This document shows, piece after piece, positions 1 through 64,000 of a DNA stretch of 64,000 nucleotides (position 1 is its first letter; each line of letters starts with the position of its first letter). Under the pieces are notes generated by a model that did not search any database, had not been told where the DNA came from, and saw only the letters and a program-made list of their open reading frames with translations. Origin of the DNA: Micromonospora echinospora (GTDB lineage Bacteria > Actinomycetota > Actinomycetes > Mycobacteriales > Micromonosporaceae); NCBI RefSeq assembly GCF_014203425.1, contig NZ_JACHJC010000001.1, positions 3,250,001 to 3,314,000 of the forward strand, in the 5' to 3' direction. The position numbers were made by a program, and so were the translations under genes.

Positions 1-2973
<2,973 letters not shown>

Positions 2974-3052
2974 CTACTAAGCTGCTACGCGTCCACTGTG
3001 CAACTCTGAACACACAACAACCCGCAGGTTGGTTGTTTGATATGTTCATAGA

Positions 3053-3169
3053 GTTACGGCGGTCATGGCGGAGGGGAAACGCCCGGCAACATTCCGAACC
3101 CGGAAGCTAAGCCCTCCAGCGCCGATGGTACTGCACTCGGGAGGGTGTGGGAGAGTAGGACACCGCCGG
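3053..3169 (+). rRNA. rrf: 5S ribosomal RNA
   Basis: The 5S rRNA lies about 80 bases after the 23S 3' end. It starts GTTACGGCGGTCATGGCGG and ends CACCGCCGGA, and the two ends pair to form helix I. The internal block ATTCCGAACCCGGAAGCTAAG is the universal loop region. Length is about 117 nt, normal for actinobacteria. Ends are assigned by pairing and could shift by one or two bases. Confidence 0.97.
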
Positions 3170-3178
3170 ACAAACTTC

Positions 3179-3216
3179 CAGTCGAGGGCCGCCCCAGCAG
3201 GGGCGGCCCTCGACTG
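3179..3216 (+). terminator. rrn operon terminator hairpin
   Basis: A perfect 17-bp GC-rich stem (3179-3195 with 3200-3216) has a 4-base AGCA loop and sits ten bases after the 5S gene. Only a short T run (GTT) follows, as is common for strong actinobacterial terminators. It separates the rRNA operon from the protein gene whose ribosome binding site begins about 30 bases later. Confidence 0.85.
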
Positions 3217-3259
3217 CGTTAGCGTTCTCGGCGGAAACGCCATCAGGAAGGATGTACCT

Positions 3260-6222
<2,963 letters not shown>

Positions 6223-6226
<4 letters not shown>

Positions 6227-7293
6227 CCGGGTACGGCGGGGACACCGCTACCGGCGCGGACCAGGGGCGACCCGGCCGCGCCGGTGCGGGCGGCCGGCTG
6301 GTCGACGCGTACTCGCTTGTCGTCTTCGACCTGGACGGCGTCATCTACCTGATCGACCGGCCCATCCCCGGCGCGGTCGAGGCGGTCGGCCGGCTGCACG
6401 CCGAGGGGCGCGCCGTCGCGTACGCGACGAACAACGCCTCCCGGCGCTCCAGCGAGGTGGCGGACCTGCTCACGGGCATGGGCGTCCCGGCGCAACCGGC
6501 GGAGGTGCTCACCTCCGCGGCGGCCACGGCCGAGCTGCTCCGGGACCGGCTGCCCGAGGGCGCGCCGGTGCTCGTGGTCGGCGCGGAGGCGCTGCGGGCC
6601 GAGCTGCGCGCGGTGGGCCTGCGGCCGGTGTCCACCGCCGACGAGGAGCCCGCCGCCGTGGCCCAGGGCTACGGTCCGCAGGTCGGCTGGTCCGACCTGG
6701 CCGAGGCGTCCCTGGCGGTACGCGCGGGCGCGCCCTGGTACGCCACGAACACCGACCGCACCCTGCCCAGCCCGCGCGGCCCGCTGCCGGGCAACGGCTC
6801 ACTGGTCGCGGTGCTGCGTACCGCGTTGGGTCGTGACCCCGACGTGGTGGTGGGCAAGCCGGAGCCGGCGCTGTTCACCACCGCCGCGCGCCGGGCCGGG
6901 AGCGGGCGCACGCTCGTGGTGGGGGACCGGCTGGACACCGACATCGAGGGCGCGCGCCGGGCTGGGCTGGACAGCCTGCTGGTGCTCACCGGGGTCAGCG
7001 ACGCCGCCGAGCTGCTGGCCGCGCCCGAGGAGCGCCGCCCCACGTACGTCTCGTTCGACCTGGCAGGGCTGTTCGACCCGGCCGCGGTGGTGGCGGTGCC
7101 GGGCCGGGCGACCACCGGCGGCTGGTCGGTGACGGAGGCCGGCGCGGACCTCGTGCTCGACGGCGCGGGGACGCCGCTGGAGGCGCTGGCGGCGCTCTGC
7201 GCGGTGGCCTGGTCGGCGTCGGCCGGGCCGCGCGTGCGGGCGCAGTCCCCGGCGGCGGCGGAGGCGCTCGCCGCGTTCGGCCTGGACGGCTGA
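6223..7293 (+). CDS. HAD-superfamily (class IIA, NagD-like) phosphatase
   Basis: This 356-residue protein starts with GTG in a GTGA overlap with the previous gene. It carries all four HAD motifs: motif I VVFDLDGVIY near residue 30, motif II ATNNASRRS near 65, the lysine of VVGKPEPALF near 207 and motif IV VVGDRLDTDIEGA near 228. The cap between motifs II and III is the class IIA type found in NagD and phosphoglycolate/4-nitrophenyl phosphatases. The exact substrate cannot be read from the sequence; sugar phosphates or phosphoglycolate are usual. In other actinobacteria a homologue also sits between the TPR protein and tlyA. The C-terminal about 60 residues after the HAD core are a family-specific extension. 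Confidence 0.9.
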
Positions 7294-7345
7294 GCGGCGA
7301 ACCGGCCCGACGGCTGAGCGGCGGGCGGCCTGCGCGGCCGATCGA

Positions 7346-7681
7346 CTAGAGCAGCTTGCGGAGCTTCATCAGGTCGAACGGGTTCGCCTTGATCGAGACC
7401 CGCCGGGAGGCGACCGCCGACATCACGTCGAGGCGGCCGTTCACCAGCTCGACCAGGTCGTCGCTTCCGGTGCTCAGCGCGATCTTCGCCTTCGGGTCGT
7501 CGCCGTCGGCCAGGTCGACCAGCCGCCCGCCCTCCAGCCGCCCGTGGAAGGCGGTGCCGAGATCGGTGATCCGGCAGGCGAGAGTGCGGTCCAGGTCGAT
7601 GCGTCCCTGCGTCTCGGCGTTTCGGTCAAGCCGCGCGGCCAGGTCGTGCAACGCCTGCCGGCACTCGTCCACGCTGGCCAC
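7346..7681 (-). CDS. SCP2-type sterol/lipid-carrier domain protein
   Basis: This 111-residue protein starts at GTG 7681, preceded by GGTGAGGAG. The segment from about residue 35 (ITDLGTAFHGRLEGGRLVDLADG) through SDDLVELVNGRLDVMSAVASRRVSI matches the SCP-2 fold pattern: beta strands followed by the DLVELVNG and RVSIKANPFDLMKL helices. Such stand-alone proteins are presumed to bind lipids; the ligand is unknown. It is convergent with the HAD gene and divergent from the phasin-like gene. Confidence 0.75.
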   Translation of the reverse strand: MASVDECRQALHDLAARLDRNAETQGRIDLDRTLACRITDLGTAFHGRLEGGRLVDLADGDDPKAKIALSTGSDDLVELVNGRLDVMSAVASRRVSIKANPFDLMKLRKLL

Positions 7682-7793
7682 ATCGTCTCCTCACCACGAA
7701 CCACGCCGTTTCCCGGCACCGTACCGCAATGGGGCGTCCGGGGTGCCCGGTAGCGTGGCACCTGCACACCTCGCCCCGCGGAAGGACTCAGGC

Positions 7794-8429
7794 ATGCAGG
7801 ACGCGTGGCGCGCCTACCTCGAGCTGGCCATGGGCCTGACGGAGGCGCCCCGGAAGAAGGCACAGGACGCGGTCATGCGCGTCGTCGGCCAGGGTGGCGC
7901 GACCGCCGCCCAGATCCAGACGCTCGCCGAGGAGCTGGTCGCCACCGGCCTGGCGAACCGGGAGTCACTGACGAAGCTGGTCCGCTTCGAGGTGGACCGG
8001 GCGCTGGGCGCGGTCGGGCTGGCCACCGCCGACGAGGTCGCCGAGCTGACCCGCCGGGTGCACGACCTGGAGCGGCAGTTGCGCGAGGCGCGCGGCAACC
8101 TCGGGCCCGGCGAGACGCCGCCCGCCGGAGCGTCCGAGCCTGCCGCCCCGACCGGGGCCGCGGCGCCGTCCGGCGCGACCGCGCCGCAGACCGAGCCGTC
8201 CCGTGCTGAGCCGTCACCGGCAGCGCCGTCCGGGGCCGGGCAGCCGAAGGCCGCCGCCGGGACCCCGGCGACGACGCCGACGAAGGCGGTGGCGAAGAAG
8301 ACGGTGGCCAAGAAGGCGATCGCGAAGAAGCCGCCCGCCACCATGGCCCGTACCCCTGCCGACGGCTCGCCCACCGCGCCCGCCCGGCCGGCGAAGAAGG
8401 CCACCGGGCGCCGGGCGGACGGCTCGTGA
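7794..8429 (+). CDS. Phasin-like coiled-coil protein with Lys/Ala-rich tail
   Basis: This 211-residue protein starts at ATG after GGAAGG. Residues 1-105 are helical (DAWRAYLELAMGLTEAPRKKAQDAVMRVVG ... EVAELTRRVHDLERQLREARG), matching the polyhydroxyalkanoate-granule phasin/PhaF-like family often annotated upstream of tlyA in actinobacteria. Residues about 110-160 are Pro/Ala-rich. The last 45 residues contain repeated KKTVAKKAIAKK motifs like histone H1-type tails, which often bind DNA or polyphosphate. Role unknown; the conserved neighbourhood with tlyA and ppnK supports a real gene. Its stop overlaps the next GTG start. Confidence 0.75.
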   Translation: MQDAWRAYLELAMGLTEAPRKKAQDAVMRVVGQGGATAAQIQTLAEELVATGLANRESLTKLVRFEVDRALGAVGLATADEVAELTRRVHDLERQLREARGNLGPGETPPAGASEPAAPTGAAAPSGATAPQTEPSRAEPSPAAPSGAGQPKAAAGTPATTPTKAVAKKTVAKKAIAKKPPATMARTPADGSPTAPARPAKKATGRRADGS

Positions 8430-8653
8430 CCGCGCCCCGGCCCGGTCCGCCGCCGGGCCCGCGGCCCGGACCGCCCCCGGGGGTACGCCCCGCGCCGGTC
8501 GAGGAGGTCGGCGAGGCGCGGCACCCGGCGGTGGACGCCGCCGTGCTCGGCATGGCCAACGCCGAGGCGCTCGCCCCGGCCGACCAGATCGCCCAGTACG
8601 AGGCGGCGTACGAGACGCTGCGCGAGACCCTCGCCACCATCGACCAGGCCTGA
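8426..8653 (+). CDS. Small conserved actinobacterial protein of unknown function
   Basis: This 75-residue protein begins at GTG in a GTGA overlap with the phasin-like gene. The first 25 residues are Pro/Gly-rich; the rest (HPAVDAAVLGMANAEALAPADQIAQYEAAYETLRETLATI) is a predicted helical hairpin. A small ORF of this kind commonly lies just before tlyA in actinobacteria. I do not recognise a function. The end lies 21 bases before the tlyA start. Confidence 0.65.
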   Translation: MTAPRPGPPPGPRPGPPPGVRPAPVEEVGEARHPAVDAAVLGMANAEALAPADQIAQYEAAYETLRETLATIDQA

Positions 8654-8674
8654 GCAGAGGCGGAGACACACCTG

Positions 8675-9519
<845 letters not shown>

Positions 9520-9523
<4 letters not shown>

Positions 9524-10404
9524 GCCGCACCGCGCTGCTGGTGACGCACACCGGCCGTCGACGCAGCACCGAGCACGCCCGCGCGGTGGCCGCCGACCTG
9601 ATCGCCGCCGGTTTCGAGGTGCGGGTGGTGGCCGAGGAGGCCGACGACCTGGACCTGCCCGGAGTGGTGCCGGTGACCGGTCCGGAGGCGGCCGAGGGCG
9701 CCGAGATCGTCTTCGCGCTCGGCGGGGACGGCACGTTCCTGCGCGCGGCCGAGCTGGCCCGCCCGACGAAGGTCCCGTTGCTGGGCATCAATCTCGGCAA
9801 GGTCGGCTTCCTCGCGGAGGCGGAGATCGACGACCTGGACACCGCGGTACGTGACGTGGTCGAGCGCAACTACAGCGTGGACGAACGGCTCACGCTGGAC
9901 GTCACCGCCGAGTTCGAGGGCGGGCCGACCATCGAGTCGTGGGCGCTGAACGAGATCAGCGTGGAGAAGGGCGAGCGCGCCCAGATGCTGGAGCTGCTCG
10001 TCGACGTGGACGGCCGGCCGCTGTCCCGGTACGGCTGCGACGGCGTGATCTGCGCGACCCCGACCGGCTCCACGGCGTACGCGTTCTCCGGCGGCGGGCC
10101 GGTGGTCTGGCCCGAGGTGGAGGCGCTGCTGCTGGTGCCGATCAGCGCGCACGCGCTGTTCAGCCGCCCGCTGGTGACCGCGCCGACGTCGACGTTCGTC
10201 ATCACCGTCGACCCGTTCACCACCCTGGCCGTGCTCTGCTGCGACGGCCGGCGCGTCTACGACCTGCCGCCCGGCGCCCGGGTCACGGTACGCCGGGGCA
10301 CGTTGCCGGTGCGCATCGTACGGTTGCGGGCGCGCCCGTTCACCGACCGGCTGGTGGCCAAGTTCGACCTGCCCGTCCAGGGCTGGCGGGGCAACCGTCG
10401 CTGA
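9520..10404 (+). CDS. ppnK: NAD kinase
   Basis: This 294-residue protein starts at GTG within a GTGA overlap with tlyA. It has the NAD-kinase signature GGDGTFLRAAE (near residue 68) and the diagnostic LNEISVEKG and CATPTGSTAYAFSGGGP segments, which form the nucleotide and NAD sites. It phosphorylates NAD to NADP. Position between tlyA and recN is the standard actinobacterial order. Confidence 0.96.
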
Positions 10405-10412
10405 CCGACGGA

Positions 10413-11021
10413 TCAGCGGAAACCTCCGTTCGGACCACCGGCCCGGGCCGCCGCGCGCGTTACGGTGGGCGTACGGGCCGCGATGAGGTGAGTCCGGGCG
10501 CGGCGGTGAGGCCCGCCGCTTCCGGATGCGTGGCCCGGATGTCGCGGGCTCGGCCAGGGGGTGGTCGGGGCCGCGACGGTCGGGACGCCGGAGCGTCGAA
10601 GCCGGCCGCGGCGGGCGGACCGGCGCGCCGCGTCCGATCGGGTGTCGACCCCGTCGGGCGGACAGGTCGCGGAGCCGCCGCCGGAGGAAGCGGCGGCGCG
10701 CGAGCTGGGCGACGCGATCTCCGGCGTCCCGGCCCTCCACCGCGCTGTGCTCGTGTCCACCTGGCGACATGTCGCCGGTGCGGCGGCCATCAGGTCGGCC
10801 AGCCGGCCGTGGTCGGGCACCAGCAGGCCGATCGCGGTGCGACCGTCCACCACGGCCAATCGGCGGCCCAGCCGCCGCGTGAAGTCACCGACGCGGGCTG
10901 TGTTCGCGCATACCAGGCAGCGGTAGAGCTCCTCCTCGTCCGCGGTCAGGCCGATCTCCTCCAACACACAGCTGAGCTGCACGGGTGCCCCGCCCCGCCC
11001 GGCCGGCTGGTCAACTGTCAC
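10413..11021 (-). pseudogene. Decayed regulator-like reading frame (N-terminal HTH remnant)
   Basis: The region between ppnK and recN holds a minus-strand frame whose first about 55 residues (VLEEIGLTADEEELYRCLVCANTARVGDFTRRLGRRLAVVDGRTAIGLLVPD) resemble the winged-helix start of TrmB/LuxR-type regulators. The remainder is Arg/Pro/Ser-rich and looks like out-of-frame GC-rich DNA. The simplest reading is a truncated or frameshifted regulator gene. A genuine short helix-turn-helix protein cannot be excluded. Confidence 0.45.
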
Positions 11022-11045
11022 AGGGCGGGGCTACTGTCGGGTGCT

Positions 11046-12803
11046 GTGCTGGAAGAGCTGCGCATCACCGGACTGGGCGTCATCGAGGACACCACGCTGC
11101 CGCTGGCCGCGGGGATGAACGTCATCACCGGCGAGACCGGCGCCGGGAAGACCATGGTGGTGACCGGCCTCGGCCTGCTCTTCGGCGGCCGCGCCGACGC
11201 CGGCCGGGTGCGCGCCCAGCCGGGCCGCGCGGTGGTGGAGGGCCGGCTGCGTCTGGGCGGGCGGGTGGCCGAGTCGGTGCACGCCCGCATCATCGACGCC
11301 GGCGGCGAGCCCGACGAGGACGGCTCGCTGCTGCTCAGCCGCACCGTCACCATCGAGGGGCGCTCCCGTGCGCACCTGGGCGGCCGGGCCATGCCGGTGT
11401 CCACGCTCGGCGAGGTCGGTGAACAGGCGCTCGCCGTGCACGGCCAGTCCGACCAGCTGCGGCTGCTGCGCCCGGCCGAGCAGCGGGCCTCGCTCGACCG
11501 GTTCGCCGGCCCCGAGCACGAGAAGCTGCTCGACGCGCTGCGCGAGACGTACGCCCGGTGGCGCACCGTCGTCGACGACCTGGCCGACCGGCGGCGCAAC
11601 GCGCGCGAGCGCAACCAGGAGGCCGACCTGCTGCGGCTGGGCCTGGACGAGATCACCCGGGTCGACCCCCAGCCGGGGGAGGACGACGAGCTGAAGGCGG
11701 AGGCGCAGCGGCTGGAGCACGCCGAAGGGCTGCGCACCGCGGCGCAGGTCGCGCAGCAGTGCGTGGCCGGCGGCGTCGAGGCGGCCGACGAGACGCCGGA
11801 CGCGGCGGCGCTGCTCGGCACCGCGCGGCGCACGCTGGAGGCGCAGGCCGGCACCGACCCGGCGCTGGGCGAGCTGGCGGCCCGGCTGGAGGAGGCCGCC
11901 ACGCTGGTCACCGACGTGGCCGCGGAGCTGTCCACCTACCTGGCCGCGCTGGACGCCGACCCGGCCCGCCTGCAGACCGTCTACGAGCGGCGGGCCGCGT
12001 TGCGCGGGCTCACCCGCAAGTACGCCGACGACGTCGACGGCGTGGTCGCCTGGGCCGAGCGGGCCCGGACCCGGCTGTCCGATCTGGACACCTCCGACGA
12101 GCTGCTGGACGAGCTGGACCGCGAGGCGACCCGGCTCGCCGGTGAGGTGGCCGACCTCGCCGGCCGGGTGTCGGCGTCCCGGCGGGAGGCCGCGGTCCGC
12201 TTCGCCGAGGAGGTGACTGTCGAGCTGGCCGGGCTGGCCATGCCGCACGCCCGCATCGAGGTGGCGGTGCTGCCCCGGCCGGCGGGCCGGTCCGAGCCGA
12301 GCCTGCCGGTCAACGGCGTCGAGACCGGTGTCGGCGCGGACGGCGCCGACGAGGTGGAGCTGCGGCTGCTGGCCCACCCGGGCGCGCCGGCGCTGCCGCT
12401 GCAGAAGGGCGCCTCCGGCGGCGAGCTGTCCCGGGTGATGCTCGCCATCGAGGTGGTCTTCGCCGGTTCCGGCGGCCCGCCCACGCTGGTGTTCGACGAG
12501 GTCGACGCGGGTGTCGGCGGCCAGGCCGCGGTGGAGATCGGCCGCCGGCTGGCCCGGCTGGCCCGCAGCCACCAGGTGCTCGTGGTCACCCACCTGCCGC
12601 AGGTCGCCGCGTTCGCCGACCGGCACCTGGTGGTGGCCAAGGACACCGGGGGAGCGGTCACCACGAGCGGAGTGCGCGTGGTGGAGGACACCGAGCGCGC
12701 CCGGGAGCTGGCCCGGATGCTCGCCGGTTTGCCGGACTCGGATCTGGGTATCGCCCATGCCGAGGAGCTCCTGGCCGTGGCGGCCAAGGAAAGGCGTCCG
12801 TGA
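11046..12803 (+). CDS. recN: DNA repair ATPase RecN
   Basis: This 585-residue SMC-like protein acts in double-strand-break repair. The GTG start gives MLEELRITGLGVIEDTTLPL, the normal RecN N-terminus. Walker A GETGAGKT is near residue 30; the AVHGQSDQLRLL segment near 135, the ABC signature KGASGGELSRV near 460, Walker B TLVFDEVDAGVGG near 480 and the VVTHLPQVAAFADRH loop near 515 are all present. The middle is long helical coiled coil, as expected. It follows the decayed regulator region, so it probably has its own promoter. Confidence 0.95.
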   Translation: MLEELRITGLGVIEDTTLPLAAGMNVITGETGAGKTMVVTGLGLLFGGRADAGRVRAQPGRAVVEGRLRLGGRVAESVHARIIDAGGEPDEDGSLLLSRTVTIEGRSRAHLGGRAMPVSTLGEVGEQALAVHGQSDQLRLLRPAEQRASLDRFAGPEHEKLLDALRETYARWRTVVDDLADRRRNARERNQEADLLRLGLDEITRVDPQPGEDDELKAEAQRLEHAEGLRTAAQVAQQCVAGGVEAADETPDAAALLGTARRTLEAQAGTDPALGELAARLEEAATLVTDVAAELSTYLAALDADPARLQTVYERRAALRGLTRKYADDVDGVVAWAERARTRLSDLDTSDELLDELDREATRLAGEVADLAGRVSASRREAAVRFAEEVTVELAGLAMPHARIEVAVLPRPAGRSEPSLPVNGVETGVGADGADEVELRLLAHPGAPALPLQKGASGGELSRVMLAIEVVFAGSGGPPTLVFDEVDAGVGGQAAVEIGRRLARLARSHQVLVVTHLPQVAAFADRHLVVAKDTGGAVTTSGVRVVEDTERARELARMLAGLPDSDLGIAHAEELLAVAAKERRP

Positions 12804-12821
12804 TACCCCGATTGTGAGCGC

Positions 12822-12851
12822 AAGCACACCGGGGCGGGTTCCGGTGTGCTT
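12822..12851 (+). terminator. Candidate terminator after recN
   Basis: An 11-bp perfect stem AAGCACACCGG/CCGGTGTGCTT with an 8-base loop lies 18 bases after the recN stop. It lacks a T run, so intrinsic termination is plausible but not assured. Confidence 0.5.
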
Positions 12852-12912
12852 CCCTGGGTAGGCGGCCCTGCTCAGGCATGTCGCGACAGCAAAACCTGCC
12901 TCACATGCCAGG

Positions 12913-14100
12913 ATGGTCACGATGCGTCTACCCATACTGCGCCGGAGCCGGAACCCGGAGCCGGGCTCCATCGTCGGCACCGCGCGCCTCGATCGCCGGA
13001 CGAAACGGCTGGTCGGGCGGCTGCGCCCCGGCGACATCGCGGTCATCGACCACGTCGACCTGGACCGGGTGGCGGCCGACTCGCTCGTCGCGGTGGGCGT
13101 GGCGGCGGTGCTCAACGCCAAGCCGTCGGTCTCCGGGCGCTATCCCAACCTCGGTCCGGAGGTGCTGATCTCCGCGGGCATCCCGCTGCTGGACGACCTC
13201 GGCGAGAGCGTCTTCGAGCAGGTCCGCGAGGGCGGCCGGGTCCGCATCGAGGGCAACACGGTCTTCGTGGGCGACGAGCCGGTCGCGCACGGCACGTTGC
13301 AGGACGCCGAGACCGTGGCCAAGTCGATGGCCGACGCCCGGGAGGGCCTGTCGGTGCAGTTGGAGGCGTTCGCCGCCAACACGATGGACTATCTGCGCCA
13401 GGAACGTGACCTGCTGCTCGACGGTGTCGGCGTACCGGAGATCCAGACCCAGATCCAGGGCCGGCACTGCCTGATCGTGGTGCGCGGCTACGACTACAAG
13501 GCGGACCTGGACGTGCTCCGCCCGTACATCCGGGAGTTCAAGCCGGTGCTGATCGGCGTCGACGGCGGGGCGGACGCGCTCGTCGAGGCGGGCTACACCC
13601 CGGACATGATCATCGGGGACATGGACTCGGTCACCGACGACGTGCTGCGCTGCGGCGCCGAGGTGATCGTGCACGCCTATCCGGACGGGCGGGCCCCGGG
13701 CCTGGCCCGGGTCAACGGTCTCGGCGTACCGGCCATCACCTTCCCGGCGGCGGCCACCAGCGAGGATCTCGCCATGCTGCTGGCCGACGAGAAGGGCGCC
13801 TCGCTGCTGGTTGCCGTCGGCACCCACGCCACCCTGGTGGAGTTCCTGGACAAGGGCCGCGGCGGCATGGCGTCGACGTTCCTGACCCGCCTGAAGGTGG
13901 GCGGCAAGCTGGTCGACGCCAAGGGCGTCAGCCGGCTCTACCGGCAGAGCATCTCCGGGTCGTCGCTGCTGCTGCTGGTCCTGTCGGCGGTGGCCGCGAT
14001 GGCCTCCGCGGTGGCGGTCTCCACCGTTGGGAAGGCGTATTTGGGCGTGGTCTCCGAATGGTGGGACAATTTCGTGTTCCAGCTCGGCCAGCTCTTCTAG
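12913..14100 (+). CDS. steA: SteA-like cytokinetic-ring / thiamine-pyrophosphokinase-fold protein
   Basis: This 395-residue protein has the conserved actinobacterial SteA layout (Rv1697 family). It has an N-terminal domain with GSIVGTARLDRRTKRLVGRLRPGDIAVIDH, a central thiamine-pyrophosphokinase-like domain with VLIGVDGGADALVEAGYTPDMIIGDMDSV near residue 215, and one C-terminal membrane helix (SSLLLLVLSAVAAMASAVAV, near 352-371). In corynebacteria SteA works with SteB at the division septum and influences cell-wall integrity; whether it has kinase activity is unknown. A second ATG lies at 12922. The next gene is the partner steB, 28 bases downstream. Confidence 0.88.
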   Translation: MVTMRLPILRRSRNPEPGSIVGTARLDRRTKRLVGRLRPGDIAVIDHVDLDRVAADSLVAVGVAAVLNAKPSVSGRYPNLGPEVLISAGIPLLDDLGESVFEQVREGGRVRIEGNTVFVGDEPVAHGTLQDAETVAKSMADAREGLSVQLEAFAANTMDYLRQERDLLLDGVGVPEIQTQIQGRHCLIVVRGYDYKADLDVLRPYIREFKPVLIGVDGGADALVEAGYTPDMIIGDMDSVTDDVLRCGAEVIVHAYPDGRAPGLARVNGLGVPAITFPAAATSEDLAMLLADEKGASLLVAVGTHATLVEFLDKGRGGMASTFLTRLKVGGKLVDAKGVSRLYRQSISGSSLLLLVLSAVAAMASAVAVSTVGKAYLGVVSEWWDNFVFQLGQLF

Positions 14101-14128
14101 CTCCCCCGACGATCAAGAGGCTGCAAGC

Positions 14129-15070
14129 GTGATCAACTTTCGCTACCACGTGGTGTCCCTGACCGCGGTCTTCCTGGCGCTGGCGATCGGCCTGGTGGTC
14201 GGCACCGCCGCGCTCAACGGGCCGGTCGCCGACTCGTTGCGGGAGAACGTCAACGGTCTGCGCAAGGACAACTCGCTGATGCGCCAGACAGTCAACAGCA
14301 TGCAGAAGCAGCTGGAGACCGAGGAGGACTTCGCCGCCGAGATGGCCCAGCTGGTCCTGCCCGGCAAGCTGACCGGCCGCCGGGTGCTGGTGCTCACCCT
14401 GCCCAGTGGCCGCGACCAGGCCGAGGGCGTGACGAAGATGCTCCAGACCGCGGGTGCCGACATCACCGGCCGGATCGACGTCCAGGACAAGTTCGTCAAC
14501 CCGGACAGCAACAACAACCTGCTGGAGCTGGCGGTCACCGCCGCCCGTCCGAACAGCGCCCCCACCGTCAACCTGCCCGGCAACGGGCACGGCGTGGAGA
14601 CCTCCAGCGCGCTGCTGGCGAACGTCCTGGTGGACCGCCCCGCGGGCAGCCCGGCGGTCAGCGAGGCCGACCGGCGCGCCGTGCTGGAGCACTACGCCAC
14701 CGCCGGCTACCTCACCCCGGCGGACAAGATCTCCACCGCCGCCGAGGCGGTGGTGATGGTCACCGGCCAGCCGTACGTGGACAAGGACTCGGCGAAGAAG
14801 GACGAGTCGGTGGTGAAGATCGCCGAGCAGTTCGACCAGGCCGGGGCGCTCGTGGTCGCCGGCATGGGCTCGACCGGCGGGAACCTGGTCTCCGTGGTCC
14901 GCGGCGACCCGGTGCTGTCGCAGACCATCTCCACCGTCGACAACGCCAACACCGTGCAGGGCCAGCTGGGCACCAGCCTCGCACTGGCGCAGCAGCTCAC
15001 CGAGAAGAAGACCGGCCAGTACGGCGTGGGCGACAACGCCACCTCCCGGGTGCCTACACTGCCCCGGTGA
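14129..15070 (+). CDS. steB: SteB/MctB-like membrane-anchored protein
   Basis: This 313-residue protein begins at GTG with INFRYHVVSLTAVFLALAIGLVVGTAAL, a single N-terminal membrane anchor typical of the Rv1698/MctB family. A coiled-coil segment follows (SLRENVNGLRKDNSLMRQTVNSMQKQLE, residues 33-60) and then an extracytoplasmic alpha/beta domain. In corynebacteria SteB partners SteA at the septum; the mycobacterial member was also described as a copper-related channel, which is less likely for an organism without a mycolate membrane. Tight spacing after steA suggests an operon. Confidence 0.88.
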   Translation: MINFRYHVVSLTAVFLALAIGLVVGTAALNGPVADSLRENVNGLRKDNSLMRQTVNSMQKQLETEEDFAAEMAQLVLPGKLTGRRVLVLTLPSGRDQAEGVTKMLQTAGADITGRIDVQDKFVNPDSNNNLLELAVTAARPNSAPTVNLPGNGHGVETSSALLANVLVDRPAGSPAVSEADRRAVLEHYATAGYLTPADKISTAAEAVVMVTGQPYVDKDSAKKDESVVKIAEQFDQAGALVVAGMGSTGGNLVSVVRGDPVLSQTISTVDNANTVQGQLGTSLALAQQLTEKKTGQYGVGDNATSRVPTLPR

Positions 15071-15130
15071 CCGCTGCGGGCCGCCCGGTCCGTGCCGCGT
15101 CGCGTTCGAAGTCCGGATCGAGGAGGTCCC

Positions 15131-15994
15131 GTGAGACTGGGTCGGCTGCTCGCCGTGGGCGCCGGGGTGCTGGCCGCCCGCTACACGCTGCGCCAGACGC
15201 GCACGTCGCCGGGCGGGCCGGCGCTGGAGCGCACCAACTACCGGGGCCGCACGGTGACCCTGGCCGCCGGTCCGGCCCTCGCAGTGGGCGCGGCCACCGG
15301 CGCCGCGCTGGGCGCCGGCAGCGCACCGGCCGGCGCCGCCGCGCTCGTCGCCGGGCTCGGCGCGGGCGCTGTCGGCCTCTACGACGACGTGGTCGGCGCA
15401 CGCCCCGAGCAGAAGGCCGCCAAGGGCTTCGCCGGGCACCTCGCCGCGCTGCGCGAGGGTCAGGTCACCGCCGGGATGGTGAAGGTCGCCGGGGTCGGTG
15501 TGGCCGGGCTCGGCGCCGCGGCGCTGCTCGCCGCCGACCGGCGGGTCGCCGCACACCCCCGCCGCCAGCGGGCCGGCGCGTTCGGCCGAGGGCTCGACGT
15601 GCTGCTCGGCGCCGGCGTGGTGGCCGGCACCGCGAACCTGGTCAACCTGCTCGACCTGCGGCCCGGCCGGGCGCTGAAGTCCGGCATGCTGCTCGGCGCG
15701 CCACTGACCACCGGCCCGTACGGCGGCATCGCGGCGGGCGCGGTCGGCGCGTCGGCCGCGCTCGTCGGGGACGACCTCGGCGAACGGGTGATGGTCGGGG
15801 ACAGCGGCGCCAACGCGCTCGGCGCGCTGCTCGGGGTGAGCATCGCCGCGCGTACCGGGCCGCTGGGCCGGGCCGGCGTGCTGGCCGTGCTCGCCGCGCT
15901 CACCGCCGCCAGCGAGAAGGTCAGCTTCACCCAGGTCATCGCGTCCACGCCGGGGCTGCGGCACCTCGACGAACTGGGCCGGCTGCCCGACTGA
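15131..15994 (+). CDS. MraY/WecA-like prenyl-phosphate sugar-1-phosphate transferase homologue
   Basis: This 287-residue membrane protein starts at GTG after a perfect GAGGAGGT site. It is very Ala/Gly-rich, with several hydrophobic segments. Family landmarks are the Asp pair in LYDDVVG (near residue 84), NLVNLLDLRPGRALK (near 170) and VGDSGANALGALLG (near 222), which match the Mg-binding and catalytic positions of the MraY/WecA (glycosyl transferase 4) family. It is shorter than MraY, and its acceptor and sugar are unknown. It lies directly before the MurJ-like gene and a GT4 glycosyltransferase, so a cell-envelope glycan role is likely. Confidence 0.75.
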   Translation: MRLGRLLAVGAGVLAARYTLRQTRTSPGGPALERTNYRGRTVTLAAGPALAVGAATGAALGAGSAPAGAAALVAGLGAGAVGLYDDVVGARPEQKAAKGFAGHLAALREGQVTAGMVKVAGVGVAGLGAAALLAADRRVAAHPRRQRAGAFGRGLDVLLGAGVVAGTANLVNLLDLRPGRALKSGMLLGAPLTTGPYGGIAAGAVGASAALVGDDLGERVMVGDSGANALGALLGVSIAARTGPLGRAGVLAVLAALTAASEKVSFTQVIASTPGLRHLDELGRLPD

Positions 15995-15995
15995 C

Positions 15996-17693
15996 GTGAC
16001 GAAACCGGCACCTCTCGCCGCCGCCGGCCGCGTCGCCGGGGCGGCCGCCCTCATCGCCGTGCTCACCGTGGTCAGCCGGCTCGCCGGCTTCGGCCGTACC
16101 GCCGTGTTCACCTGGACGCTGTCCACCAGCGACCTCGGCGGCGCCTACCTGGTGGCGAACTACGTCCCGAACTTCATCTTCGAGATCGTCGCGGGCGGGG
16201 CGCTCGCCAGTCTCGTCGTACCGCTGCTGGCCGGCGCTGTCGAGGCGGGTGACCGGCGCGCGGTGGCCGCCACCACCGGCGCGCTGCTGACCTGGACGCT
16301 GACGCTGCTGATTCCGCTGGCGGTGCTGGTGGCGGTCTTCGCCGACCCGCTGCCGGGCCTGATCGGAGACGGCCTCAGTGAGGCGCAGCAGGCGTCCGGG
16401 GCCCGGATGCTGCGCGTCTTCGCGCCGCAGTTGCCGCTCTACGGCGTGGGCATCGTGCTCACCGGGGTGCTCCAGGCGCATCGCCGGTTCGCCTGGCCGG
16501 TCATCGCGCCGCTGCTGTCGAGCATCACCGTCATCGGCGTCTACCTCGCCTTCACCGCGACCGAGGGGCGGCTGGCCACGATCGGCGGGGCCGGGCGCGG
16601 CGGCGAGCTGCTGCTGTCCGCCGGCACCACGCTCGGCGTGGTGGTGCTCTCGCTGTCGCTGCTGATCCCGCTGCGCCGGCTGAGGCTGCGGATCCGGCCG
16701 GGCTACCGGTTCCCGGCCGACGCCCGGGCCCGGGTCGGCGGCCTGGCCGTCGCCGGGGTGGTCACCGTCGCCGCCCAGCAGATCGCCCTGGTGGTCGCGC
16801 TCAACCAGGTCACCTACGGCCGGACCGCCGACGTCGGTGTCTACAACCTGGCGCAGACCGTCTACTTCCTGCCCTGGGCGGTGCTGGCGGTGCCGCTGGC
16901 GGTGGCCGCGTACCCGACGCTCGTGGCGGCCCGGGCCGGCGGCGACGAACGTGCCTACCGGGAGACGCTCGCCCCGGCGGTACGCGGCGTGGTGCTGTTC
17001 AGCCTGCTCGGCGCCGCCGCGCTCGTCGGCACCGCGATCCCGGTCGGGCACTTCTTCTTCGCCGACCCGCTCGACGCGCGCACCGCCGCCGCCGGGATCG
17101 CCGGATTCGCGCCCGGCCTGCTCGGCTACGGCCTGTTCGCGGTGCTGACCCGCGCCCTGTACGCGCGCGGCGAGACCCGCGCGGCCATCGTCGCCACCGC
17201 GCTCGGCTGGCTCAGCGTGCCCGCGTTCGCCGTCCTGTTCGCCCAGGCGCTGCCACTGGCCGACCGGGTCCTCGCGGTGGCGCTGGCGACCTCCGCCGGC
17301 ATGGTGCTGCTCGGCGCGCTGCTGATCGCCGCCGTACGGCGTGCCGCCGGCGCCGAGGCGCTCGCCGGCGTCGGGCGAGCCGGCGTCGCCGGGCTGCTGG
17401 CCGCCGCCGTCGCCGCGACCGGCGGGACGGCCGTCGCGGCGGGACTCGCCGCGCTCGGTGACGGCACCCCGACGACACCGTGGGCCCTCGCGCAGGGCAT
17501 GCTGTCCGGGGTCGTGGTCGGTGTCCTGTTCCTCGCCGTCGCCTGGCTGACCGACGCCCGCGACCTGCGGCCGCTGCTCGCGGCCGTGACCCGCCGGCTG
17601 GGCCGGCGACGCCCGGCCGACGGGGACGACGGCCCGCCGGCGCAGCAGCACCCCGGCGAGCGGGGCGACGGAAAGGAGACCGTTTCCTCATGA
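15996..17693 (+). CDS. murJ: MurJ/MviN-family lipid flippase
   Basis: This 565-residue protein has about fourteen predicted membrane helices. The start is GTG, one base after the previous stop. The opening AALIAVLTVVSRLAGFGRTAVFTWTLS and YLVANYVPNFIFEIVAGGALASLVVPL match the MviN signature, including the Arg of the first helix (RLAGFGR). MurJ flips lipid II across the membrane. It lacks the C-terminal pseudokinase extension of mycobacterial MviN. Actinobacteria often carry several paralogues, so this copy may serve another polyprenol-linked glycan made by its neighbours. Confidence 0.85.
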   Translation: MTKPAPLAAAGRVAGAAALIAVLTVVSRLAGFGRTAVFTWTLSTSDLGGAYLVANYVPNFIFEIVAGGALASLVVPLLAGAVEAGDRRAVAATTGALLTWTLTLLIPLAVLVAVFADPLPGLIGDGLSEAQQASGARMLRVFAPQLPLYGVGIVLTGVLQAHRRFAWPVIAPLLSSITVIGVYLAFTATEGRLATIGGAGRGGELLLSAGTTLGVVVLSLSLLIPLRRLRLRIRPGYRFPADARARVGGLAVAGVVTVAAQQIALVVALNQVTYGRTADVGVYNLAQTVYFLPWAVLAVPLAVAAYPTLVAARAGGDERAYRETLAPAVRGVVLFSLLGAAALVGTAIPVGHFFFADPLDARTAAAGIAGFAPGLLGYGLFAVLTRALYARGETRAAIVATALGWLSVPAFAVLFAQALPLADRVLAVALATSAGMVLLGALLIAAVRRAAGAEALAGVGRAGVAGLLAAAVAATGGTAVAAGLAALGDGTPTTPWALAQGMLSGVVVGVLFLAVAWLTDARDLRPLLAAVTRRLGRRRPADGDDGPPAQQHPGERGDGKETVSS

Positions 17694-18823
17694 CGGACGC
17701 CTCGCCCGCACCGCGCTGGCCCGGGTCGGTGGCCCTGGTGCTGGCCTCCAGCACCGGCGGAGTCGGGCAGCACGTGCGCTCGATCGTCGGAGGACTAACC
17801 GAGGCCGGAGCGTCGGTGCTGGTGTGCGGGCCGGCCGCCACCGAGGAGCAGTTCGGCTTCACCGGCGCCGGCGCCCGGTTCACCCCCGTGGAGATCCCGG
17901 CCAGCCCCACGCCGGGCGACGCGCGCGCGGTCACCGCGCTGCGCCGGGCGCTCGCGGACACGCCCGTCGACGTGGTGCACGCGCACGGGCTGCGCGCCGG
18001 CCTGGTCGCCGCGCTCGCCCGCCCCGCCGCCCCGCTCGTCGTCACCTGGCACAACGCGGTCCTCGCCACCGGGCTGCGCGGCGTGGCGTCCCGGCTGGTC
18101 GAGCGGATCGTCGCCCGCGCCGCCCGGGTCGCCCTGGGTGCCTCCGCCGACCTGGTCGAGCGCGCCGCCGCGCTGGGCGCCGCCGACGCGCGCCTGGCCC
18201 CGGTCGCCGCGCCCACCCTGCCCGCGCCGCGCCGCCGCCGCGCCGCCGTCCGCGCCGAGTTCGGCGTCACCGCCGACCGTCCGCTGATCCTCTCGGTGGG
18301 CCGGCTGCACCCGCAGAAGCGGTACGACGTGCTCATCGACGCCGCCGCCCGCTGGCGAACCCGTACCCCGGCCCCGGCCGTGGTGATCGCCGGCAGCGGG
18401 CCCGCGTACCTGCCGCTGGCCGCCCGGATCTCGGCCGCCCGCGCGCCGGTCACGCTGCTCGGGCACCGGACCGACGTGGCGGACCTGCTGGCCGGCGCCG
18501 ACCTCGCGGTGGTGACCAGCGACTGGGAGGCCCGGCAGCTGTTCGCGCAGGAAGCGCTGCGCGCCGGCGTACCGCTCGTCGCGACCGCCGTCGGCGGGCT
18601 GCCGGAGCTGGTCGGCGACGGGGCCGTGCTGGTGCCACCCGGGGACGTGGACGCCGTCGACGCGGCCGTGCGCGACCTGCTCGACGACCCGGCCCGCCGG
18701 GCCGAGCTGGGCCGCCGGGGCACCGCCCGCGCCGCGACCTGGCCCACCGAGGCGGACACCGTGGCCGCCCTCGCCGACCTCTACGCCGAGCTGACACCCC
18801 AGCACTCCGCCGGGAACCGCTGA
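17690..18823 (+). CDS. GT4-family glycosyltransferase
   Basis: This 377-residue protein starts at ATG in an ATGA overlap with murJ, after AAAGGAGA. The N-terminal domain shows the donor-site glycine loop GGVGQHVRSIVGGL and VVHAHGLRAGLVAALA. The C-terminal domain contains SVGRLHPQKRYDVLIDAA and the family E-x7-E region EARQLFAQEALRAGVPLVAT followed by GGLPELVGDGAVLVPPGD. It is a retaining GT-B glycosyltransferase, probably using a nucleotide or polyprenol sugar for envelope glycans. The sugar cannot be deduced. Confidence 0.87.
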   Translation: MTDASPAPRWPGSVALVLASSTGGVGQHVRSIVGGLTEAGASVLVCGPAATEEQFGFTGAGARFTPVEIPASPTPGDARAVTALRRALADTPVDVVHAHGLRAGLVAALARPAAPLVVTWHNAVLATGLRGVASRLVERIVARAARVALGASADLVERAAALGAADARLAPVAAPTLPAPRRRRAAVRAEFGVTADRPLILSVGRLHPQKRYDVLIDAAARWRTRTPAPAVVIAGSGPAYLPLAARISAARAPVTLLGHRTDVADLLAGADLAVVTSDWEARQLFAQEALRAGVPLVATAVGGLPELVGDGAVLVPPGDVDAVDAAVRDLLDDPARRAELGRRGTARAATWPTEADTVAALADLYAELTPQHSAGNR

Positions 18824-21258
18824 TGCTGCGCCGACTGACCCCGGTCCTGCTGACCCTGGTCGTGGTGGCGCTGGGCATCACCGCGCTGGCCGCCCGGCCG
18901 GACGACGGCGCGCACCGGCCCGGCGCCGACTTCGTGGTCCTCGTCGGCGCGGCCGGCCTGCGCTGGGACGACGTCGACCCGGAGAACACGCCGACGCTGT
19001 GGCGGATGGCCGAGCAGGGCGCGATCGGCTCCCTGTCGGTGCGTTCCGCGCACCGGCCCACCTGCCCGGTCGACGGCTGGCTCACCCTCGGCGCCGGGAA
19101 CTTCGCCGCCTGGCCCGGCGCCCGTCCGGGCGGTGGCTGCCCGGCCGCCGGCGTGACTGTCGAACGGCCCGACGGCATCGGCGCGAACCTGCCCGACCAG
19201 CCGAGCGTCGTGGCGCACAACCAGGAACAGCTCGCCTGGGGCGCCAAGCCCGGCGCGCTGGCCGAGTCGGTGCGTTGCTCGGTGGCGGTGGGGCCGGGCG
19301 CCGCCGTGGCCGCCGCCCGTCCGTTCGGCCGGGTCGACAGGTACGCGCCCACGCTTCCCGAGAACGCGGCGGACCTGCTCGGCTCCTGCGTGCTGAGCAT
19401 CGTCGACGTCGGCACCGTCGACGACGACGACCCGGTCGCACGGGCGGCCCAGGCGCGGCAGGCCGACGTCCGGCTGGCCCGGGTGCTCGCCGCCCGGCCG
19501 CCGCGCTCGCTGGTGCTGGTCGCGGGCGTCTCGGACACCGACTCCCCGGCGCGGCTGCACGTCGCGATCGCCGACGGCCCCGGCTGGGACGGTGGCTGGC
19601 TGACCTCGCCGAGCACCGCCCGCTCCGGCTATCTGCAACTCGTCGACCTGGCCCCGACGGTGCTCGCCGTGCTCGACCGGACGGCCCCGGACCGGGCCTT
19701 CGTCGGTCGGCCCGCGGTCACAGTCGACGACCGGCCCGACGACCTGCGGGCCGCGATCGAGGCGCCGGCCGACGCGGACCGGGAGGCCGCCGCCCAACGG
19801 CGCGTCGCCGGCTGGTTCTTCACCCTGCTCGCCGCCGCCCAGCTGGCCCTCGCGGTGGCGGTGCTGCCGCTGCTGCGCCGGGCCCGCCGGCACGCCGGAC
19901 CGCACGGGCCCGAACCGGTGTCCCGGCGCGTCGTGGCGGTGGTGGAGCTGCTGCTGATCGCCGCCGCGCTCGCCGTGCCCGCGGCGCTGCTGGCCGACGC
20001 CGTGCCCTGGTGGCGCGGCAGCCACGCCGGCCTGTGGTACGCCTCGGTGACCGCGCTGCTCGTCGTCGGCGGCACCGCGCTGGTCCGGTTCAGCCCCGGG
20101 CACGAGCGCACGCTCGGCCCGCTCGGCGCGGTCGCCGGGCTGGCCGCCCTCGTGGTCGGCGTGGACGTGCTCACCGGCTCCCGGTTGCAGCTCAACGGCG
20201 TGGTCGGCTATTCCGCGCTGGAGGGCGGCCGGTACGCCGGGCTGGGCACCGTCGGGCTGGGCGTGTTCGTCGCCGGTTCACTGCTGTGCGGCGGCTGGCT
20301 CGCCCAGCGGTTCCGCAAGGGCTGGCGGCCGATGGTGATGGTGGCCGTCGGCGGACTGGCAGTGGTGGTCGTGGGCAGCCCGTACCTGGGCGCCGACTCG
20401 ATCGGCGCGATCGCGCTCACCGCCGGGGTCAGCGTGGCGGCCGCCATCTGCACCGGCGGCTGGCTCACCGTGAGCCGGCTGGCCTGGGCCACCATGGCCG
20501 CGCTCGCGGTCACCATCGGCTTCGCCCTGGTCGACCTGGGCCGGCCCGCCGAGGAGCGGGGGAGCCTGGGCCGGTTCCTGGCCGCGCTCGGCGACGGCAC
20601 CGGCGGGCTCACCGTGCACCGCTCCGGCGACTCCAACATCCAGACGCTGGTGAACAGCCCGCTCACCGTGCTTGCCCTGGCCGGGGCGGCGCTGGTCTGG
20701 CTGGCGTTGCTCCAGCCGTGGGGCGGGCTGATGCGGCTGTTCGGCATCTACCCGGCGATCCGGGCGGCGATGGCCGGCACCGCCGTGGCCGTCGGGCTGG
20801 GCGGCGTGCTGGGCGGCTCGGCGCTGGACGTGGCCGGTGCGGCGGCGGCGCTCGTGGTGCCCATGGCGGCGCTGTCGGCCCTGCGGGTGCTCGACCACTC
20901 CACCGACCGTACGTTGCCCGACAGCGGCCGTCCCGGCGGCGAGGCCGGCGCGGTCCCGCCGGGCGGCCCGGACAGCTCCTCCCGGGGAGGCGCAGCTGCC
21001 GACGGCCCCGCCGGCGACGGTGCGGGTAGCGGCCGGTCGGCGGACGACGGGCTGGCCGGTGACGGGGCGGGTAGCGGCCGGTCGGCGGACGACGGCCCAG
21101 TCGGTGGCGGAGCGGGCGATCCGGGGGAGGCCGGGGAGCCGGCCGGACCGGATCGGCAGGGCCCTGCCGGCAGCGAGCCGCCGAACGGGCCGCCCGCCGC
21201 CAGGGCGCGGGTCCCCGTACAGCCGACCCCGACGTCCTCGGAGATCCCCGCCGGCTGA
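18823..21258 (+). CDS. Polytopic membrane protein with extracytoplasmic phosphatase-like domain
   Basis: This 811-residue protein begins with one N-terminal helix (LTPVLLTLVVVALGITALAA). An outer-face domain of about 300 residues resembling an alkaline-phosphatase/sulfatase fold follows (DFVVLVGAAGLRWDDVDPENTPTLWRMAEQGAIGSLSVRS, later YLQLVDLAPTVLAVLD). Residues about 330-690 hold roughly ten membrane helices, and the last 110 residues are a Pro/Gly/Asp-rich disordered tail. Family members occur beside murJ and GT genes in actinobacteria; function unknown, probably envelope-related. A catalytic metal-site set is not complete enough by eye to claim enzyme activity. The start overlaps the GT stop (TGATG). 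Confidence 0.75.
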   Translation: MLRRLTPVLLTLVVVALGITALAARPDDGAHRPGADFVVLVGAAGLRWDDVDPENTPTLWRMAEQGAIGSLSVRSAHRPTCPVDGWLTLGAGNFAAWPGARPGGGCPAAGVTVERPDGIGANLPDQPSVVAHNQEQLAWGAKPGALAESVRCSVAVGPGAAVAAARPFGRVDRYAPTLPENAADLLGSCVLSIVDVGTVDDDDPVARAAQARQADVRLARVLAARPPRSLVLVAGVSDTDSPARLHVAIADGPGWDGGWLTSPSTARSGYLQLVDLAPTVLAVLDRTAPDRAFVGRPAVTVDDRPDDLRAAIEAPADADREAAAQRRVAGWFFTLLAAAQLALAVAVLPLLRRARRHAGPHGPEPVSRRVVAVVELLLIAAALAVPAALLADAVPWWRGSHAGLWYASVTALLVVGGTALVRFSPGHERTLGPLGAVAGLAALVVGVDVLTGSRLQLNGVVGYSALEGGRYAGLGTVGLGVFVAGSLLCGGWLAQRFRKGWRPMVMVAVGGLAVVVVGSPYLGADSIGAIALTAGVSVAAAICTGGWLTVSRLAWATMAALAVTIGFALVDLGRPAEERGSLGRFLAALGDGTGGLTVHRSGDSNIQTLVNSPLTVLALAGAALVWLALLQPWGGLMRLFGIYPAIRAAMAGTAVAVGLGGVLGGSALDVAGAAAALVVPMAALSALRVLDHSTDRTLPDSGRPGGEAGAVPPGGPDSSSRGGAAADGPAGDGAGSGRSADDGLAGDGAGSGRSADDGPVGGGAGDPGEAGEPAGPDRQGPAGSEPPNGPPAARARVPVQPTPTSSEIPAG
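21010..21099 (+). repeat. Two 45-bp tandem repeats in membrane-protein tail
   Basis: Two nearly identical 45-base units encode AGDGAGSGRSADDGL/P in the disordered C-terminal tail of the membrane protein. They differ by only a few bases and are in frame, so copy-number change would lengthen or shorten the tail without breaking the gene. Confidence 0.8.
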
Positions 21259-23327
<2,069 letters not shown>

Positions 23328-23361
23328 GCGGGCGGACCGCGCGAGCGGGCGGGGAGGCGGC

Positions 23362-23967
23362 GTGAGCGGCGTCGAGCACCGGTACGAGGTGACCGCGCGC
23401 CGCCAGATCTGGTCCGGCCGGATCTTCTCGGTGGTCAGCGACGATGTCACCATGCCCGGTGGCGGCGAGGCGACCCGGGACTACGTGCGGCACGTCGGCG
23501 CGGTCGCCGTGGTGGCGCTCGACGACGCCGGTCAGGTGGTGCTGATCCGCCAGTACCGGCACCCGGTCGGCCGGCACCTGTGGGAGCTGCCCGCCGGGCT
23601 GATGGACGTCGGCGGCGAGGACCTGGCCGTCGCGGCGCTGCGGGAGCTGGCCGAGGAGGCGGACCTGACCGCCGGGCGCGTGGACGTGCTCGTGGACCTG
23701 CACAGCTCGCCCGGCTTCGCCGACGAGGTGGTCCGGGTGTTCCTGGCCCGCGAGCTGGCCGAGGTGCCGGCGGAGCAGCGGCACGACCGGCACGACGAGG
23801 AGGCCGACCTCCAGGTGGTCCGCGTGGACCTCGACGAGGCGGTGCGGATGGTGCTGGCCGGTGAGATCACCAACGCGTCCTGCGTGGCCGGGCTGCTCGC
23901 CGCGGCCCGCGCCCGCGAGACCGGCTTCACCGAGCTGCGTCGGCCGGAGGCGCCGCTGCCGCGCTGA
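23362..23967 (+). CDS. NUDIX hydrolase, ADP-ribose pyrophosphatase type
   Basis: This 201-residue protein starts at GTG, 34 bases after pyrG. The NUDIX box is readable as G-LMDVGGEDLAVAALRELAEEADL (residues about 78-102), giving the GX5EX7REUXEEXG pattern with a small variation at its end. RQYRHPVGRHLWELPAG upstream of the box is characteristic of ADP-sugar pyrophosphatases. It likely hydrolyses ADP-ribose. pyrG followed by this gene and then xerD is a common actinobacterial order, here interrupted by two genes. Confidence 0.9.
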   Translation: MSGVEHRYEVTARRQIWSGRIFSVVSDDVTMPGGGEATRDYVRHVGAVAVVALDDAGQVVLIRQYRHPVGRHLWELPAGLMDVGGEDLAVAALRELAEEADLTAGRVDVLVDLHSSPGFADEVVRVFLARELAEVPAEQRHDRHDEEADLQVVRVDLDEAVRMVLAGEITNASCVAGLLAAARARETGFTELRRPEAPLPR

Positions 23968-23983
23968 TCGGGAACCGACGACG

Positions 23984-24024
23984 AAGGGGCCGCGCGGCGC
24001 TGTGCGCCGGGCGGCCCCTTTTCG
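23984..24024. terminator. Bidirectional terminator between NUDIX and TM2 genes
   Basis: The stem AAGGGGCCGC/GCGGCCCCTT encloses an inner GCGGCGC/GCGCCG pairing and is followed by TTTTCGTT on the plus strand. It lies between two converging genes and can serve both. Confidence 0.85.
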
Positions 24025-24033
24025 TTCCGGTGG

Positions 24034-24285
24034 TCAGTCGCGCAGCGGGCGGCCCTGCCCGTCGACACCGCCGTTGACGAGGATCAGGATGCCGTCGACG
24101 AGGCCCCAGATCGCGCCGATACCGCACGTCACGAGCGTGACGATGAGCTGGATGACACCGGTCTTGGTGTCGCCCATGTAGAACCGGCCGATGCCGAAGC
24201 CGCCGAGGAGGATCTGGAGCACACCCGCGACGACCTTGCTCTTGTCCGAGACGCCCTGCGGGTACTGCTGGTAAGGAGTGGTCAT
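24034..24285 (-). CDS. TM2-domain small membrane protein
   Basis: This 83-residue protein starts at ATG 24285 (MTTPYQQYPQGVSDKSKVVAG). It has two membrane helices joined by a short loop: VAGVLQILLGGFGIGRFYMGD, with the family G-x-F-G-x-GRFYxG signature, and IVTLVTCGIGAIWGLVDGILIL. TM2 proteins are widespread in actinobacteria; their role is not established. Confidence 0.88.
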   Translation of the reverse strand: MTTPYQQYPQGVSDKSKVVAGVLQILLGGFGIGRFYMGDTKTGVIQLIVTLVTCGIGAIWGLVDGILILVNGGVDGQGRPLRD

Positions 24286-24576
24286 GAGCGGACACAATAG
24301 TGATCGACTCGCGTCCTGTCGGCCCCGGCACTCCGTTCGTGGAAGGATATTTACCGAACTCTGTCCTGTCGGCTGATGACGTCTCCACCGGCCAGTCTGA
24401 TGCACGCCTGACACACCGTCAGCACCAGCGGGCACCGGATGTCACAGTGTCGCCGTCCGTGGGCTTCCCACGGCTCTAGACTGCCGCCGGCGGGACCGGT
24501 GTACCGCGCCGGCAACGGAGCCGGCGCGGCGCCGCGCAGTCGGGGGTGAGCAGCCCCGGAGGAAGGTGTCTGCATC

Positions 24577-25692
24577 GTGAAGGTCGGAATCCCCCGCGAG
24601 GTCAAGAACCACGAGTACCGGGTAGCGATCACGCCCGCGGGCGTCAACGAGTTCACCCGCCACGGCCACGAGGTCTTCGTCGAGGCCGGCGCCGGCGTCG
24701 GCTCCAGCATCACCGACGACGAGTTCGCCGCCGCCGGCGCGAAGATCCTGGCCACCGCCGACGAGGTGTGGGACACCGCCGAGCTGGTCCTCAAGGTCAA
24801 GGAGCCGATCGCCGAGGAGTACCACCGGATGCACGAGGGGCAGGTGCTCTTCACGTACCTGCACCTGGCCGCCTCCCGCGAGTGCACCGACGCGCTGGTC
24901 GACCGCAAGGTCACCGGCATCGCGTACGAGACCGTCGAGCTGCCCGACCGGTCGCTGCCGCTGCTCGCCCCGATGTCCGAGGTGGCCGGCCGGCTCGCCC
25001 CGCAGGTGGGCGCCTTCTACATGATGCGCACCGGCGGCGGGCGGGGCGTGCTGCCCGGCGGCGTCTCCGGCGTGTACGCGGCCAAGACCGTGGTCATCGG
25101 CGCGGGCGTGTCCGGCCTCAACGCCGCCGCCATCGCGCTGGGCCTGCAGTCCGAGGTGCTGCTGCTGGACAAGAACGTGGCCCGGCTGCGCCAGGCCGAC
25201 GCCATCTACCGGGGCCACCTGCAGACCGTCGCCTCCAACGCGTACGAGATCGAGCGGGCCGTGCTCGACGCGGACCTGGTCATCGGCGCGGTGCTGGTGC
25301 CCGGCGCGAAGGCCCCGAAGCTCATCTCCAACGAGCTGGTCTCCCGGATGAAGCCGGGCAGCGTGCTCGTCGACATCGCCATCGACCAGGGCGGCTGCTT
25401 CGAGGACTCGCGCCCGACCACGCACGCCGAACCGGTCTACAAAGTGCACGACTCGATCTTCTACTGCGTGGCGAACATGCCCGGCGCGGTGCCGAACACC
25501 AGCACCTACGCGCTCACGAACGTCACCCTGCCGTACGCCCTCGAACTGGCCAACCAGGGCTGGCAGCAGGCGCTGCGCAACGACCCGGCGCTGGCGCTGG
25601 GCCTCAACACCCACGCCGGCAAGGTCGTCTACGGCCCGGTCGCCGAGGCGCACGGCATGGACGTGCTGCCGCTGGACGAGGTGCTGAACTGA
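24577..25692 (+). CDS. ald: Alanine dehydrogenase
   Basis: This 371-residue enzyme catalyses NAD-dependent interconversion of L-alanine and pyruvate/ammonia. GTG start gives [23 protein letters not shown], the canonical N-terminus; [13 protein letters not shown] and the catalytic-domain [12 protein letters not shown] follow. The Rossmann motif [22 protein letters not shown] is near residue 170. Length and motifs are complete. It diverges from the TM2 gene; the 291-base spacer carries both promoters but no clear motif. Confidence 0.96.
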
Positions 25693-25700
25693 CCGACACC

Positions 25701-26675
25701 GTGGTGCGCAGGGCCGGCGCGGAACCCGCGCCGGCCCTGCGCCGCGCGGTCCGCACGTACCTGGACCACCTCACCGTCGAGCGCGGGCTGTCCGCGAACA
25801 CGCTCGCCTCGTACCGCCGGGACCTGGACCGCTACCTGGCCACGCTGGCCGCGGCCGGGGTGACCGACCTGGCCGCCGCCGGACCCGCGCAGGTCGAGGC
25901 CCACCTGGCCCGGCTGCGCGCCGGCGACGACGACCACCCGCCGCTCGCCGTCTCCTCCGCCGCCCGCGCCGCCAGCGCGGTACGCGGCCTGCACCGCTTC
26001 GCGCTGCGCGAAGGGCTCGCCGCCGCCGACCCCAGCCGCGACGTCCGCCCGCCCGCGCCGCCGCGCCGGCTGCCCCGGGCGCTGCCCGTGGACGCGGTCC
26101 TGCGGCTGCTGGAGGCCGCCGACCTGCCCGGCGCCACCGGCGACGCCGCCGCCCGCGCGCTGCGCGACCGCGCGCTGCTGGAATTCCTGTACGGCACCGG
26201 CGCGCGCATCTCCGAGGCGGTCGGCGCGGCGGTCGACGACCTGGACCTCGACGCCGGCGCCGTGCTGCTGCGCGGCAAGGGCGGCCGGACCCGGCTGGTC
26301 CCGGTCGGCGGGTACGCGGCCGACGCGCTGCGCGCCTGGCTGGTCCGGGGCCGCCCGGCGCTGCTCGCGGCCGGACGCGGCACCCACGCGGTCTTCGTCA
26401 ACGCCCGCGGCGGCCCGCTCACCCGGCAGGGCGCCTGGGCCGTGCTGCGCGCCGCCGCCGGCCGGGCCGGCCTGCCGGTCGACGGCCCCGACGCGATCTC
26501 CCCGCACACGCTGCGCCACTCGTACGCCACGCACCTGCTCGACGGCGGCGCGGACGTGCGCGTGGTGCAGGAGCTGCTCGGCCACGCCTCGGTGACCACC
26601 ACCCAGGTCTACACGCTGGTGACTGTGGAACGGCTGCGCGAGGTGTACGCCACCGCCCACCCCCGCGCCCGCTGA
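25701..26675 (+). CDS. xerD: Site-specific tyrosine recombinase XerD
   Basis: This recombinase of about 324 residues resolves chromosome dimers at dif with XerC. The N-terminal SAM-like domain contains [27 protein letters not shown]. Catalytic residues are visible: Arg in [11 protein letters not shown], Lys in [13 protein letters not shown], His-x-x-Arg in [16 protein letters not shown], His in [11 protein letters not shown] and the nucleophile Tyr in [11 protein letters not shown]. The start is uncertain: GTG at 25701 or 25704, close to the ald stop, so co-transcription with ald is possible. It precedes parA and scpAB, as usual. Confidence 0.93.
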
Positions 26676-26896
26676 GCGCGCCAGGCTCGCGGTCCTCGGG
26701 TCTGTGATCGGGCCGCGTCCGCGGCTGACGGGCGGCCGACACGCCGACCCGCTACCGAACGTGCTGCTGGCCGGTGGCGTACAGTCGGCATCGGCGCGGG
26801 CCTCCAGGTACGACGGACCGGGGGTGCGCAGCGGCGCCGCGAGGGACGTCGGACGGCTCCGACGCCGGGTGGTCGTCGGGAGGGGGCAACGAGGAC

Positions 26897-27820
26897 ATGG
26901 CAGGAAACGGTGACCGTGCCGAGACCTGGACGTCGGAGCTCCGTGAGCAGCAGGCGACGCTGGGCGCCGATCTCGGCCCCGCCGACCCGGCCGCGTACAC
27001 CATGCGCAAGCCGATCCCCGAACCCATGCCGACCGACCGGCACGGCCCGGCGCGGATCATCGCGATGGCCAACCAGAAGGGCGGCGTCGGCAAGACCACG
27101 ACGACCATCAACCTGGGCGCGGCCCTGGCCGAGTACGGCCGCAAGGTGCTGCTCGTCGACTTCGATCCGCAGGGCGCCCTCTCGGTCGGGCTGGGCGTCA
27201 ACCCGCACAACCTGGACCTGTCGGTCTACAACCTGCTCATGCAGGACGACGTCACCGCCGAGGACGTCCTGATCAAGACCGACGTGGCCGGGCTGCACCT
27301 GCTGCCCGCCAACATCGACCTCTCCGCCGCCGAGATCCAGCTGGTCAACGAGGTCGCCCGGGAGATGGCCCTGGCGCGGGTGCTGCGCACCATCCGCAAG
27401 GAGTACGACTTCATCCTGATCGACTGCCAGCCCTCACTGGGCCTGCTGGCGATCAACGCGCTCACCGTCGCGCACGGCGTGCTCATCCCGCTGGAGTGCG
27501 AGTTCTTCAGCCTGCGCGGCGTCGCGCTGCTGCTCGACACCATCGACAAGGTGCGTGAGCGGCTCAACTTCGACCTGGAACTCGAAGGCATCCTCGCCAC
27601 CATGTACGACAGCCGCACCACCCACTGCCGCCAGGTGCTGCAGCGGGTGGTCGAGGCGTTCGGCGACAAGGTCTACCAGACCGTCATCACCAAGACGGTG
27701 AAGTTCCCCGAGTCCACGGTGGCCGGCGCCCCGATCACCACCCTCGACCCGGCCTCCTCCGGCGCGCGCAACTACCGGCAGCTCGCCCGGGAGGTCATCG
27801 CCGCCCAAGCGGACCGGTAG
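26897..27820 (+). CDS. parA: ParA/Soj-family chromosome-partition ATPase
   Basis: This 307-residue protein has the deviant Walker A KGGVGKTTTTINLG near residue 62, LLVDFDPQGALSVGLG and IDCQPSLGLLAINAL. The ATG start is preceded by a GGGAGGGG-type site. It is the ParA paralogue that actinobacteria keep beside scpAB, distinct from the origin-proximal parAB; a role in DNA segregation or in recruiting the SMC complex is inferred from this position. scpA begins 41 bases downstream. Confidence 0.92.
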   Translation: MAGNGDRAETWTSELREQQATLGADLGPADPAAYTMRKPIPEPMPTDRHGPARIIAMANQKGGVGKTTTTINLGAALAEYGRKVLLVDFDPQGALSVGLGVNPHNLDLSVYNLLMQDDVTAEDVLIKTDVAGLHLLPANIDLSAAEIQLVNEVAREMALARVLRTIRKEYDFILIDCQPSLGLLAINALTVAHGVLIPLECEFFSLRGVALLLDTIDKVRERLNFDLELEGILATMYDSRTTHCRQVLQRVVEAFGDKVYQTVITKTVKFPESTVAGAPITTLDPASSGARNYRQLAREVIAAQADR

Positions 27821-27861
27821 GGCGCACGCCGGCCGCCCGCCGCGTCGTCTACGGTTTCCCG

Positions 27862-28956
27862 GTGACCGCACCGCCCATCGACCCGCCGCACGGCACCGGC
27901 GACCCTGCCGTAGCCGTGCAGGTCGACGGCGCCGACCCGGTCAGCAGCGGTTTCACCGTCCGGCTGGACAACTTCACCGGCCCGTTCGACCTGCTGCTCC
28001 AGCTGATCAGCAAGCACAAGCTGGACGTCACCGAGGTCGCGCTGCACAAGGTCACCGACGAGTTCATCGCGTACCTGCGGGCGATGGGCGACCAGTGGGA
28101 CCTGGACGAGACCAGCGAGTTCCTGCTCGTCGCCGCCACCCTGCTCGACCTCAAGGCGGCCCGGCTGCTGCCCTCGGCCGAGGTCGAGGACGAGGAGGAC
28201 CTGGCGCTGCTGGAGGCGCGGGACCTGCTGTTCGCGCGGCTGTTGCAGTACAAGGCGTACAAGGAGGCCGCCGCGCACATCGCCGAGCTGGAGGCGGTCG
28301 GCGGCCGGCGCTACCCGAGGGCGGTCACGCTCGAACCCCGGTACGCGGAGGCGCTGCCCGACCTGGTGCTCGGCATCGGTCCCGAGCGGCTGCGCAAGCT
28401 CGCGGTCAAGGCGATGAGCCCGAAACCGGTGCCCGAGGTGTCGATCGCGCACGTGCACATGGTCCGGGTCAGCGTCCGCGAACACGCCGGCATCATCGCC
28501 GACCGGCTGCGCCGCGCCGGGATCGCCACGTTCTCGCTGCTCTGCGCCGACTGCGAGATGACGCTCGAGGTGGTGGCCCGGTTCCTGGCGCTGCTGGAGC
28601 TGTACCGGCAGGGTCTCGTGGCGTTCGTGCAGGAGCAGGCGCTGGAGGAGCTGACTGTTCGGTGGACCGGCCCGGCCGACGGCGAGGCCGAGCTCACAGT
28701 CGACGAGTACGCCGGCACGCCCGAGCCCACCCCCGCCGCGGCGCCCGACGGTGCCGGGGCCCCCGACGCCGCCGGGGTGCCCGACGGCGCCGTATCCGGC
28801 GCTGTCGCCGTGCCCGGTGGCGGCACGTCGGCTGACGCTGCCGCATCCGGCCCTGTCGCTGGGCCCGGCGGCGGCGCATCGGCCGACAGTGCCGCATCCG
28901 CTGACGCCGCCGCACCCACCGAGGCGGCGGACGAGCCCGCACCGACGCAGGAGTGA
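27862..28956 (+). CDS. scpA: Segregation and condensation protein A
   Basis: This 364-residue kleisin bridges SMC heads. GTG start. The conserved N-terminal region VRLDNFTGPFDLLLQLISKHKLDVTEVALHKVTDEFIAYL begins near residue 33. The C-terminal winged helix (ALLELYRQGLVAFVQEQALEELTV) ends near 270. The last 80 residues are an Ala/Pro/Asp-rich tail with imperfect GAPDAAGVPDGA-type repeats that other ScpA proteins lack, so the tail is probably disordered. Confidence 0.94.
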   Translation: MTAPPIDPPHGTGDPAVAVQVDGADPVSSGFTVRLDNFTGPFDLLLQLISKHKLDVTEVALHKVTDEFIAYLRAMGDQWDLDETSEFLLVAATLLDLKAARLLPSAEVEDEEDLALLEARDLLFARLLQYKAYKEAAAHIAELEAVGGRRYPRAVTLEPRYAEALPDLVLGIGPERLRKLAVKAMSPKPVPEVSIAHVHMVRVSVREHAGIIADRLRRAGIATFSLLCADCEMTLEVVARFLALLELYRQGLVAFVQEQALEELTVRWTGPADGEAELTVDEYAGTPEPTPAAAPDGAGAPDAAGVPDGAVSGAVAVPGGGTSADAAASGPVAGPGGGASADSAASADAAAPTEAADEPAPTQE

Positions 28957-28960
28957 ACGG

Positions 28961-30295
28961 ATGAGCGACGAGGAACGCCGCGACTCGCTGGCCGACCAGG
29001 CTGCCGCCTGGATCCCCCCGTGGCAGCGCCCGTCCGCGCCCAAACCCGACCCGGACAGCCGTGATTCGGCAGAAACCGCCGACGCGGCGCCCGAGCCGTC
29101 CACAGATCTTGGAAGCCAAGGGCCCCCGGAGGGGCCAGATTCTTCCAAGATCGCCGAAACCGCGATGGAGCTTGGTACGGAGGCGTCCCTTGAAGGGCGC
29201 CTCCGTACCAAGATCCCGGGTGGAAGCTCGACGGCCGATGCTGACGAGCGCATCGAGCCCTCGGTCGACGTCGACACCGATCCGGCCGCCTCCGCCGACG
29301 CCGACCCGGCCGCCGGCACCGGCATCGCGCCGGCATCTGGCTCAGGCATCGCTCCGGCGGCCGTCGACATCGCCCCGGCAACCGACGCCGGCGTCGCCCC
29401 GGCAACTGACACCGGCATCGGCCCGGCAGCCGGCTCCGGCGCGGGTGCCGAGGCCGACGTCAGCGTCTACCCGCCGGGTGCCGTCGACTTCGTCACTTCC
29501 GACCCCCACCGAGACGACAAAATCGGCGCCGGACACGACATCGACGCTGGGCACGACGACGGCGGGCACGACGACGACGGCCGGCGAGACGCCGACAACA
29601 CCGCTGGGCGGGACGTGGACGCGGGGCGGGACGCCGGCGCGCCCGCGCAGGAACCGGGGGACCGGGGGAGTGGGGGAGCGGCGAGCGGCGTACCCCCGAA
29701 GCGGGGACGTCGGCGGGCCGCGCCGGAACCGCCGCCCGCGCCCGTCCTGGACGACGCGGAGCTGCGCGGCGCCCTGGAGGCGATCCTGCTGGTGGTGGAC
29801 CAGCCGGTCAGCGAGCTGACCCTGGCCGAGGTCCTGGAACAGTCCCCGGAACGGGTCGGCGCGATGCTCGACGAGATCGCCGCCGGGTACGCCGCTGCCG
29901 GGCACGGGTTCGACCTGCGCCGGGCGGCGGGTGGCTGGCGTCTCTACACCCGGCCGGAATACGCCACCTACGTAGAGCGGTTTGTGCTGGACGGGCAGTC
30001 CGTGCGGCTGACCCAGGCCGCGCTGGAGACGCTGGCCGTGGTCGCCTACCGGCAGCCGGTGACCCGTTCGCGCATCTCGGCCATCCGGGGTGTCAACTGC
30101 GACGGGGTGCTCCGTACCCTGGTGGGTCGCGGCCTGGTCGAGGAGTGCGGCACCGAAGCGGACAGCGGTGCCTACCTCTACCGGACCACCACCATGTTCC
30201 TGGAGAAGCTGGGGCTCAACTCGGTGGACGACCTGCCGCCCCTGGCCCCGTTCCTTCCCGACGACGTAGAAGAGCTTGCCGATGCGACGCGATGA
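28961..30295 (+). CDS. scpB: Segregation and condensation protein B with long disordered N-terminus
   Basis: ScpB dimers bind the ScpA kleisin in the SMC complex. The ATG start is only 4 bases after scpA, giving a 444-residue protein, about twice the usual size. Residues 1-260 are Ala/Asp/Pro-rich and contain two palindromic DNA insertions. The conserved two-winged-helix domain starts near residue 262 (DAELRGALEAILLVVDQPVSELTLAEVLEQ) and includes LTQAALETLAVVAYRQPVTRSRISAIRGVN and RTTTMFLEKLGLNSVDDLPPL. An internal start close to the conserved domain is possible but the scpA spacing supports the upstream ATG. Confidence 0.92.
   Translation: MSDEERRDSLADQAAAWIPPWQRPSAPKPDPDSRDSAETADAAPEPSTDLGSQGPPEGPDSSKIAETAMELGTEASLEGRLRTKIPGGSSTADADERIEPSVDVDTDPAASADADPAAGTGIAPASGSGIAPAAVDIAPATDAGVAPATDTGIGPAAGSGAGAEADVSVYPPGAVDFVTSDPHRDDKIGAGHDIDAGHDDGGHDDDGRRDADNTAGRDVDAGRDAGAPAQEPGDRGSGGAASGVPPKRGRRRAAPEPPPAPVLDDAELRGALEAILLVVDQPVSELTLAEVLEQSPERVGAMLDEIAAGYAAAGHGFDLRRAAGGWRLYTRPEYATYVERFVLDGQSVRLTQAALETLAVVAYRQPVTRSRISAIRGVNCDGVLRTLVGRGLVEECGTEADSGAYLYRTTTMFLEKLGLNSVDDLPPLAPFLPDDVEELADATR
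29105..29152. repeat. Imperfect palindrome inside scpB
   Basis: Arms GATCTTGGAAG and CTTCCAAGATC (11 bp, perfect) enclose an inner GGCCCC/GGGGCC stem. It lies within the part of scpB that encodes the disordered N-terminus and stays in frame. Paired with the hairpin 19 bases downstream, it looks like a dispersed palindromic element rather than native coding sequence. Confidence 0.75.
29171..29212. repeat. 15-bp perfect hairpin inside scpB
   Basis: CTTGGTACGGAGGCG at 29171-29185 is the exact reverse complement of 29198-29212, with CCCT/AGGG extending the stem inward to a 3-base loop. Such a long perfect stem within coding DNA is not expected by chance. It shares the CTTGG/CCAAG ends with the preceding palindrome, suggesting the same repeat family. 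Confidence 0.85.
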
Positions 30296-31052
30296 CCGTG
30301 CCCCGAAGCCCGACGCCCCCGTGTACGAGGGCGCCGAGCGCCTGCAGAAGGTGCTCGCCGCCGCGGGGGTGGGTTCCCGGCGTGCCTGCGAGGACCTGAT
30401 CTTCCGGCGCCGGGTCACCGTGAACGGGCGGGTGGCGCAGCTCGGCGACAAGGCCGACCCGGCCCGCGACGTGATCGTCGTCGACGGGGAGCGGCTCCAG
30501 GCCGACGTCCGCCTGGTCTACGTGGCGATGAACAAGCCGCGCGGGGTGGTCACCACCATGGCTGACGAGAAGGGCCGTACCGAGCTCGCCGACTTCATCG
30601 GCGCGCGGCTGGAGCAGCGGGTCTACCACGTCGGGCGACTGGACGCCGACAGCGAGGGCCTGCTCCTGCTCACCAACGACGGCACCCTCGCCCACAAGCT
30701 CATGCACCCGTCGTACGAGGTACTCAAGACCTACCTCGCCGAGGTGGCCGGGCCGATTCCGCGCAGCCTGGGCAAGCGGCTGACCGCCGGCGTCGAGCTG
30801 GAGGACGGGCCGGTGAAGGTCCACGGGTTCAAGGTGGTCGACACGCTCGGCAAAAGCGCCCAGGTGGAGCTGACCCTGCACGAGGGGCGCAAACACATCG
30901 TCCGGCGCCTGATGGCCGAGGTGGGACACCCGGTGTCCCGCCTGATCCGTACCTCGATCGGTCCGATCAAGCTTGGTGACCTGCGCACCGGGCGGCTGCG
31001 GCGGCTCACAAACGCGGAGGTCGCCGCCCTGTTCAAGGCGGTGGGTGACTGA
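30282..31052 (+). CDS. rluB: 23S rRNA pseudouridine synthase RluB-type
   Basis: This 256-residue protein starts at ATG 30282, overlapping scpB's end. The S4 domain (RLQKVLAAAGVGSRRACEDLI) covers residues about 20-65. The catalytic Asp is in VGRLDADSEGLLLLTNDGTLAHKL near residue 115, and the C-terminal LTLHEGRKHIVRRLMAEVGHPV is typical of the RsuA/RluB family. It isomerises uridine in 23S rRNA. Standard neighbour of scpB and cmk. Confidence 0.94.
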   Translation: MRRDDRAPKPDAPVYEGAERLQKVLAAAGVGSRRACEDLIFRRRVTVNGRVAQLGDKADPARDVIVVDGERLQADVRLVYVAMNKPRGVVTTMADEKGRTELADFIGARLEQRVYHVGRLDADSEGLLLLTNDGTLAHKLMHPSYEVLKTYLAEVAGPIPRSLGKRLTAGVELEDGPVKVHGFKVVDTLGKSAQVELTLHEGRKHIVRRLMAEVGHPVSRLIRTSIGPIKLGDLRTGRLRRLTNAEVAALFKAVGD

Positions 31053-31223
31053 CCCGCCGATCGGGGGTACGGCTCCCGGTAGGCTTCGACGCGGTCCGCG
31101 GGCCGGCGCGTGCCGTCCGCTGGGACGCCCGCGCGGCGCGGGCATGATTGACGACAGAACCATCCGCTCAACGGCGCCCGGGAATCCGGGCGACCCGCGA
31201 GGTACGGGCTGAGGAGGACAACG

Positions 31224-31904
31224 GTGGAGGAGAACGTACCGGCCGGGCGATGCGTGGTCGCTGTGGACGGGCCGTCCGGTTCGGGGAAGTCCACCGTGTC
31301 GCGGCGGCTGGCAGCGGGCCTCGGCGCCCGCTACCTCGACACCGGCGCCATGTACCGGGCGCTGACCTGGGCGGTTCTGCGCTCCGGCGTGGAACTCACC
31401 GACGCCGAGTCGGTGGCAAAGGTCGCCGCCGAGGCCGACCTGCGCATCGGCACCGACCCCCAGGGGTACGCCGTGACAGTCGACGGCACCGATGTGTCCA
31501 CCGCCATCCGCGGCGCCGAGGTGACCGCCGCGGTGTCAGCGGTTGCCGCCGTCGCCGCCGTACGCGAGCTGCTGGTGGACCGGCAGCGGCGGGTGATCGC
31601 CGACGCGGGCCGGATCGTGGTCGAAGGCCGGGACATCGGCTCGGTGGTCGCACCGGACGCGGAGCTGAAGGTGTACCTGACCGCCTCCGAGGCGGCGCGC
31701 GCGAAGCGGCGCAGCGCCGAGGACGCCGCCGACGTCGCGGCGACCGCCGCGGACCTGGCCCGCCGGGACCGCCTCGACTCGACCCGCAAGGTCAACCCGC
31801 TGCAGCAAGCCCCCGACGCGGTGGTGCTGGACACCACCGAGCTGGGCATCGACGAGGTAGTGGCCCGCCTGCGCGAGATGCTCACGGAGCGGGGTGCCGC
31901 GTGA
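31224..31904 (+). CDS. cmk: Cytidylate kinase
   Basis: This 226-residue kinase phosphorylates CMP/dCMP. GTG start after GAGGAGG. P-loop is DGPSGSGKSTVSRRLA near residue 17, followed by YLDTGAMYRALTWAVL. VVEGRDIGSVVAPDAELKVYLTAS near residue 135 and ARRDRLDSTRKVNPLQQAPDAVVLDTT complete the bacterial Cmk signature. Confidence 0.96.
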   Translation: MEENVPAGRCVVAVDGPSGSGKSTVSRRLAAGLGARYLDTGAMYRALTWAVLRSGVELTDAESVAKVAAEADLRIGTDPQGYAVTVDGTDVSTAIRGAEVTAAVSAVAAVAAVRELLVDRQRRVIADAGRIVVEGRDIGSVVAPDAELKVYLTASEAARAKRRSAEDAADVAATAADLARRDRLDSTRKVNPLQQAPDAVVLDTTELGIDEVVARLREMLTERGAA

Positions 31905-31962
31905 GCGCGAGGAGTGAGCGGGTTGCGCGAGCCCCGCAGTCGCGAACGAAGGGCGGCTCGGC

Positions 31963-33372
31963 ATGAGTGACGACGATTTCGGTGGCTGGGTGGAGCTGCG
32001 CGAGCCGGAGGTCGACTCCGGTGAGCCGGCCGGCCCGCAGCCCGTGGTGGCAGTGGTCGGCCGCCCCAATGTCGGCAAGTCCACGCTCGTCAACCGCATC
32101 ATCGGCCGCCGGCAGGCGGTCGTGGAGGACATCCCCGGCGTGACCCGGGACCGTGTGCCCTACGACGCGCAGTGGAACGGCCGGGTGTTCACGGTGGTGG
32201 ACACCGGCGGCTGGGAGCCCGACGCCAAGGACCGGGCCGCGGCCATCGCCGCCCAGGCCGAGACCGCGGTGGCGACCGCCGACGTGGTGCTGTTCGTGGT
32301 GGACGCCATGGTCGGTGCCACCGACGTGGACGAGGCCGCGGTGAAGATGCTGCGCCGCAGCGCCAAGCCGGTGATCCTCATCGCCAACAAGGCCGACAAC
32401 ACCACCATCGAGATGGAGGCGACCTCGCTGTGGTCGCTCGGCCTCGGTGAGCCGTTCCCGATCTCGGCGCTGCACGGCCGTGGCTCCGGCGACCTGCTCG
32501 ACGCCATCCTGGACGCGCTGCCCGAGGCGCCGGCGATCGTGGAGAACCGGCCGCGCGGCCCGCGCCGGGTGGCCCTGGTGGGCCGCCCCAACGTCGGCAA
32601 GTCCAGCCTGCTCAACCGCTTCTCCGGTGAGGAGCGGGCGGTGGTCGACTCGGTGGCCGGCACCACGGTGGACCCGGTCGACAGCCTGGTGGAGATCGGC
32701 GGCGAGACGTGGCAGCTGGTCGACACGGCCGGTCTGCGCAAGCGGGTCGGCAAGGCCAGCGGCACCGAGTACTACGCCAGCCTGCGGACCGCCTCGGCGA
32801 TCGAGGCGGCCGAGGTCGCCGTGGTGCTGATCGACTCCAGCGAGGTGATCAGCGAGCAGGACCAGCGGATCCTCACCATGGTCGTCGAGTCCGGCCGGGC
32901 GCTGGTCATCGCGTTCAACAAGTGGGACCTGGTCGACGGCGACCGCCGCTACTACCTGGACAAGGAGATCGACCGGGAGCTGCGGCGCATCCCCTGGGCG
33001 ATCCGGCTGAACCTGTCCGCCAAGACCGGCCGCGCCGTCGACAAGCTCGCGCCCGCGCTGCGCAAGGCGCTCGCCAGCTGGGAGACGCGCATCCCGACCG
33101 CGCAGCTCAACCAGTGGCTCACCGCGCTGGTCCAGGCCACCCCGCACCCGGTACGCGGCGGACGCGCGCCGCGCATCCTGTTCGCCACCCAGGCCGGGGC
33201 GGCGCCGCCGCGTTTCGTGCTGTTCACCACCGGGCCGTTGGACGCCGGCTACCAGCGCTTCGTCGAGCGCAAGCTCCGCGAGGAGTTCGGCTTCGAGGGC
33301 AGCCCGATCGAGATCTCGGTACGTCCGCGTAAGAAGCTCGGCCCCGGCGGCCGGGGCAAGGCCCACGGCTGA
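31963..33372 (+). CDS. der: Ribosome-assembly GTPase Der (EngA)
   Basis: This 469-residue protein has two tandem GTPase domains. The first has [19 protein letters not shown] and NKAD; the second [22 protein letters not shown] and NKWD. A C-terminal KH-like domain follows ([23 protein letters not shown]). Needed for 50S subunit assembly. The N-terminal about 30 residues are an acidic extension common in actinobacteria. It is the last housekeeping gene before the tRNA boundary. Confidence 0.97.
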
Positions 33373-33510
33373 CCCGCTCTCTGCTGCACGCCACCCTCCT
33401 AGGATGCTTTAGGGGGTGTGGCGTGCGGCGTGGGAGGGGCCTCTGCGCACGGTGCGAAGATCCTGCGCTAAGCTGTACCGGCTGCCGCGGGGGAGACCTG
33501 GCGGGGGCAT

Positions 33511-33584
<74 letters not shown>

Positions 33585-33593
33585 CAAAGAAAA

Positions 33594-33629
33594 AAGCCCT
33601 GACCAGCGAGAATGCTGGTCAGGGCTTTC
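33594..33629 (+). terminator. Rho-independent terminator after tRNA-Pro
   Basis: A 13-bp perfect stem AGCCCTGACCAGC/GCTGGTCAGGGCT with a 6-base loop is preceded by an A run and followed by TTCGCTTTCG. This is a well-formed, probably bidirectional terminator that also closes the remnant integrase transcript from the other side. Confidence 0.88.
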
Positions 33630-33698
33630 GCTTTCGTCTATGAAGTTTTGAACCGCCCCCCGAAAACCCCCATTTACGGGGTACGGCAACCAAGTTCG

Positions 33699-34125
33699 TC
33701 ATCGGTGTGCATCGTTGTGTGCTGCTGGTGGCTGCGGCCGCTTCCGGCTGGTGCCGAGTCGCTCGAGGATGTCGGACACGTCCGGGGCTTGGACGGGCTT
33801 GGCGATGTAGTAGGTCTCGGTGACCTCCTCGCTGGAGTGCCCGAGCTGGGCTGCGGCGCTCTTGGTGTCGATCTCCTCCTTGTCGAGGGTGGCCACGGTC
33901 TTGCGGAGGTGTGCGGGGTGACCCAGTCGAGGTCGGCGTCGGCGCGTGCCTGGCGCCACTGGCGGCGTACGTTGTTGGGCGACAGCCAGGTGCCGCGTCG
34001 AGAGGCGAAGATCGCGTCATGCGGGTTCTCGGCGGCACCGAGCTTTCGAGCCAGGAGCATGCCGATCGCGGATGGCCGTGCGCACAGCCTGGAGGTGCTC
34101 GTCGGTGAGGGCGACTGCTGTCAAG
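33699..34125 (-). pseudogene. Tyrosine integrase remnant, frameshifted and internally deleted
   Basis: Three pieces of one phage-type integrase are readable on the minus strand in different frames. The upstream piece (LTDEHLQAVRTAIRDRHAPGSKA) is the start of the catalytic domain. The middle piece reads LLARKLGAAENPHDAIFASR, then GTWLSPNNVRRQWRQARADA and WVTPHT. The last reads LRKTVATLDKEEIDTKSAAA, then QLGHSSEEVTETYYIAKPV and DVSDILERL, with the catalytic Arg, LGH and Tyr. The Arg-I region between the first two pieces is missing, and a frameshift at WVTPHT separates the last two. The enzyme is therefore dead. Location next to tRNA-Pro suggests an ancient integrative element; further decayed pieces upstream may have been lost. 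Confidence 0.85.
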
Positions 34126-34963
34126 CCTGGTGGGCGTAGTGGGCGACCCGCCCGGCCAACGAGTTTTCGGTCCGGGCCCACGCGAAGTGGTTTACGGTGG
34201 CACCGGTCGCCGCGCTCAGGTGCAGCCGCTCGACCGGGGCGGAGACGAGCTTGCGGCACAAGTGGTCCAGGCTGGACTCAGGGACGTAGTTGTCGCCCGC
34301 GACGCTGACCGCGAGTACCGGAACCCGGAGCGAGGCAAGGGCCGACTCCGGGTCGCTGCCCGTCAGCCGTGGGTAGCGCCCGTGGCGGGCGGTGTAAGCC
34401 CAGTCGTGAATCACGCCGCGGGTCTGCCGGCCGCCGAAGCCCCAGCCGGGCCAGACACCGAGTAGCGACGCGGCACCGGCGACCACCTGCGTCTGCGCCA
34501 GCGTCAGCAGGCCCCGGACCGGCGGATAAGACCGCCAGTACGCGAGCCCGGCGGCCACGACGACCATGCCGGAGATGCCGGCCCCGCCATCGCCGGCGAG
34601 GTGCAGCAGGCACACGTGGGCACCCAGCGAGTGACCGAGCAGCAGCACGCGCCGGTCGGCGAGGCTGGGAGCCAGCCAGGCCCGCACGGCACCGACGTCC
34701 GCCACGAGTTCCGCGTACCCGTACCGGTCGGCCCGGTCGGCCCGGGGTGAACTGGCGCCGGTGCCGCGGAGGTCGACGGCGTGCACGGCCAGCCCGGCGT
34801 GCACGAGTTGTTCGGCGAACGGTCGGTAGAAGCGGGCGGGCACCCCCATCGCCGGCCAGATCACGACGGCGGGTGCGTCGGCGCGGTCCGGCGCCGGGTA
34901 GCTCTGCACCCCGAGCCTGGCGCCGTCCCGGTCGACGTACTCCTGAGTGGGATCCATCGGCAA
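34121..34963 (-). CDS. Alpha/beta hydrolase
   Basis: This protein of about 280 residues has the nucleophile elbow VLLLGHSLGAHVCLLH (Ser near residue 110), oxyanion region VVIWPAMGVPARFYRPFAEQLV and HAVDLRGTGASSP. The third-acid/His region near the C-terminus (VNHFAW) carries a plausible catalytic His. The start is ambiguous: TTG 34963 has a better-spaced GGAAGG, ATG 34957 is the commoner codon. The substrate is unknown; a type II thioesterase or acyl-ester hydrolase role within the lipidation block is possible. It lies 16 bases after the acyl-CoA dehydrogenase and ends against the integrase remnant, so it is the last gene of this operon. Confidence 0.8.
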   Translation of the reverse strand: MPMDPTQEYVDRDGARLGVQSYPAPDRADAPAVVIWPAMGVPARFYRPFAEQLVHAGLAVHAVDLRGTGASSPRADRADRYGYAELVADVGAVRAWLAPSLADRRVLLLGHSLGAHVCLLHLAGDGGAGISGMVVVAAGLAYWRSYPPVRGLLTLAQTQVVAGAASLLGVWPGWGFGGRQTRGVIHDWAYTARHGRYPRLTGSDPESALASLRVPVLAVSVAGDNYVPESSLDHLCRKLVSAPVERLHLSAATGATVNHFAWARTENSLAGRVAHYAHQA

Positions 34964-34979
34964 GATTATAGGCCTTCCT

Positions 34980-36668
34980 CTATTCGCCCGCCGGCAGCGG
35001 AATCGGCGTCAGGGAGAACAGCTCAGGTGTCTCCACCTGTGCGGTGACCATCGCCTCGACCGCGGCGGCCGGGCCCGGCGACAGCTGCCAGGTCGGGTCC
35101 AGGTGCTGGGTGAGCCGGTCCAGGGCGGCCATCATCCAACTCTCGTCCGCGAAGACATCGCCACTGTTGTGCGCCCCGGTAAGGAGCACGCACGCGGCGG
35201 CGTGCAGCACGCAGTGGACCCGGGCGGACGTGTGCCCCAGCGCGGAGCCAGGCGCGCGACGGTCCATCTCGGCCAGCCGGACGGTCAGGTCACGACGAGC
35301 CGCATCGAGGCGCCGCACCGAGGGCCAGGACGAGAACCGGTCCGACAGTTGCGGCCACGCCCCGCCGATCTCATCCTGGCCGCCGTTGCTCAGGCTCAGG
35401 CGCCGGGCGTCGGGTACCCACGGTGTCAGCTCGACCTGCCGGTCGAACAGCGCCGGCAACAGTGTCGGGTCACCGCCCGACCGGTTGGCGGCGAACAGCA
35501 GGTCCGCGGCGATCGAGCTGAGGTTCACGTGTGTGGTGCCCTCGAAGATGCTCGCGATGGCCTGGTCGCGGTGCAGCTTTTGGAATGTGCGGGCGGGCAG
35601 ACTGTCGCGCAGGTAGCCGCGCGCGCTGAGCACGGTGTTGAGGTCGGCCAACGCCCGTTCCACCGTGACCGGGACGAAGTACTTCACGATCGCGGACCAC
35701 AGGCTGAGGCGCTCGGGTGATTCGGTGATCGCCCGCACCGCCGGGACCGAGACGCACTCGCCGATGATCAGGTCGAGGTACGCGCGTACCAGGATGTCCC
35801 GGATCGCCGGAAGCGCGGTGATCGGTGCTCCGTACAGCCGGCGGCTCCGGGCGTGTGCGTAGGCCAGCCGCAGCCCGGTGTCCAGACTGCCCAACGAGAG
35901 CGCCGCGATGAGCGTGCGGGTGATCTGCAGGGTCTTCATCGTCTGGGGAATGCCGGCGCCCGGTGATCCCAGCAGCGAGTCGGCCGGCACCGGGCAGTCG
36001 GTGAACGTGATGCCGCTCAGGTCGTGCCCGCGCAGGCCGACGGTCGGCACACCGGGACTGTTGTGGTGTCGCTGCGCAGGCAGTCGCCGCTTGTCGACCA
36101 ACAGCAGCGAGAACTGCCGCGGACCGGTCCTGGCGTAGACGGTGCAGAACGTACCCCTGGTGGCGTTGCCGACCGGCCACTTCTCCCCGTCCAGCACGTA
36201 CCGGTCACCCTCGCGTCGCGCGGAGACCTGGCATCCGGCGAGGTCGCTGCCGTGCTCGCGCTCGGACATCGCGAACGAGCCGAGGTCGCCGGCGAGCAGG
36301 CGGCTGGCGAGCCATTGCCGTTGCTGGTCGGTGCCCCACAGCCAGACCGGGTTGGCGCCGAGGAGGGTCGTCCCGAACGACACCGCGAGCCGCAGGTCCC
36401 GCCGGGCCACCGAACGACACATCGCGAACAACTCCGCGAAGGAGCGCAACCGGCCACCGAACGCCTCCGGTACGAGGAACGCCGGGAACTCCCACGAGCG
36501 CAGCGCGTCCATGGCACGCCACGGCATCTCGTCCCGATCGTCCTGTGCCACGCTGTGCGCGAACGCCGACACGGCCGTCTCCCGGTCAGGATCGCCCAGG
36601 AACTTCTCGAGCCGCGCCGCCGAACGGTCACTCGCGCGTATCTCTCGCAGGTCCGCGTCAATCAGCAT
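34980..36668 (-). CDS. Acyl-CoA/acyl-ACP dehydrogenase family protein (long form)
   Basis: This 562-residue protein is about 180 residues longer than a typical acyl-CoA dehydrogenase. The FAD/acyl-binding segment FAMSEREHGSDLAGCQVSAR, the KWPVGNATRGTFCTVYART strand and the IFEGTTHVNLSSIAADLLF block with the usual catalytic Glu position (near residue 375) are present. A helical C-terminal extension follows. Two precedents fit: MbtN, which desaturates the mycobactin acyl chain on its carrier protein, and LipB of friulimicin, which introduces an acyl double bond; VioJ-type desaturation of a ureidoalanyl residue is a third option given the Dap genes nearby. Its ATG overlaps the SRPBCC stop by 11 bases. 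Confidence 0.85.
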   Translation of the reverse strand: MLIDADLREIRASDRSAARLEKFLGDPDRETAVSAFAHSVAQDDRDEMPWRAMDALRSWEFPAFLVPEAFGGRLRSFAELFAMCRSVARRDLRLAVSFGTTLLGANPVWLWGTDQQRQWLASRLLAGDLGSFAMSEREHGSDLAGCQVSARREGDRYVLDGEKWPVGNATRGTFCTVYARTGPRQFSLLLVDKRRLPAQRHHNSPGVPTVGLRGHDLSGITFTDCPVPADSLLGSPGAGIPQTMKTLQITRTLIAALSLGSLDTGLRLAYAHARSRRLYGAPITALPAIRDILVRAYLDLIIGECVSVPAVRAITESPERLSLWSAIVKYFVPVTVERALADLNTVLSARGYLRDSLPARTFQKLHRDQAIASIFEGTTHVNLSSIAADLLFAANRSGGDPTLLPALFDRQVELTPWVPDARRLSLSNGGQDEIGGAWPQLSDRFSSWPSVRRLDAARRDLTVRLAEMDRRAPGSALGHTSARVHCVLHAAACVLLTGAHNSGDVFADESWMMAALDRLTQHLDPTWQLSPGPAAAVEAMVTAQVETPELFSLTPIPLPAGE

Positions 36669-37422
36669 CGGTGGAGCCTCCTGCGGCCACCGCCGGGACG
36701 GGGGAGCCCTCGGCGCGCGGGTCCGGTGCGGCGACCAGGTGTTGTAGGAAGGCCGCCCGGCTGGCCCGCATCCAGTTGCGGGTCGCGAACATCTTGGCCG
36801 GCGGGGCGTACAACGCCGCCGTGTGCTCGACGGCCGTGGTTACCTCCGCCGGGCTCGCTCCCGCCGTGGCAAGTGCCGTGCCCCACGCCCGGCTGCTCAA
36901 CGCGGCGAGGCGGGTGAACTCGGGCGAGTGCTGGCCGGCTTCCGGGTCGGCGGTGACGATCGCCTCGCCACGCAGGTGCAGGTGCAGGCTGAGCAACGCC
37001 AGATCCCATCCCACCCCGGTCGCCCCCGGCCCGAACTCGGCCCAGAAGCGCTCGTCGACCAGGGCGGTGTGGTCGAGTTCGACGACCGTCCTGCCGGTGC
37101 CGCCGGACAACCGGAGTTCCACCTCAGACGCCGGGCTGTCCCCGATCACCCAATCCAACGCGAGCAGCCGGGTCGGCTCACAGCGTCGGACCGTGCCGTG
37201 CACGTTGCCCTCGAACGCGAACGAACCCCCCGGGCGCAACTCGCCAGTGACGGGGAGGAACCAGCGCGAGATCCGGTCCGGGTCGGTGAGCGCGGCCCAC
37301 ACCTCCTCCGGCGAAGCCTGGTAGGTGCGTCGCAGCAGGACGCTGCGCGCGTCACCGGCCGCGATCCGCCGCTGACCGATCTCCCGGTGTACGCCCTCGA
37401 TCTCGCGGGCAATGTCCGTCAT
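36658..37422 (-). CDS. SRPBCC/AHSA1-like ligand-binding protein
   Basis: This protein of about 254 residues starts at ATG 37422, 9 bases after GGGGAAAGG (another ATG at 37431 is too close). Residues about 25-165 match the AHSA1 helix-grip fold: LLRRTYQASPEEVWAALTDPDRISRWFLPVTGELRPGGSFAFEGNVHG and TVVELDHTALVDERFWAEFGPGATGVGWDLALLSLHLHL. The C-terminal part (PAEVTTAVEHTAALYAPPAK) is an extra helical segment. Members bind hydrophobic ligands or act as cyclase-like accessory proteins; the role here is unknown. It is unusual in NRPS or lasso clusters, but overlap with the dehydrogenase places it in the same operon. Confidence 0.78.
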   Translation of the reverse strand: MTDIAREIEGVHREIGQRRIAAGDARSVLLRRTYQASPEEVWAALTDPDRISRWFLPVTGELRPGGSFAFEGNVHGTVRRCEPTRLLALDWVIGDSPASEVELRLSGGTGRTVVELDHTALVDERFWAEFGPGATGVGWDLALLSLHLHLRGEAIVTADPEAGQHSPEFTRLAALSSRAWGTALATAGASPAEVTTAVEHTAALYAPPAKMFATRNWMRASRAAFLQHLVAAPDPRAEGSPVPAVAAGGSTDAD

Positions 37423-37471
37423 GGATGTCATCCTTTCCCCGGGGCGCGGTGCCGCCGGCGTCGATCTGCGT

Positions 37472-38638
37472 CTACACGCCGAACTCGGCGCGGTAGTCGC
37501 TGAACTGTCGGTCGATCTGATCGCGATCGAGACCGAAGTCGGCGAGCGAGTACCCGGGCCCGCCGGTCGGTTCCGGCGCCTGTTCGCCCAGGTGCCGTGC
37601 CATCCGCGCGCCCGCCTCGGCGGACATGGGCAGCCCGGCGAAATCACAGACCTGGGCAGTCACGCCCAGCGGGTCCGTCCGCAGGTCCCGCTGACGTACG
37701 TCGAGGGTGGGGGTGTCCGACCCGTACCGGTCGCCGCGGCGTAGGCCGGACAGCCCCAGCCAGGCGTACGCCAGCCACTGGTCACCGACGGCGTGCCGGT
37801 CCACCCGGGCTCCGTTCGCCCCGCGTACCACCGCGGTGAGGTTGCACGCGGAGGGCAGGCCGGCGGTCGGGTCGCGGTGCAGCCGAACGATCCGTGCCTG
37901 CGGGTAGACGGCGCTGAGCGCGTCGAGGTGCCACAGGTGGGACGGACATTTGAGGACGACGTGCGTGCCCGGCCGCCGCCACAGCATGCATCGCAGCAGC
38001 GTCTGGTGGTATTCGTAGACCTCCCGGAGGTCCTGCCCGTCGAGCCAGGCCAAATAGCCGGGGACCTCGTAGCGCTGGGCGAAGACCGGGCTGGTGAACG
38101 TGGCGGCGGTCAACCGGTGGCATTCGTCGGGACGCATCGCATCGAGGGGATGCAGATCGCGGAGCGCCGGTGCCGCGGTGTAGTAGTGCTCGACGTAGCT
38201 CTCGGCGGCCCGGATCAGCTGCGGGTGCCGCACCGGATCGGTGGACGCCGGCGGCGCCAGCATCTCCCACAACCGTGGTGCCCGTAGCCCGGGGTGCTCC
38301 GCCAGCAGATTGTGCAGGGCCGTCGTACCCGTGCGCGGCATGCCCGTGATCACCAGAAGGTTCTCCACCGGCAGTCGTTCGATCTCCGGATGGGCCTGCA
38401 CGAGCCGGCCCGTCTCAATCTGCATGACGAGCTGGCCGACCACGAACTGGTGCAGGACCAGGCGACCGACCGGATCCAGCCCCGCTTCACCCTCCACGGC
38501 GGTGAGCAGTCGTTCCAGCGCGGGCAGAAATCGTAGGCGCTGCTCGTCGTGCCCACCCGCCATCTCGCGGGCCCGGCCGACCAGGTCGTCCAAGTCCAGG
38601 CTCACGTCCCCCGGACGGGTCGTGTCACTGATGCTCAT
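37472..38638 (-). CDS. Sulfotransferase-family protein
   Basis: This protein of about 388 residues has the PAPS 5'-phosphosulfate loop VITGMPRTGTTALHNLLAEHPG near residue 95 and a 3'-phosphate-like segment near VLKCPSHLWHLDALSAVYPQARIVRLHRDP (residues about 215-245). This is the PF13469-type sulfotransferase domain. It may sulfate a hydroxyl of the pathway product, but members of this fold also perform other transfers. ATG 38638 overlaps the end of the ACP gene; a GTG at 38647 is an alternative. Confidence 0.82.
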   Translation of the reverse strand: MSISDTTRPGDVSLDLDDLVGRAREMAGGHDEQRLRFLPALERLLTAVEGEAGLDPVGRLVLHQFVVGQLVMQIETGRLVQAHPEIERLPVENLLVITGMPRTGTTALHNLLAEHPGLRAPRLWEMLAPPASTDPVRHPQLIRAAESYVEHYYTAAPALRDLHPLDAMRPDECHRLTAATFTSPVFAQRYEVPGYLAWLDGQDLREVYEYHQTLLRCMLWRRPGTHVVLKCPSHLWHLDALSAVYPQARIVRLHRDPTAGLPSACNLTAVVRGANGARVDRHAVGDQWLAYAWLGLSGLRRGDRYGSDTPTLDVRQRDLRTDPLGVTAQVCDFAGLPMSAEAGARMARHLGEQAPEPTGGPGYSLADFGLDRDQIDRQFSDYRAEFGV

Positions 38639-38957
38639 GCTCGCCACCCGCCGTCACCGCGGGCCGGCTCGCGACCGTGCCGGGGCGGTCGCTCGTCGTC
38701 GGCGTCCCGTTGGTCAGCGCCACCTCGACAAGCTTCGTCAGGTCGCTCAGCGAACTGGCCCCGTACAGCTCGGACTCGTCCAGGGAGATCTCGAACCGTT
38801 TCTCGATGGCGTCGAGGATCTGGAACAGGGTCAGCGAGTCCAGGCCGGACAGGTCCGCGAGGCCGGCATCCTCGTCGACCGTCTCGATCGGGTGGTTCAA
38901 CAGGTCCGCGATGACGGCGCGGATTTGGTGTTCCACCGCGGCGTGGGGATCGGACAT
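38625..38957 (-). CDS. Acyl carrier protein
   Basis: This 110-residue protein starts at ATG 38957 after GGAAGGAA. The phosphopantetheine site is SGLDSLTLFQILDAIEKRF (Ser near residue 40), followed by the acidic helix expected of an ACP. The C-terminal 30 residues are a Thr/Pro/Ala-rich tail. Placed directly after the fatty-acyl-AMP ligase, it is the likely acyl acceptor, like MbtL in mycobactin or DptF in daptomycin synthesis. Confidence 0.92.
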   Translation of the reverse strand: MSDPHAAVEHQIRAVIADLLNHPIETVDEDAGLADLSGLDSLTLFQILDAIEKRFEISLDESELYGASSLSDLTKLVEVALTNGTPTTSDRPGTVASRPAVTAGGEHEHQ

Positions 38958-39007
38958 GGCGGTTCCTTCCCGTAGTCGATTGAAAATCGGTCGAGGGGTG
39001 GCGGGGC

Positions 39008-40669
39008 TCACGGCATCGAGGGCGCGCTCGTTCGCACCTCGGCCCGTCGCACCTTGCCGCTGCTGGTGCGGGGCAGGGCCTGCGGTGGGATCAGTTCGAC
39101 GGCGACGTCGGCGAGGCCGAGCCCGGTGGAGATCGCGGATCTGATCCGATCGGTGAGTGTCCGGCGATCGTCACTCGATTCGAGTCCGGTCTCGACCACC
39201 ATGACGAGCCGTTCGCCGTGCTCATCGTCGTGGCGCACGGCGGCGCATCTGCGGCGGTGGACGCCCGGCAGGTCCTGGATGATCGCCTCCGCGTCCTCGG
39301 CGAAGTAGTTGTGGCCCCGGATCACCACCATGTTCCTGCTCCGGCCGGCGATGTAGAGCTCGCCGCCGTGCACGAAGCCCTGGTCTCCCGTGCGTAGCCA
39401 GCCGTCGTCGGTGAACAGGTCCCCGGGCGGTTGCCGGAAGTAGCCGCCGGTGACCGGCGTACCGGTTATCTCGACCTCACCGAGCTGGTTCTCGGCGCCG
39501 CCGGCGCCGCCGATGCGGACCCGGACACCGTCGACGGCCCGGCCCACCGCGACGAGCGATCGGGCGCCGGGTGCACCGGGCTGCGCGGTAACGACCTGGC
39601 CGCTGTCGCGGAGCTGGGCCCGGTCGACCCAGAGGATCGTCGGGCGGGTGCCGAGACGCGAGAACGTGACGGCCAGGGTCGCCTCCGCCATTCCGTAGAC
39701 CGGCACCATCATGTCGGGAGGCAGCCCGCGGTGGGCGAAGGCGGCCCGGAAGCGGTCGATGGTGCCGGCACGGACCGGTTCCGCGCCGTTGAGGCCCAGC
39801 CGCCACCCGGACAGGTCGAGGTCCGCGCGGACGCGGTCGACGTCATCCAGGAGATGGTCGTAGAAGAAATTGGGCGCGGTGGTGACCGTGCAGCCATGTG
39901 CGACGAACTGCTCCAGCCAGGCGGCCGGGTGCCGCACGAAGGTGGAGGGGCGCCACAGGACCACCCGCAGGCCCTGGGCGAGCGCGGCGAGGGTGGAGAA
40001 CAGGCCCATGTCGTGGAACAGGGGGATCCAGAGTCCCGCCACGTCCGTACGGGTCAGCGCGCACCCGTCGATGATCGCCTGGATGCCCGCCACCACGTTG
40101 CGATGGGTCAACATGACGCCCTTGGGTAGCCGGGTGCTGCCGGAGGTGTACTGGATGACCGCCAGCGCGTCGGCGCCGGCCGGCTCGGTGAGCTCCGGTC
40201 CGGTGGTCGACAGCGTGTCGCCCTCGATCAGCTGGACCGGGGGCAGCTGCGCCGTACGGCTGCGCAGCACCCGGAGGCAGGTCGCACTGACCACGAGGTG
40301 CCGCATCGCGGAGTCTTCGAGTACCCGCCGCAGGTGCTCGACGTAACCGTGCACCCCGCCCATCGCCGACGGAGTGGCCAGGGGCACCGCTACCGCGCCG
40401 GCGTGCAGTATCGCGAGGAAGCTGTGCAGGAACACCAGGCCGTTCTCCGCGACCAGCCCCACCGGATCGCCGGGGCGCACACCGTCGGCGCGCAGTTGAG
40501 CGGCGGCCGTCCGGCTGATCCGCAGCAGATCGGCGAGCGGTACTCGTTGGCCGGTCTCCGCGACCAGCAACTCACCGGTCCGGCTCGGTTGGTCCCGCTC
40601 CAGGGCCCCGGTCACGGTCTCGTTTCGCTGGTCCTTCGCCGTCAGCATGCTGCCTACCCCCGTGTTCAT
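39008..40669 (-). CDS. Fatty-acyl-AMP ligase (FAAL)
   Basis: This 553-residue adenylating enzyme activates a fatty acid as acyl-AMP and passes it to the ACP. Motifs: VIQYTSGSTRLPKGVMLTHRN (P-loop), LWIPLFHDMGLFSTLAALAQG, GLNGAEPVRAGTIDRF, VYGMAEATLAVTFS and TGDQGFVHGGELYIAGR. HDMGL and NGAEPVR are characteristic of the FAAL group (DptE, MbtM, FadD32) rather than CoA ligases; the FAAL-specific insertion cannot be confirmed by eye. ATGA overlap with the N-acyltransferase gene implies translational coupling. Confidence 0.9.
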   Translation of the reverse strand: MNTGVGSMLTAKDQRNETVTGALERDQPSRTGELLVAETGQRVPLADLLRISRTAAAQLRADGVRPGDPVGLVAENGLVFLHSFLAILHAGAVAVPLATPSAMGGVHGYVEHLRRVLEDSAMRHLVVSATCLRVLRSRTAQLPPVQLIEGDTLSTTGPELTEPAGADALAVIQYTSGSTRLPKGVMLTHRNVVAGIQAIIDGCALTRTDVAGLWIPLFHDMGLFSTLAALAQGLRVVLWRPSTFVRHPAAWLEQFVAHGCTVTTAPNFFYDHLLDDVDRVRADLDLSGWRLGLNGAEPVRAGTIDRFRAAFAHRGLPPDMMVPVYGMAEATLAVTFSRLGTRPTILWVDRAQLRDSGQVVTAQPGAPGARSLVAVGRAVDGVRVRIGGAGGAENQLGEVEITGTPVTGGYFRQPPGDLFTDDGWLRTGDQGFVHGGELYIAGRSRNMVVIRGHNYFAEDAEAIIQDLPGVHRRRCAAVRHDDEHGERLVMVVETGLESSDDRRTLTDRIRSAISTGLGLADVAVELIPPQALPRTSSGKVRRAEVRTSAPSMP

Positions 40670-41283
40670 CGAACGAGCGACGCGATCCGTGCACGGTCGT
40701 CCGCCCAGTCGGTACGGCTGACCGCGACGAGGCAGGCGGTCTTGTGCGGCAGTTCGACCACGGCAACCTGCCGCATCCCGAGCATCCGGTGCAGGTTGAC
40801 CATCGACCGGTTCCGGATGTCGGGGTCTCCGATGTAGTGCTGCGCTGCAGGCCAGGTCTCGAAGGCCCAGTCGACGGCGTCCACGACGACCTCGAGAACG
40901 ACGCGTCGGTCCACTCGGTCCGTCGGGTCGACCAGCAGGTGCGACCCGCGTGCCTCGTCCTCGAGCAGGGGAACGCCGGCGAGCAGGCTGTCCTTTTTGG
41001 CATAGGCCTCGGCGTACGCCACCGGCCGCCCGTCCAGTTCACCGACGACCGGCTCGACCCCGAGCCGGTCCGCCGGCAGTGCCAGGTAGTCGCGCACCGT
41101 CTCCGGCCCGTACGGCGGCGGACCGACCTTCGCCACCCGGGGCGCCGTGCCCCAGTACGTTAGGACCGGCGCGGTCCACCAGCCCCAGATCGTCTCGGCG
41201 TCGGCCGCTCCGGCGGACCGCCAGACGAACGTGTGTCCGCGGCGCAGGTGCACGGTCCGGCGGATCCGCGTATGGGGTGTCAT
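40666..41283 (-). CDS. IucB/RhbD/MbtK-type N-acyltransferase (GNAT)
   Basis: This 205-residue GNAT belongs to the siderophore acyltransferase group (PF13523). Typical segments are VVGELDGRPVAYAEAYAKKD, SHLLVDPTDR, YIGDPDIRNRSMVNLHRMLGM and VELPHKTACLVAVSR. Members transfer an acetyl or long acyl group to the side-chain amine of hydroxylysine, hydroxyornithine or lysine; MbtK uses an ACP-bound fatty chain. With FAAL and ACP genes overlapping it, long-chain N-acylation is the natural inference. The acceptor amine (NRPS substrate, Dap, or a lasso-peptide lysine) is not known. Confidence 0.85.
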   Translation of the reverse strand: MTPHTRIRRTVHLRRGHTFVWRSAGAADAETIWGWWTAPVLTYWGTAPRVAKVGPPPYGPETVRDYLALPADRLGVEPVVGELDGRPVAYAEAYAKKDSLLAGVPLLEDEARGSHLLVDPTDRVDRRVVLEVVVDAVDWAFETWPAAQHYIGDPDIRNRSMVNLHRMLGMRQVAVVELPHKTACLVAVSRTDWADDRARIASLVR

Positions 41284-41284
41284 C

Positions 41285-42922
41285 TCACCGACCTCCGATC
41301 GTCTGTGTCAGTGCGGCGCCGGTCGGGGTGACCGGCCGGCGGCGGGTTCGAATGAGGGTGGTCCGGACCGCATGGGCGACGCGGAAGGCGTTGTCCCGGT
41401 TGGTCTCGAACGAGTTGGTGTAGAAGTGTGTGCCGAAGGTCATCGGGCCGACGAGGTAGAGGTTCGGGCACGGCCTGTTGTCGGCGGCGAGGACCTGGCA
41501 GGTGCCGAACAGCACCCGCAGGCCGCCGCGCGGATCGGGGCTGAGGAGACCGCGGTGGATCGCGGTGCGCAGCAGTGGGTCACGTCGGCAGGCGATGGCC
41601 AGCTGCCCGCCGGTTGCGTCGACGAGAACGTCATAGGCGGACCCGGGCGGGCCCGACCGGCTGTTGACACGCCAGCGGGTGGTGGCACCGGAGGATTCCG
41701 GCGTGACCGAGGTCAGACCGGTGCGGACGGTCAGTTGGCCGCTCGACACAGCGGGCAGCAGCGCCCGCGCGTTGACCAGCGGCATGCTGTGTCGATACTC
41801 GCTCCACCGGGCCCGCCAGGTGGTGAGAAACAGCAACTGGTCCCGCTCGTCGAGGGCGTTCCAGATGGCCGGGGTGTGCGGCGACAGCGAATCGAGCGCC
41901 TGGTACCAGGTCGTCCGAGATTCCACCGCGGCCGTGACAGCCGCCTGGAACACCTGGCTTTCGTCCTGCCGGCTCCGGTGCCGCCGGCCGTCGCGGGAGA
42001 ACCACTCGCGTGGATCCGGCATGCCAGGTGTGTAGGGTTCCTCGGCGCGCGCGTCCAGGCCCTGCGCCAGGGCCCGGGCGACGGTACGCAGGCGGATCCG
42101 TCGCCGTCCCGCCCCGGTCGACCAGCTCAACCAGTCGGGATCGAGCAGCGCCGGCTGGGGCCGGGAGGTCGCGCCCTGAACCTTCGGGAACCCCCGGGTA
42201 CGGGCGTGGCAGGTTATCGGTCCCCGATGCCCCTGGCCGAGCAGTTGGATGCAGATGTCGACCGCGCTCAGGCTGCTGCCGACGATGCCCACCCGGGCGT
42301 CGGCCGGAATCCGCCCGAGCTGGTGGGTCTCGGCCAGGGACGCGACGAAGTTCGGCCGGCCGGTCCAGTGACCGAGCGCGCCGTGCCGGGACTCGCCGGT
42401 CGCCATCACCACGACGTCGAACGACCGCGTCGCACCGTCGGCCCCGGTGATTCGGAACGACTCGCCGCTGCGGTCGAGCTCCGCGGCCGAGGTCCGCCAG
42501 TGCTCGACGGTCACGCCGGCCGACTCGGCCGAGGCGACGGCTTCGGCCAGGACCGTCCGGAGGTAGCGCCCGAAGAGTCGGCGCGTCGGATACTCAAGGT
42601 CGTCGCGGTCGTCGCGGTCGTCGCGGTCGTCGCGGTCGTCGCGGTCGTCGCGGTCGTCGGTGTCGCAGTGCGCACGCAGCCAGTCGGTGAATCCGGTGGG
42701 CGCCAGCGGGTCCATGTGCAGGCTGCTGGCCCGCATGTTCAGTCGGTGCGTGGCCTGGAAGGCGTAGCCCGCCCCCAGCTCGTCGCCGGGGTCGATGGCA
42801 GTCAGCCGTAGCGGGACCCCCGGTTGATCGGCCCGCAGCTCGTCGATGAGCTTCCACACGAAGGACGTGCCGGTGGGACCCAGACCGATCACCGCCACCG
42901 ATACCTGCCCGCAGTTGTCCAC
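41285..42922 (-). CDS. FAD/NAD(P)-binding protein (PF13454 type)
   Basis: This protein of about 545 residues starts at GTG 42922 (MDNCGQVSVAVIGLGPTGTSFVW) with GGGGGAT upstream; a TTG at 42964 is possible. The N-terminal Rossmann motif VIGLGPTGTS is near residue 10, DPGDELGAGYAFQATHRLNMRASSLHMDP near 47, a second dinucleotide motif VGIVGSSLSAVDICIQLLGQG near 190 and VLVDATGGQLAIACRRDP near 435. The family includes YdhS-like and N-oxygenase-related flavoproteins; an N-hydroxylase role, supplying the hydroxylamine for the neighbouring acyltransferase, is possible but the canonical lysine/ornithine monooxygenase (PF13434) pattern is not evident. It contains an in-frame (Asp-Asp-Arg)6 tract near residue 100. 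The stop lies one base from the acyltransferase ATG. Confidence 0.8.
   Translation of the reverse strand: MDNCGQVSVAVIGLGPTGTSFVWKLIDELRADQPGVPLRLTAIDPGDELGAGYAFQATHRLNMRASSLHMDPLAPTGFTDWLRAHCDTDDRDDRDDRDDRDDRDDRDDLEYPTRRLFGRYLRTVLAEAVASAESAGVTVEHWRTSAAELDRSGESFRITGADGATRSFDVVVMATGESRHGALGHWTGRPNFVASLAETHQLGRIPADARVGIVGSSLSAVDICIQLLGQGHRGPITCHARTRGFPKVQGATSRPQPALLDPDWLSWSTGAGRRRIRLRTVARALAQGLDARAEEPYTPGMPDPREWFSRDGRRHRSRQDESQVFQAAVTAAVESRTTWYQALDSLSPHTPAIWNALDERDQLLFLTTWRARWSEYRHSMPLVNARALLPAVSSGQLTVRTGLTSVTPESSGATTRWRVNSRSGPPGSAYDVLVDATGGQLAIACRRDPLLRTAIHRGLLSPDPRGGLRVLFGTCQVLAADNRPCPNLYLVGPMTFGTHFYTNSFETNRDNAFRVAHAVRTTLIRTRRRPVTPTGAALTQTIGGR
42598..42661 (-). repeat. 9-bp minisatellite encoding (DDR)6
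   Basis: Six perfect copies of the 9-base unit CGTCGCGGT (plus strand) plus a partial copy encode six Asp-Asp-Arg triplets in a surface-loop position of the flavoprotein, just after WLRAHCDT. Perfect repetition at DNA level indicates recent slippage; changes in copy number would keep the frame. Confidence 0.92.
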
Positions 42923-43548
42923 CGCATCCCCCGTATCGAATCCCTGGATAGCTCGCTCGATCAACTACGCCGCAGGTAGGCGGCCGAGTGCCAGCGCCGG
43001 ACAGGTGCCGTCGCCGCGATCTGCCGCCTGCGGTGTGAATGCCTCAGAATGAAGTCGCCGTGCTATTGCCGATCGGCCTGGTTGAGCCGGAAGCGAGTCC
43101 CAGAGTGGACAGTGTGCGTCATCAACTCAAACACCCCCGCGTTTGTGTCAAGCCGTTGTCGGGTCTGCGCTGGGAACATTCCATGAATGTGTCGAAGATC
43201 CGTCAGTGACACCTGGGGTGATCACCGGCGCCATTGCAGAGAAAAAAGACGTATCGACGTTGCTACGGTAGGTGGTGCGGATGGTGTGGTCAACCCCCGT
43301 GCTGGTCGGTCCTCAAATGGACTGTAGTCGGCAGGAACGCTCGTTGCGCTCACCGGTGCGATCGATCGGCGAGCCGGCCGTGAACGGCGGCTGAAGGCCT
43401 GCTCGAAGGGTGGGAAACCGCATCCCGAAATTGGCCTTGACGAGGGCAGAGAAGGTCGCGCCCGCGGCGAGTCAACAATTGTCGCCGGGCCGGCCGCCCG
43501 CCCGCCGTTTCCGCTATTAGATCAGTGTCAGCGGAATTCGTCGGATGT
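42923..43548. other. Intergenic region upstream of flavoprotein operon
   Basis: These 626 bases carry no credible gene on either strand and are less GC-rich than the surroundings, especially 43100-43290. It separates the lipidation operon from the lasso/Dap operon, so it should contain the promoter for the former and the transcript end of the latter. I see no IdeR/DmdR-type iron box, no clear terminator hairpin and no convincing -35/-10 pair by eye. Confidence 0.55.
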
Positions 43549-43770
43549 TCAGCTCGTGGCGATGTGCGATCGCCCGGAGTCCTCCTTCTCGTCGGTCAGC
43601 GTCAGGTGGATCGCCCGGTCCATCAACGCGGCGCGGTGGGGCGGTGCCACGCACGCGAGGAGCTCGCCGGCCCGGCGTACCGCCGAGCCGATCCGCAGTG
43701 GATGAGCCGAGCGCAGAAGATCGGCGACCCGGGCCACCAGCTCGTCGGGCCCCAGGTCCGCCGCGTCCAT
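43549..43770 (-). CDS. Small protein of unknown function downstream of carbamoyltransferase gene
   Basis: This 73-residue protein begins at ATG 8 bases after the carbamoyltransferase stop. The sequence is predicted helical (DELVARVADLLRSAHPLRIGSAVRRAGELLACVAPPHRAALMDRAI) with a polar tail. I do not recognise a family. Tight spacing and coding-like composition support a real gene, the last of the lasso/Dap operon. It might assist the preceding transferase or be a small accessory protein. Confidence 0.55.
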   Translation of the reverse strand: MDAADLGPDELVARVADLLRSAHPLRIGSAVRRAGELLACVAPPHRAALMDRAIHLTLTDEKEDSGRSHIATS

Positions 43771-43778
43771 CGCGCCCC

Positions 43779-44747
43779 TCAGTCCCGGCCGGCGAACGCG
43801 TGCTCAAGTACCGCCATCGCGCTGTACAGCTTCATCCGTGCCTGCGACCACGCGATCGAACGCGTCCCGTCCAGGACGGCTCCGGTGACCTCCTCGCCGC
43901 AGTGGGCCGGCAGGTCGTGCAGGAACAGCGCCTTGGGCGTACGCGCGAGAAACGTCTCGTCGACGTGGAACGGCCGGAACACCTCCCGCCAGTCCGGGTT
44001 CGGCTTGCTGGTGCCGGTGGTCTGCCAGCGCGTGGTGTAGACGAACTCCACGCTGTCCGGAACGGAGGCCGCGTCGTGCGTCTGGGTGACGGACCCCCCG
44101 TGCCCGGCGGCCCGGGCGGCCGTCGCCCTCAGCACGTCCTCGGGCAGCCCGAATCCGGCCGGAGTCAGCAGATGCAGCCGGGTACCGGCGAAGTTGCTCA
44201 GGCCCTGGGCGAGCGCGGTCGCGGTATTGTTGCCCTCACCGACGTAGAGCACCTCCACCCGGTCCAGCGACCCGCGGTGCAGCAGGATTGTGGCCAGGTC
44301 GCAGATTCCCTGGGTCGGGTGCTCCTCGGCGGCCATCGCGTTGATCACCGGGAGGCCGCTCTCCGCGGACAGCAGCCGCATGTCGGCCAGCGACCCGGCG
44401 GTGCGGATGACGACGCCGTCGAGCATCAGGCCCAACGTGCGCGCGGTGTGGGCGAGTGACTCACCGGTGTTGGTCTGCAGGTCGCCGGGGCCGTACCCGA
44501 TGGCCCGGCCGCCCAGCCGCTCGATGCCTGCGGTGAAAGCGGTCCGGGTCCGGGTCGACGTCCGGGTGAAAACCACACCGACGAGCCGCCCCCGCAGCGG
44601 CTCGTGGTGGGCGGCGGGATCGCGGTACAGATCGACCGAGCGGCGGGCCAACGCGCCCAGGACGTCCGGCGTGAGATCGGCCAGCGAGAGCACCCCGCAG
44701 GCGGCCCGGCGCGGCGGCAGCCCGGTGAAGGCATCGGTCATTGACAT
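43779..44747 (-). CDS. Ornithine-carbamoyltransferase homologue, probably acting on 2,3-diaminopropionate
   Basis: This 322-residue transcarbamoylase has the carbamoyl-phosphate loop STRTRT (residues 64-69) and HPTQ (143-146), so the first substrate is clear. The amino-acid site differs from true OTC: the HCLP motif is HDLP (near residue 280) and the DxWxSMG loop reads TRWQTTG, so ornithine is unlikely. Next to SbnA/SbnB genes, the likely acceptor is L-2,3-diaminopropionate, giving beta-ureidoalanine as in zwittermicin and capreomycin-type pathways; this is inference. ATG start after GGAGGGAA; 25 bases after the sbnA-like gene. Confidence 0.85.
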   Translation of the reverse strand: MSMTDAFTGLPPRRAACGVLSLADLTPDVLGALARRSVDLYRDPAAHHEPLRGRLVGVVFTRTSTRTRTAFTAGIERLGGRAIGYGPGDLQTNTGESLAHTARTLGLMLDGVVIRTAGSLADMRLLSAESGLPVINAMAAEEHPTQGICDLATILLHRGSLDRVEVLYVGEGNNTATALAQGLSNFAGTRLHLLTPAGFGLPEDVLRATAARAAGHGGSVTQTHDAASVPDSVEFVYTTRWQTTGTSKPNPDWREVFRPFHVDETFLARTPKALFLHDLPAHCGEEVTGAVLDGTRSIAWSQARMKLYSAMAVLEHAFAGRD

Positions 44748-44772
44748 GGGTCTTCCCTCCAGGTGGTGCGGC

Positions 44773-45786
44773 TCAGACAGGGTCGGGACAGGCGGCCGTG
44801 GGCACGTCGGACCTGCCGGTGGACGCCGGGGGCGAGTCGAGCCCGCGCTCGGCGAGCCAGCCGGGGTCGTACAGAGTGCCGGCGTACCGGTCGCCGAGGT
44901 CGGGGCTGATCGCGACCACGACCGAGCCCGGGCGCAGCATCCGGGCGCGCGCGGACACCCCGCTGAGTACCGCGCCGGTGGAGCCGCCGCCCAGCAGGAA
45001 GTAGCGGTTGCGCAGCAGCCGGCAGGCCCGCACGGTGTCGTACTCGGAGACCATCACCAGGTCGGTGACGTGCCGCAGGGAGGCGATCTCGGGTGTACGG
45101 CTGGTGCCCAGCCCCGGGATGTGCCGCCGCCCCGGCGGGGTGCCGAAGGTGGTCGACCCGATGATGTCGACGGCGAACACCTTCGTCTCCGGTCGGTGCT
45201 GGGCGAAGTACTGTGCGCAGCCGGTCAGCGTTCCGGTCGTGCCGGCGCCCACGAACACGGCGTCGACCTCCGGAAACTCCTTGAGGATCTCGGCGGCGGT
45301 GGTGTGATAGTGGGCCATCGTGTTGACCGGGTTGGCGTACTGGTTGGGCCAGACCAGCGTGGGGTCGGCCGCCATCCGTTCCTGCAGGTGGGCCAAGCGC
45401 ATCGACAGGAACCCGCCGTTCGCGTCCCGCTCGTCGATCACGACAACGCGGGCTCCGTACGCCCGCATCAGGGCGATCGTCGCCGGGGCCGTGTTCAGGT
45501 CGGTGACACAGGTGAAGCTGTATCCGCGGGCGTTGCACACGATGGCCAGCGCGATGCCGAGGTTGCCGGAGGACGACTCGATGACCCGGCTGCCGGGCCG
45601 TAGCAGCCCTCGCTGCTCCAGGTCGTCGACCATGGCCAGGGCCGGCTTGAACTTGATCGAGCCGGCGGGGTTCATCGCCTCGATCTTGAGGTAGAGGCGG
45701 CTGTCCGGCAGGAAGCCGGACAGTTCCAGGAACAAGTCGGGAAACTGGAGGTCCAGCGCGGATTGAAAGATCAACGGTAGCTCCAC
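44773..45786 (-). CDS. SbnA-like PLP synthase (2,3-diaminopropionate pathway, step 1)
   Basis: This 337-residue cysteine-synthase-fold enzyme has the PLP Lys in MNPAGSIKFKPALAM (near residue 36), the SSSGNLGIALAI loop and the phosphate-binding GAGTTGTLTG loop. SbnA-type enzymes join O-phosphoserine and glutamate to N-(1-amino-1-carboxy-2-ethyl)glutamate. GTG 45786 gives a start equivalent to SbnA (MELPLIFQSALDLQ); reading frame continues upstream into the sbnB-like gene, so a longer form overlapping it cannot be excluded. SbnA/SbnB pairing strongly supports Dap synthesis. Confidence 0.9.
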   Translation of the reverse strand: MELPLIFQSALDLQFPDLFLELSGFLPDSRLYLKIEAMNPAGSIKFKPALAMVDDLEQRGLLRPGSRVIESSSGNLGIALAIVCNARGYSFTCVTDLNTAPATIALMRAYGARVVVIDERDANGGFLSMRLAHLQERMAADPTLVWPNQYANPVNTMAHYHTTAAEILKEFPEVDAVFVGAGTTGTLTGCAQYFAQHRPETKVFAVDIIGSTTFGTPPGRRHIPGLGTSRTPEIASLRHVTDLVMVSEYDTVRACRLLRNRYFLLGGGSTGAVLSGVSARARMLRPGSVVVAISPDLGDRYAGTLYDPGWLAERGLDSPPASTGRSDVPTAACPDPV

Positions 45787-45829
45787 GAAGATGGTCGGGG
45801 ACGACGGCCGGACGTGGAAGACACGCGGT

Positions 45830-46864
45830 TCAGAGCAGTTCGAGGAGTTGCCCGGCGCCCGTCGCCCGCGCGACCTGGGCGACGGCATGGATCAGCGCGA
45901 CGTCCAGGACTGCCATGCCGAACGGGTTGCTGATGACGTATCCCTGCTGCGGGCGCTGCGCGGCGCGCCGGCCGATCAGCACCTCGCCGAGGCTGCCGTC
46001 GATCACCCGGGCGTCCGGCCGTCCGGGCTCATCGACCGTGGTCAGCGAGCCCTCCTGCAGCAGCCGCCCCATGACCCGGCGTGGGTTGTCCCGGACAAGC
46101 TCCACGTCGTCGACGAAGATCGCCTCCGCGGACCGGAACGCATCCTCGGTCAGGTCGTCGAGTGACACGTGCGCCACGAACGAACCGGCGGCCGGCCATC
46201 CGGCCGGGATGTAGGGGTCGTTGCTGGTGGTCGCGGTGATCAGGACCGGGGCGGCGCCGGCCGCCTGCCGGGCACCGGCTACGACGCTGACCTCCAGGTC
46301 GGGCCGTCGGGCCCGGAAATTCTCCCGGAACGCCCGGGCCCGAGCGGGTTCGAGGTCGAAGACGTACGCCCGCCGGACCGCCGGGAACGCCTCGACGATC
46401 GCCTCCAGGTGCACCCGCGCCAGCGTGCCGGTGCCGATCAGGCTGACCGCGTCGAACGACTCCGGGCCGAGATGGCGCAGGCTGACCACGGTGTAGGCGG
46501 CCGTACGGACCGCACTGAGCAGCCCGGCCTCGGCGACCACGCTGGGGCGTGCGGTCTCGGAGTCGAAGGTGAAGCTGAGACCGCCGGCGCGTTCCAGGCC
46601 GCGCTGGGGGTTGCTGACCGAGGCGTTGATCAGTTTCATGCCGTAGGCCATCGCGTCGCCCGACGGCACCGCGCCCAGCATCGCGATCGCCCGGCTGTAC
46701 GCGCCCACGCTGTTGGACCAGCTGAGGTAGCCCTCGGCCGGAAGCTCGGTGCGGCCGAGGGTGTGCTCACGCAGGGTGCGCGCCACCACCTCGGCGGCGT
46801 CCAGCTTCGACAGACACGCCGCGACGGCGGCGCGGTTCAGGAAACGAAGGCTTTCGCCTGGCAT
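45830..46864 (-). CDS. SbnB-like dehydrogenase (2,3-diaminopropionate pathway, step 2)
   Basis: This 344-residue member of the ornithine-cyclodeaminase/mu-crystallin family starts MPGESLRFLNRAAVAACL. The NAD motif SLIGTGTLARVHLEAIVEAFP lies near residue 140, and substrate-site sequence GYLSWSNSVGAYSRAIAMLGAV near 45. SbnB oxidatively cleaves the SbnA product to L-Dap and 2-oxoglutarate. It lies 61 bases after the thioredoxin-like gene on the same strand, so it probably shares the lasso operon transcript. Confidence 0.9.
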   Translation of the reverse strand: MPGESLRFLNRAAVAACLSKLDAAEVVARTLREHTLGRTELPAEGYLSWSNSVGAYSRAIAMLGAVPSGDAMAYGMKLINASVSNPQRGLERAGGLSFTFDSETARPSVVAEAGLLSAVRTAAYTVVSLRHLGPESFDAVSLIGTGTLARVHLEAIVEAFPAVRRAYVFDLEPARARAFRENFRARRPDLEVSVVAGARQAAGAAPVLITATTSNDPYIPAGWPAAGSFVAHVSLDDLTEDAFRSAEAIFVDDVELVRDNPRRVMGRLLQEGSLTTVDEPGRPDARVIDGSLGEVLIGRRAAQRPQQGYVISNPFGMAVLDVALIHAVAQVARATGAGQLLELL

Positions 46865-46925
46865 CTTCTTCTCACATCTCTCTACGGATCTCTTCGCCGG
46901 CCGGGCCGGGAGGTGGTCGGATGGG

Positions 46926-47426
46926 TCACGGCTCGGCGAGTCCGGGAACCGCGTCGGCGTGCACGCCGGTCCACGCCAGTCGCCCGTCCGGAGCCACCAC
47001 GAACAGCGCCGGGAAGCTTCGGATCCCGAACGCACGCCGTAACGACTCGTCGCTGTCCACGACGACCCGCGCGGCCGGGGCCAGCCCGGTCAGAAAGTCG
47101 GCGGAGGCGGTCGGCCCGGAGACCACGGCGACTGCCCGGTCCGGCCCGCCCGGCCACCGGGCGGCGACGCGGCCGAACCCCTTGCGTTCCTTGCGGCACC
47201 GGGTGCAAGTGGGCGAGAAGAACGCGACCAGCGTGTCCCCGTCGTGCCCGGCGAAGTCGTGCACGACCTCGCCGCGCGGCAGCGCCTGCGCGGGCACCCC
47301 ACGCTCCTCCACCTCGGTGAGCAGTTCGGCGTGGTAGCGCAGTCGCCGGACGAGCGCCACGTTCAGCGCGGTGTTGAACGCGCAGACCAGCGCGAGCAGG
47401 ACGACGACGGTGACGAGTACGCTCAT
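46926..47426 (-). CDS. Membrane-anchored thioredoxin-like (TlpA/MauD-type) protein
   Basis: This 166-residue protein has an N-terminal membrane helix (LVTVVVLLALVCAFNTALNVAL) and a thioredoxin-like domain outside the cytoplasm. The redox pair is in FFSPTCTRCRKERKGF (Cys-Thr-Arg-Cys near residue 74), and the cis-Pro region is FGIRSFPALFVVAPDGRL. With the MauE gene 6 bases upstream it forms a disulfide-handling pair. Because the lasso precursor core has two cysteines, a role in forming or isomerising that disulfide is likely. Confidence 0.85.
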   Translation of the reverse strand: MSVLVTVVVLLALVCAFNTALNVALVRRLRYHAELLTEVEERGVPAQALPRGEVVHDFAGHDGDTLVAFFSPTCTRCRKERKGFGRVAARWPGGPDRAVAVVSGPTASADFLTGLAPAARVVVDSDESLRRAFGIRSFPALFVVAPDGRLAWTGVHADAVPGLAEP

Positions 47427-47432
47427 CGGACC

Positions 47433-47972
47433 TCACAGGCGTGCCGGGAACAGGGACGTGATGTCGTTCAGCCGGACCAGGAACGCCGCGAGCAGCACCG
47501 CCGCGACGAGGCAGACCAGCACCCCGGCCAGGTCCGTGCCCTCGGTTCCGGCGACCCCGAGCGTGCTGCCCGCGCCCACGGCGGCCACGACCAGCAGCAG
47601 CGCGTTGCGCACCAGGCCGACCCGGCGGGTGGTGGCCGCCGAGCCGAAACACCCGCACGCGACGACCGGGCCGGCGTCCGGCATCCGGGCCAGCCGCCAG
47701 GAGAACAGCGACAGCAGCACGATCGCCGTAGCGGCCGCCCACGGGGCTGTCCGCGCCGGAACCGAACCGGCGGCCACCGCGGTCTCGCCAGCGACGATCA
47801 GTACCGCGAGCACGTCGGCGCGGCGATCCTGTAGGCCGGTCAGCGTGCGGGTGGCGTGCCGGAACCACGCAAAGGCGGGGGCGCCGCGGGTCTTGGCGGT
47901 CACCGACACCGCGAACACCAAGGCGAGCGTGCCACGGCAGATCCAGGAGAGGTACAGCAGCGTGGTGGTCAT
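47433..47972 (-). CDS. MauE/DoxX-like redox membrane protein
   Basis: This 179-residue protein has four to five membrane helices and the MauE signature ACGCFG (residues 105-110). MauE is needed for disulfide formation in methylamine dehydrogenase and recurs in RiPP clusters with thioredoxin-like partners. It overlaps the protease gene by ATGA, tying it to lasso-peptide production. Confidence 0.85.
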   Translation of the reverse strand: MTTTLLYLSWICRGTLALVFAVSVTAKTRGAPAFAWFRHATRTLTGLQDRRADVLAVLIVAGETAVAAGSVPARTAPWAAATAIVLLSLFSWRLARMPDAGPVVACGCFGSAATTRRVGLVRNALLLVVAAVGAGSTLGVAGTEGTDLAGVLVCLVAAVLLAAFLVRLNDITSLFPARL

Positions 47973-48403
47973 CCCGCGCTTCCTCGCTCGGCCGGCGGGA
48001 CGGTCAACAGCGGGATGTGGAAGTCGGGCGGGTACGGCTCGTCCACGGCGGTGCCCTGGGCCTCAACCCATGCATGCGCGCCGAACGGCGGGTGCCGGCG
48101 GACGCCGGCGACCCAGGTCGGCCAACCGCCGCGGATGCGGCAGAGCAGCGCGGTGGTGATCGACCGGGGCAGGCAGCCCAGCGGGCCCGCACAGAAGGCA
48201 CTGTTCGCCACCGTGTGCCGGCGGGCGGCAGCGGCTTCGGCGAAGGTCGCGGGCCGGGCACCGCGGCTCGCCTGACGCAGCACCCAGCAGATCTGCGCCG
48301 GAGGGCGCCGGGCCAGCACCCGCGCGAAGGCCACCACGCTCAGCACCCCGAGCCGTCGGCCCAGCCGGCCCGGCCGGTGGGCGAGAACCTGCTCGGTGGT
48401 CAT
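47969..48403 (-). CDS. Lasso peptide leader protease (B2, transglutaminase-like)
   Basis: This 144-residue transglutaminase-like Cys protease removes the leader peptide. Catalytic Cys is in FCAGPLGCLPRSI, His in PPFGAHAWVEAQG, and the acidic residue in AVDEPYPPDFHIP, the usual order for the split lasso B2 protein. ATG 48403 overlaps the B1 stop. It requires the separate RRE protein encoded immediately upstream. Confidence 0.93.
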   Translation of the reverse strand: MTTEQVLAHRPGRLGRRLGVLSVVAFARVLARRPPAQICWVLRQASRGARPATFAEAAAARRHTVANSAFCAGPLGCLPRSITTALLCRIRGGWPTWVAGVRRHPPFGAHAWVEAQGTAVDEPYPPDFHIPLLTVPPAERGSAG

Positions 48404-48660
48404 GTCGCGACCACCAGACCGGCGGACCGCAGTTCGGCGAGGAACGCCGGCACGTCGGCGGCCATCGCCTCCGGGTCGCCGTCGAACTCGGCCGCGAGCC
48501 GGTCGGTCACCTGCGCCATCGGCGCGTCCTCCAGGATCGAGGCGAGCGCGGTGGTGGCGGTCGCGTTCAAGGTCCAGTACTCGCCGGAGGCGGAATCCAG
48601 GAGCACGCCGCCGTACTCGGTCGGCGTCCAGGAAACGTGGGCGGGCAGGGTCCAGCTCAT
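48400..48660 (-). CDS. Lasso peptide RRE protein (B1, PqqD-like)
   Basis: This 86-residue PqqD-fold protein (SWTLPAHVSWTPTEYGGVLLDSASGEYWTLNATATTALASIL, then RLAAEFDGDPEAMAADVPAFLAELRSAGLV) is the RiPP recognition element that binds the precursor leader and delivers it to B2. ATGA overlaps on both sides couple it to cyclase and protease genes. Confidence 0.93.
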   Translation of the reverse strand: MSWTLPAHVSWTPTEYGGVLLDSASGEYWTLNATATTALASILEDAPMAQVTDRLAAEFDGDPEAMAADVPAFLAELRSAGLVVAT

Positions 48661-50501
48661 CGGTTGTGCTCTCCGTTTCCGCGGATCGGTGTCTCGTGGA
48701 CGCGCAACCAGGTTTCGGCGGCCAGCGTCTGGTCGAGGTCGTAGAAGGTGCGATCACCGGGCGTCTCGAGCGCGGCGCGCAGGGCCGCGCCGTCGATCAG
48801 GCCACGCTCGGCCAGCCGCGATCGTTCCGCCAAATCGAGCAGCGCGGCGCGGTGACGGTCGGCACCCAGCAGCGCGGCGATGGAGGTGTCGGCCTTGGTC
48901 GACCGGCTGCGCAGCGCTTCCGGCAGGACGTCACGCATCGCCCGGACGATCAGGGGCTTGTACTGCTGCGGTGAGGCGATGTCGGCGGTGCGTACGCTCA
49001 GGCTGACCTTGACCACCTGATCGTCCAGGTAGGGCAGCGCGGCGGTCACCCCGACCCGCCGGGACGCCTGGGCCAGATGCCGGCCGGCGGCTGCGCCGGC
49101 GTACAGCCCGGCCAGCCGGCCGTGCAGCCCGCGGTCGTCCTGCAGGGGGTTCGCCGCCGAGGCGTGGTCGCGGAGGATCCGGCGTACGGTGGCGCGGGCG
49201 TCGGGTGCGGTCCAGGGGGCCAGGCCGACCGGTGGCCCCCAGCTCAGCATCGGACCGTTGAAGCCGGCCTCCTCGGCGGCGAGCCCGTCGGCGAGTGAGT
49301 CGAACCAGCCGCCGTACGAACGCCGGTCGAGCACCGCCCGCAGGGTGGCGCCATGCTTCCAGCGATAGGCCGCGCGCAGGAGTCGCAGGTGGCGAAGGGC
49401 GAGGCGGGGATGCGTACGCAGGAGGGTGAGCTGCAGGGCCGGGTCGGCCGTGAGCAGTTCGTCGCCGCCGAAGCCGGTGAGGCGTACCCGGGCGCCGTGG
49501 TCGGCGGCCCGGCGTGAGGTGGCCAGGAACCCGGCGCGGTACATGACCGCCGCGGTGGGCTCGTCGAACCGATCGGCGGGCTCGTGCAGATCGGTGTAGG
49601 GCAGCGGGTTCGCGTCGCCGGCAACCACCTCATGAGTCACCTTGCCGAGTTCGCGCGCGGCCAGCTCGGCCCAGGGCAGGTCGTCGTCGAGCGGGTCCGG
49701 GCTGACGCAGGTCAGGCCGACCACGTTGCGGCCCTGCCGCACGGCGAGCGCGCAGAGCGAGGTCGAGTCCATGCCGCTCAGGTCGCTGGAGATCACATCG
49801 CCGGGGCCGCCCCGGACCGCGACGGCCTCGGAGAGTGCCTGGTGCAGGCCGACGGCTGCGGTCTCGAGGTCGAGCGACGGCTCGGGCGGCTGCCACCGTC
49901 GCCGGGCGCGCGGCGTTCCCGCGAGGTCGAGGACGAGCCGTTCGTCCGGCCGCACGGCGCGAATGCCCCGCCATACCGGCTGCCAGAACATCGGCCACGG
50001 CGAGAACGGGGTGAGCAGCCGCAGTGCCAGCGCCTCGTCGTCCACCTCGGCCCCGGTCAGGGCGGCCAGCACGTCGGCGCGGTCCGAGACCAGGGCCGGT
50101 CCGCCAGCGCGGTGGTGGTAGACGCGCCGGTAGCCGGAGAGGCTCCCCTGTACGGCGACACCGCCGGGCGCCGAGGCGATCGCGTGGAAGCTGCCCGGTT
50201 CGTCCTGCACGGTCGCGCAGAGCCGCTCGGTGTCCTGCGCGCCACGCGCGAGCCGGAGCAGGTCCTCGGCGGAGAGCCGGTGCTCGCCGAGCACGGCGAG
50301 GCGGTTCGGGCCGAGTTCGGCCGCCACCGCCTCGCCGGGCTGCCAGCGACCCACCAGCCAGGGGCGACCGGACGCGTGGCCGATCGTCTGCAGCACGCCG
50401 GTGAGCTGCTCCAGACGTCGCGCCAGGGGCTTTCCGGCGTCGCTGTCCGGCAGCACCACGAACCACGACACTTGTGACGCCGGGTCTGGCAACTGCGTCA
50501 T
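48657..50501 (-). CDS. Lasso peptide macrolactam synthetase (asparagine-synthetase-like)
   Basis: This 614-residue enzyme adenylates the ring Glu/Asp and forms the isopeptide bond with the core N-terminus. The AsnB-type ATP motif is SSDLSGMDSTSLCALAV near residue 240. The N-terminal glutaminase-like domain lacks a position-2 Cys, as normal for lasso cyclases. ATRWKHGATLRAVL-type helices and SRSTKADTSIAALLGADRH near the C-terminus complete the synthetase domain. It starts 32 bases after the precursor gene. Confidence 0.93.
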   Translation of the reverse strand: MTQLPDPASQVSWFVVLPDSDAGKPLARRLEQLTGVLQTIGHASGRPWLVGRWQPGEAVAAELGPNRLAVLGEHRLSAEDLLRLARGAQDTERLCATVQDEPGSFHAIASAPGGVAVQGSLSGYRRVYHHRAGGPALVSDRADVLAALTGAEVDDEALALRLLTPFSPWPMFWQPVWRGIRAVRPDERLVLDLAGTPRARRRWQPPEPSLDLETAAVGLHQALSEAVAVRGGPGDVISSDLSGMDSTSLCALAVRQGRNVVGLTCVSPDPLDDDLPWAELAARELGKVTHEVVAGDANPLPYTDLHEPADRFDEPTAAVMYRAGFLATSRRAADHGARVRLTGFGGDELLTADPALQLTLLRTHPRLALRHLRLLRAAYRWKHGATLRAVLDRRSYGGWFDSLADGLAAEEAGFNGPMLSWGPPVGLAPWTAPDARATVRRILRDHASAANPLQDDRGLHGRLAGLYAGAAAGRHLAQASRRVGVTAALPYLDDQVVKVSLSVRTADIASPQQYKPLIVRAMRDVLPEALRSRSTKADTSIAALLGADRHRAALLDLAERSRLAERGLIDGAALRAALETPGDRTFYDLDQTLAAETWLRVHETPIRGNGEHNR

Positions 50502-50533
50502 GATCGTCCCTTCGGCTCAGCGGGTCCGCAGGG

Positions 50534-50665
50534 TCAACTGCAGATGGCCCTCGGCTTCTGGGTGACGTACGACTCGCGGCAGTTGGTGAAGAGGCTGCCG
50601 GCGGTCTTGTGGGCGAACGCGCCACCCCTGGTCAGCGTCGGGCGCTGGTACGACTTCTTGGCCAT
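50534..50665 (-). CDS. Lasso peptide precursor, predicted class III (one ring-tail disulfide)
   Basis: This 43-residue precursor has an ATG preceded by GGAAGGAG. The leader ends with YQRPTLTRGGAFAHKTAG, an exact match to the actinobacterial pattern YxxPxLxxxGxFxxxTxG, with Thr at -2. Cleavage before Gly23 gives a 21-residue core: Gly1, Glu9 (ring of nine), Cys7 in the ring, Cys20 next to the C-terminal Ser, one Tyr (11), one Lys (15) and Pro16. One ring-tail Cys pair with a nine-residue ring recalls BI-32169. The core sequence itself is not one I recognise. Genes for cyclase, RRE protein, protease and exporter flank it. Confidence 0.93.
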   Translation of the reverse strand: MAKKSYQRPTLTRGGAFAHKTAGSLFTNCRESYVTQKPRAICS

Positions 50666-50750
50666 CTCGATGCACTCCTTCCCGGTGGGTAACTCGGACC
50701 GGTCCAGGCCGCTCCTACCGCGGGTCATCGGGCGAGCCTGGGCCTGAGGC

Positions 50751-52541
50751 TCAAGTCTCGGGGCGCTCTCTATATCCACTCGATACCGCGACGGCCGGGA
50801 CGTGAGGTTCGATGAGCAACTGGGTCTCGGCCAGGCGCCGGTACAGGTCGTCACGGTCGATCAGGCTCTCGTGCGTGCCGACCGCGCGTACCCGCCCGGC
50901 TTCCAGCACCACGACGCGGTCGGCATCGAGGACGGTGGACAACCGGTGGGCGGCCATCAGCACGGTCGTGGTCCGGGCCACCCCGGCGACCAGGTCGCGC
51001 AGTGCCTGCTCGTTCACCGCGTCCAGGTGTGCGGTCGGCTCGTCGAGCAGCAGCAGGCCCGGCCGGCGCAGCAGCGCCCGGGCGATCGCGATGCGTTGGC
51101 GTTCGCCGCCGGACAGCGTCGCCCCGCGCTGGCCGATCCGTGTGTCGAGGCCCTGGGGCAGCCGGCGGACGAGGGAAACCAGCATGGCTTGCTCGAGGAT
51201 CTCGTCGATCCGGCCGTCCGGGGCGTCCGCGGCACCGAGCAGCAGGTTGTCGCGCAGGGTTCCGGAGAGCACCGGCGCCTCCTGCTCGACGTATCCGATC
51301 CGGGCCCGCAGCTCACGCAGCGGCCACTGCCGTACGTCCCGGTCGCCGACCTCGAGGTGACCGGAGGTCGGGTCCTGGAACCGCTCGACGAGCGAGAGCA
51401 GGGTGCTCTTGCCGGCCCCGGACGGGCCGACCAGGGCGGTCAGGCCGGTGGCCGGGATCCGCAGGGTCACGTCGGTCAGCACTTCCGGGTCCTGCGGGCG
51501 GTGGCGCAACGAGACACCGTGGAACGCCACCGACATCGGCCCGATCGCCTCGGTGCTCGGCGCGGCGCGCCCGCCCGGGTCCTCGGCGGGCATCCGCACG
51601 ACCGCGTCGATCCGGCCCACCGCGGCCAGCCCGGCCTGTAGTCCGGTCACCCCGCCGGCCAGTTGGGACACCGGCCCGGCCAGGTAGAACAGGTACAGCA
51701 GGAAGGCGACCAGCGACGACACGGTCAGGTCGTCGGCGGCGACTCGGGCCCCGCCGACGCCGAGCACGACGACGAACGCCAGTTGCACGGCGAGGCCGGT
51801 GGTGACCCCTGCCGCGGAGACCCAGCGCGCCGCCTGCCGACCGCGTCGCCACGCCTGGATCGCCGCGCTGTGCGCCGCCGCGGTCTGCTGCCGTTCGGCG
51901 CCGTTGGCCTTGACCGTCCGGAACGCGCCGAGCGCGCGGGCCAGCACCGCGCCGAGCCCACCCACCGCCGCCTGGGTCCGCTCGCTGACGTCGCGGATCC
52001 GCGCGGCGAGCAGCGCGGTGACGCCGAGCAGCAGCACCAGGACCAGGGTCACCACGCCGAGCAGCACCAGGTCGAGGCGGGCCATCAGCACGACCGCGCC
52101 GCCGATCTGGAACACGCCGGTGACGAGATCGACGACGTTCGTGGTGGCGGCGGACCGTAGCTGGGTGGTGTCGCCGGTGACCCGGGACAGCAGGTCACCG
52201 GACTCGGCCCGATCCATCACGCCGACGCGGAGGTGGAGCAGCCGGTCGATCAGGCGGCGGCGGGCGTCGAGCACCACGCTCTCGGCGGTGGCCTCCAGCA
52301 GGTACATGCCGCCGGCACCGACCAGTGCGCCGGCCACCAGGAGCGTGGTCAGCAGGATCACCGGGCCGGCGAACGACGCGTCGCCTGTCAGCCCGTCCAG
52401 CAGGTGCTTGACCGCGAGCGGCTGGGCAAGGTTGACCAGGCCGCCGAGAAACATCAGGCCGGCACCGACCAGAAGACCGCCGGTGTGCGGCCGCATGTAG
52501 CGCATGAGCAGCCGTATCGGAGCGCGGGCAGGGCTGGTCAT
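50751..52541 (-). CDS. ABC transporter (lasso peptide exporter)
   Basis: This 596-residue protein fuses six membrane helices with an ATPase domain. Walker A is [16 protein letters not shown] near residue 375, the signature is [21 protein letters not shown] and Walker [13 protein letters not shown]. It ends 86 bases before the precursor gene and is the first gene of the operon. Export and possibly self-immunity for the lasso peptide are inferred from position. Confidence 0.92.
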
Positions 52542-52766
52542 AGGGTCCTACCGAAGTGTCCTCGGGGCGCGCGGGCGCCGGTCGGCCAGACCGACGGAAT
52601 CGTGTGGCAGGTAGCGATATTTTTTCTATGTCGCTTCGATGCCCGGCGGATGCTGCCCAGGTAGGAGCGGGAAGCAGTCCGCCGGTGACCGTGATAGCCC
52701 AGCCCGACCTGTCCGGATTGTTCCATCCACTGTAGACCTGCGGTTTGGGTAATCGTCTTCCGGACT

Positions 52767-52794
52767 GTTACACCACATCGGCTCGGTGTATGGT
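52767..52794 (+). promoter_or_regulatory. Candidate promoter upstream of leader ORF
   Basis: GTTACA and TATGGT are spaced 16 bases apart, each matching four of six consensus positions. A start near 52800 would give a short 5' leader containing the small ORF that follows. Identified by eye only. Confidence 0.35.
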
Positions 52795-52818
52795 GGCGTT
52801 CGGTTACAAGGAGTTACC

Positions 52819-52848
52819 ATGCGGCTTCACCGATGGTGTGGGCGCTGA
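52819..52848 (+). CDS. 9-residue leader ORF (MRLHRWCGR)
   Basis: ATG preceded by AAGGAG with 5-base spacing opens a nine-codon ORF rich in Arg and containing Trp and Cys. It precedes the SARP gene by 275 bases. Short Arg-rich upstream ORFs in actinobacteria can act as attenuator leaders; no clear terminator/antiterminator pair is established here. May be fortuitous. Confidence 0.4.
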   Translation: MRLHRWCGR

Positions 52849-53123
52849 ACGGACGAGGTGCCGAAGGGCCAGCTCAGGCCAGCTGAATAACGCCTCTTCG
52901 GCGACGCGACTCGATCGATGGACGACGCTGACCGCCGCTACTGGCCGGCGGTGGTAGACGGGGGTGAGTGCGCGAGAAATGCGTCGGTGATTTGACGCGG
53001 ATTCGTACTTCTGAAGCTGTTTGAATCGAATCTGTCGGAGCTCGACCCTGCAGTCGGGATGGATCTACTCAAAGCCATACGGGGGCTATGCCTCGGCGTT
53101 ACGCCGAGTGCGGAGGTGGAACC

Positions 53124-54923
53124 TTGAGTGAACTGGAGTTTCGTGTCCTAGGGCCGGTGGAGGTGTGGCGTGACGGACGTCGCGTCATGTTGCCCGGATC
53201 CAAGATCACGACTGTCCTCGCCGCGCTTCTGCTGGCGCGGGGTAAGGTCGTCCCACATGTGGAGCTGAGTTCTCTGCTGTGGGGATGGGATCCTCCCGCG
53301 ACCGTCGACGCGCAGATCTACACCTACGTGTCGCGGTTGCGCAAGAGACTTGACTTCGAAGTCAAGATCGTGCGTGAGCACGCAGGCTACACGCTCCACA
53401 TCGGCAACTCGTTCGTTGACCTCTTCGCGTTCGAGGACCTGGCCGCACAGGGTGCCGAGAGACTGGCCGAGGGGCATCGGGCGGCTGCGGCGAACGACCT
53501 CGAGAGTGCCTTGTCGCTCTGGCGCGGGCCGGCGCTGGCGAATGTGACCGAGCCGCTGGCCAGGCGGCATCTGCCCTGGCTGGATGAGGCGTACGCGCTG
53601 GCTTGCGAGCGCAAGTTCGAGGCCGAGTTGGGCCTGGGGATCAACCTCGAGCTCATTCCGGAGCTCACCGAGCTGGTGGCGCGTTACCCGCTGCGCGAGC
53701 AGTTCCGGGCCCAGCTGGTTCTCGCGCTGCACCGCGCCGGCCGCCGCTCCGAGGCCCTGGTGGCCTACGACCAGGCACGACGCGCGCTCGCAGACCAGCT
53801 CGGAGTGAGCCCGGGCGAGGCGCTCGCCCAGGCCTACGACGAGGTCCTGGTCAGCGACACGCCAGAGGCCCCGGCCCCGGCGCGGCCGGAGCCGTCGGCT
53901 GTCGTCGCCGAGGCCGCCCAGGTGACGCTGCCGCCGGACGAGGCCTACTTCGTGGGCCGGGCGAACGAACTCGCCGCGCTGGAGAAGATGCTCACCGGCG
54001 ACCGGACCGCGACCAACGGACCCCGGCAGATCGTGCTCACCGGTGCGGTCGGCACCGGCAAGACGGCGCTCGCAGTGCGGGCCGCCCACCGATGCGCCCA
54101 CGCCTTCGCCGGTGGCACCGCCTACGCCTCGCTCACCGACGCGAACGGCGCCTCGCTGCCCGCCTCCGCGGTGCTGAAGCGCCTACTGTACGGGCTGAGG
54201 GAGAGGGTCGATCCGGCGTGGAGCGACGAGGAACTGGCCCTGCGGTTCCGCGCCGCCAGCGCACGCCGGCCAGTGCTGATAATCCTCGACGACGTCCGGG
54301 CGGACTCCGACCTCACGGCGGTCACGCCCAACCATGCGTCCGCAACGCTGTTGCTGATCAGCCGCTCGCATCTGGTGGTCACCGGCTGGCGGGACACGAT
54401 CTTTCTCAAGCCGATGGGGTTGGCTGAGGGCATCGTGCTGCTCGCCGCGATCGGCGGGGAGGAGCGCATCCTCGCCGACCTGGTCGCGGCCCGGGCCGTC
54501 GTCGAGTTCTGCGACGGGCTGCCGGCCGCGCTCCGGGTGTGCGGTACCCGGCTCGCCGCCCATCCGCTGTGGCCGGTCCGTCGGCTCGCGCATCGCCTCG
54601 CCGACCCGGCTCGCCGTCTCGACGAACTGTCGCTCGGCGACGAGCTGCTGCGCGGGCGCCTGCTGTCGGCTTTCCGATCGCTGCCGGACACCGCCCGGCG
54701 CAGCCTGTCGATGTTCGAGGACGTCGGCCCGGACGCCTTCACCGCGACCTCGTTGCGGCTGCCCGGCAGCATCCCCGAGGCGGAAGCCGAGCAGGTCCTC
54801 GACATGCTCGTCGAGGCCCGGTTGGTGGAGGAGGTCGCCGTCGACGACCTCGGCGGGAGCCAGTTCCGGATGACCGGGCTGATGCGGTTGCTCGCCATCG
54901 ACCTGGCCCGCGCCCCGAGCTGA
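53124..54923 (+). CDS. SARP-family transcriptional regulator with NB-ARC domain
   Basis: This 599-residue regulator starts at TTG, 6 bases after GGAGGTGG, giving MSELEFRVLGPVEVWRDGRRV. Residues 1-95 are the OmpR-like DNA-binding domain, 100-245 the BTAD domain (AYALACERKFEAELGLGINLE ... YPLREQFRAQLVLALHRAGRRSEALVAYDQARRAL) and the rest an AfsR-like NB-ARC ATPase with P-loop TGAVGTGKTALAVRA near residue 306. SARP proteins activate antibiotic clusters. It lies between the divergent lasso and NRPS genes and probably controls one or both. An ATG at 53088 would add 12 residues but lacks a good site. Confidence 0.92.
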   Translation: MSELEFRVLGPVEVWRDGRRVMLPGSKITTVLAALLLARGKVVPHVELSSLLWGWDPPATVDAQIYTYVSRLRKRLDFEVKIVREHAGYTLHIGNSFVDLFAFEDLAAQGAERLAEGHRAAAANDLESALSLWRGPALANVTEPLARRHLPWLDEAYALACERKFEAELGLGINLELIPELTELVARYPLREQFRAQLVLALHRAGRRSEALVAYDQARRALADQLGVSPGEALAQAYDEVLVSDTPEAPAPARPEPSAVVAEAAQVTLPPDEAYFVGRANELAALEKMLTGDRTATNGPRQIVLTGAVGTGKTALAVRAAHRCAHAFAGGTAYASLTDANGASLPASAVLKRLLYGLRERVDPAWSDEELALRFRAASARRPVLIILDDVRADSDLTAVTPNHASATLLLISRSHLVVTGWRDTIFLKPMGLAEGIVLLAAIGGEERILADLVAARAVVEFCDGLPAALRVCGTRLAAHPLWPVRRLAHRLADPARRLDELSLGDELLRGRLLSAFRSLPDTARRSLSMFEDVGPDAFTATSLRLPGSIPEAEAEQVLDMLVEARLVEEVAVDDLGGSQFRMTGLMRLLAIDLARAPS

Positions 54924-54954
54924 ACCGCTCACGCATCGGCACGGCCGAGGCGCT

Positions 54955-54983
54955 TCACGGGACCCGCCGGGCGGGTCCCGTGA
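54955..54983 (+). terminator. Hairpin terminator after SARP gene
   Basis: A perfect 12-bp stem TCACGGGACCCG/CGGGTCCCGTGA with a 5-base loop lies 32 bases after the regulator stop. No T run follows. It separates the regulator from the hydroxylase/NRPS operon. Confidence 0.7.
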
Positions 54984-55058
54984 CGCGTATAGGGCGGGTA
55001 TGGCTGCCGTCGGCATGCTGCGCCAGACCTCAGTAACCACAGGGGAAGGACCGTTCCG

Positions 55059-56000
55059 ATGGCCGGGCAGAGCTGGAAGCCGCTGGACATCACGGCGCAA
55101 GACATCGGTGTCGCGGCCACACCCGAGGCGCTCATCGGCCATCTCGACGACCTCGGCGGCGAACTCGACGATCTCCTCGTCCGAGAGAAGGCCCTGGTGT
55201 TCCGGGGCTTCGGCGTGGCGCCCGAGAAATTCGACGCCGTCCTCGACCGGCTGCTGCCGCACCGGCTCGCATACGTCAACGGCAACTCGCCGCGTACCAA
55301 GGTGGGCTCGAACGTCTACACCTCGACCGAGTACCCGCCCGAGTTCACGATCTCCATGCACAACGAGATGTCGTACGCATCCCGCTGGCCCAGCAGGCTC
55401 GCGTTCTTCTGCCAGATCGCCGCGGCGACCGGTGGCGCGACCCCGCTGGTGGACGCGGCGCTCTGGCTCGAATCGCTCGACCCCGAGGTGCGCGAGGCGT
55501 TCGCCGGCGGGGTGCGCTACACCCAGAATCTGCATGGCGGCCAGGGCCTCGGCAAGAGCTGGCAGCAGACGTTCGAGACCGACGACCGGGCGGTGGTCGA
55601 CGACTACCTCGAGGCGGCCGGCGCGGAGTGGACCTGGCGGGCGGACAACAGCCTGCACGTCGAGCAGCCGCGGCCGTCCACCATCCGGCACCCGGTGACC
55701 GGCACCGAGGTTTGGTTCAACCAGTCCGACCAGTGGCACCCGGCGGCGCTGGGCGACGAGACCGCCAAGGCGCTGGCCCAGATCCTGCCGCCTGAGGAGC
55801 TGCCGCAGTACGTCACGTTCGACGACGGCAGCACGATCCCCGACGAGTACGTCATCCAGGTGCGCGACCGTGGCCTGGAGAACGCGGTCGACGTCGACTG
55901 GCGGGTCGGCGACGTCATGGTCTTCGACAACCTGCTGGTCGCGCACGGCCGCCGGCCGTTCACCGGCGCCCGCCGCATCCTCGTCGCGATGACGGGCTGA
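55059..56000 (+). CDS. SyrP-like Fe(II)/2-oxoglutarate hydroxylase (TauD/TfdA family)
   Basis: This 313-residue dioxygenase starts at ATG after AGGGGAAGGA. The iron ligands are His101 and Glu103 in SMHNEMSY (HxE variant) and a distal His in LVAHGRRPF near residue 296; the 2-oxoglutarate Arg is in FTGARRILVAM. The HxE pattern and LVREKALVFRGFG start match the SyrP group, which beta-hydroxylates carrier-bound Asp in peptides and siderophores. Adjacent MbtH and NRPS genes support action on an NRPS-bound residue, possibly that of the second adenylation domain. Confidence 0.88.
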   Translation: MAGQSWKPLDITAQDIGVAATPEALIGHLDDLGGELDDLLVREKALVFRGFGVAPEKFDAVLDRLLPHRLAYVNGNSPRTKVGSNVYTSTEYPPEFTISMHNEMSYASRWPSRLAFFCQIAAATGGATPLVDAALWLESLDPEVREAFAGGVRYTQNLHGGQGLGKSWQQTFETDDRAVVDDYLEAAGAEWTWRADNSLHVEQPRPSTIRHPVTGTEVWFNQSDQWHPAALGDETAKALAQILPPEELPQYVTFDDGSTIPDEYVIQVRDRGLENAVDVDWRVGDVMVFDNLLVAHGRRPFTGARRILVAMTG

Positions 56001-56050
56001 CCCGACCTACCTTCCCGCTGTTCCGCGATCCGTCGAACAAGGAGTTGCAC

Positions 56051-56266
56051 ATGTCCGAGCAGACCCCCGCCACCCACCGCGTCGTGCTCAACGACGAGGA
56101 GCAGTACTCGATCTGGTGGGTCGATCGTCACCTACCCGCGGGGTGGCACGCCGAGGGCTTCACCGGCAGCGAGGAGGAATGCCTGGCGCACATCGACACG
56201 GTGTGGACCGACATGCGCCCGGCGAGCCTGCGCCGCCGCATGGCCGAACATGCCAGCGCCACCTGA
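56051..56266 (+). CDS. MbtH-like protein
   Basis: This 71-residue protein shows the MbtH signature: NDEEQYSIWWVDRHLPAGWHAEGFTGSEEECLAHIDTVWTDMRPASLRRRM. MbtH proteins bind and activate NRPS adenylation domains. AAGGAG lies upstream of ATG. It sits 34 bases before the NRPS gene, as usual. Confidence 0.96.
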   Translation: MSEQTPATHRVVLNDEEQYSIWWVDRHLPAGWHAEGFTGSEEECLAHIDTVWTDMRPASLRRRMAEHASAT

Positions 56267-56300
56267 CATCCGAGCCAGTCGCCGAGGAGACAGCACTGCC

Positions 56301-59300
56301 ATGCCCGCGATCCCGCCGAACAGCACCCAGGCCGTCACGGCACTCACGCCTGACCTCATCGGCTCCCAGGCAGTGCGCACGCCGGACGCCGTAGCCGTCA
56401 TCGACGGCGTCCGGCGGCTGACCTACCGGGAACTGGATGTCCGCTCCGCCCAGCTCGCCCACTACCTGCGGGAGCGGGGCGCCGGGCCCGGCACCCACGT
56501 CGGTGTGCTGCTCGGCCGGGGCCTCGACCTGATTCCGGGGCTGCTCGGGGTCTGGCGCGCCGGCGCCGCTTACCTGCCGCTCGATCCGGCCCACCCGCAG
56601 AGCCGGGTAGACGGGATCATCGCCGCGTCGGGCTGCCGGCTCGTGCTCTGCGACGTCGCCGACGCGGACAGGGTGACCGCGGCGGGTGCCGAGCCGATCC
56701 ACCAGGCGGAACTCGCCGCCGAGCTGGCGGCCCGCCCGGCCACGCCGCCGGTGGTCGACCTGAGCGCAGACCACGCCGCGTACGTCGAGCACACCTCCGG
56801 CTCCACCGGCATGCCCAAGGGCGTGGTGGTGACCCACGGCGGCTTGGCCAACCTCATCGACTGGGCGGTGCGCGACGTCGGGATCACCGGGACCGACCGG
56901 GTGCTGCAGCGCACCTCGCTGGTCTACGACGCGCACGCCTTCGAGGCGTTCTCCCCGCTGGTGTGCGGTGGCACGCTCGTGCTCGCCCCGGCGGACGACA
57001 CCGCCCCGGCCACGCTGCTGACTGTGATCGCCGCGCACGCGGTGACCGTCATGCAGGTCGTCCCGTCGATCCTGCACACGCTTGTCGAGGAGGACGGCTG
57101 GCAGCAATGCTCCGCGCTGCGTCTCGTCGTCTCCGGCGGTGAACAGCTGCACGCCGAGCCGGTCGAGCGACTGCGCACGCTGGCCGACGTCGTGGTGTGG
57201 AACGTCTATGGCCCCACCGAGACCACCATCAACTCCCTCGCCACCCGGGTCGACCCGGCGCAGCGGACCGGGCCGATCCCGATCGGGCGACCGCTGCCGC
57301 GCACCCGGGTCCAGGTCGTCGACGAGCGCGGCCGGGTCGTCGGGGTCGGCGTCGCGGGAGAGCTGCTGATCGGCGGCGTCGGCCTGGCCCGCGGCTACCT
57401 CGGCAAGCCGGTACTGACCGCCGAGAAGTTCGTTCCGGACGCGCTGGCCGGCGACGGCGGCCGCGTCTACCGCACCGGCGACTGCGTACGGTGGCGCCCC
57501 GACGGGATGCTTGAGTACCTGGGCCGGCTCGATGACCAGGTGAAGGTCAACGGGGTCCGGCTCGAGCCCGCCGAGATCGAGGCGGCGATCGCCGCCTACC
57601 CGGACGTCGTGGCCGCGGCGGTCACCTCGTACCGGCTGGCGGACGGCGCGGCCCGGTTGGTCGCTTACGTCGTTCCCCGCACCGGTGCCGACCAGGACCT
57701 CGACGCCTCGCTGCGGACGCACCTGCTCGACAGGCTGCCGCAGTCGCACGTACCCGGCCGGTTCGTCCACCTCGACGCGCTCCCGCAGGTCGCCAGCGGC
57801 AAGGTCGACCGTCGTGCGCTGCCGCATCCCGACGAGACCGGGTCGGACGAGTCGCGCACCGCCACCGCCCCCACGACCCCGTCCGAACGGCTCGTCCAGA
57901 GCGCCTGGCAGGGCCTGCTCGGCTCCGCCGGTGACGGTCACGAGCTGACTCTCGAGGACGACTTCTTCCGACTCGGCGGCACCTCGCTGCAGCTGACGAA
58001 GCTGCTGTCCGAGCTTCGCGCGCGGACCGGGGCCGACCTCAACCTGCGCTCCCTGCTGTACGCCCCGACCCTGCGCGCCCAGGCCCGGCTGCTCGACGCC
58101 GCGCAGGCCGACCACGGGTTGCCCCGCGTCGCGCGCGAGGGCGGGGTGCCGCTGTCCAGTGGCCAGCGGCGTCTGTGGTTCATGGACCGGCTCAACCCGG
58201 CCAGCCCCGAGTGGATGGCCGGGCTGCTGTTCCGGCTGCCCGCCGGGGCCGGCCGCACGCTCGCCGAGCAGGCCCTGAACATCCTGGTGGCGCGGCACGA
58301 GGCGCTGCGCACCCGATACCGTGAGGTGGACGGCGAGCCGCGCCAGTTCGTCCGGCCCGCGCTCACGATCGAAGTCGGCGAGCAGCACACCACGCCGGCC
58401 GACCTGCCCGACCGGCTGGCCGGGCTGCTGGGCCACGGGATCGCGTTGAGCGGAGACGAGCCGCTGCTGCGCGCGGTCGTGCTTCACGTCTCCGACGGAC
58501 GGCGGCTGCTGGCGGTCGCCATGCACCACATCACCACCGACGGCTGGTCGGCGGCCGTGCTGGAGCGCGAGTTCGCGCAGGTTGCCGACGCGCTGATGGC
58601 CGGTCGTGCGCCGGACCTGCCGGCGCTTCCGGTCCAGTACGCCGACTTCGCCGCGTGGCAGCGCGGCCGGCTCACCGACGAGGTCGTCAAGGCGGAGCTG
58701 GGCCACTGGGCGGGTGTACTCGACGGACACCAGCCGCTCACGCTGGCCACCGACCACCCCCGCCCGCCGGTTCGAGACGGCAAGGGCTCAATCGTCCGGG
58801 TCACCGTGCCCGCCGCGCTGCTACACAAGCTGGACGAACTCGCCGCCGGCATCGGCGCGACCCGGTTCACCGCGATCCTCGGCGTCTACGCGATGGTACT
58901 CGCCCGCTACAGCGGCCAGTGGGACATCCCGATTGGTACGGTGGTCGCCGGCCGCGGTCGCGCCGAACTGGACGGCGTGGTCGGGTTCTTCCTCAACAAC
59001 CTCGTGCTGCGCTGCAAGCTCGACCCCGCGTCGACCGTGACCGAGACGGTGGCCCGGCTCGCGACCGTCACCCGGGACGCCTTCGCCCACCAGGAGCTGC
59101 CGTTCGATCTGCTGGTGGACCATCTGGTCCCGGACCGCGACCTGTCCCGTACCCCGCTCTACCAGGCCGCCTTCGACCTGCATGGCGAGGATTTCAACGA
59201 GACCGTTGACGACGACCTGGACACGGTCCGACGGATGTGGCGGGTCACCCACACCGACCTGACCCTGCTGCTGCGCCCGACCGGCGACGGCGGGCTGGTC

Positions 59301-61265
59301 GGCGGCCTGGAGTACGCCAGCAGCCTGTTCGACGAGGACACCGCCGAGCGGATGGCCAGGACCTTCGAGCACGCGCTGGCCGCGGCCGCCGCGGCGCCGG
59401 ACACCCCGCTGGCGTCGTTGCGGGCGTTGACCGGGAAGGACGCCGCCGACCTCGAGCGGTGGAGCAACGGCGGGCCGCCGGTCGAGGGCGCGATCGTGCC
59501 CGTCCGGCTGGTCGAGCAGGGCGCCCGGACACCGGACGCGGTCGCCGTGCGCGGCGACGGCTTCGCGCTGACCTTTGGCGAGCTGCTGAGCCGGGCCGGT
59601 GCGGTGGCCCAGTCGCTGCGCGCCGCCGGCGTGGCTCGCGGTGACCGGGTCGGCGTGCTGATCGAGCGCGGCCCGTGGCTGCACGCCGCGTTCCTGGGCG
59701 TGTGGCTGTCCGGGGCGGCGTTCGTGCCGGTGGACCCGGGCTTCCCGGTGGGACGCGTGCAGTCGATGCTGGTCGGTGCCGCCGCGCTGGTGACCGACGC
59801 GTCGCAGGCCGGTGTCTTCGACGGCCCGGTGACGGTGGTCGACGACCTGAAGCCGGCGGTTGCCGCGCCGGTCGAGCTGGACCCGGACGAACTCGCGTAC
59901 GTCATCTACACCTCCGGCTCGACCGGCCGGCCCAAGGGCGTCGGGGTGACCCATCGAGGGCTGGCGAACCATCTGAGCTGGGCGGTCCGGGAACTCACAA
60001 CGGCCGGCGGTACGGGCGGGGCGGTGTTCTCGTCGGTGGCCTTCGACCTGGTGCTGCCAAACGTGTGGGCGCCACTGCTGGCCGGGCAGCCGGTGCACCT
60101 GCTCCCGCAGGATCTGGACCTGGCCGAGCTGGGCTCGCGGCTGGCCGCCGCCGGACCGTTCGCGTTCCTGAAGCTGACGCCGGGCCACCTGGAGGTGCTG
60201 TCCCATCAGCTCTCCGTCGACGAGGTACGGGATCTGGCCGGCGTGACGGTCGTCGCGGGCGAGGCGCTGCCGGGCGCACTGGCGGGCCGCTACTCGGATT
60301 CGGGCCGTCTGGTCAACGAGTACGGCCCGACCGAGGCAAGCGTGGGTACCAGTACCTACCAGGTCCTGGCCGACCCGGGCCCGGGCGTGGTGCCGATCGG
60401 CTCCCCGCTGCCGGGCATGGTGATGCGGGTCCTCGATGAGCGGTTGGACCAGGTGCCGGTCGGCGCGCTCGGTGAACTCTGCGTCGGCGGCGTCGGCGTC
60501 GCCCGCGGCTATGTGGACCGGCCGGCGCTGACCGCGTCCCGGTTCGTCCCCGACCCCTGTGGCCCGGGGGGTTCCCGCCTGTACCGCTCGGGTGACGTCG
60601 TTCGCTGGCGGGGCGACGGCGTGGTCGAATTCCTCGGCCGGGTCGACGACCAGGTCAAGATCCGCGGCTACCGGGTCGAGACAGGCGAGATCGAGACGGT
60701 CCTGCGCGAGCACGCCGGCATCACCGACGCGCGAGTCGTGGTCGACGAGCGAAGCGGCGCGAAGCGGCTGATCGCGTACTGGGTGCCGGTCGGCTCGGAC
60801 CCGGTCGCCGACGAGGTTCTGCGCGAGCACTGCGCCGGCCTGCTGCCGGACTTCATGGTCCCCGCGTCGTTCATCGCGATTCCGGCGATCCCGCTCAACG
60901 CCAACGGCAAGCTCGACCGGACCGCGCTGCCCGATCCCACCCCACCGGCCCCGGGCACGGACGAGGAGCCGCTGTCGCCGGTCGCCGAGTTCGTCCAGCA
61001 GCTCTGGCGGGAGAAGTGCGGGATCGTGGCCCGTCCCGGGGAGAACTTCTTCCACGCCGGCGGCAACTCGATCACCGCGATCCGCCTGATCGCCGCCATC
61101 CAGGATGAGTTCGGCGTCACGCTGCCCGTCCGCGCCGTGTTCGAGGGGCCGACCGTCGTCGAGATGGCCCAGTTGATCGAAAACCTGATCCGTGACGAGA
61201 TCGACCAGATGTCCGACTCGGAGGTCGTCGCGGAACTCACCATGACCGAGGAGCCGCAGGCATGA
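56301..61265 (+). CDS. Nonribosomal peptide synthetase, modules A-T-C-A-T
   Basis: This 1654-residue synthetase starts at ATG with GAGGAG upstream. Adenylation domain 1 (about residues 20-510) has YVEHTSGSTGMPKGVVVTHGG and VYGPTETTI; T1 carries FFRLGGTSLQLTKL (Ser near 562). The condensation domain (about 612-1035) has PLSSGQRRLWFMDRL and MHHITTDGW. Adenylation domain 2 (about 1060-1545) has VIYTSGSTGRPKGVGVTHRG and EYGPTEASVG; T2 has FFHAGGNSITAIRL. By-eye specificity codes are roughly DAFQVSVIN(K) for A1 (no match recalled) and DLPKVAEVG(K) for A2, close to the Asn/Asp type. It starts with an A domain, so it either initiates synthesis or accepts a loading step elsewhere. No epimerase or thioesterase domain is present. 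Confidence 0.93.
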   Translation: MPAIPPNSTQAVTALTPDLIGSQAVRTPDAVAVIDGVRRLTYRELDVRSAQLAHYLRERGAGPGTHVGVLLGRGLDLIPGLLGVWRAGAAYLPLDPAHPQSRVDGIIAASGCRLVLCDVADADRVTAAGAEPIHQAELAAELAARPATPPVVDLSADHAAYVEHTSGSTGMPKGVVVTHGGLANLIDWAVRDVGITGTDRVLQRTSLVYDAHAFEAFSPLVCGGTLVLAPADDTAPATLLTVIAAHAVTVMQVVPSILHTLVEEDGWQQCSALRLVVSGGEQLHAEPVERLRTLADVVVWNVYGPTETTINSLATRVDPAQRTGPIPIGRPLPRTRVQVVDERGRVVGVGVAGELLIGGVGLARGYLGKPVLTAEKFVPDALAGDGGRVYRTGDCVRWRPDGMLEYLGRLDDQVKVNGVRLEPAEIEAAIAAYPDVVAAAVTSYRLADGAARLVAYVVPRTGADQDLDASLRTHLLDRLPQSHVPGRFVHLDALPQVASGKVDRRALPHPDETGSDESRTATAPTTPSERLVQSAWQGLLGSAGDGHELTLEDDFFRLGGTSLQLTKLLSELRARTGADLNLRSLLYAPTLRAQARLLDAAQADHGLPRVAREGGVPLSSGQRRLWFMDRLNPASPEWMAGLLFRLPAGAGRTLAEQALNILVARHEALRTRYREVDGEPRQFVRPALTIEVGEQHTTPADLPDRLAGLLGHGIALSGDEPLLRAVVLHVSDGRRLLAVAMHHITTDGWSAAVLEREFAQVADALMAGRAPDLPALPVQYADFAAWQRGRLTDEVVKAELGHWAGVLDGHQPLTLATDHPRPPVRDGKGSIVRVTVPAALLHKLDELAAGIGATRFTAILGVYAMVLARYSGQWDIPIGTVVAGRGRAELDGVVGFFLNNLVLRCKLDPASTVTETVARLATVTRDAFAHQELPFDLLVDHLVPDRDLSRTPLYQAAFDLHGEDFNETVDDDLDTVRRMWRVTHTDLTLLLRPTGDGGLVGGLEYASSLFDEDTAERMARTFEHALAAAAAAPDTPLASLRALTGKDAADLERWSNGGPPVEGAIVPVRLVEQGARTPDAVAVRGDGFALTFGELLSRAGAVAQSLRAAGVARGDRVGVLIERGPWLHAAFLGVWLSGAAFVPVDPGFPVGRVQSMLVGAAALVTDASQAGVFDGPVTVVDDLKPAVAAPVELDPDELAYVIYTSGSTGRPKGVGVTHRGLANHLSWAVRELTTAGGTGGAVFSSVAFDLVLPNVWAPLLAGQPVHLLPQDLDLAELGSRLAAAGPFAFLKLTPGHLEVLSHQLSVDEVRDLAGVTVVAGEALPGALAGRYSDSGRLVNEYGPTEASVGTSTYQVLADPGPGVVPIGSPLPGMVMRVLDERLDQVPVGALGELCVGGVGVARGYVDRPALTASRFVPDPCGPGGSRLYRSGDVVRWRGDGVVEFLGRVDDQVKIRGYRVETGEIETVLREHAGITDARVVVDERSGAKRLIAYWVPVGSDPVADEVLREHCAGLLPDFMVPASFIAIPAIPLNANGKLDRTALPDPTPPAPGTDEEPLSPVAEFVQQLWREKCGIVARPGENFFHAGGNSITAIRLIAAIQDEFGVTLPVRAVFEGPTVVEMAQLIENLIRDEIDQMSDSEVVAELTMTEEPQA

Positions 61266-64000
61266 CCGAGCAGTCCGCCACGAACGCCGCCGACCTCCGC
61301 GCGGCGCTGCTGCGCAAGCGGCTCGCCGGGCAGCCCGGAACGGCCCCACGGAACGCGATTCCCCGGGCGGACCGGAAAGCCGCCCTGCCGCTGAGCCACG
61401 GTCAGCAGCAGATGTGGTTCCTCAGCCGGCTGGAGCCGGACAGCATCGAGTACCTCGTGCCGCTGGTGATGCGGCTGCGCGGGCCGCTCGACACCGACGT
61501 GCTGCGCCGCGCCTGGGAGCACGTGTGCGCCCGGCACGAGGTGCTGCGTACCCGGATCGAACTGCGCGGGGTCGAGCCGGTCCAGGTCATCGACGCGCCG
61601 CGGCCGGTCGGCCTGCCCGACACCGACCTGCGCGCCATTCCCGCCGAGCTGCGCGACGACGAGGCGCTCGCACTGATCCGCCGCGATCTGCAGGCGCCGT
61701 TCGATCTGGCCGCCGAGTGGCCGGTGCGTGGCGCGCTGCTGCGGCTCGGCGACGACGACCACGTGCTCGCGGTCGTCTTCCACCACGTCGCCTGCGACGC
61801 GTGGTCCACCCGGATGTTCGGCGCCGAGTTGGGCGCCGCCTACAACGCCCTGCTGCGCGGCGCCGCGCCGTTCCTGCCCGAGGTGTCGGTGCAGTACGCC
61901 GACTTCGCCCAGTGGCAGCGACGTGAGCTGGCCGGCGAGCGCGGCGAGAAGGAGCTCACCTACTGGCGGGATCGGCTCGCCGGCCTGGAGCCGATCGCAC
62001 TGCCGATCGACCGACCACGTCCGCCGGTGCGCGGCCACGACGGCGCCGACGTGGTGTTCGACGTGCCTGCTGAGCTCGCCGAGCGGGTTCGCGAGCGGGC
62101 CCGCGAGTTCGATACCACCGCCTTCACCGTGCTGCTCAGCGCCTACCAGGCGATGCTGTCCCGGTTCAGCGGCACCGCCGACGTCGCGGTCGGCACGGTG
62201 GTTTCCGGCCGCACCCACGCGGACCTGCAGCGCGTGTTCGGCTACTGCATCAACACGTTGGTGATCCGGGCCCGGTGCGAGGGTGACAGCACGTTCGCCG
62301 AACTGCTGCGCCGCGGGCGCGCCACCGTACTGGACGCGTTCGACCACCACGCGGTGCCATTCGCCCAGCTGGTCGACGAACTCGAGCCGGACCGCGACCA
62401 GTCCCGCACGCCGATCTTCCAGACCGCCTTCACCCTGCACGAGTACCGCCTCGACACGCTGCAGTTCTCCGAGCTGACCGTCGAGCCGTTCGGTGACGAC
62501 GAGGGCATCGCGAAGTACGACCTCACCCTGCAGATGCAGGAGCGCCCGGACGGCACGATCCACGGCCGCCTGCAGTACGCGACCGCGCTGTTCGAGCGGT
62601 CGACCGCGGAGCGGCTCGCCACGGCGTTCCAGCGGGTCCTCGCCGCCGCGGTGACCGACCCGGAGGTACGGCTGTCGCGCATCGAGATCCTCAGCGCGGC
62701 CGAGCGGGCGGTGGTGGTGGTGCCGCCGGTGTTGGGTGCGGAGGTGGATGTTCTTGCGCATGAGTTGTTTGAGGCGCGGGTGGTGGAGAGTCCTGATGTG
62801 GTTGCGGTGGTGGCGGGGGAGAGTCGGTTGTCGTATGGGGAGGTGAATGGGCGGGCGAATCGTTTGGCGTGGTTGTTGCGGGATGTTGGTGTGGGTCCTG
62901 AGGATTTGGTTGGGGTGTATTTGGAGCGTGGTCCGGAGTTGGTTCCGGCGTTGTTGGGTGTGGTGAAGTCGGGGGCTGGTTATCTGCCGTTGGATCCGGC
63001 GAATCCGGTGGAGCGGTTGGGTTTCGTGGTGGGTGATGCGGGTGTTCGGGTGGTGGTGACGTCGGCGGGGTTGGCTGCGGGTTTGGCGGGTGTGTTCGAT
63101 GGTCGGGTGATCGTGTTGGACGAGTTGGGTGTTGAGGGTCGGGTGGATGATCCGCCGCGGGTGGCGACGCCGGACAGTGTTCTCTACACGATTTACACGT
63201 CTGGGTCGACCGGTCGTCCCAAGGGTTGTGTCGTGACGCATGCGAATGTGGTGCGTTTGATGCGGGTCTGTGCTGGCGAGTTGGGGATCGACGCGTCGGG
63301 TGTCTGGTCGATGGCTCATTCGTTCGCGTTCGATTTCTCGGTTTTCGAGATGTGGGGTGCGTTGGCGTTCGGTGGCCGGGTGGTGGTGGTTCCGCGGTCG
63401 GTTGCTCGTTCGCCGGAGGATTTCCTGCAGTTGTTGGTCGATGAGCGGGTCACGTTCCTGTCGCAGACGCCGACGGCGTTTCGCGCGTTGGTTGCGGCGG
63501 CGGCGGGCGGGGATGAGCGGGTCGATCGGTTGGCGTTGCGTTCGGTGGTCTTCGGTGGTGAGAAGTTGGAGATCGCCGAGTTGAGGCCGTGGGTTGATCG
63601 GGTTTCTCTCGATCGGGTTGCTCTGGTCAACATGTACGGGATCACCGAGACCACGGTTCATGTGACGGTCCATGGGTTGACGACAGGTGATCTGGCGGCG
63701 CCGGGGGTGAGTCCGGCCGGGGTGGCTTTGCCGGATCTTGCCGTCTATCTGCTCGATCCGTGTGGTGAGCCGGTTCCGGTGGGTGTGCCGGGGGAGATCT
63801 ATGTGGCGGGTCCGGGTGTGGCTCGTGGGTATCTGGGCCGGGCCGCGTTGACGGCGCAGCGGTTCGTGCCGGATCCGTTCGGTGCAGCCGGTACCCGCAT
63901 GTATCGCAGCGGTGATCTGGCCCGGTGGACCGTGCACGGCACGCTGGAATTCCTCGGCCGTGCCGATGACCAGGTCAAGGTCCGTGGTTTCCGGATCGAG
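61262..64000 (+). CDS. Nonribosomal peptide synthetase, C-A... (continues beyond window)
   Basis: ATGA overlap with the preceding NRPS. 913 codons are visible without a stop. The condensation domain (about residues 42-480) begins PLSHGQQQMWFLSRLEPDS and has the active-site motif as HHVACDAWS, with Ala in place of the usual Gly after Asp. The adenylation domain starts near residue 485 and contains TIYTSGSTGRPKGCVVTHAN, NMYGITETTVHVTVHGL and YRSGDLARWTVHGTLEFLGRADDQVKVRGF, then runs off the window. The by-eye code is roughly DFFSVFMVH(K), most like threonine-type domains but imperfect. Codon usage within this A domain departs sharply from its neighbours. Confidence 0.93.
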   Translation, partial: MTEQSATNAADLRAALLRKRLAGQPGTAPRNAIPRADRKAALPLSHGQQQMWFLSRLEPDSIEYLVPLVMRLRGPLDTDVLRRAWEHVCARHEVLRTRIELRGVEPVQVIDAPRPVGLPDTDLRAIPAELRDDEALALIRRDLQAPFDLAAEWPVRGALLRLGDDDHVLAVVFHHVACDAWSTRMFGAELGAAYNALLRGAAPFLPEVSVQYADFAQWQRRELAGERGEKELTYWRDRLAGLEPIALPIDRPRPPVRGHDGADVVFDVPAELAERVRERAREFDTTAFTVLLSAYQAMLSRFSGTADVAVGTVVSGRTHADLQRVFGYCINTLVIRARCEGDSTFAELLRRGRATVLDAFDHHAVPFAQLVDELEPDRDQSRTPIFQTAFTLHEYRLDTLQFSELTVEPFGDDEGIAKYDLTLQMQERPDGTIHGRLQYATALFERSTAERLATAFQRVLAAAVTDPEVRLSRIEILSAAERAVVVVPPVLGAEVDVLAHELFEARVVESPDVVAVVAGESRLSYGEVNGRANRLAWLLRDVGVGPEDLVGVYLERGPELVPALLGVVKSGAGYLPLDPANPVERLGFVVGDAGVRVVVTSAGLAAGLAGVFDGRVIVLDELGVEGRVDDPPRVATPDSVLYTIYTSGSTGRPKGCVVTHANVVRLMRVCAGELGIDASGVWSMAHSFAFDFSVFEMWGALAFGGRVVVVPRSVARSPEDFLQLLVDERVTFLSQTPTAFRALVAAAAGGDERVDRLALRSVVFGGEKLEIAELRPWVDRVSLDRVALVNMYGITETTVHVTVHGLTTGDLAAPGVSPAGVALPDLAVYLLDPCGEPVPVGVPGEIYVAGPGVARGYLGRAALTAQRFVPDPFGAAGTRMYRSGDLARWTVHGTLEFLGRADDQVKVRGFRIE
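62710..63890 (+). other. Composition anomaly within NRPS adenylation domain
   Basis: From about 62710 codons switch from C/G-ending to TTG, GGT, GAT, GTT and TCG-type usage with many G+T runs, and return to normal near 63890. The borders coincide with the start of the A domain and its A6-A7 region. The frame is intact and all motifs are present. This looks like a domain segment imported or converted from another NRPS gene. Confidence 0.8.

Follow-up and report, generated by a model that had tools for sequence, protein, structure and literature searches.

Two class III lasso peptides, BI-32169 and 9401-LP1, are named in the available sections of PMC9266682 and PMC13352647, where the formation of lasso disulfides is called unknown. 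BI-32169 (GLPWGCPSDIPGWNTPWAC; PMC12427821, excerpted text) had no known gene cluster as of 2022 according to the same part of PMC9266682. For 9401-LP1 (AFGPCVENDWFAGTAWIC) a single disulfide was proven with DTT (PMC5974421 Table 1), and the excerpted text of PMC9266682 lists nothing in its cluster beyond the A–D genes. That text also describes the class I peptide sviceucin and its kin, two-disulfide peptides whose clusters encode a DoxX protein and a TDOR (sviE/sviF); it reports that sviceucin and MS-271 are still produced after loss of sviF, mslE or mslF, and that MS-271 then appears without thiol intermediates.

Here we analyse a lasso peptide locus in a 64,000-nt stretch of Micromonospora echinospora DNA (the window). 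With a probability of about three in four, we read it as a complete and conserved lasso operon with a predicted class III product, in which a co-operonic pair of MauE-type and thioredoxin-fold (Trx) proteins would serve the thiols of the peptide.

A lasso operon with a predicted class III precursor

The sequence-only reading of this DNA had proposed a new class III-type lasso precursor at 50534..50665, and this interval is exactly one minus-strand gene, embedded in the following features:

50534..50665, minus strand: lasso precursor A, 43 aa and a stop (44 codons), placed by frame boundaries, PF19397 and homologues
50600-50665, minus strand: leader of A, M1-A22
50537-50599, minus strand: core of A, G23-S43
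50534-50536, minus strand: stop codon of A
50675..50680, minus strand: AAGGAG ribosome-binding site, 9 nt before the ATG of A
48657..50501, minus strand: C, lasso cyclase (asparagine-synthetase-like), 614 aa; PF00733, E 1.3e-30
48400..48660, minus strand: B1, PqqD-like RiPP recognition element (RRE), 86 aa; PF05402, E 3.2e-14; NF033530, 81.0 bits (cut-off 70)
47969..48424, minus strand: B2, leader peptidase, 151 aa; PF13471, E 4.4e-24; NF033537, 101.8 bits (cut-off 33)
47433..47972, minus strand: MauE-type membrane protein, 179 aa, with a CGC motif; PF07291, E 7.6e-19, 68.7 bits (cut-off 27)
46926..47426, minus strand: Trx, membrane-anchored thioredoxin-fold protein, 166 aa, with a CTRC motif; profile search and structure model
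50751..52541, minus strand: D, ABC exporter (membrane and ATPase parts), 596 aa; PF00664, PF00005
53088..54923, plus strand: SARP-type regulator (BTAD); PF03704, E 1.1e-37

The precursor, MAKKSYQRPTLTRGGAFAHKTAGSLFTNCRESYVTQKPRAICS, has a leader that fits YxxPxLxxxGxFxxxTxG, as had been claimed, and a regular expression for leader plus core has a single match in the window and none in 60 first-order Markov windows of equal composition. Pfam PF19397 (DUF5972) covers residues 3-31 (E 3.5e-11), a search of the precursor against NCBIfam gave no match, and a genome search showed the gene to be single in its own genome. Purine-rich sites also lie upstream of the precursor starts of relatives.

The predicted core, GSLFTNCRESYVTQKPRAICS, carries Gly1, Cys7, Glu9 and Cys20. 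Everything the sequence-only reading said of its residues is correct, including Asn6, Arg8, Lys15, Pro16 and Arg17, of which relatives vary at two (position 6 is N or S, position 17 R, K or A). The recognisable leader, the Thr at −2 and an Asp/Glu at core positions 7-9 mark a lasso precursor, and one cysteine in the ring, one in the tail and none besides is the cysteine arrangement of class III. The sole aromatic residue of the tail (S10-S21), Y/F11, adjoins the ring, and with R, K or A at position 17 and no aromatic in the far tail, a bulky plug is not evident. For the lasso product with one disulfide, the calculated monoisotopic mass is 2339.1151 ([M+2H]2+ 1170.5648, [M+3H]3+ 780.7123); applied to 9401-LP1, this calculation yields 983.9162, against a reported 983.92.

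The split B (RRE B1 and B2 peptidase) and the asparagine-synthetase-like C adjoin the precursor, as is required of a lasso cluster. Transcription on the minus strand runs D, A, C, B1, B2, MauE, Trx; neighbours from C through MauE overlap or almost touch, and 6 nt separate MauE from Trx, so an operon, headed by A, is likely. C scores 231.5 bits against NF033561 (albusnodin/ikarugamycin-type cyclase), below the cut-off of 300, and we therefore call it a cyclase from its Pfam family, its context and its conserved ATP loop, whose residues S231, G232, D234, S235 and T236 are kept in 59-65 of 65 rows; a search of C against solved structures gave 0 matches. In B2, one Cys and one His are kept in all 67 rows. 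The SARP-type protein is the likely regulator of the region.

Two redox genes directly downstream of B2

The operon ends in two genes that the sequence-only reading had not mentioned. The CxC of the MauE-type protein is invariant in 11/11 rows. Trx matches Pfam weakly (best E 0.0024), and a profile built from 18 relatives finds StoA (E 1.8e-12), ResA (E 8.4e-8) and, lower down, DsbF. A structure model of Trx (mean pLDDT 84.9) is matched by Foldseek to thioredoxin-like proteins with probability 1.00 and modest TM-scores near 0.5, presumably because the membrane helix has no counterpart in them; ResA and CcmG types, which are reducing, are among the closest solved folds. Its CxxC and the subsequent Pro of the fold (P139) are invariant in 9/9 and in 18/18 rows; thioredoxin fold, CxxC and conserved Pro are features of TlpA/ResA-like thiol-disulfide oxidoreductases. 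None of the 18 relatives has K/R before the membrane helix, whereas several K/R follow it (read directly in 14 of the 18 rows), and the alignment shows no variation at R27 or R30. By the positive-inside rule, applied to these charges, the CxxC domain would be cytoplasmic. The domains of StoA, ResA and DsbE-like proteins are extracytoplasmic.

Orthologous operons in other genomes

Precursor homologues are present in Micromonospora sp. NPDC051300 (P0004) and M. inaquosa (P0005), both named keywimysin-related RiPP by NCBI. Orthologues were found in three of 160 genus genomes besides the window's own (G033, G047, G071), and a fifth genus-genome match, G058 (E 0.0059), has no adjoining lasso genes. 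Further homologues lie on contigs of Plantactinospora mayteni and M. inaquosa, and more were found via B2. The core GSLFT[NS]CRES[YF]VTQKP..[IV]C[SN] is common to the window and seven loci (L006, L007, L008, L020, L024, L028 and L029); across these, 15 of the 21 core residues are invariant, including G1, C7, E9 and C20, with many silent codon changes. All seven keep the order A-C-B1-B2-MauE-Trx. The core of a ninth locus, L027, is divergent (GTIRGCAKELIFARPPYLCS; Cys6/Cys19, Glu9), and the order C-B1-B2-MauE-Trx holds in 9/9 loci. A homologue of D (47-75% identity) adjoins the lasso genes in L006, L020, L024, L027, L028 and L029, with none beside those of L007 or L008, and a SARP homologue adjoins them in L020 (79%) and L006 (38%).

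The full A-C-B1-B2-D set, the conserved G1, E9, C7 and C20 and the 13-residue distance between the cysteines thus bear out the proposed class III-type precursor. Four core strings searched in mostly non-subscription literature returned no identical peptide. The peptide is not a lone one: it belongs to a family with orthologues in at least 8 genomes.

Cysteine cores and redox genes across lasso loci

We sampled 300 family and 394 class genomes and fetched lasso loci from them via B2, giving 115 loci including the window and L006-L008. One B2 search, with 120 rows, led to 80 fetched loci and left out G504 (stronger, at a contig edge), 38 weaker rows and the window's own; a second set of 38 rows led to 31, the others being the window's own, G071 and five weak rows. 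Iterated profiles from the window's proteins detected MauE in 13 and Trx in 9 of the 115. A strict precursor rule was satisfied in 67 loci, which were tabulated, and the 48 loci outside the table contained neither MauE nor Trx.

Both genes are confined to loci whose cores carry at least two cysteines (MauE in 13/21, Trx in 9/21) and occur in 0/46 loci below that number (45 cysteine-free, one with a single cysteine). When the window, L006 and L008, which had been selected through the precursor, are set aside, six Trx and ten MauE loci are left. Trx marks precisely the window's clade of nine loci, in each of which the core has a single ring and a single tail cysteine. MauE occurs without Trx in the class I loci L019 and L056, which have a different CxxC protein missed by the Trx profile, and in the class IV-like loci L063 and L075. 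A search for other oxidoreductases, by rough ORF calling in 13 loci, turned up CxxC proteins in L019 and L056 as well as some of uncertain placement in L015, L041 and L105; none was confirmed by family search. Eight loci with at least two core cysteines lack MauE (L015, L021, L022, L041, L051, L097, which is cut off downstream, L099 and L105), so the pair is not required for every cysteine core.

In a cyclase tree built by a quick method from 65 of the 67 loci, the nine loci form one fully supported clade nested among cysteine-free class II clusters; their sister grouping with IGNKGPKD-type cores has support of 93 and is not starred. A starred branch parts them from L021, the sole BI-32169-like row, which falls in the class I/IV part of the tree and has neither MauE nor Trx. 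We therefore rejected membership of a BI-32169 family by descent, and the tree suggests that the class III ring-tail architecture arose more than once. Changes counted on it, with L097 dropped, number three for MauE, one for Trx and seven for cysteine cores, so few independent events underlie the association. Fisher's exact tests (6.9e-6 for Trx, 8.0e-9 for MauE; kinship uncorrected, L097 included) overstate the evidence, because there are three MauE groups, all with cysteine cores, and one Trx group; a pairwise sign test cannot reach significance here.

Counted by hand, the cysteines are 13 residues apart in BI-32169, 9401-LP1, the window's family, L027 and L021. As a rule for ring-tail pairs this distance was discarded, failing in L015 (11), L099 (9), L051 (12) and L105 (16).

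Several loci in this set have features of their own. The L099 core, GMFYASCKEFWSRRLCI, resembles the 9810-LP-type GYF.GSYKEYW.RRI. cores of its tree neighbours L064 and L093 with two positions changed to Cys, and may represent an independently evolved ring-tail disulfide in a locus lacking MauE/Trx. The L105 core, SLGRLSCNDILGFRALWTTSPAC, beside its cysteine-free sister SLGSADERDIFGYRALIVIHP (L035), marks another gain or loss of a cysteine pair. In the class IV-like (LP2006-like) clusters L063 and L075, the MauE genes (8019-8543 and 8085-8621) lie directly 3' of B2; a review, in its available part, states that the class IV clusters then known shared no additional genes.

The lasso operon is nested in an NRPS cluster

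The lasso operon lies inside an NRPS cluster of about 53 kb, likewise absent from the sequence-only reading, with these features in or beginning in the window:

45830-46867, minus strand: SbnB, from family searches
44773-45792, minus strand: SbnA, from family searches
43779-44747, minus strand: carbamoyltransferase, from family searches
55059..64000, plus strand: TauD-type hydroxylase, MbtH and NRPS genes, the cluster extending past the window to ~97.2 kb (window numbering)

The first three genes (43779..46867) are co-directional with the lasso operon, SbnB following Trx after a gap of 58 nt. Genome G285 (locus L020) retains the carbamoyltransferase, SbnA, SbnB, lasso operon, D, SARP, TauD-type hydroxylase, MbtH and NRPS genes: collinearity, at 63-91% identity, extends to 21 of the 22 ORFs called from 43.8 to 97.2 kb, and the lasso operon sits at the corresponding place. 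The six called ORFs of the left flank (36.7-43.0 kb) have no match in G285. On the right flank, the sole match of an NRPS gene is to a different part of the cluster, and later ORFs match nothing until one weak terminal match.

By inference, G285 is Actinoplanes sp. SE50. The coordinates of its cluster fall within cluster 2 of SE50/110 in PMC11626248 Table 1 (994,953-1,075,026; 'NRPS, lassopeptide, and betalactone'), an antiSMASH prediction only, to which the excerpted text of that paper assigns no product. This cluster equals ours in the gene order of lasso operon and NRPS genes, and its core differs at positions 6, 11, 17, 19 and 21.

SbnA, SbnB and carbamoyltransferase genes accompany NRPS genes without lasso genes on two Streptomyces plasmids (L143, L144), for which reason we rejected them as lasso tailoring enzymes; they are predicted members of the NRPS pathway. 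In L027, a TauD-type gene (41%) and NRPS genes adjoin the lasso genes, and in six of the eight related lasso loci no SbnA, SbnB, carbamoyltransferase or TauD homologue was found in the fetched DNA, the flanks of G190, G234 and G047 being partial. Collinearity with G285, together with the lasso-free NRPS-type genes, leads us to view the lasso operon as a long-retained guest that moved with the NRPS cluster in two genomes, and we read it as not part of the NRPS cluster's chemistry.

The carbamoyltransferase shares 99% identity with a counterpart in Micromonospora aurantiaca and about 80% with those in Actinoplanes capillaceus and Actinoplanes sp. SE50; there may therefore be additional copies of the NRPS cluster. 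Outside the collinear stretch, window positions 34980-42964 hold a second co-directional gene set, in which Pfam identifies AMP-binding (39008-40669) and FAD-NAD(P)-binding (41285-42964) genes; acyl-CoA-dehydrogenase-like and sulfotransferase-like are guessed names for others.

Discussion

With BI-32169, the predicted peptide shares a nine-residue ring closed on Gly1 and single ring and tail cysteines 13 residues apart, but BI-32169 has Cys6/Cys19 in place of 7/20, Asp9 in place of Glu9, a tryptophan-rich tail and an otherwise dissimilar core. The cysteine spacing of 9401-LP1 is the same, whereas that peptide starts with Ala1, has an aromatic tail and comes from a cluster reported to be free of extra genes, unlike the present operon with its MauE and Trx. 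The pair of membrane protein and thioredoxin recalls sviE/sviF by description. Two features are shared with keywimysin-type peptides: the NCBI naming of P0004 and P0005, and a cyclase that falls within one broad side of the tree together with those of clusters with LLxxxGNDRLILSKN cores, which we take to be keywimysin-like; those cores lack cysteine and their clusters lack MauE and Trx.

By analogy with the known pathway, the RRE B1 would bind the YxxPxL leader, B2 would cleave after Thr-Ala, and C would join Gly1 to Glu9 to close the ring around the threaded tail. Ring residue Cys7 and tail residue Cys20 would then form one disulfide locking the thread; because the tail has no aromatic plug, this may be the main lock, which would explain the invariant C20. 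The MauE/Trx pair might act on the thiols by oxidation, isomerisation or redox-coupled export, and D would export the product. The SARP regulator probably switches the region on, and an extracellular site of action is probable for the product. Judging by association, fold and motifs, MauE/Trx most likely serves these thiols and is the best candidate to serve the ring-tail disulfide, and we are cautious about its redox role because reported class I deletions left disulfides intact, some class III-like loci lack the pair and the Trx charges suggest a cytoplasmic domain.

Other readings were weighed. A chance or decayed small ORF might be expected in GC-rich DNA, which is rich in short ORFs, but the PF19397 match, homologues, conservation, gene order and Markov simulation rule it out for practical purposes. 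A more serious competitor, though still the less probable account, is that the disulfide forms spontaneously after export and MauE/Trx instead has a role in transport, quality control or the host envelope. The sviceucin and MS-271 deletions reported in PMC9266682 (excerpted text) point this way, as do the class III-like loci without the pair (L015, L021, L099, L105 and L051, the last with Cys3/Cys15); the presence of the pair in 9/9 clade members from several genera, directly 3' of B2, and in 0/45 loci with cysteine-free cores argues against it. It is unlikely, in our estimate, that the pair is instead reductive or isomerising and keeps the cysteines reduced or reshuffled until threading and ring closure are done. 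The ResA- and CcmG-type folds closest to Trx, as well as charges that would place the CxxC in the cytoplasm, where B1, B2 and C act, would suit such a role, but its StoA-, ResA- and DsbE-like kin work outside the cytoplasm, and the direction of a redox reaction is not readable from sequence.

The link between the lasso peptide and its surroundings is more evenly poised. That the operon is an accidental passenger of the NRPS cluster, its product unlinked to the other, has about even odds: the lack of NRPS-side homologues in the fetched DNA of most related lasso loci and the lasso-free NRPS-type genes of the Streptomyces plasmids speak for it, whereas the collinear G285 cluster, with the operon in the corresponding place, and the TauD-type and NRPS genes of L027 speak against it. 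A bolder version of our preferred reading, a conserved class III operon whose redox pair serves the thiols, is that this is a second origin of class III in which MauE/Trx was acquired with the cysteines, and makes or proofreads a disulfide that is the sole lock, the peptide being deployed with the NRPS product; we hold this to be rather doubtful. If it were true, the plugless tail would leave the disulfide as sole lock, and the redox pair would set whether the lasso exists at all.

A predicted class III lasso peptide is already known in kind. To the extent that we found none of them described in the literature searched, which included few subscription papers and no supplementary lists of mining studies, three things are new: the core family, its placement apart in the tree and the occurrence of a redox pair in a class III operon; among the matches listed for lasso peptides with MauE, TlpA or thioredoxin, only PMC9266682, seen as an excerpt, mentions 'lasso peptide'. 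Class III is the least known disulfide class among lasso peptides. The orthologous two-cysteine peptides with their linked redox pair, the related Cys6/Cys19 locus L027 and the cysteine-free sister clusters form a natural set bearing on two questions, namely whether an enzyme makes the disulfide of a lasso peptide and whether the thread is held by that bond alone.
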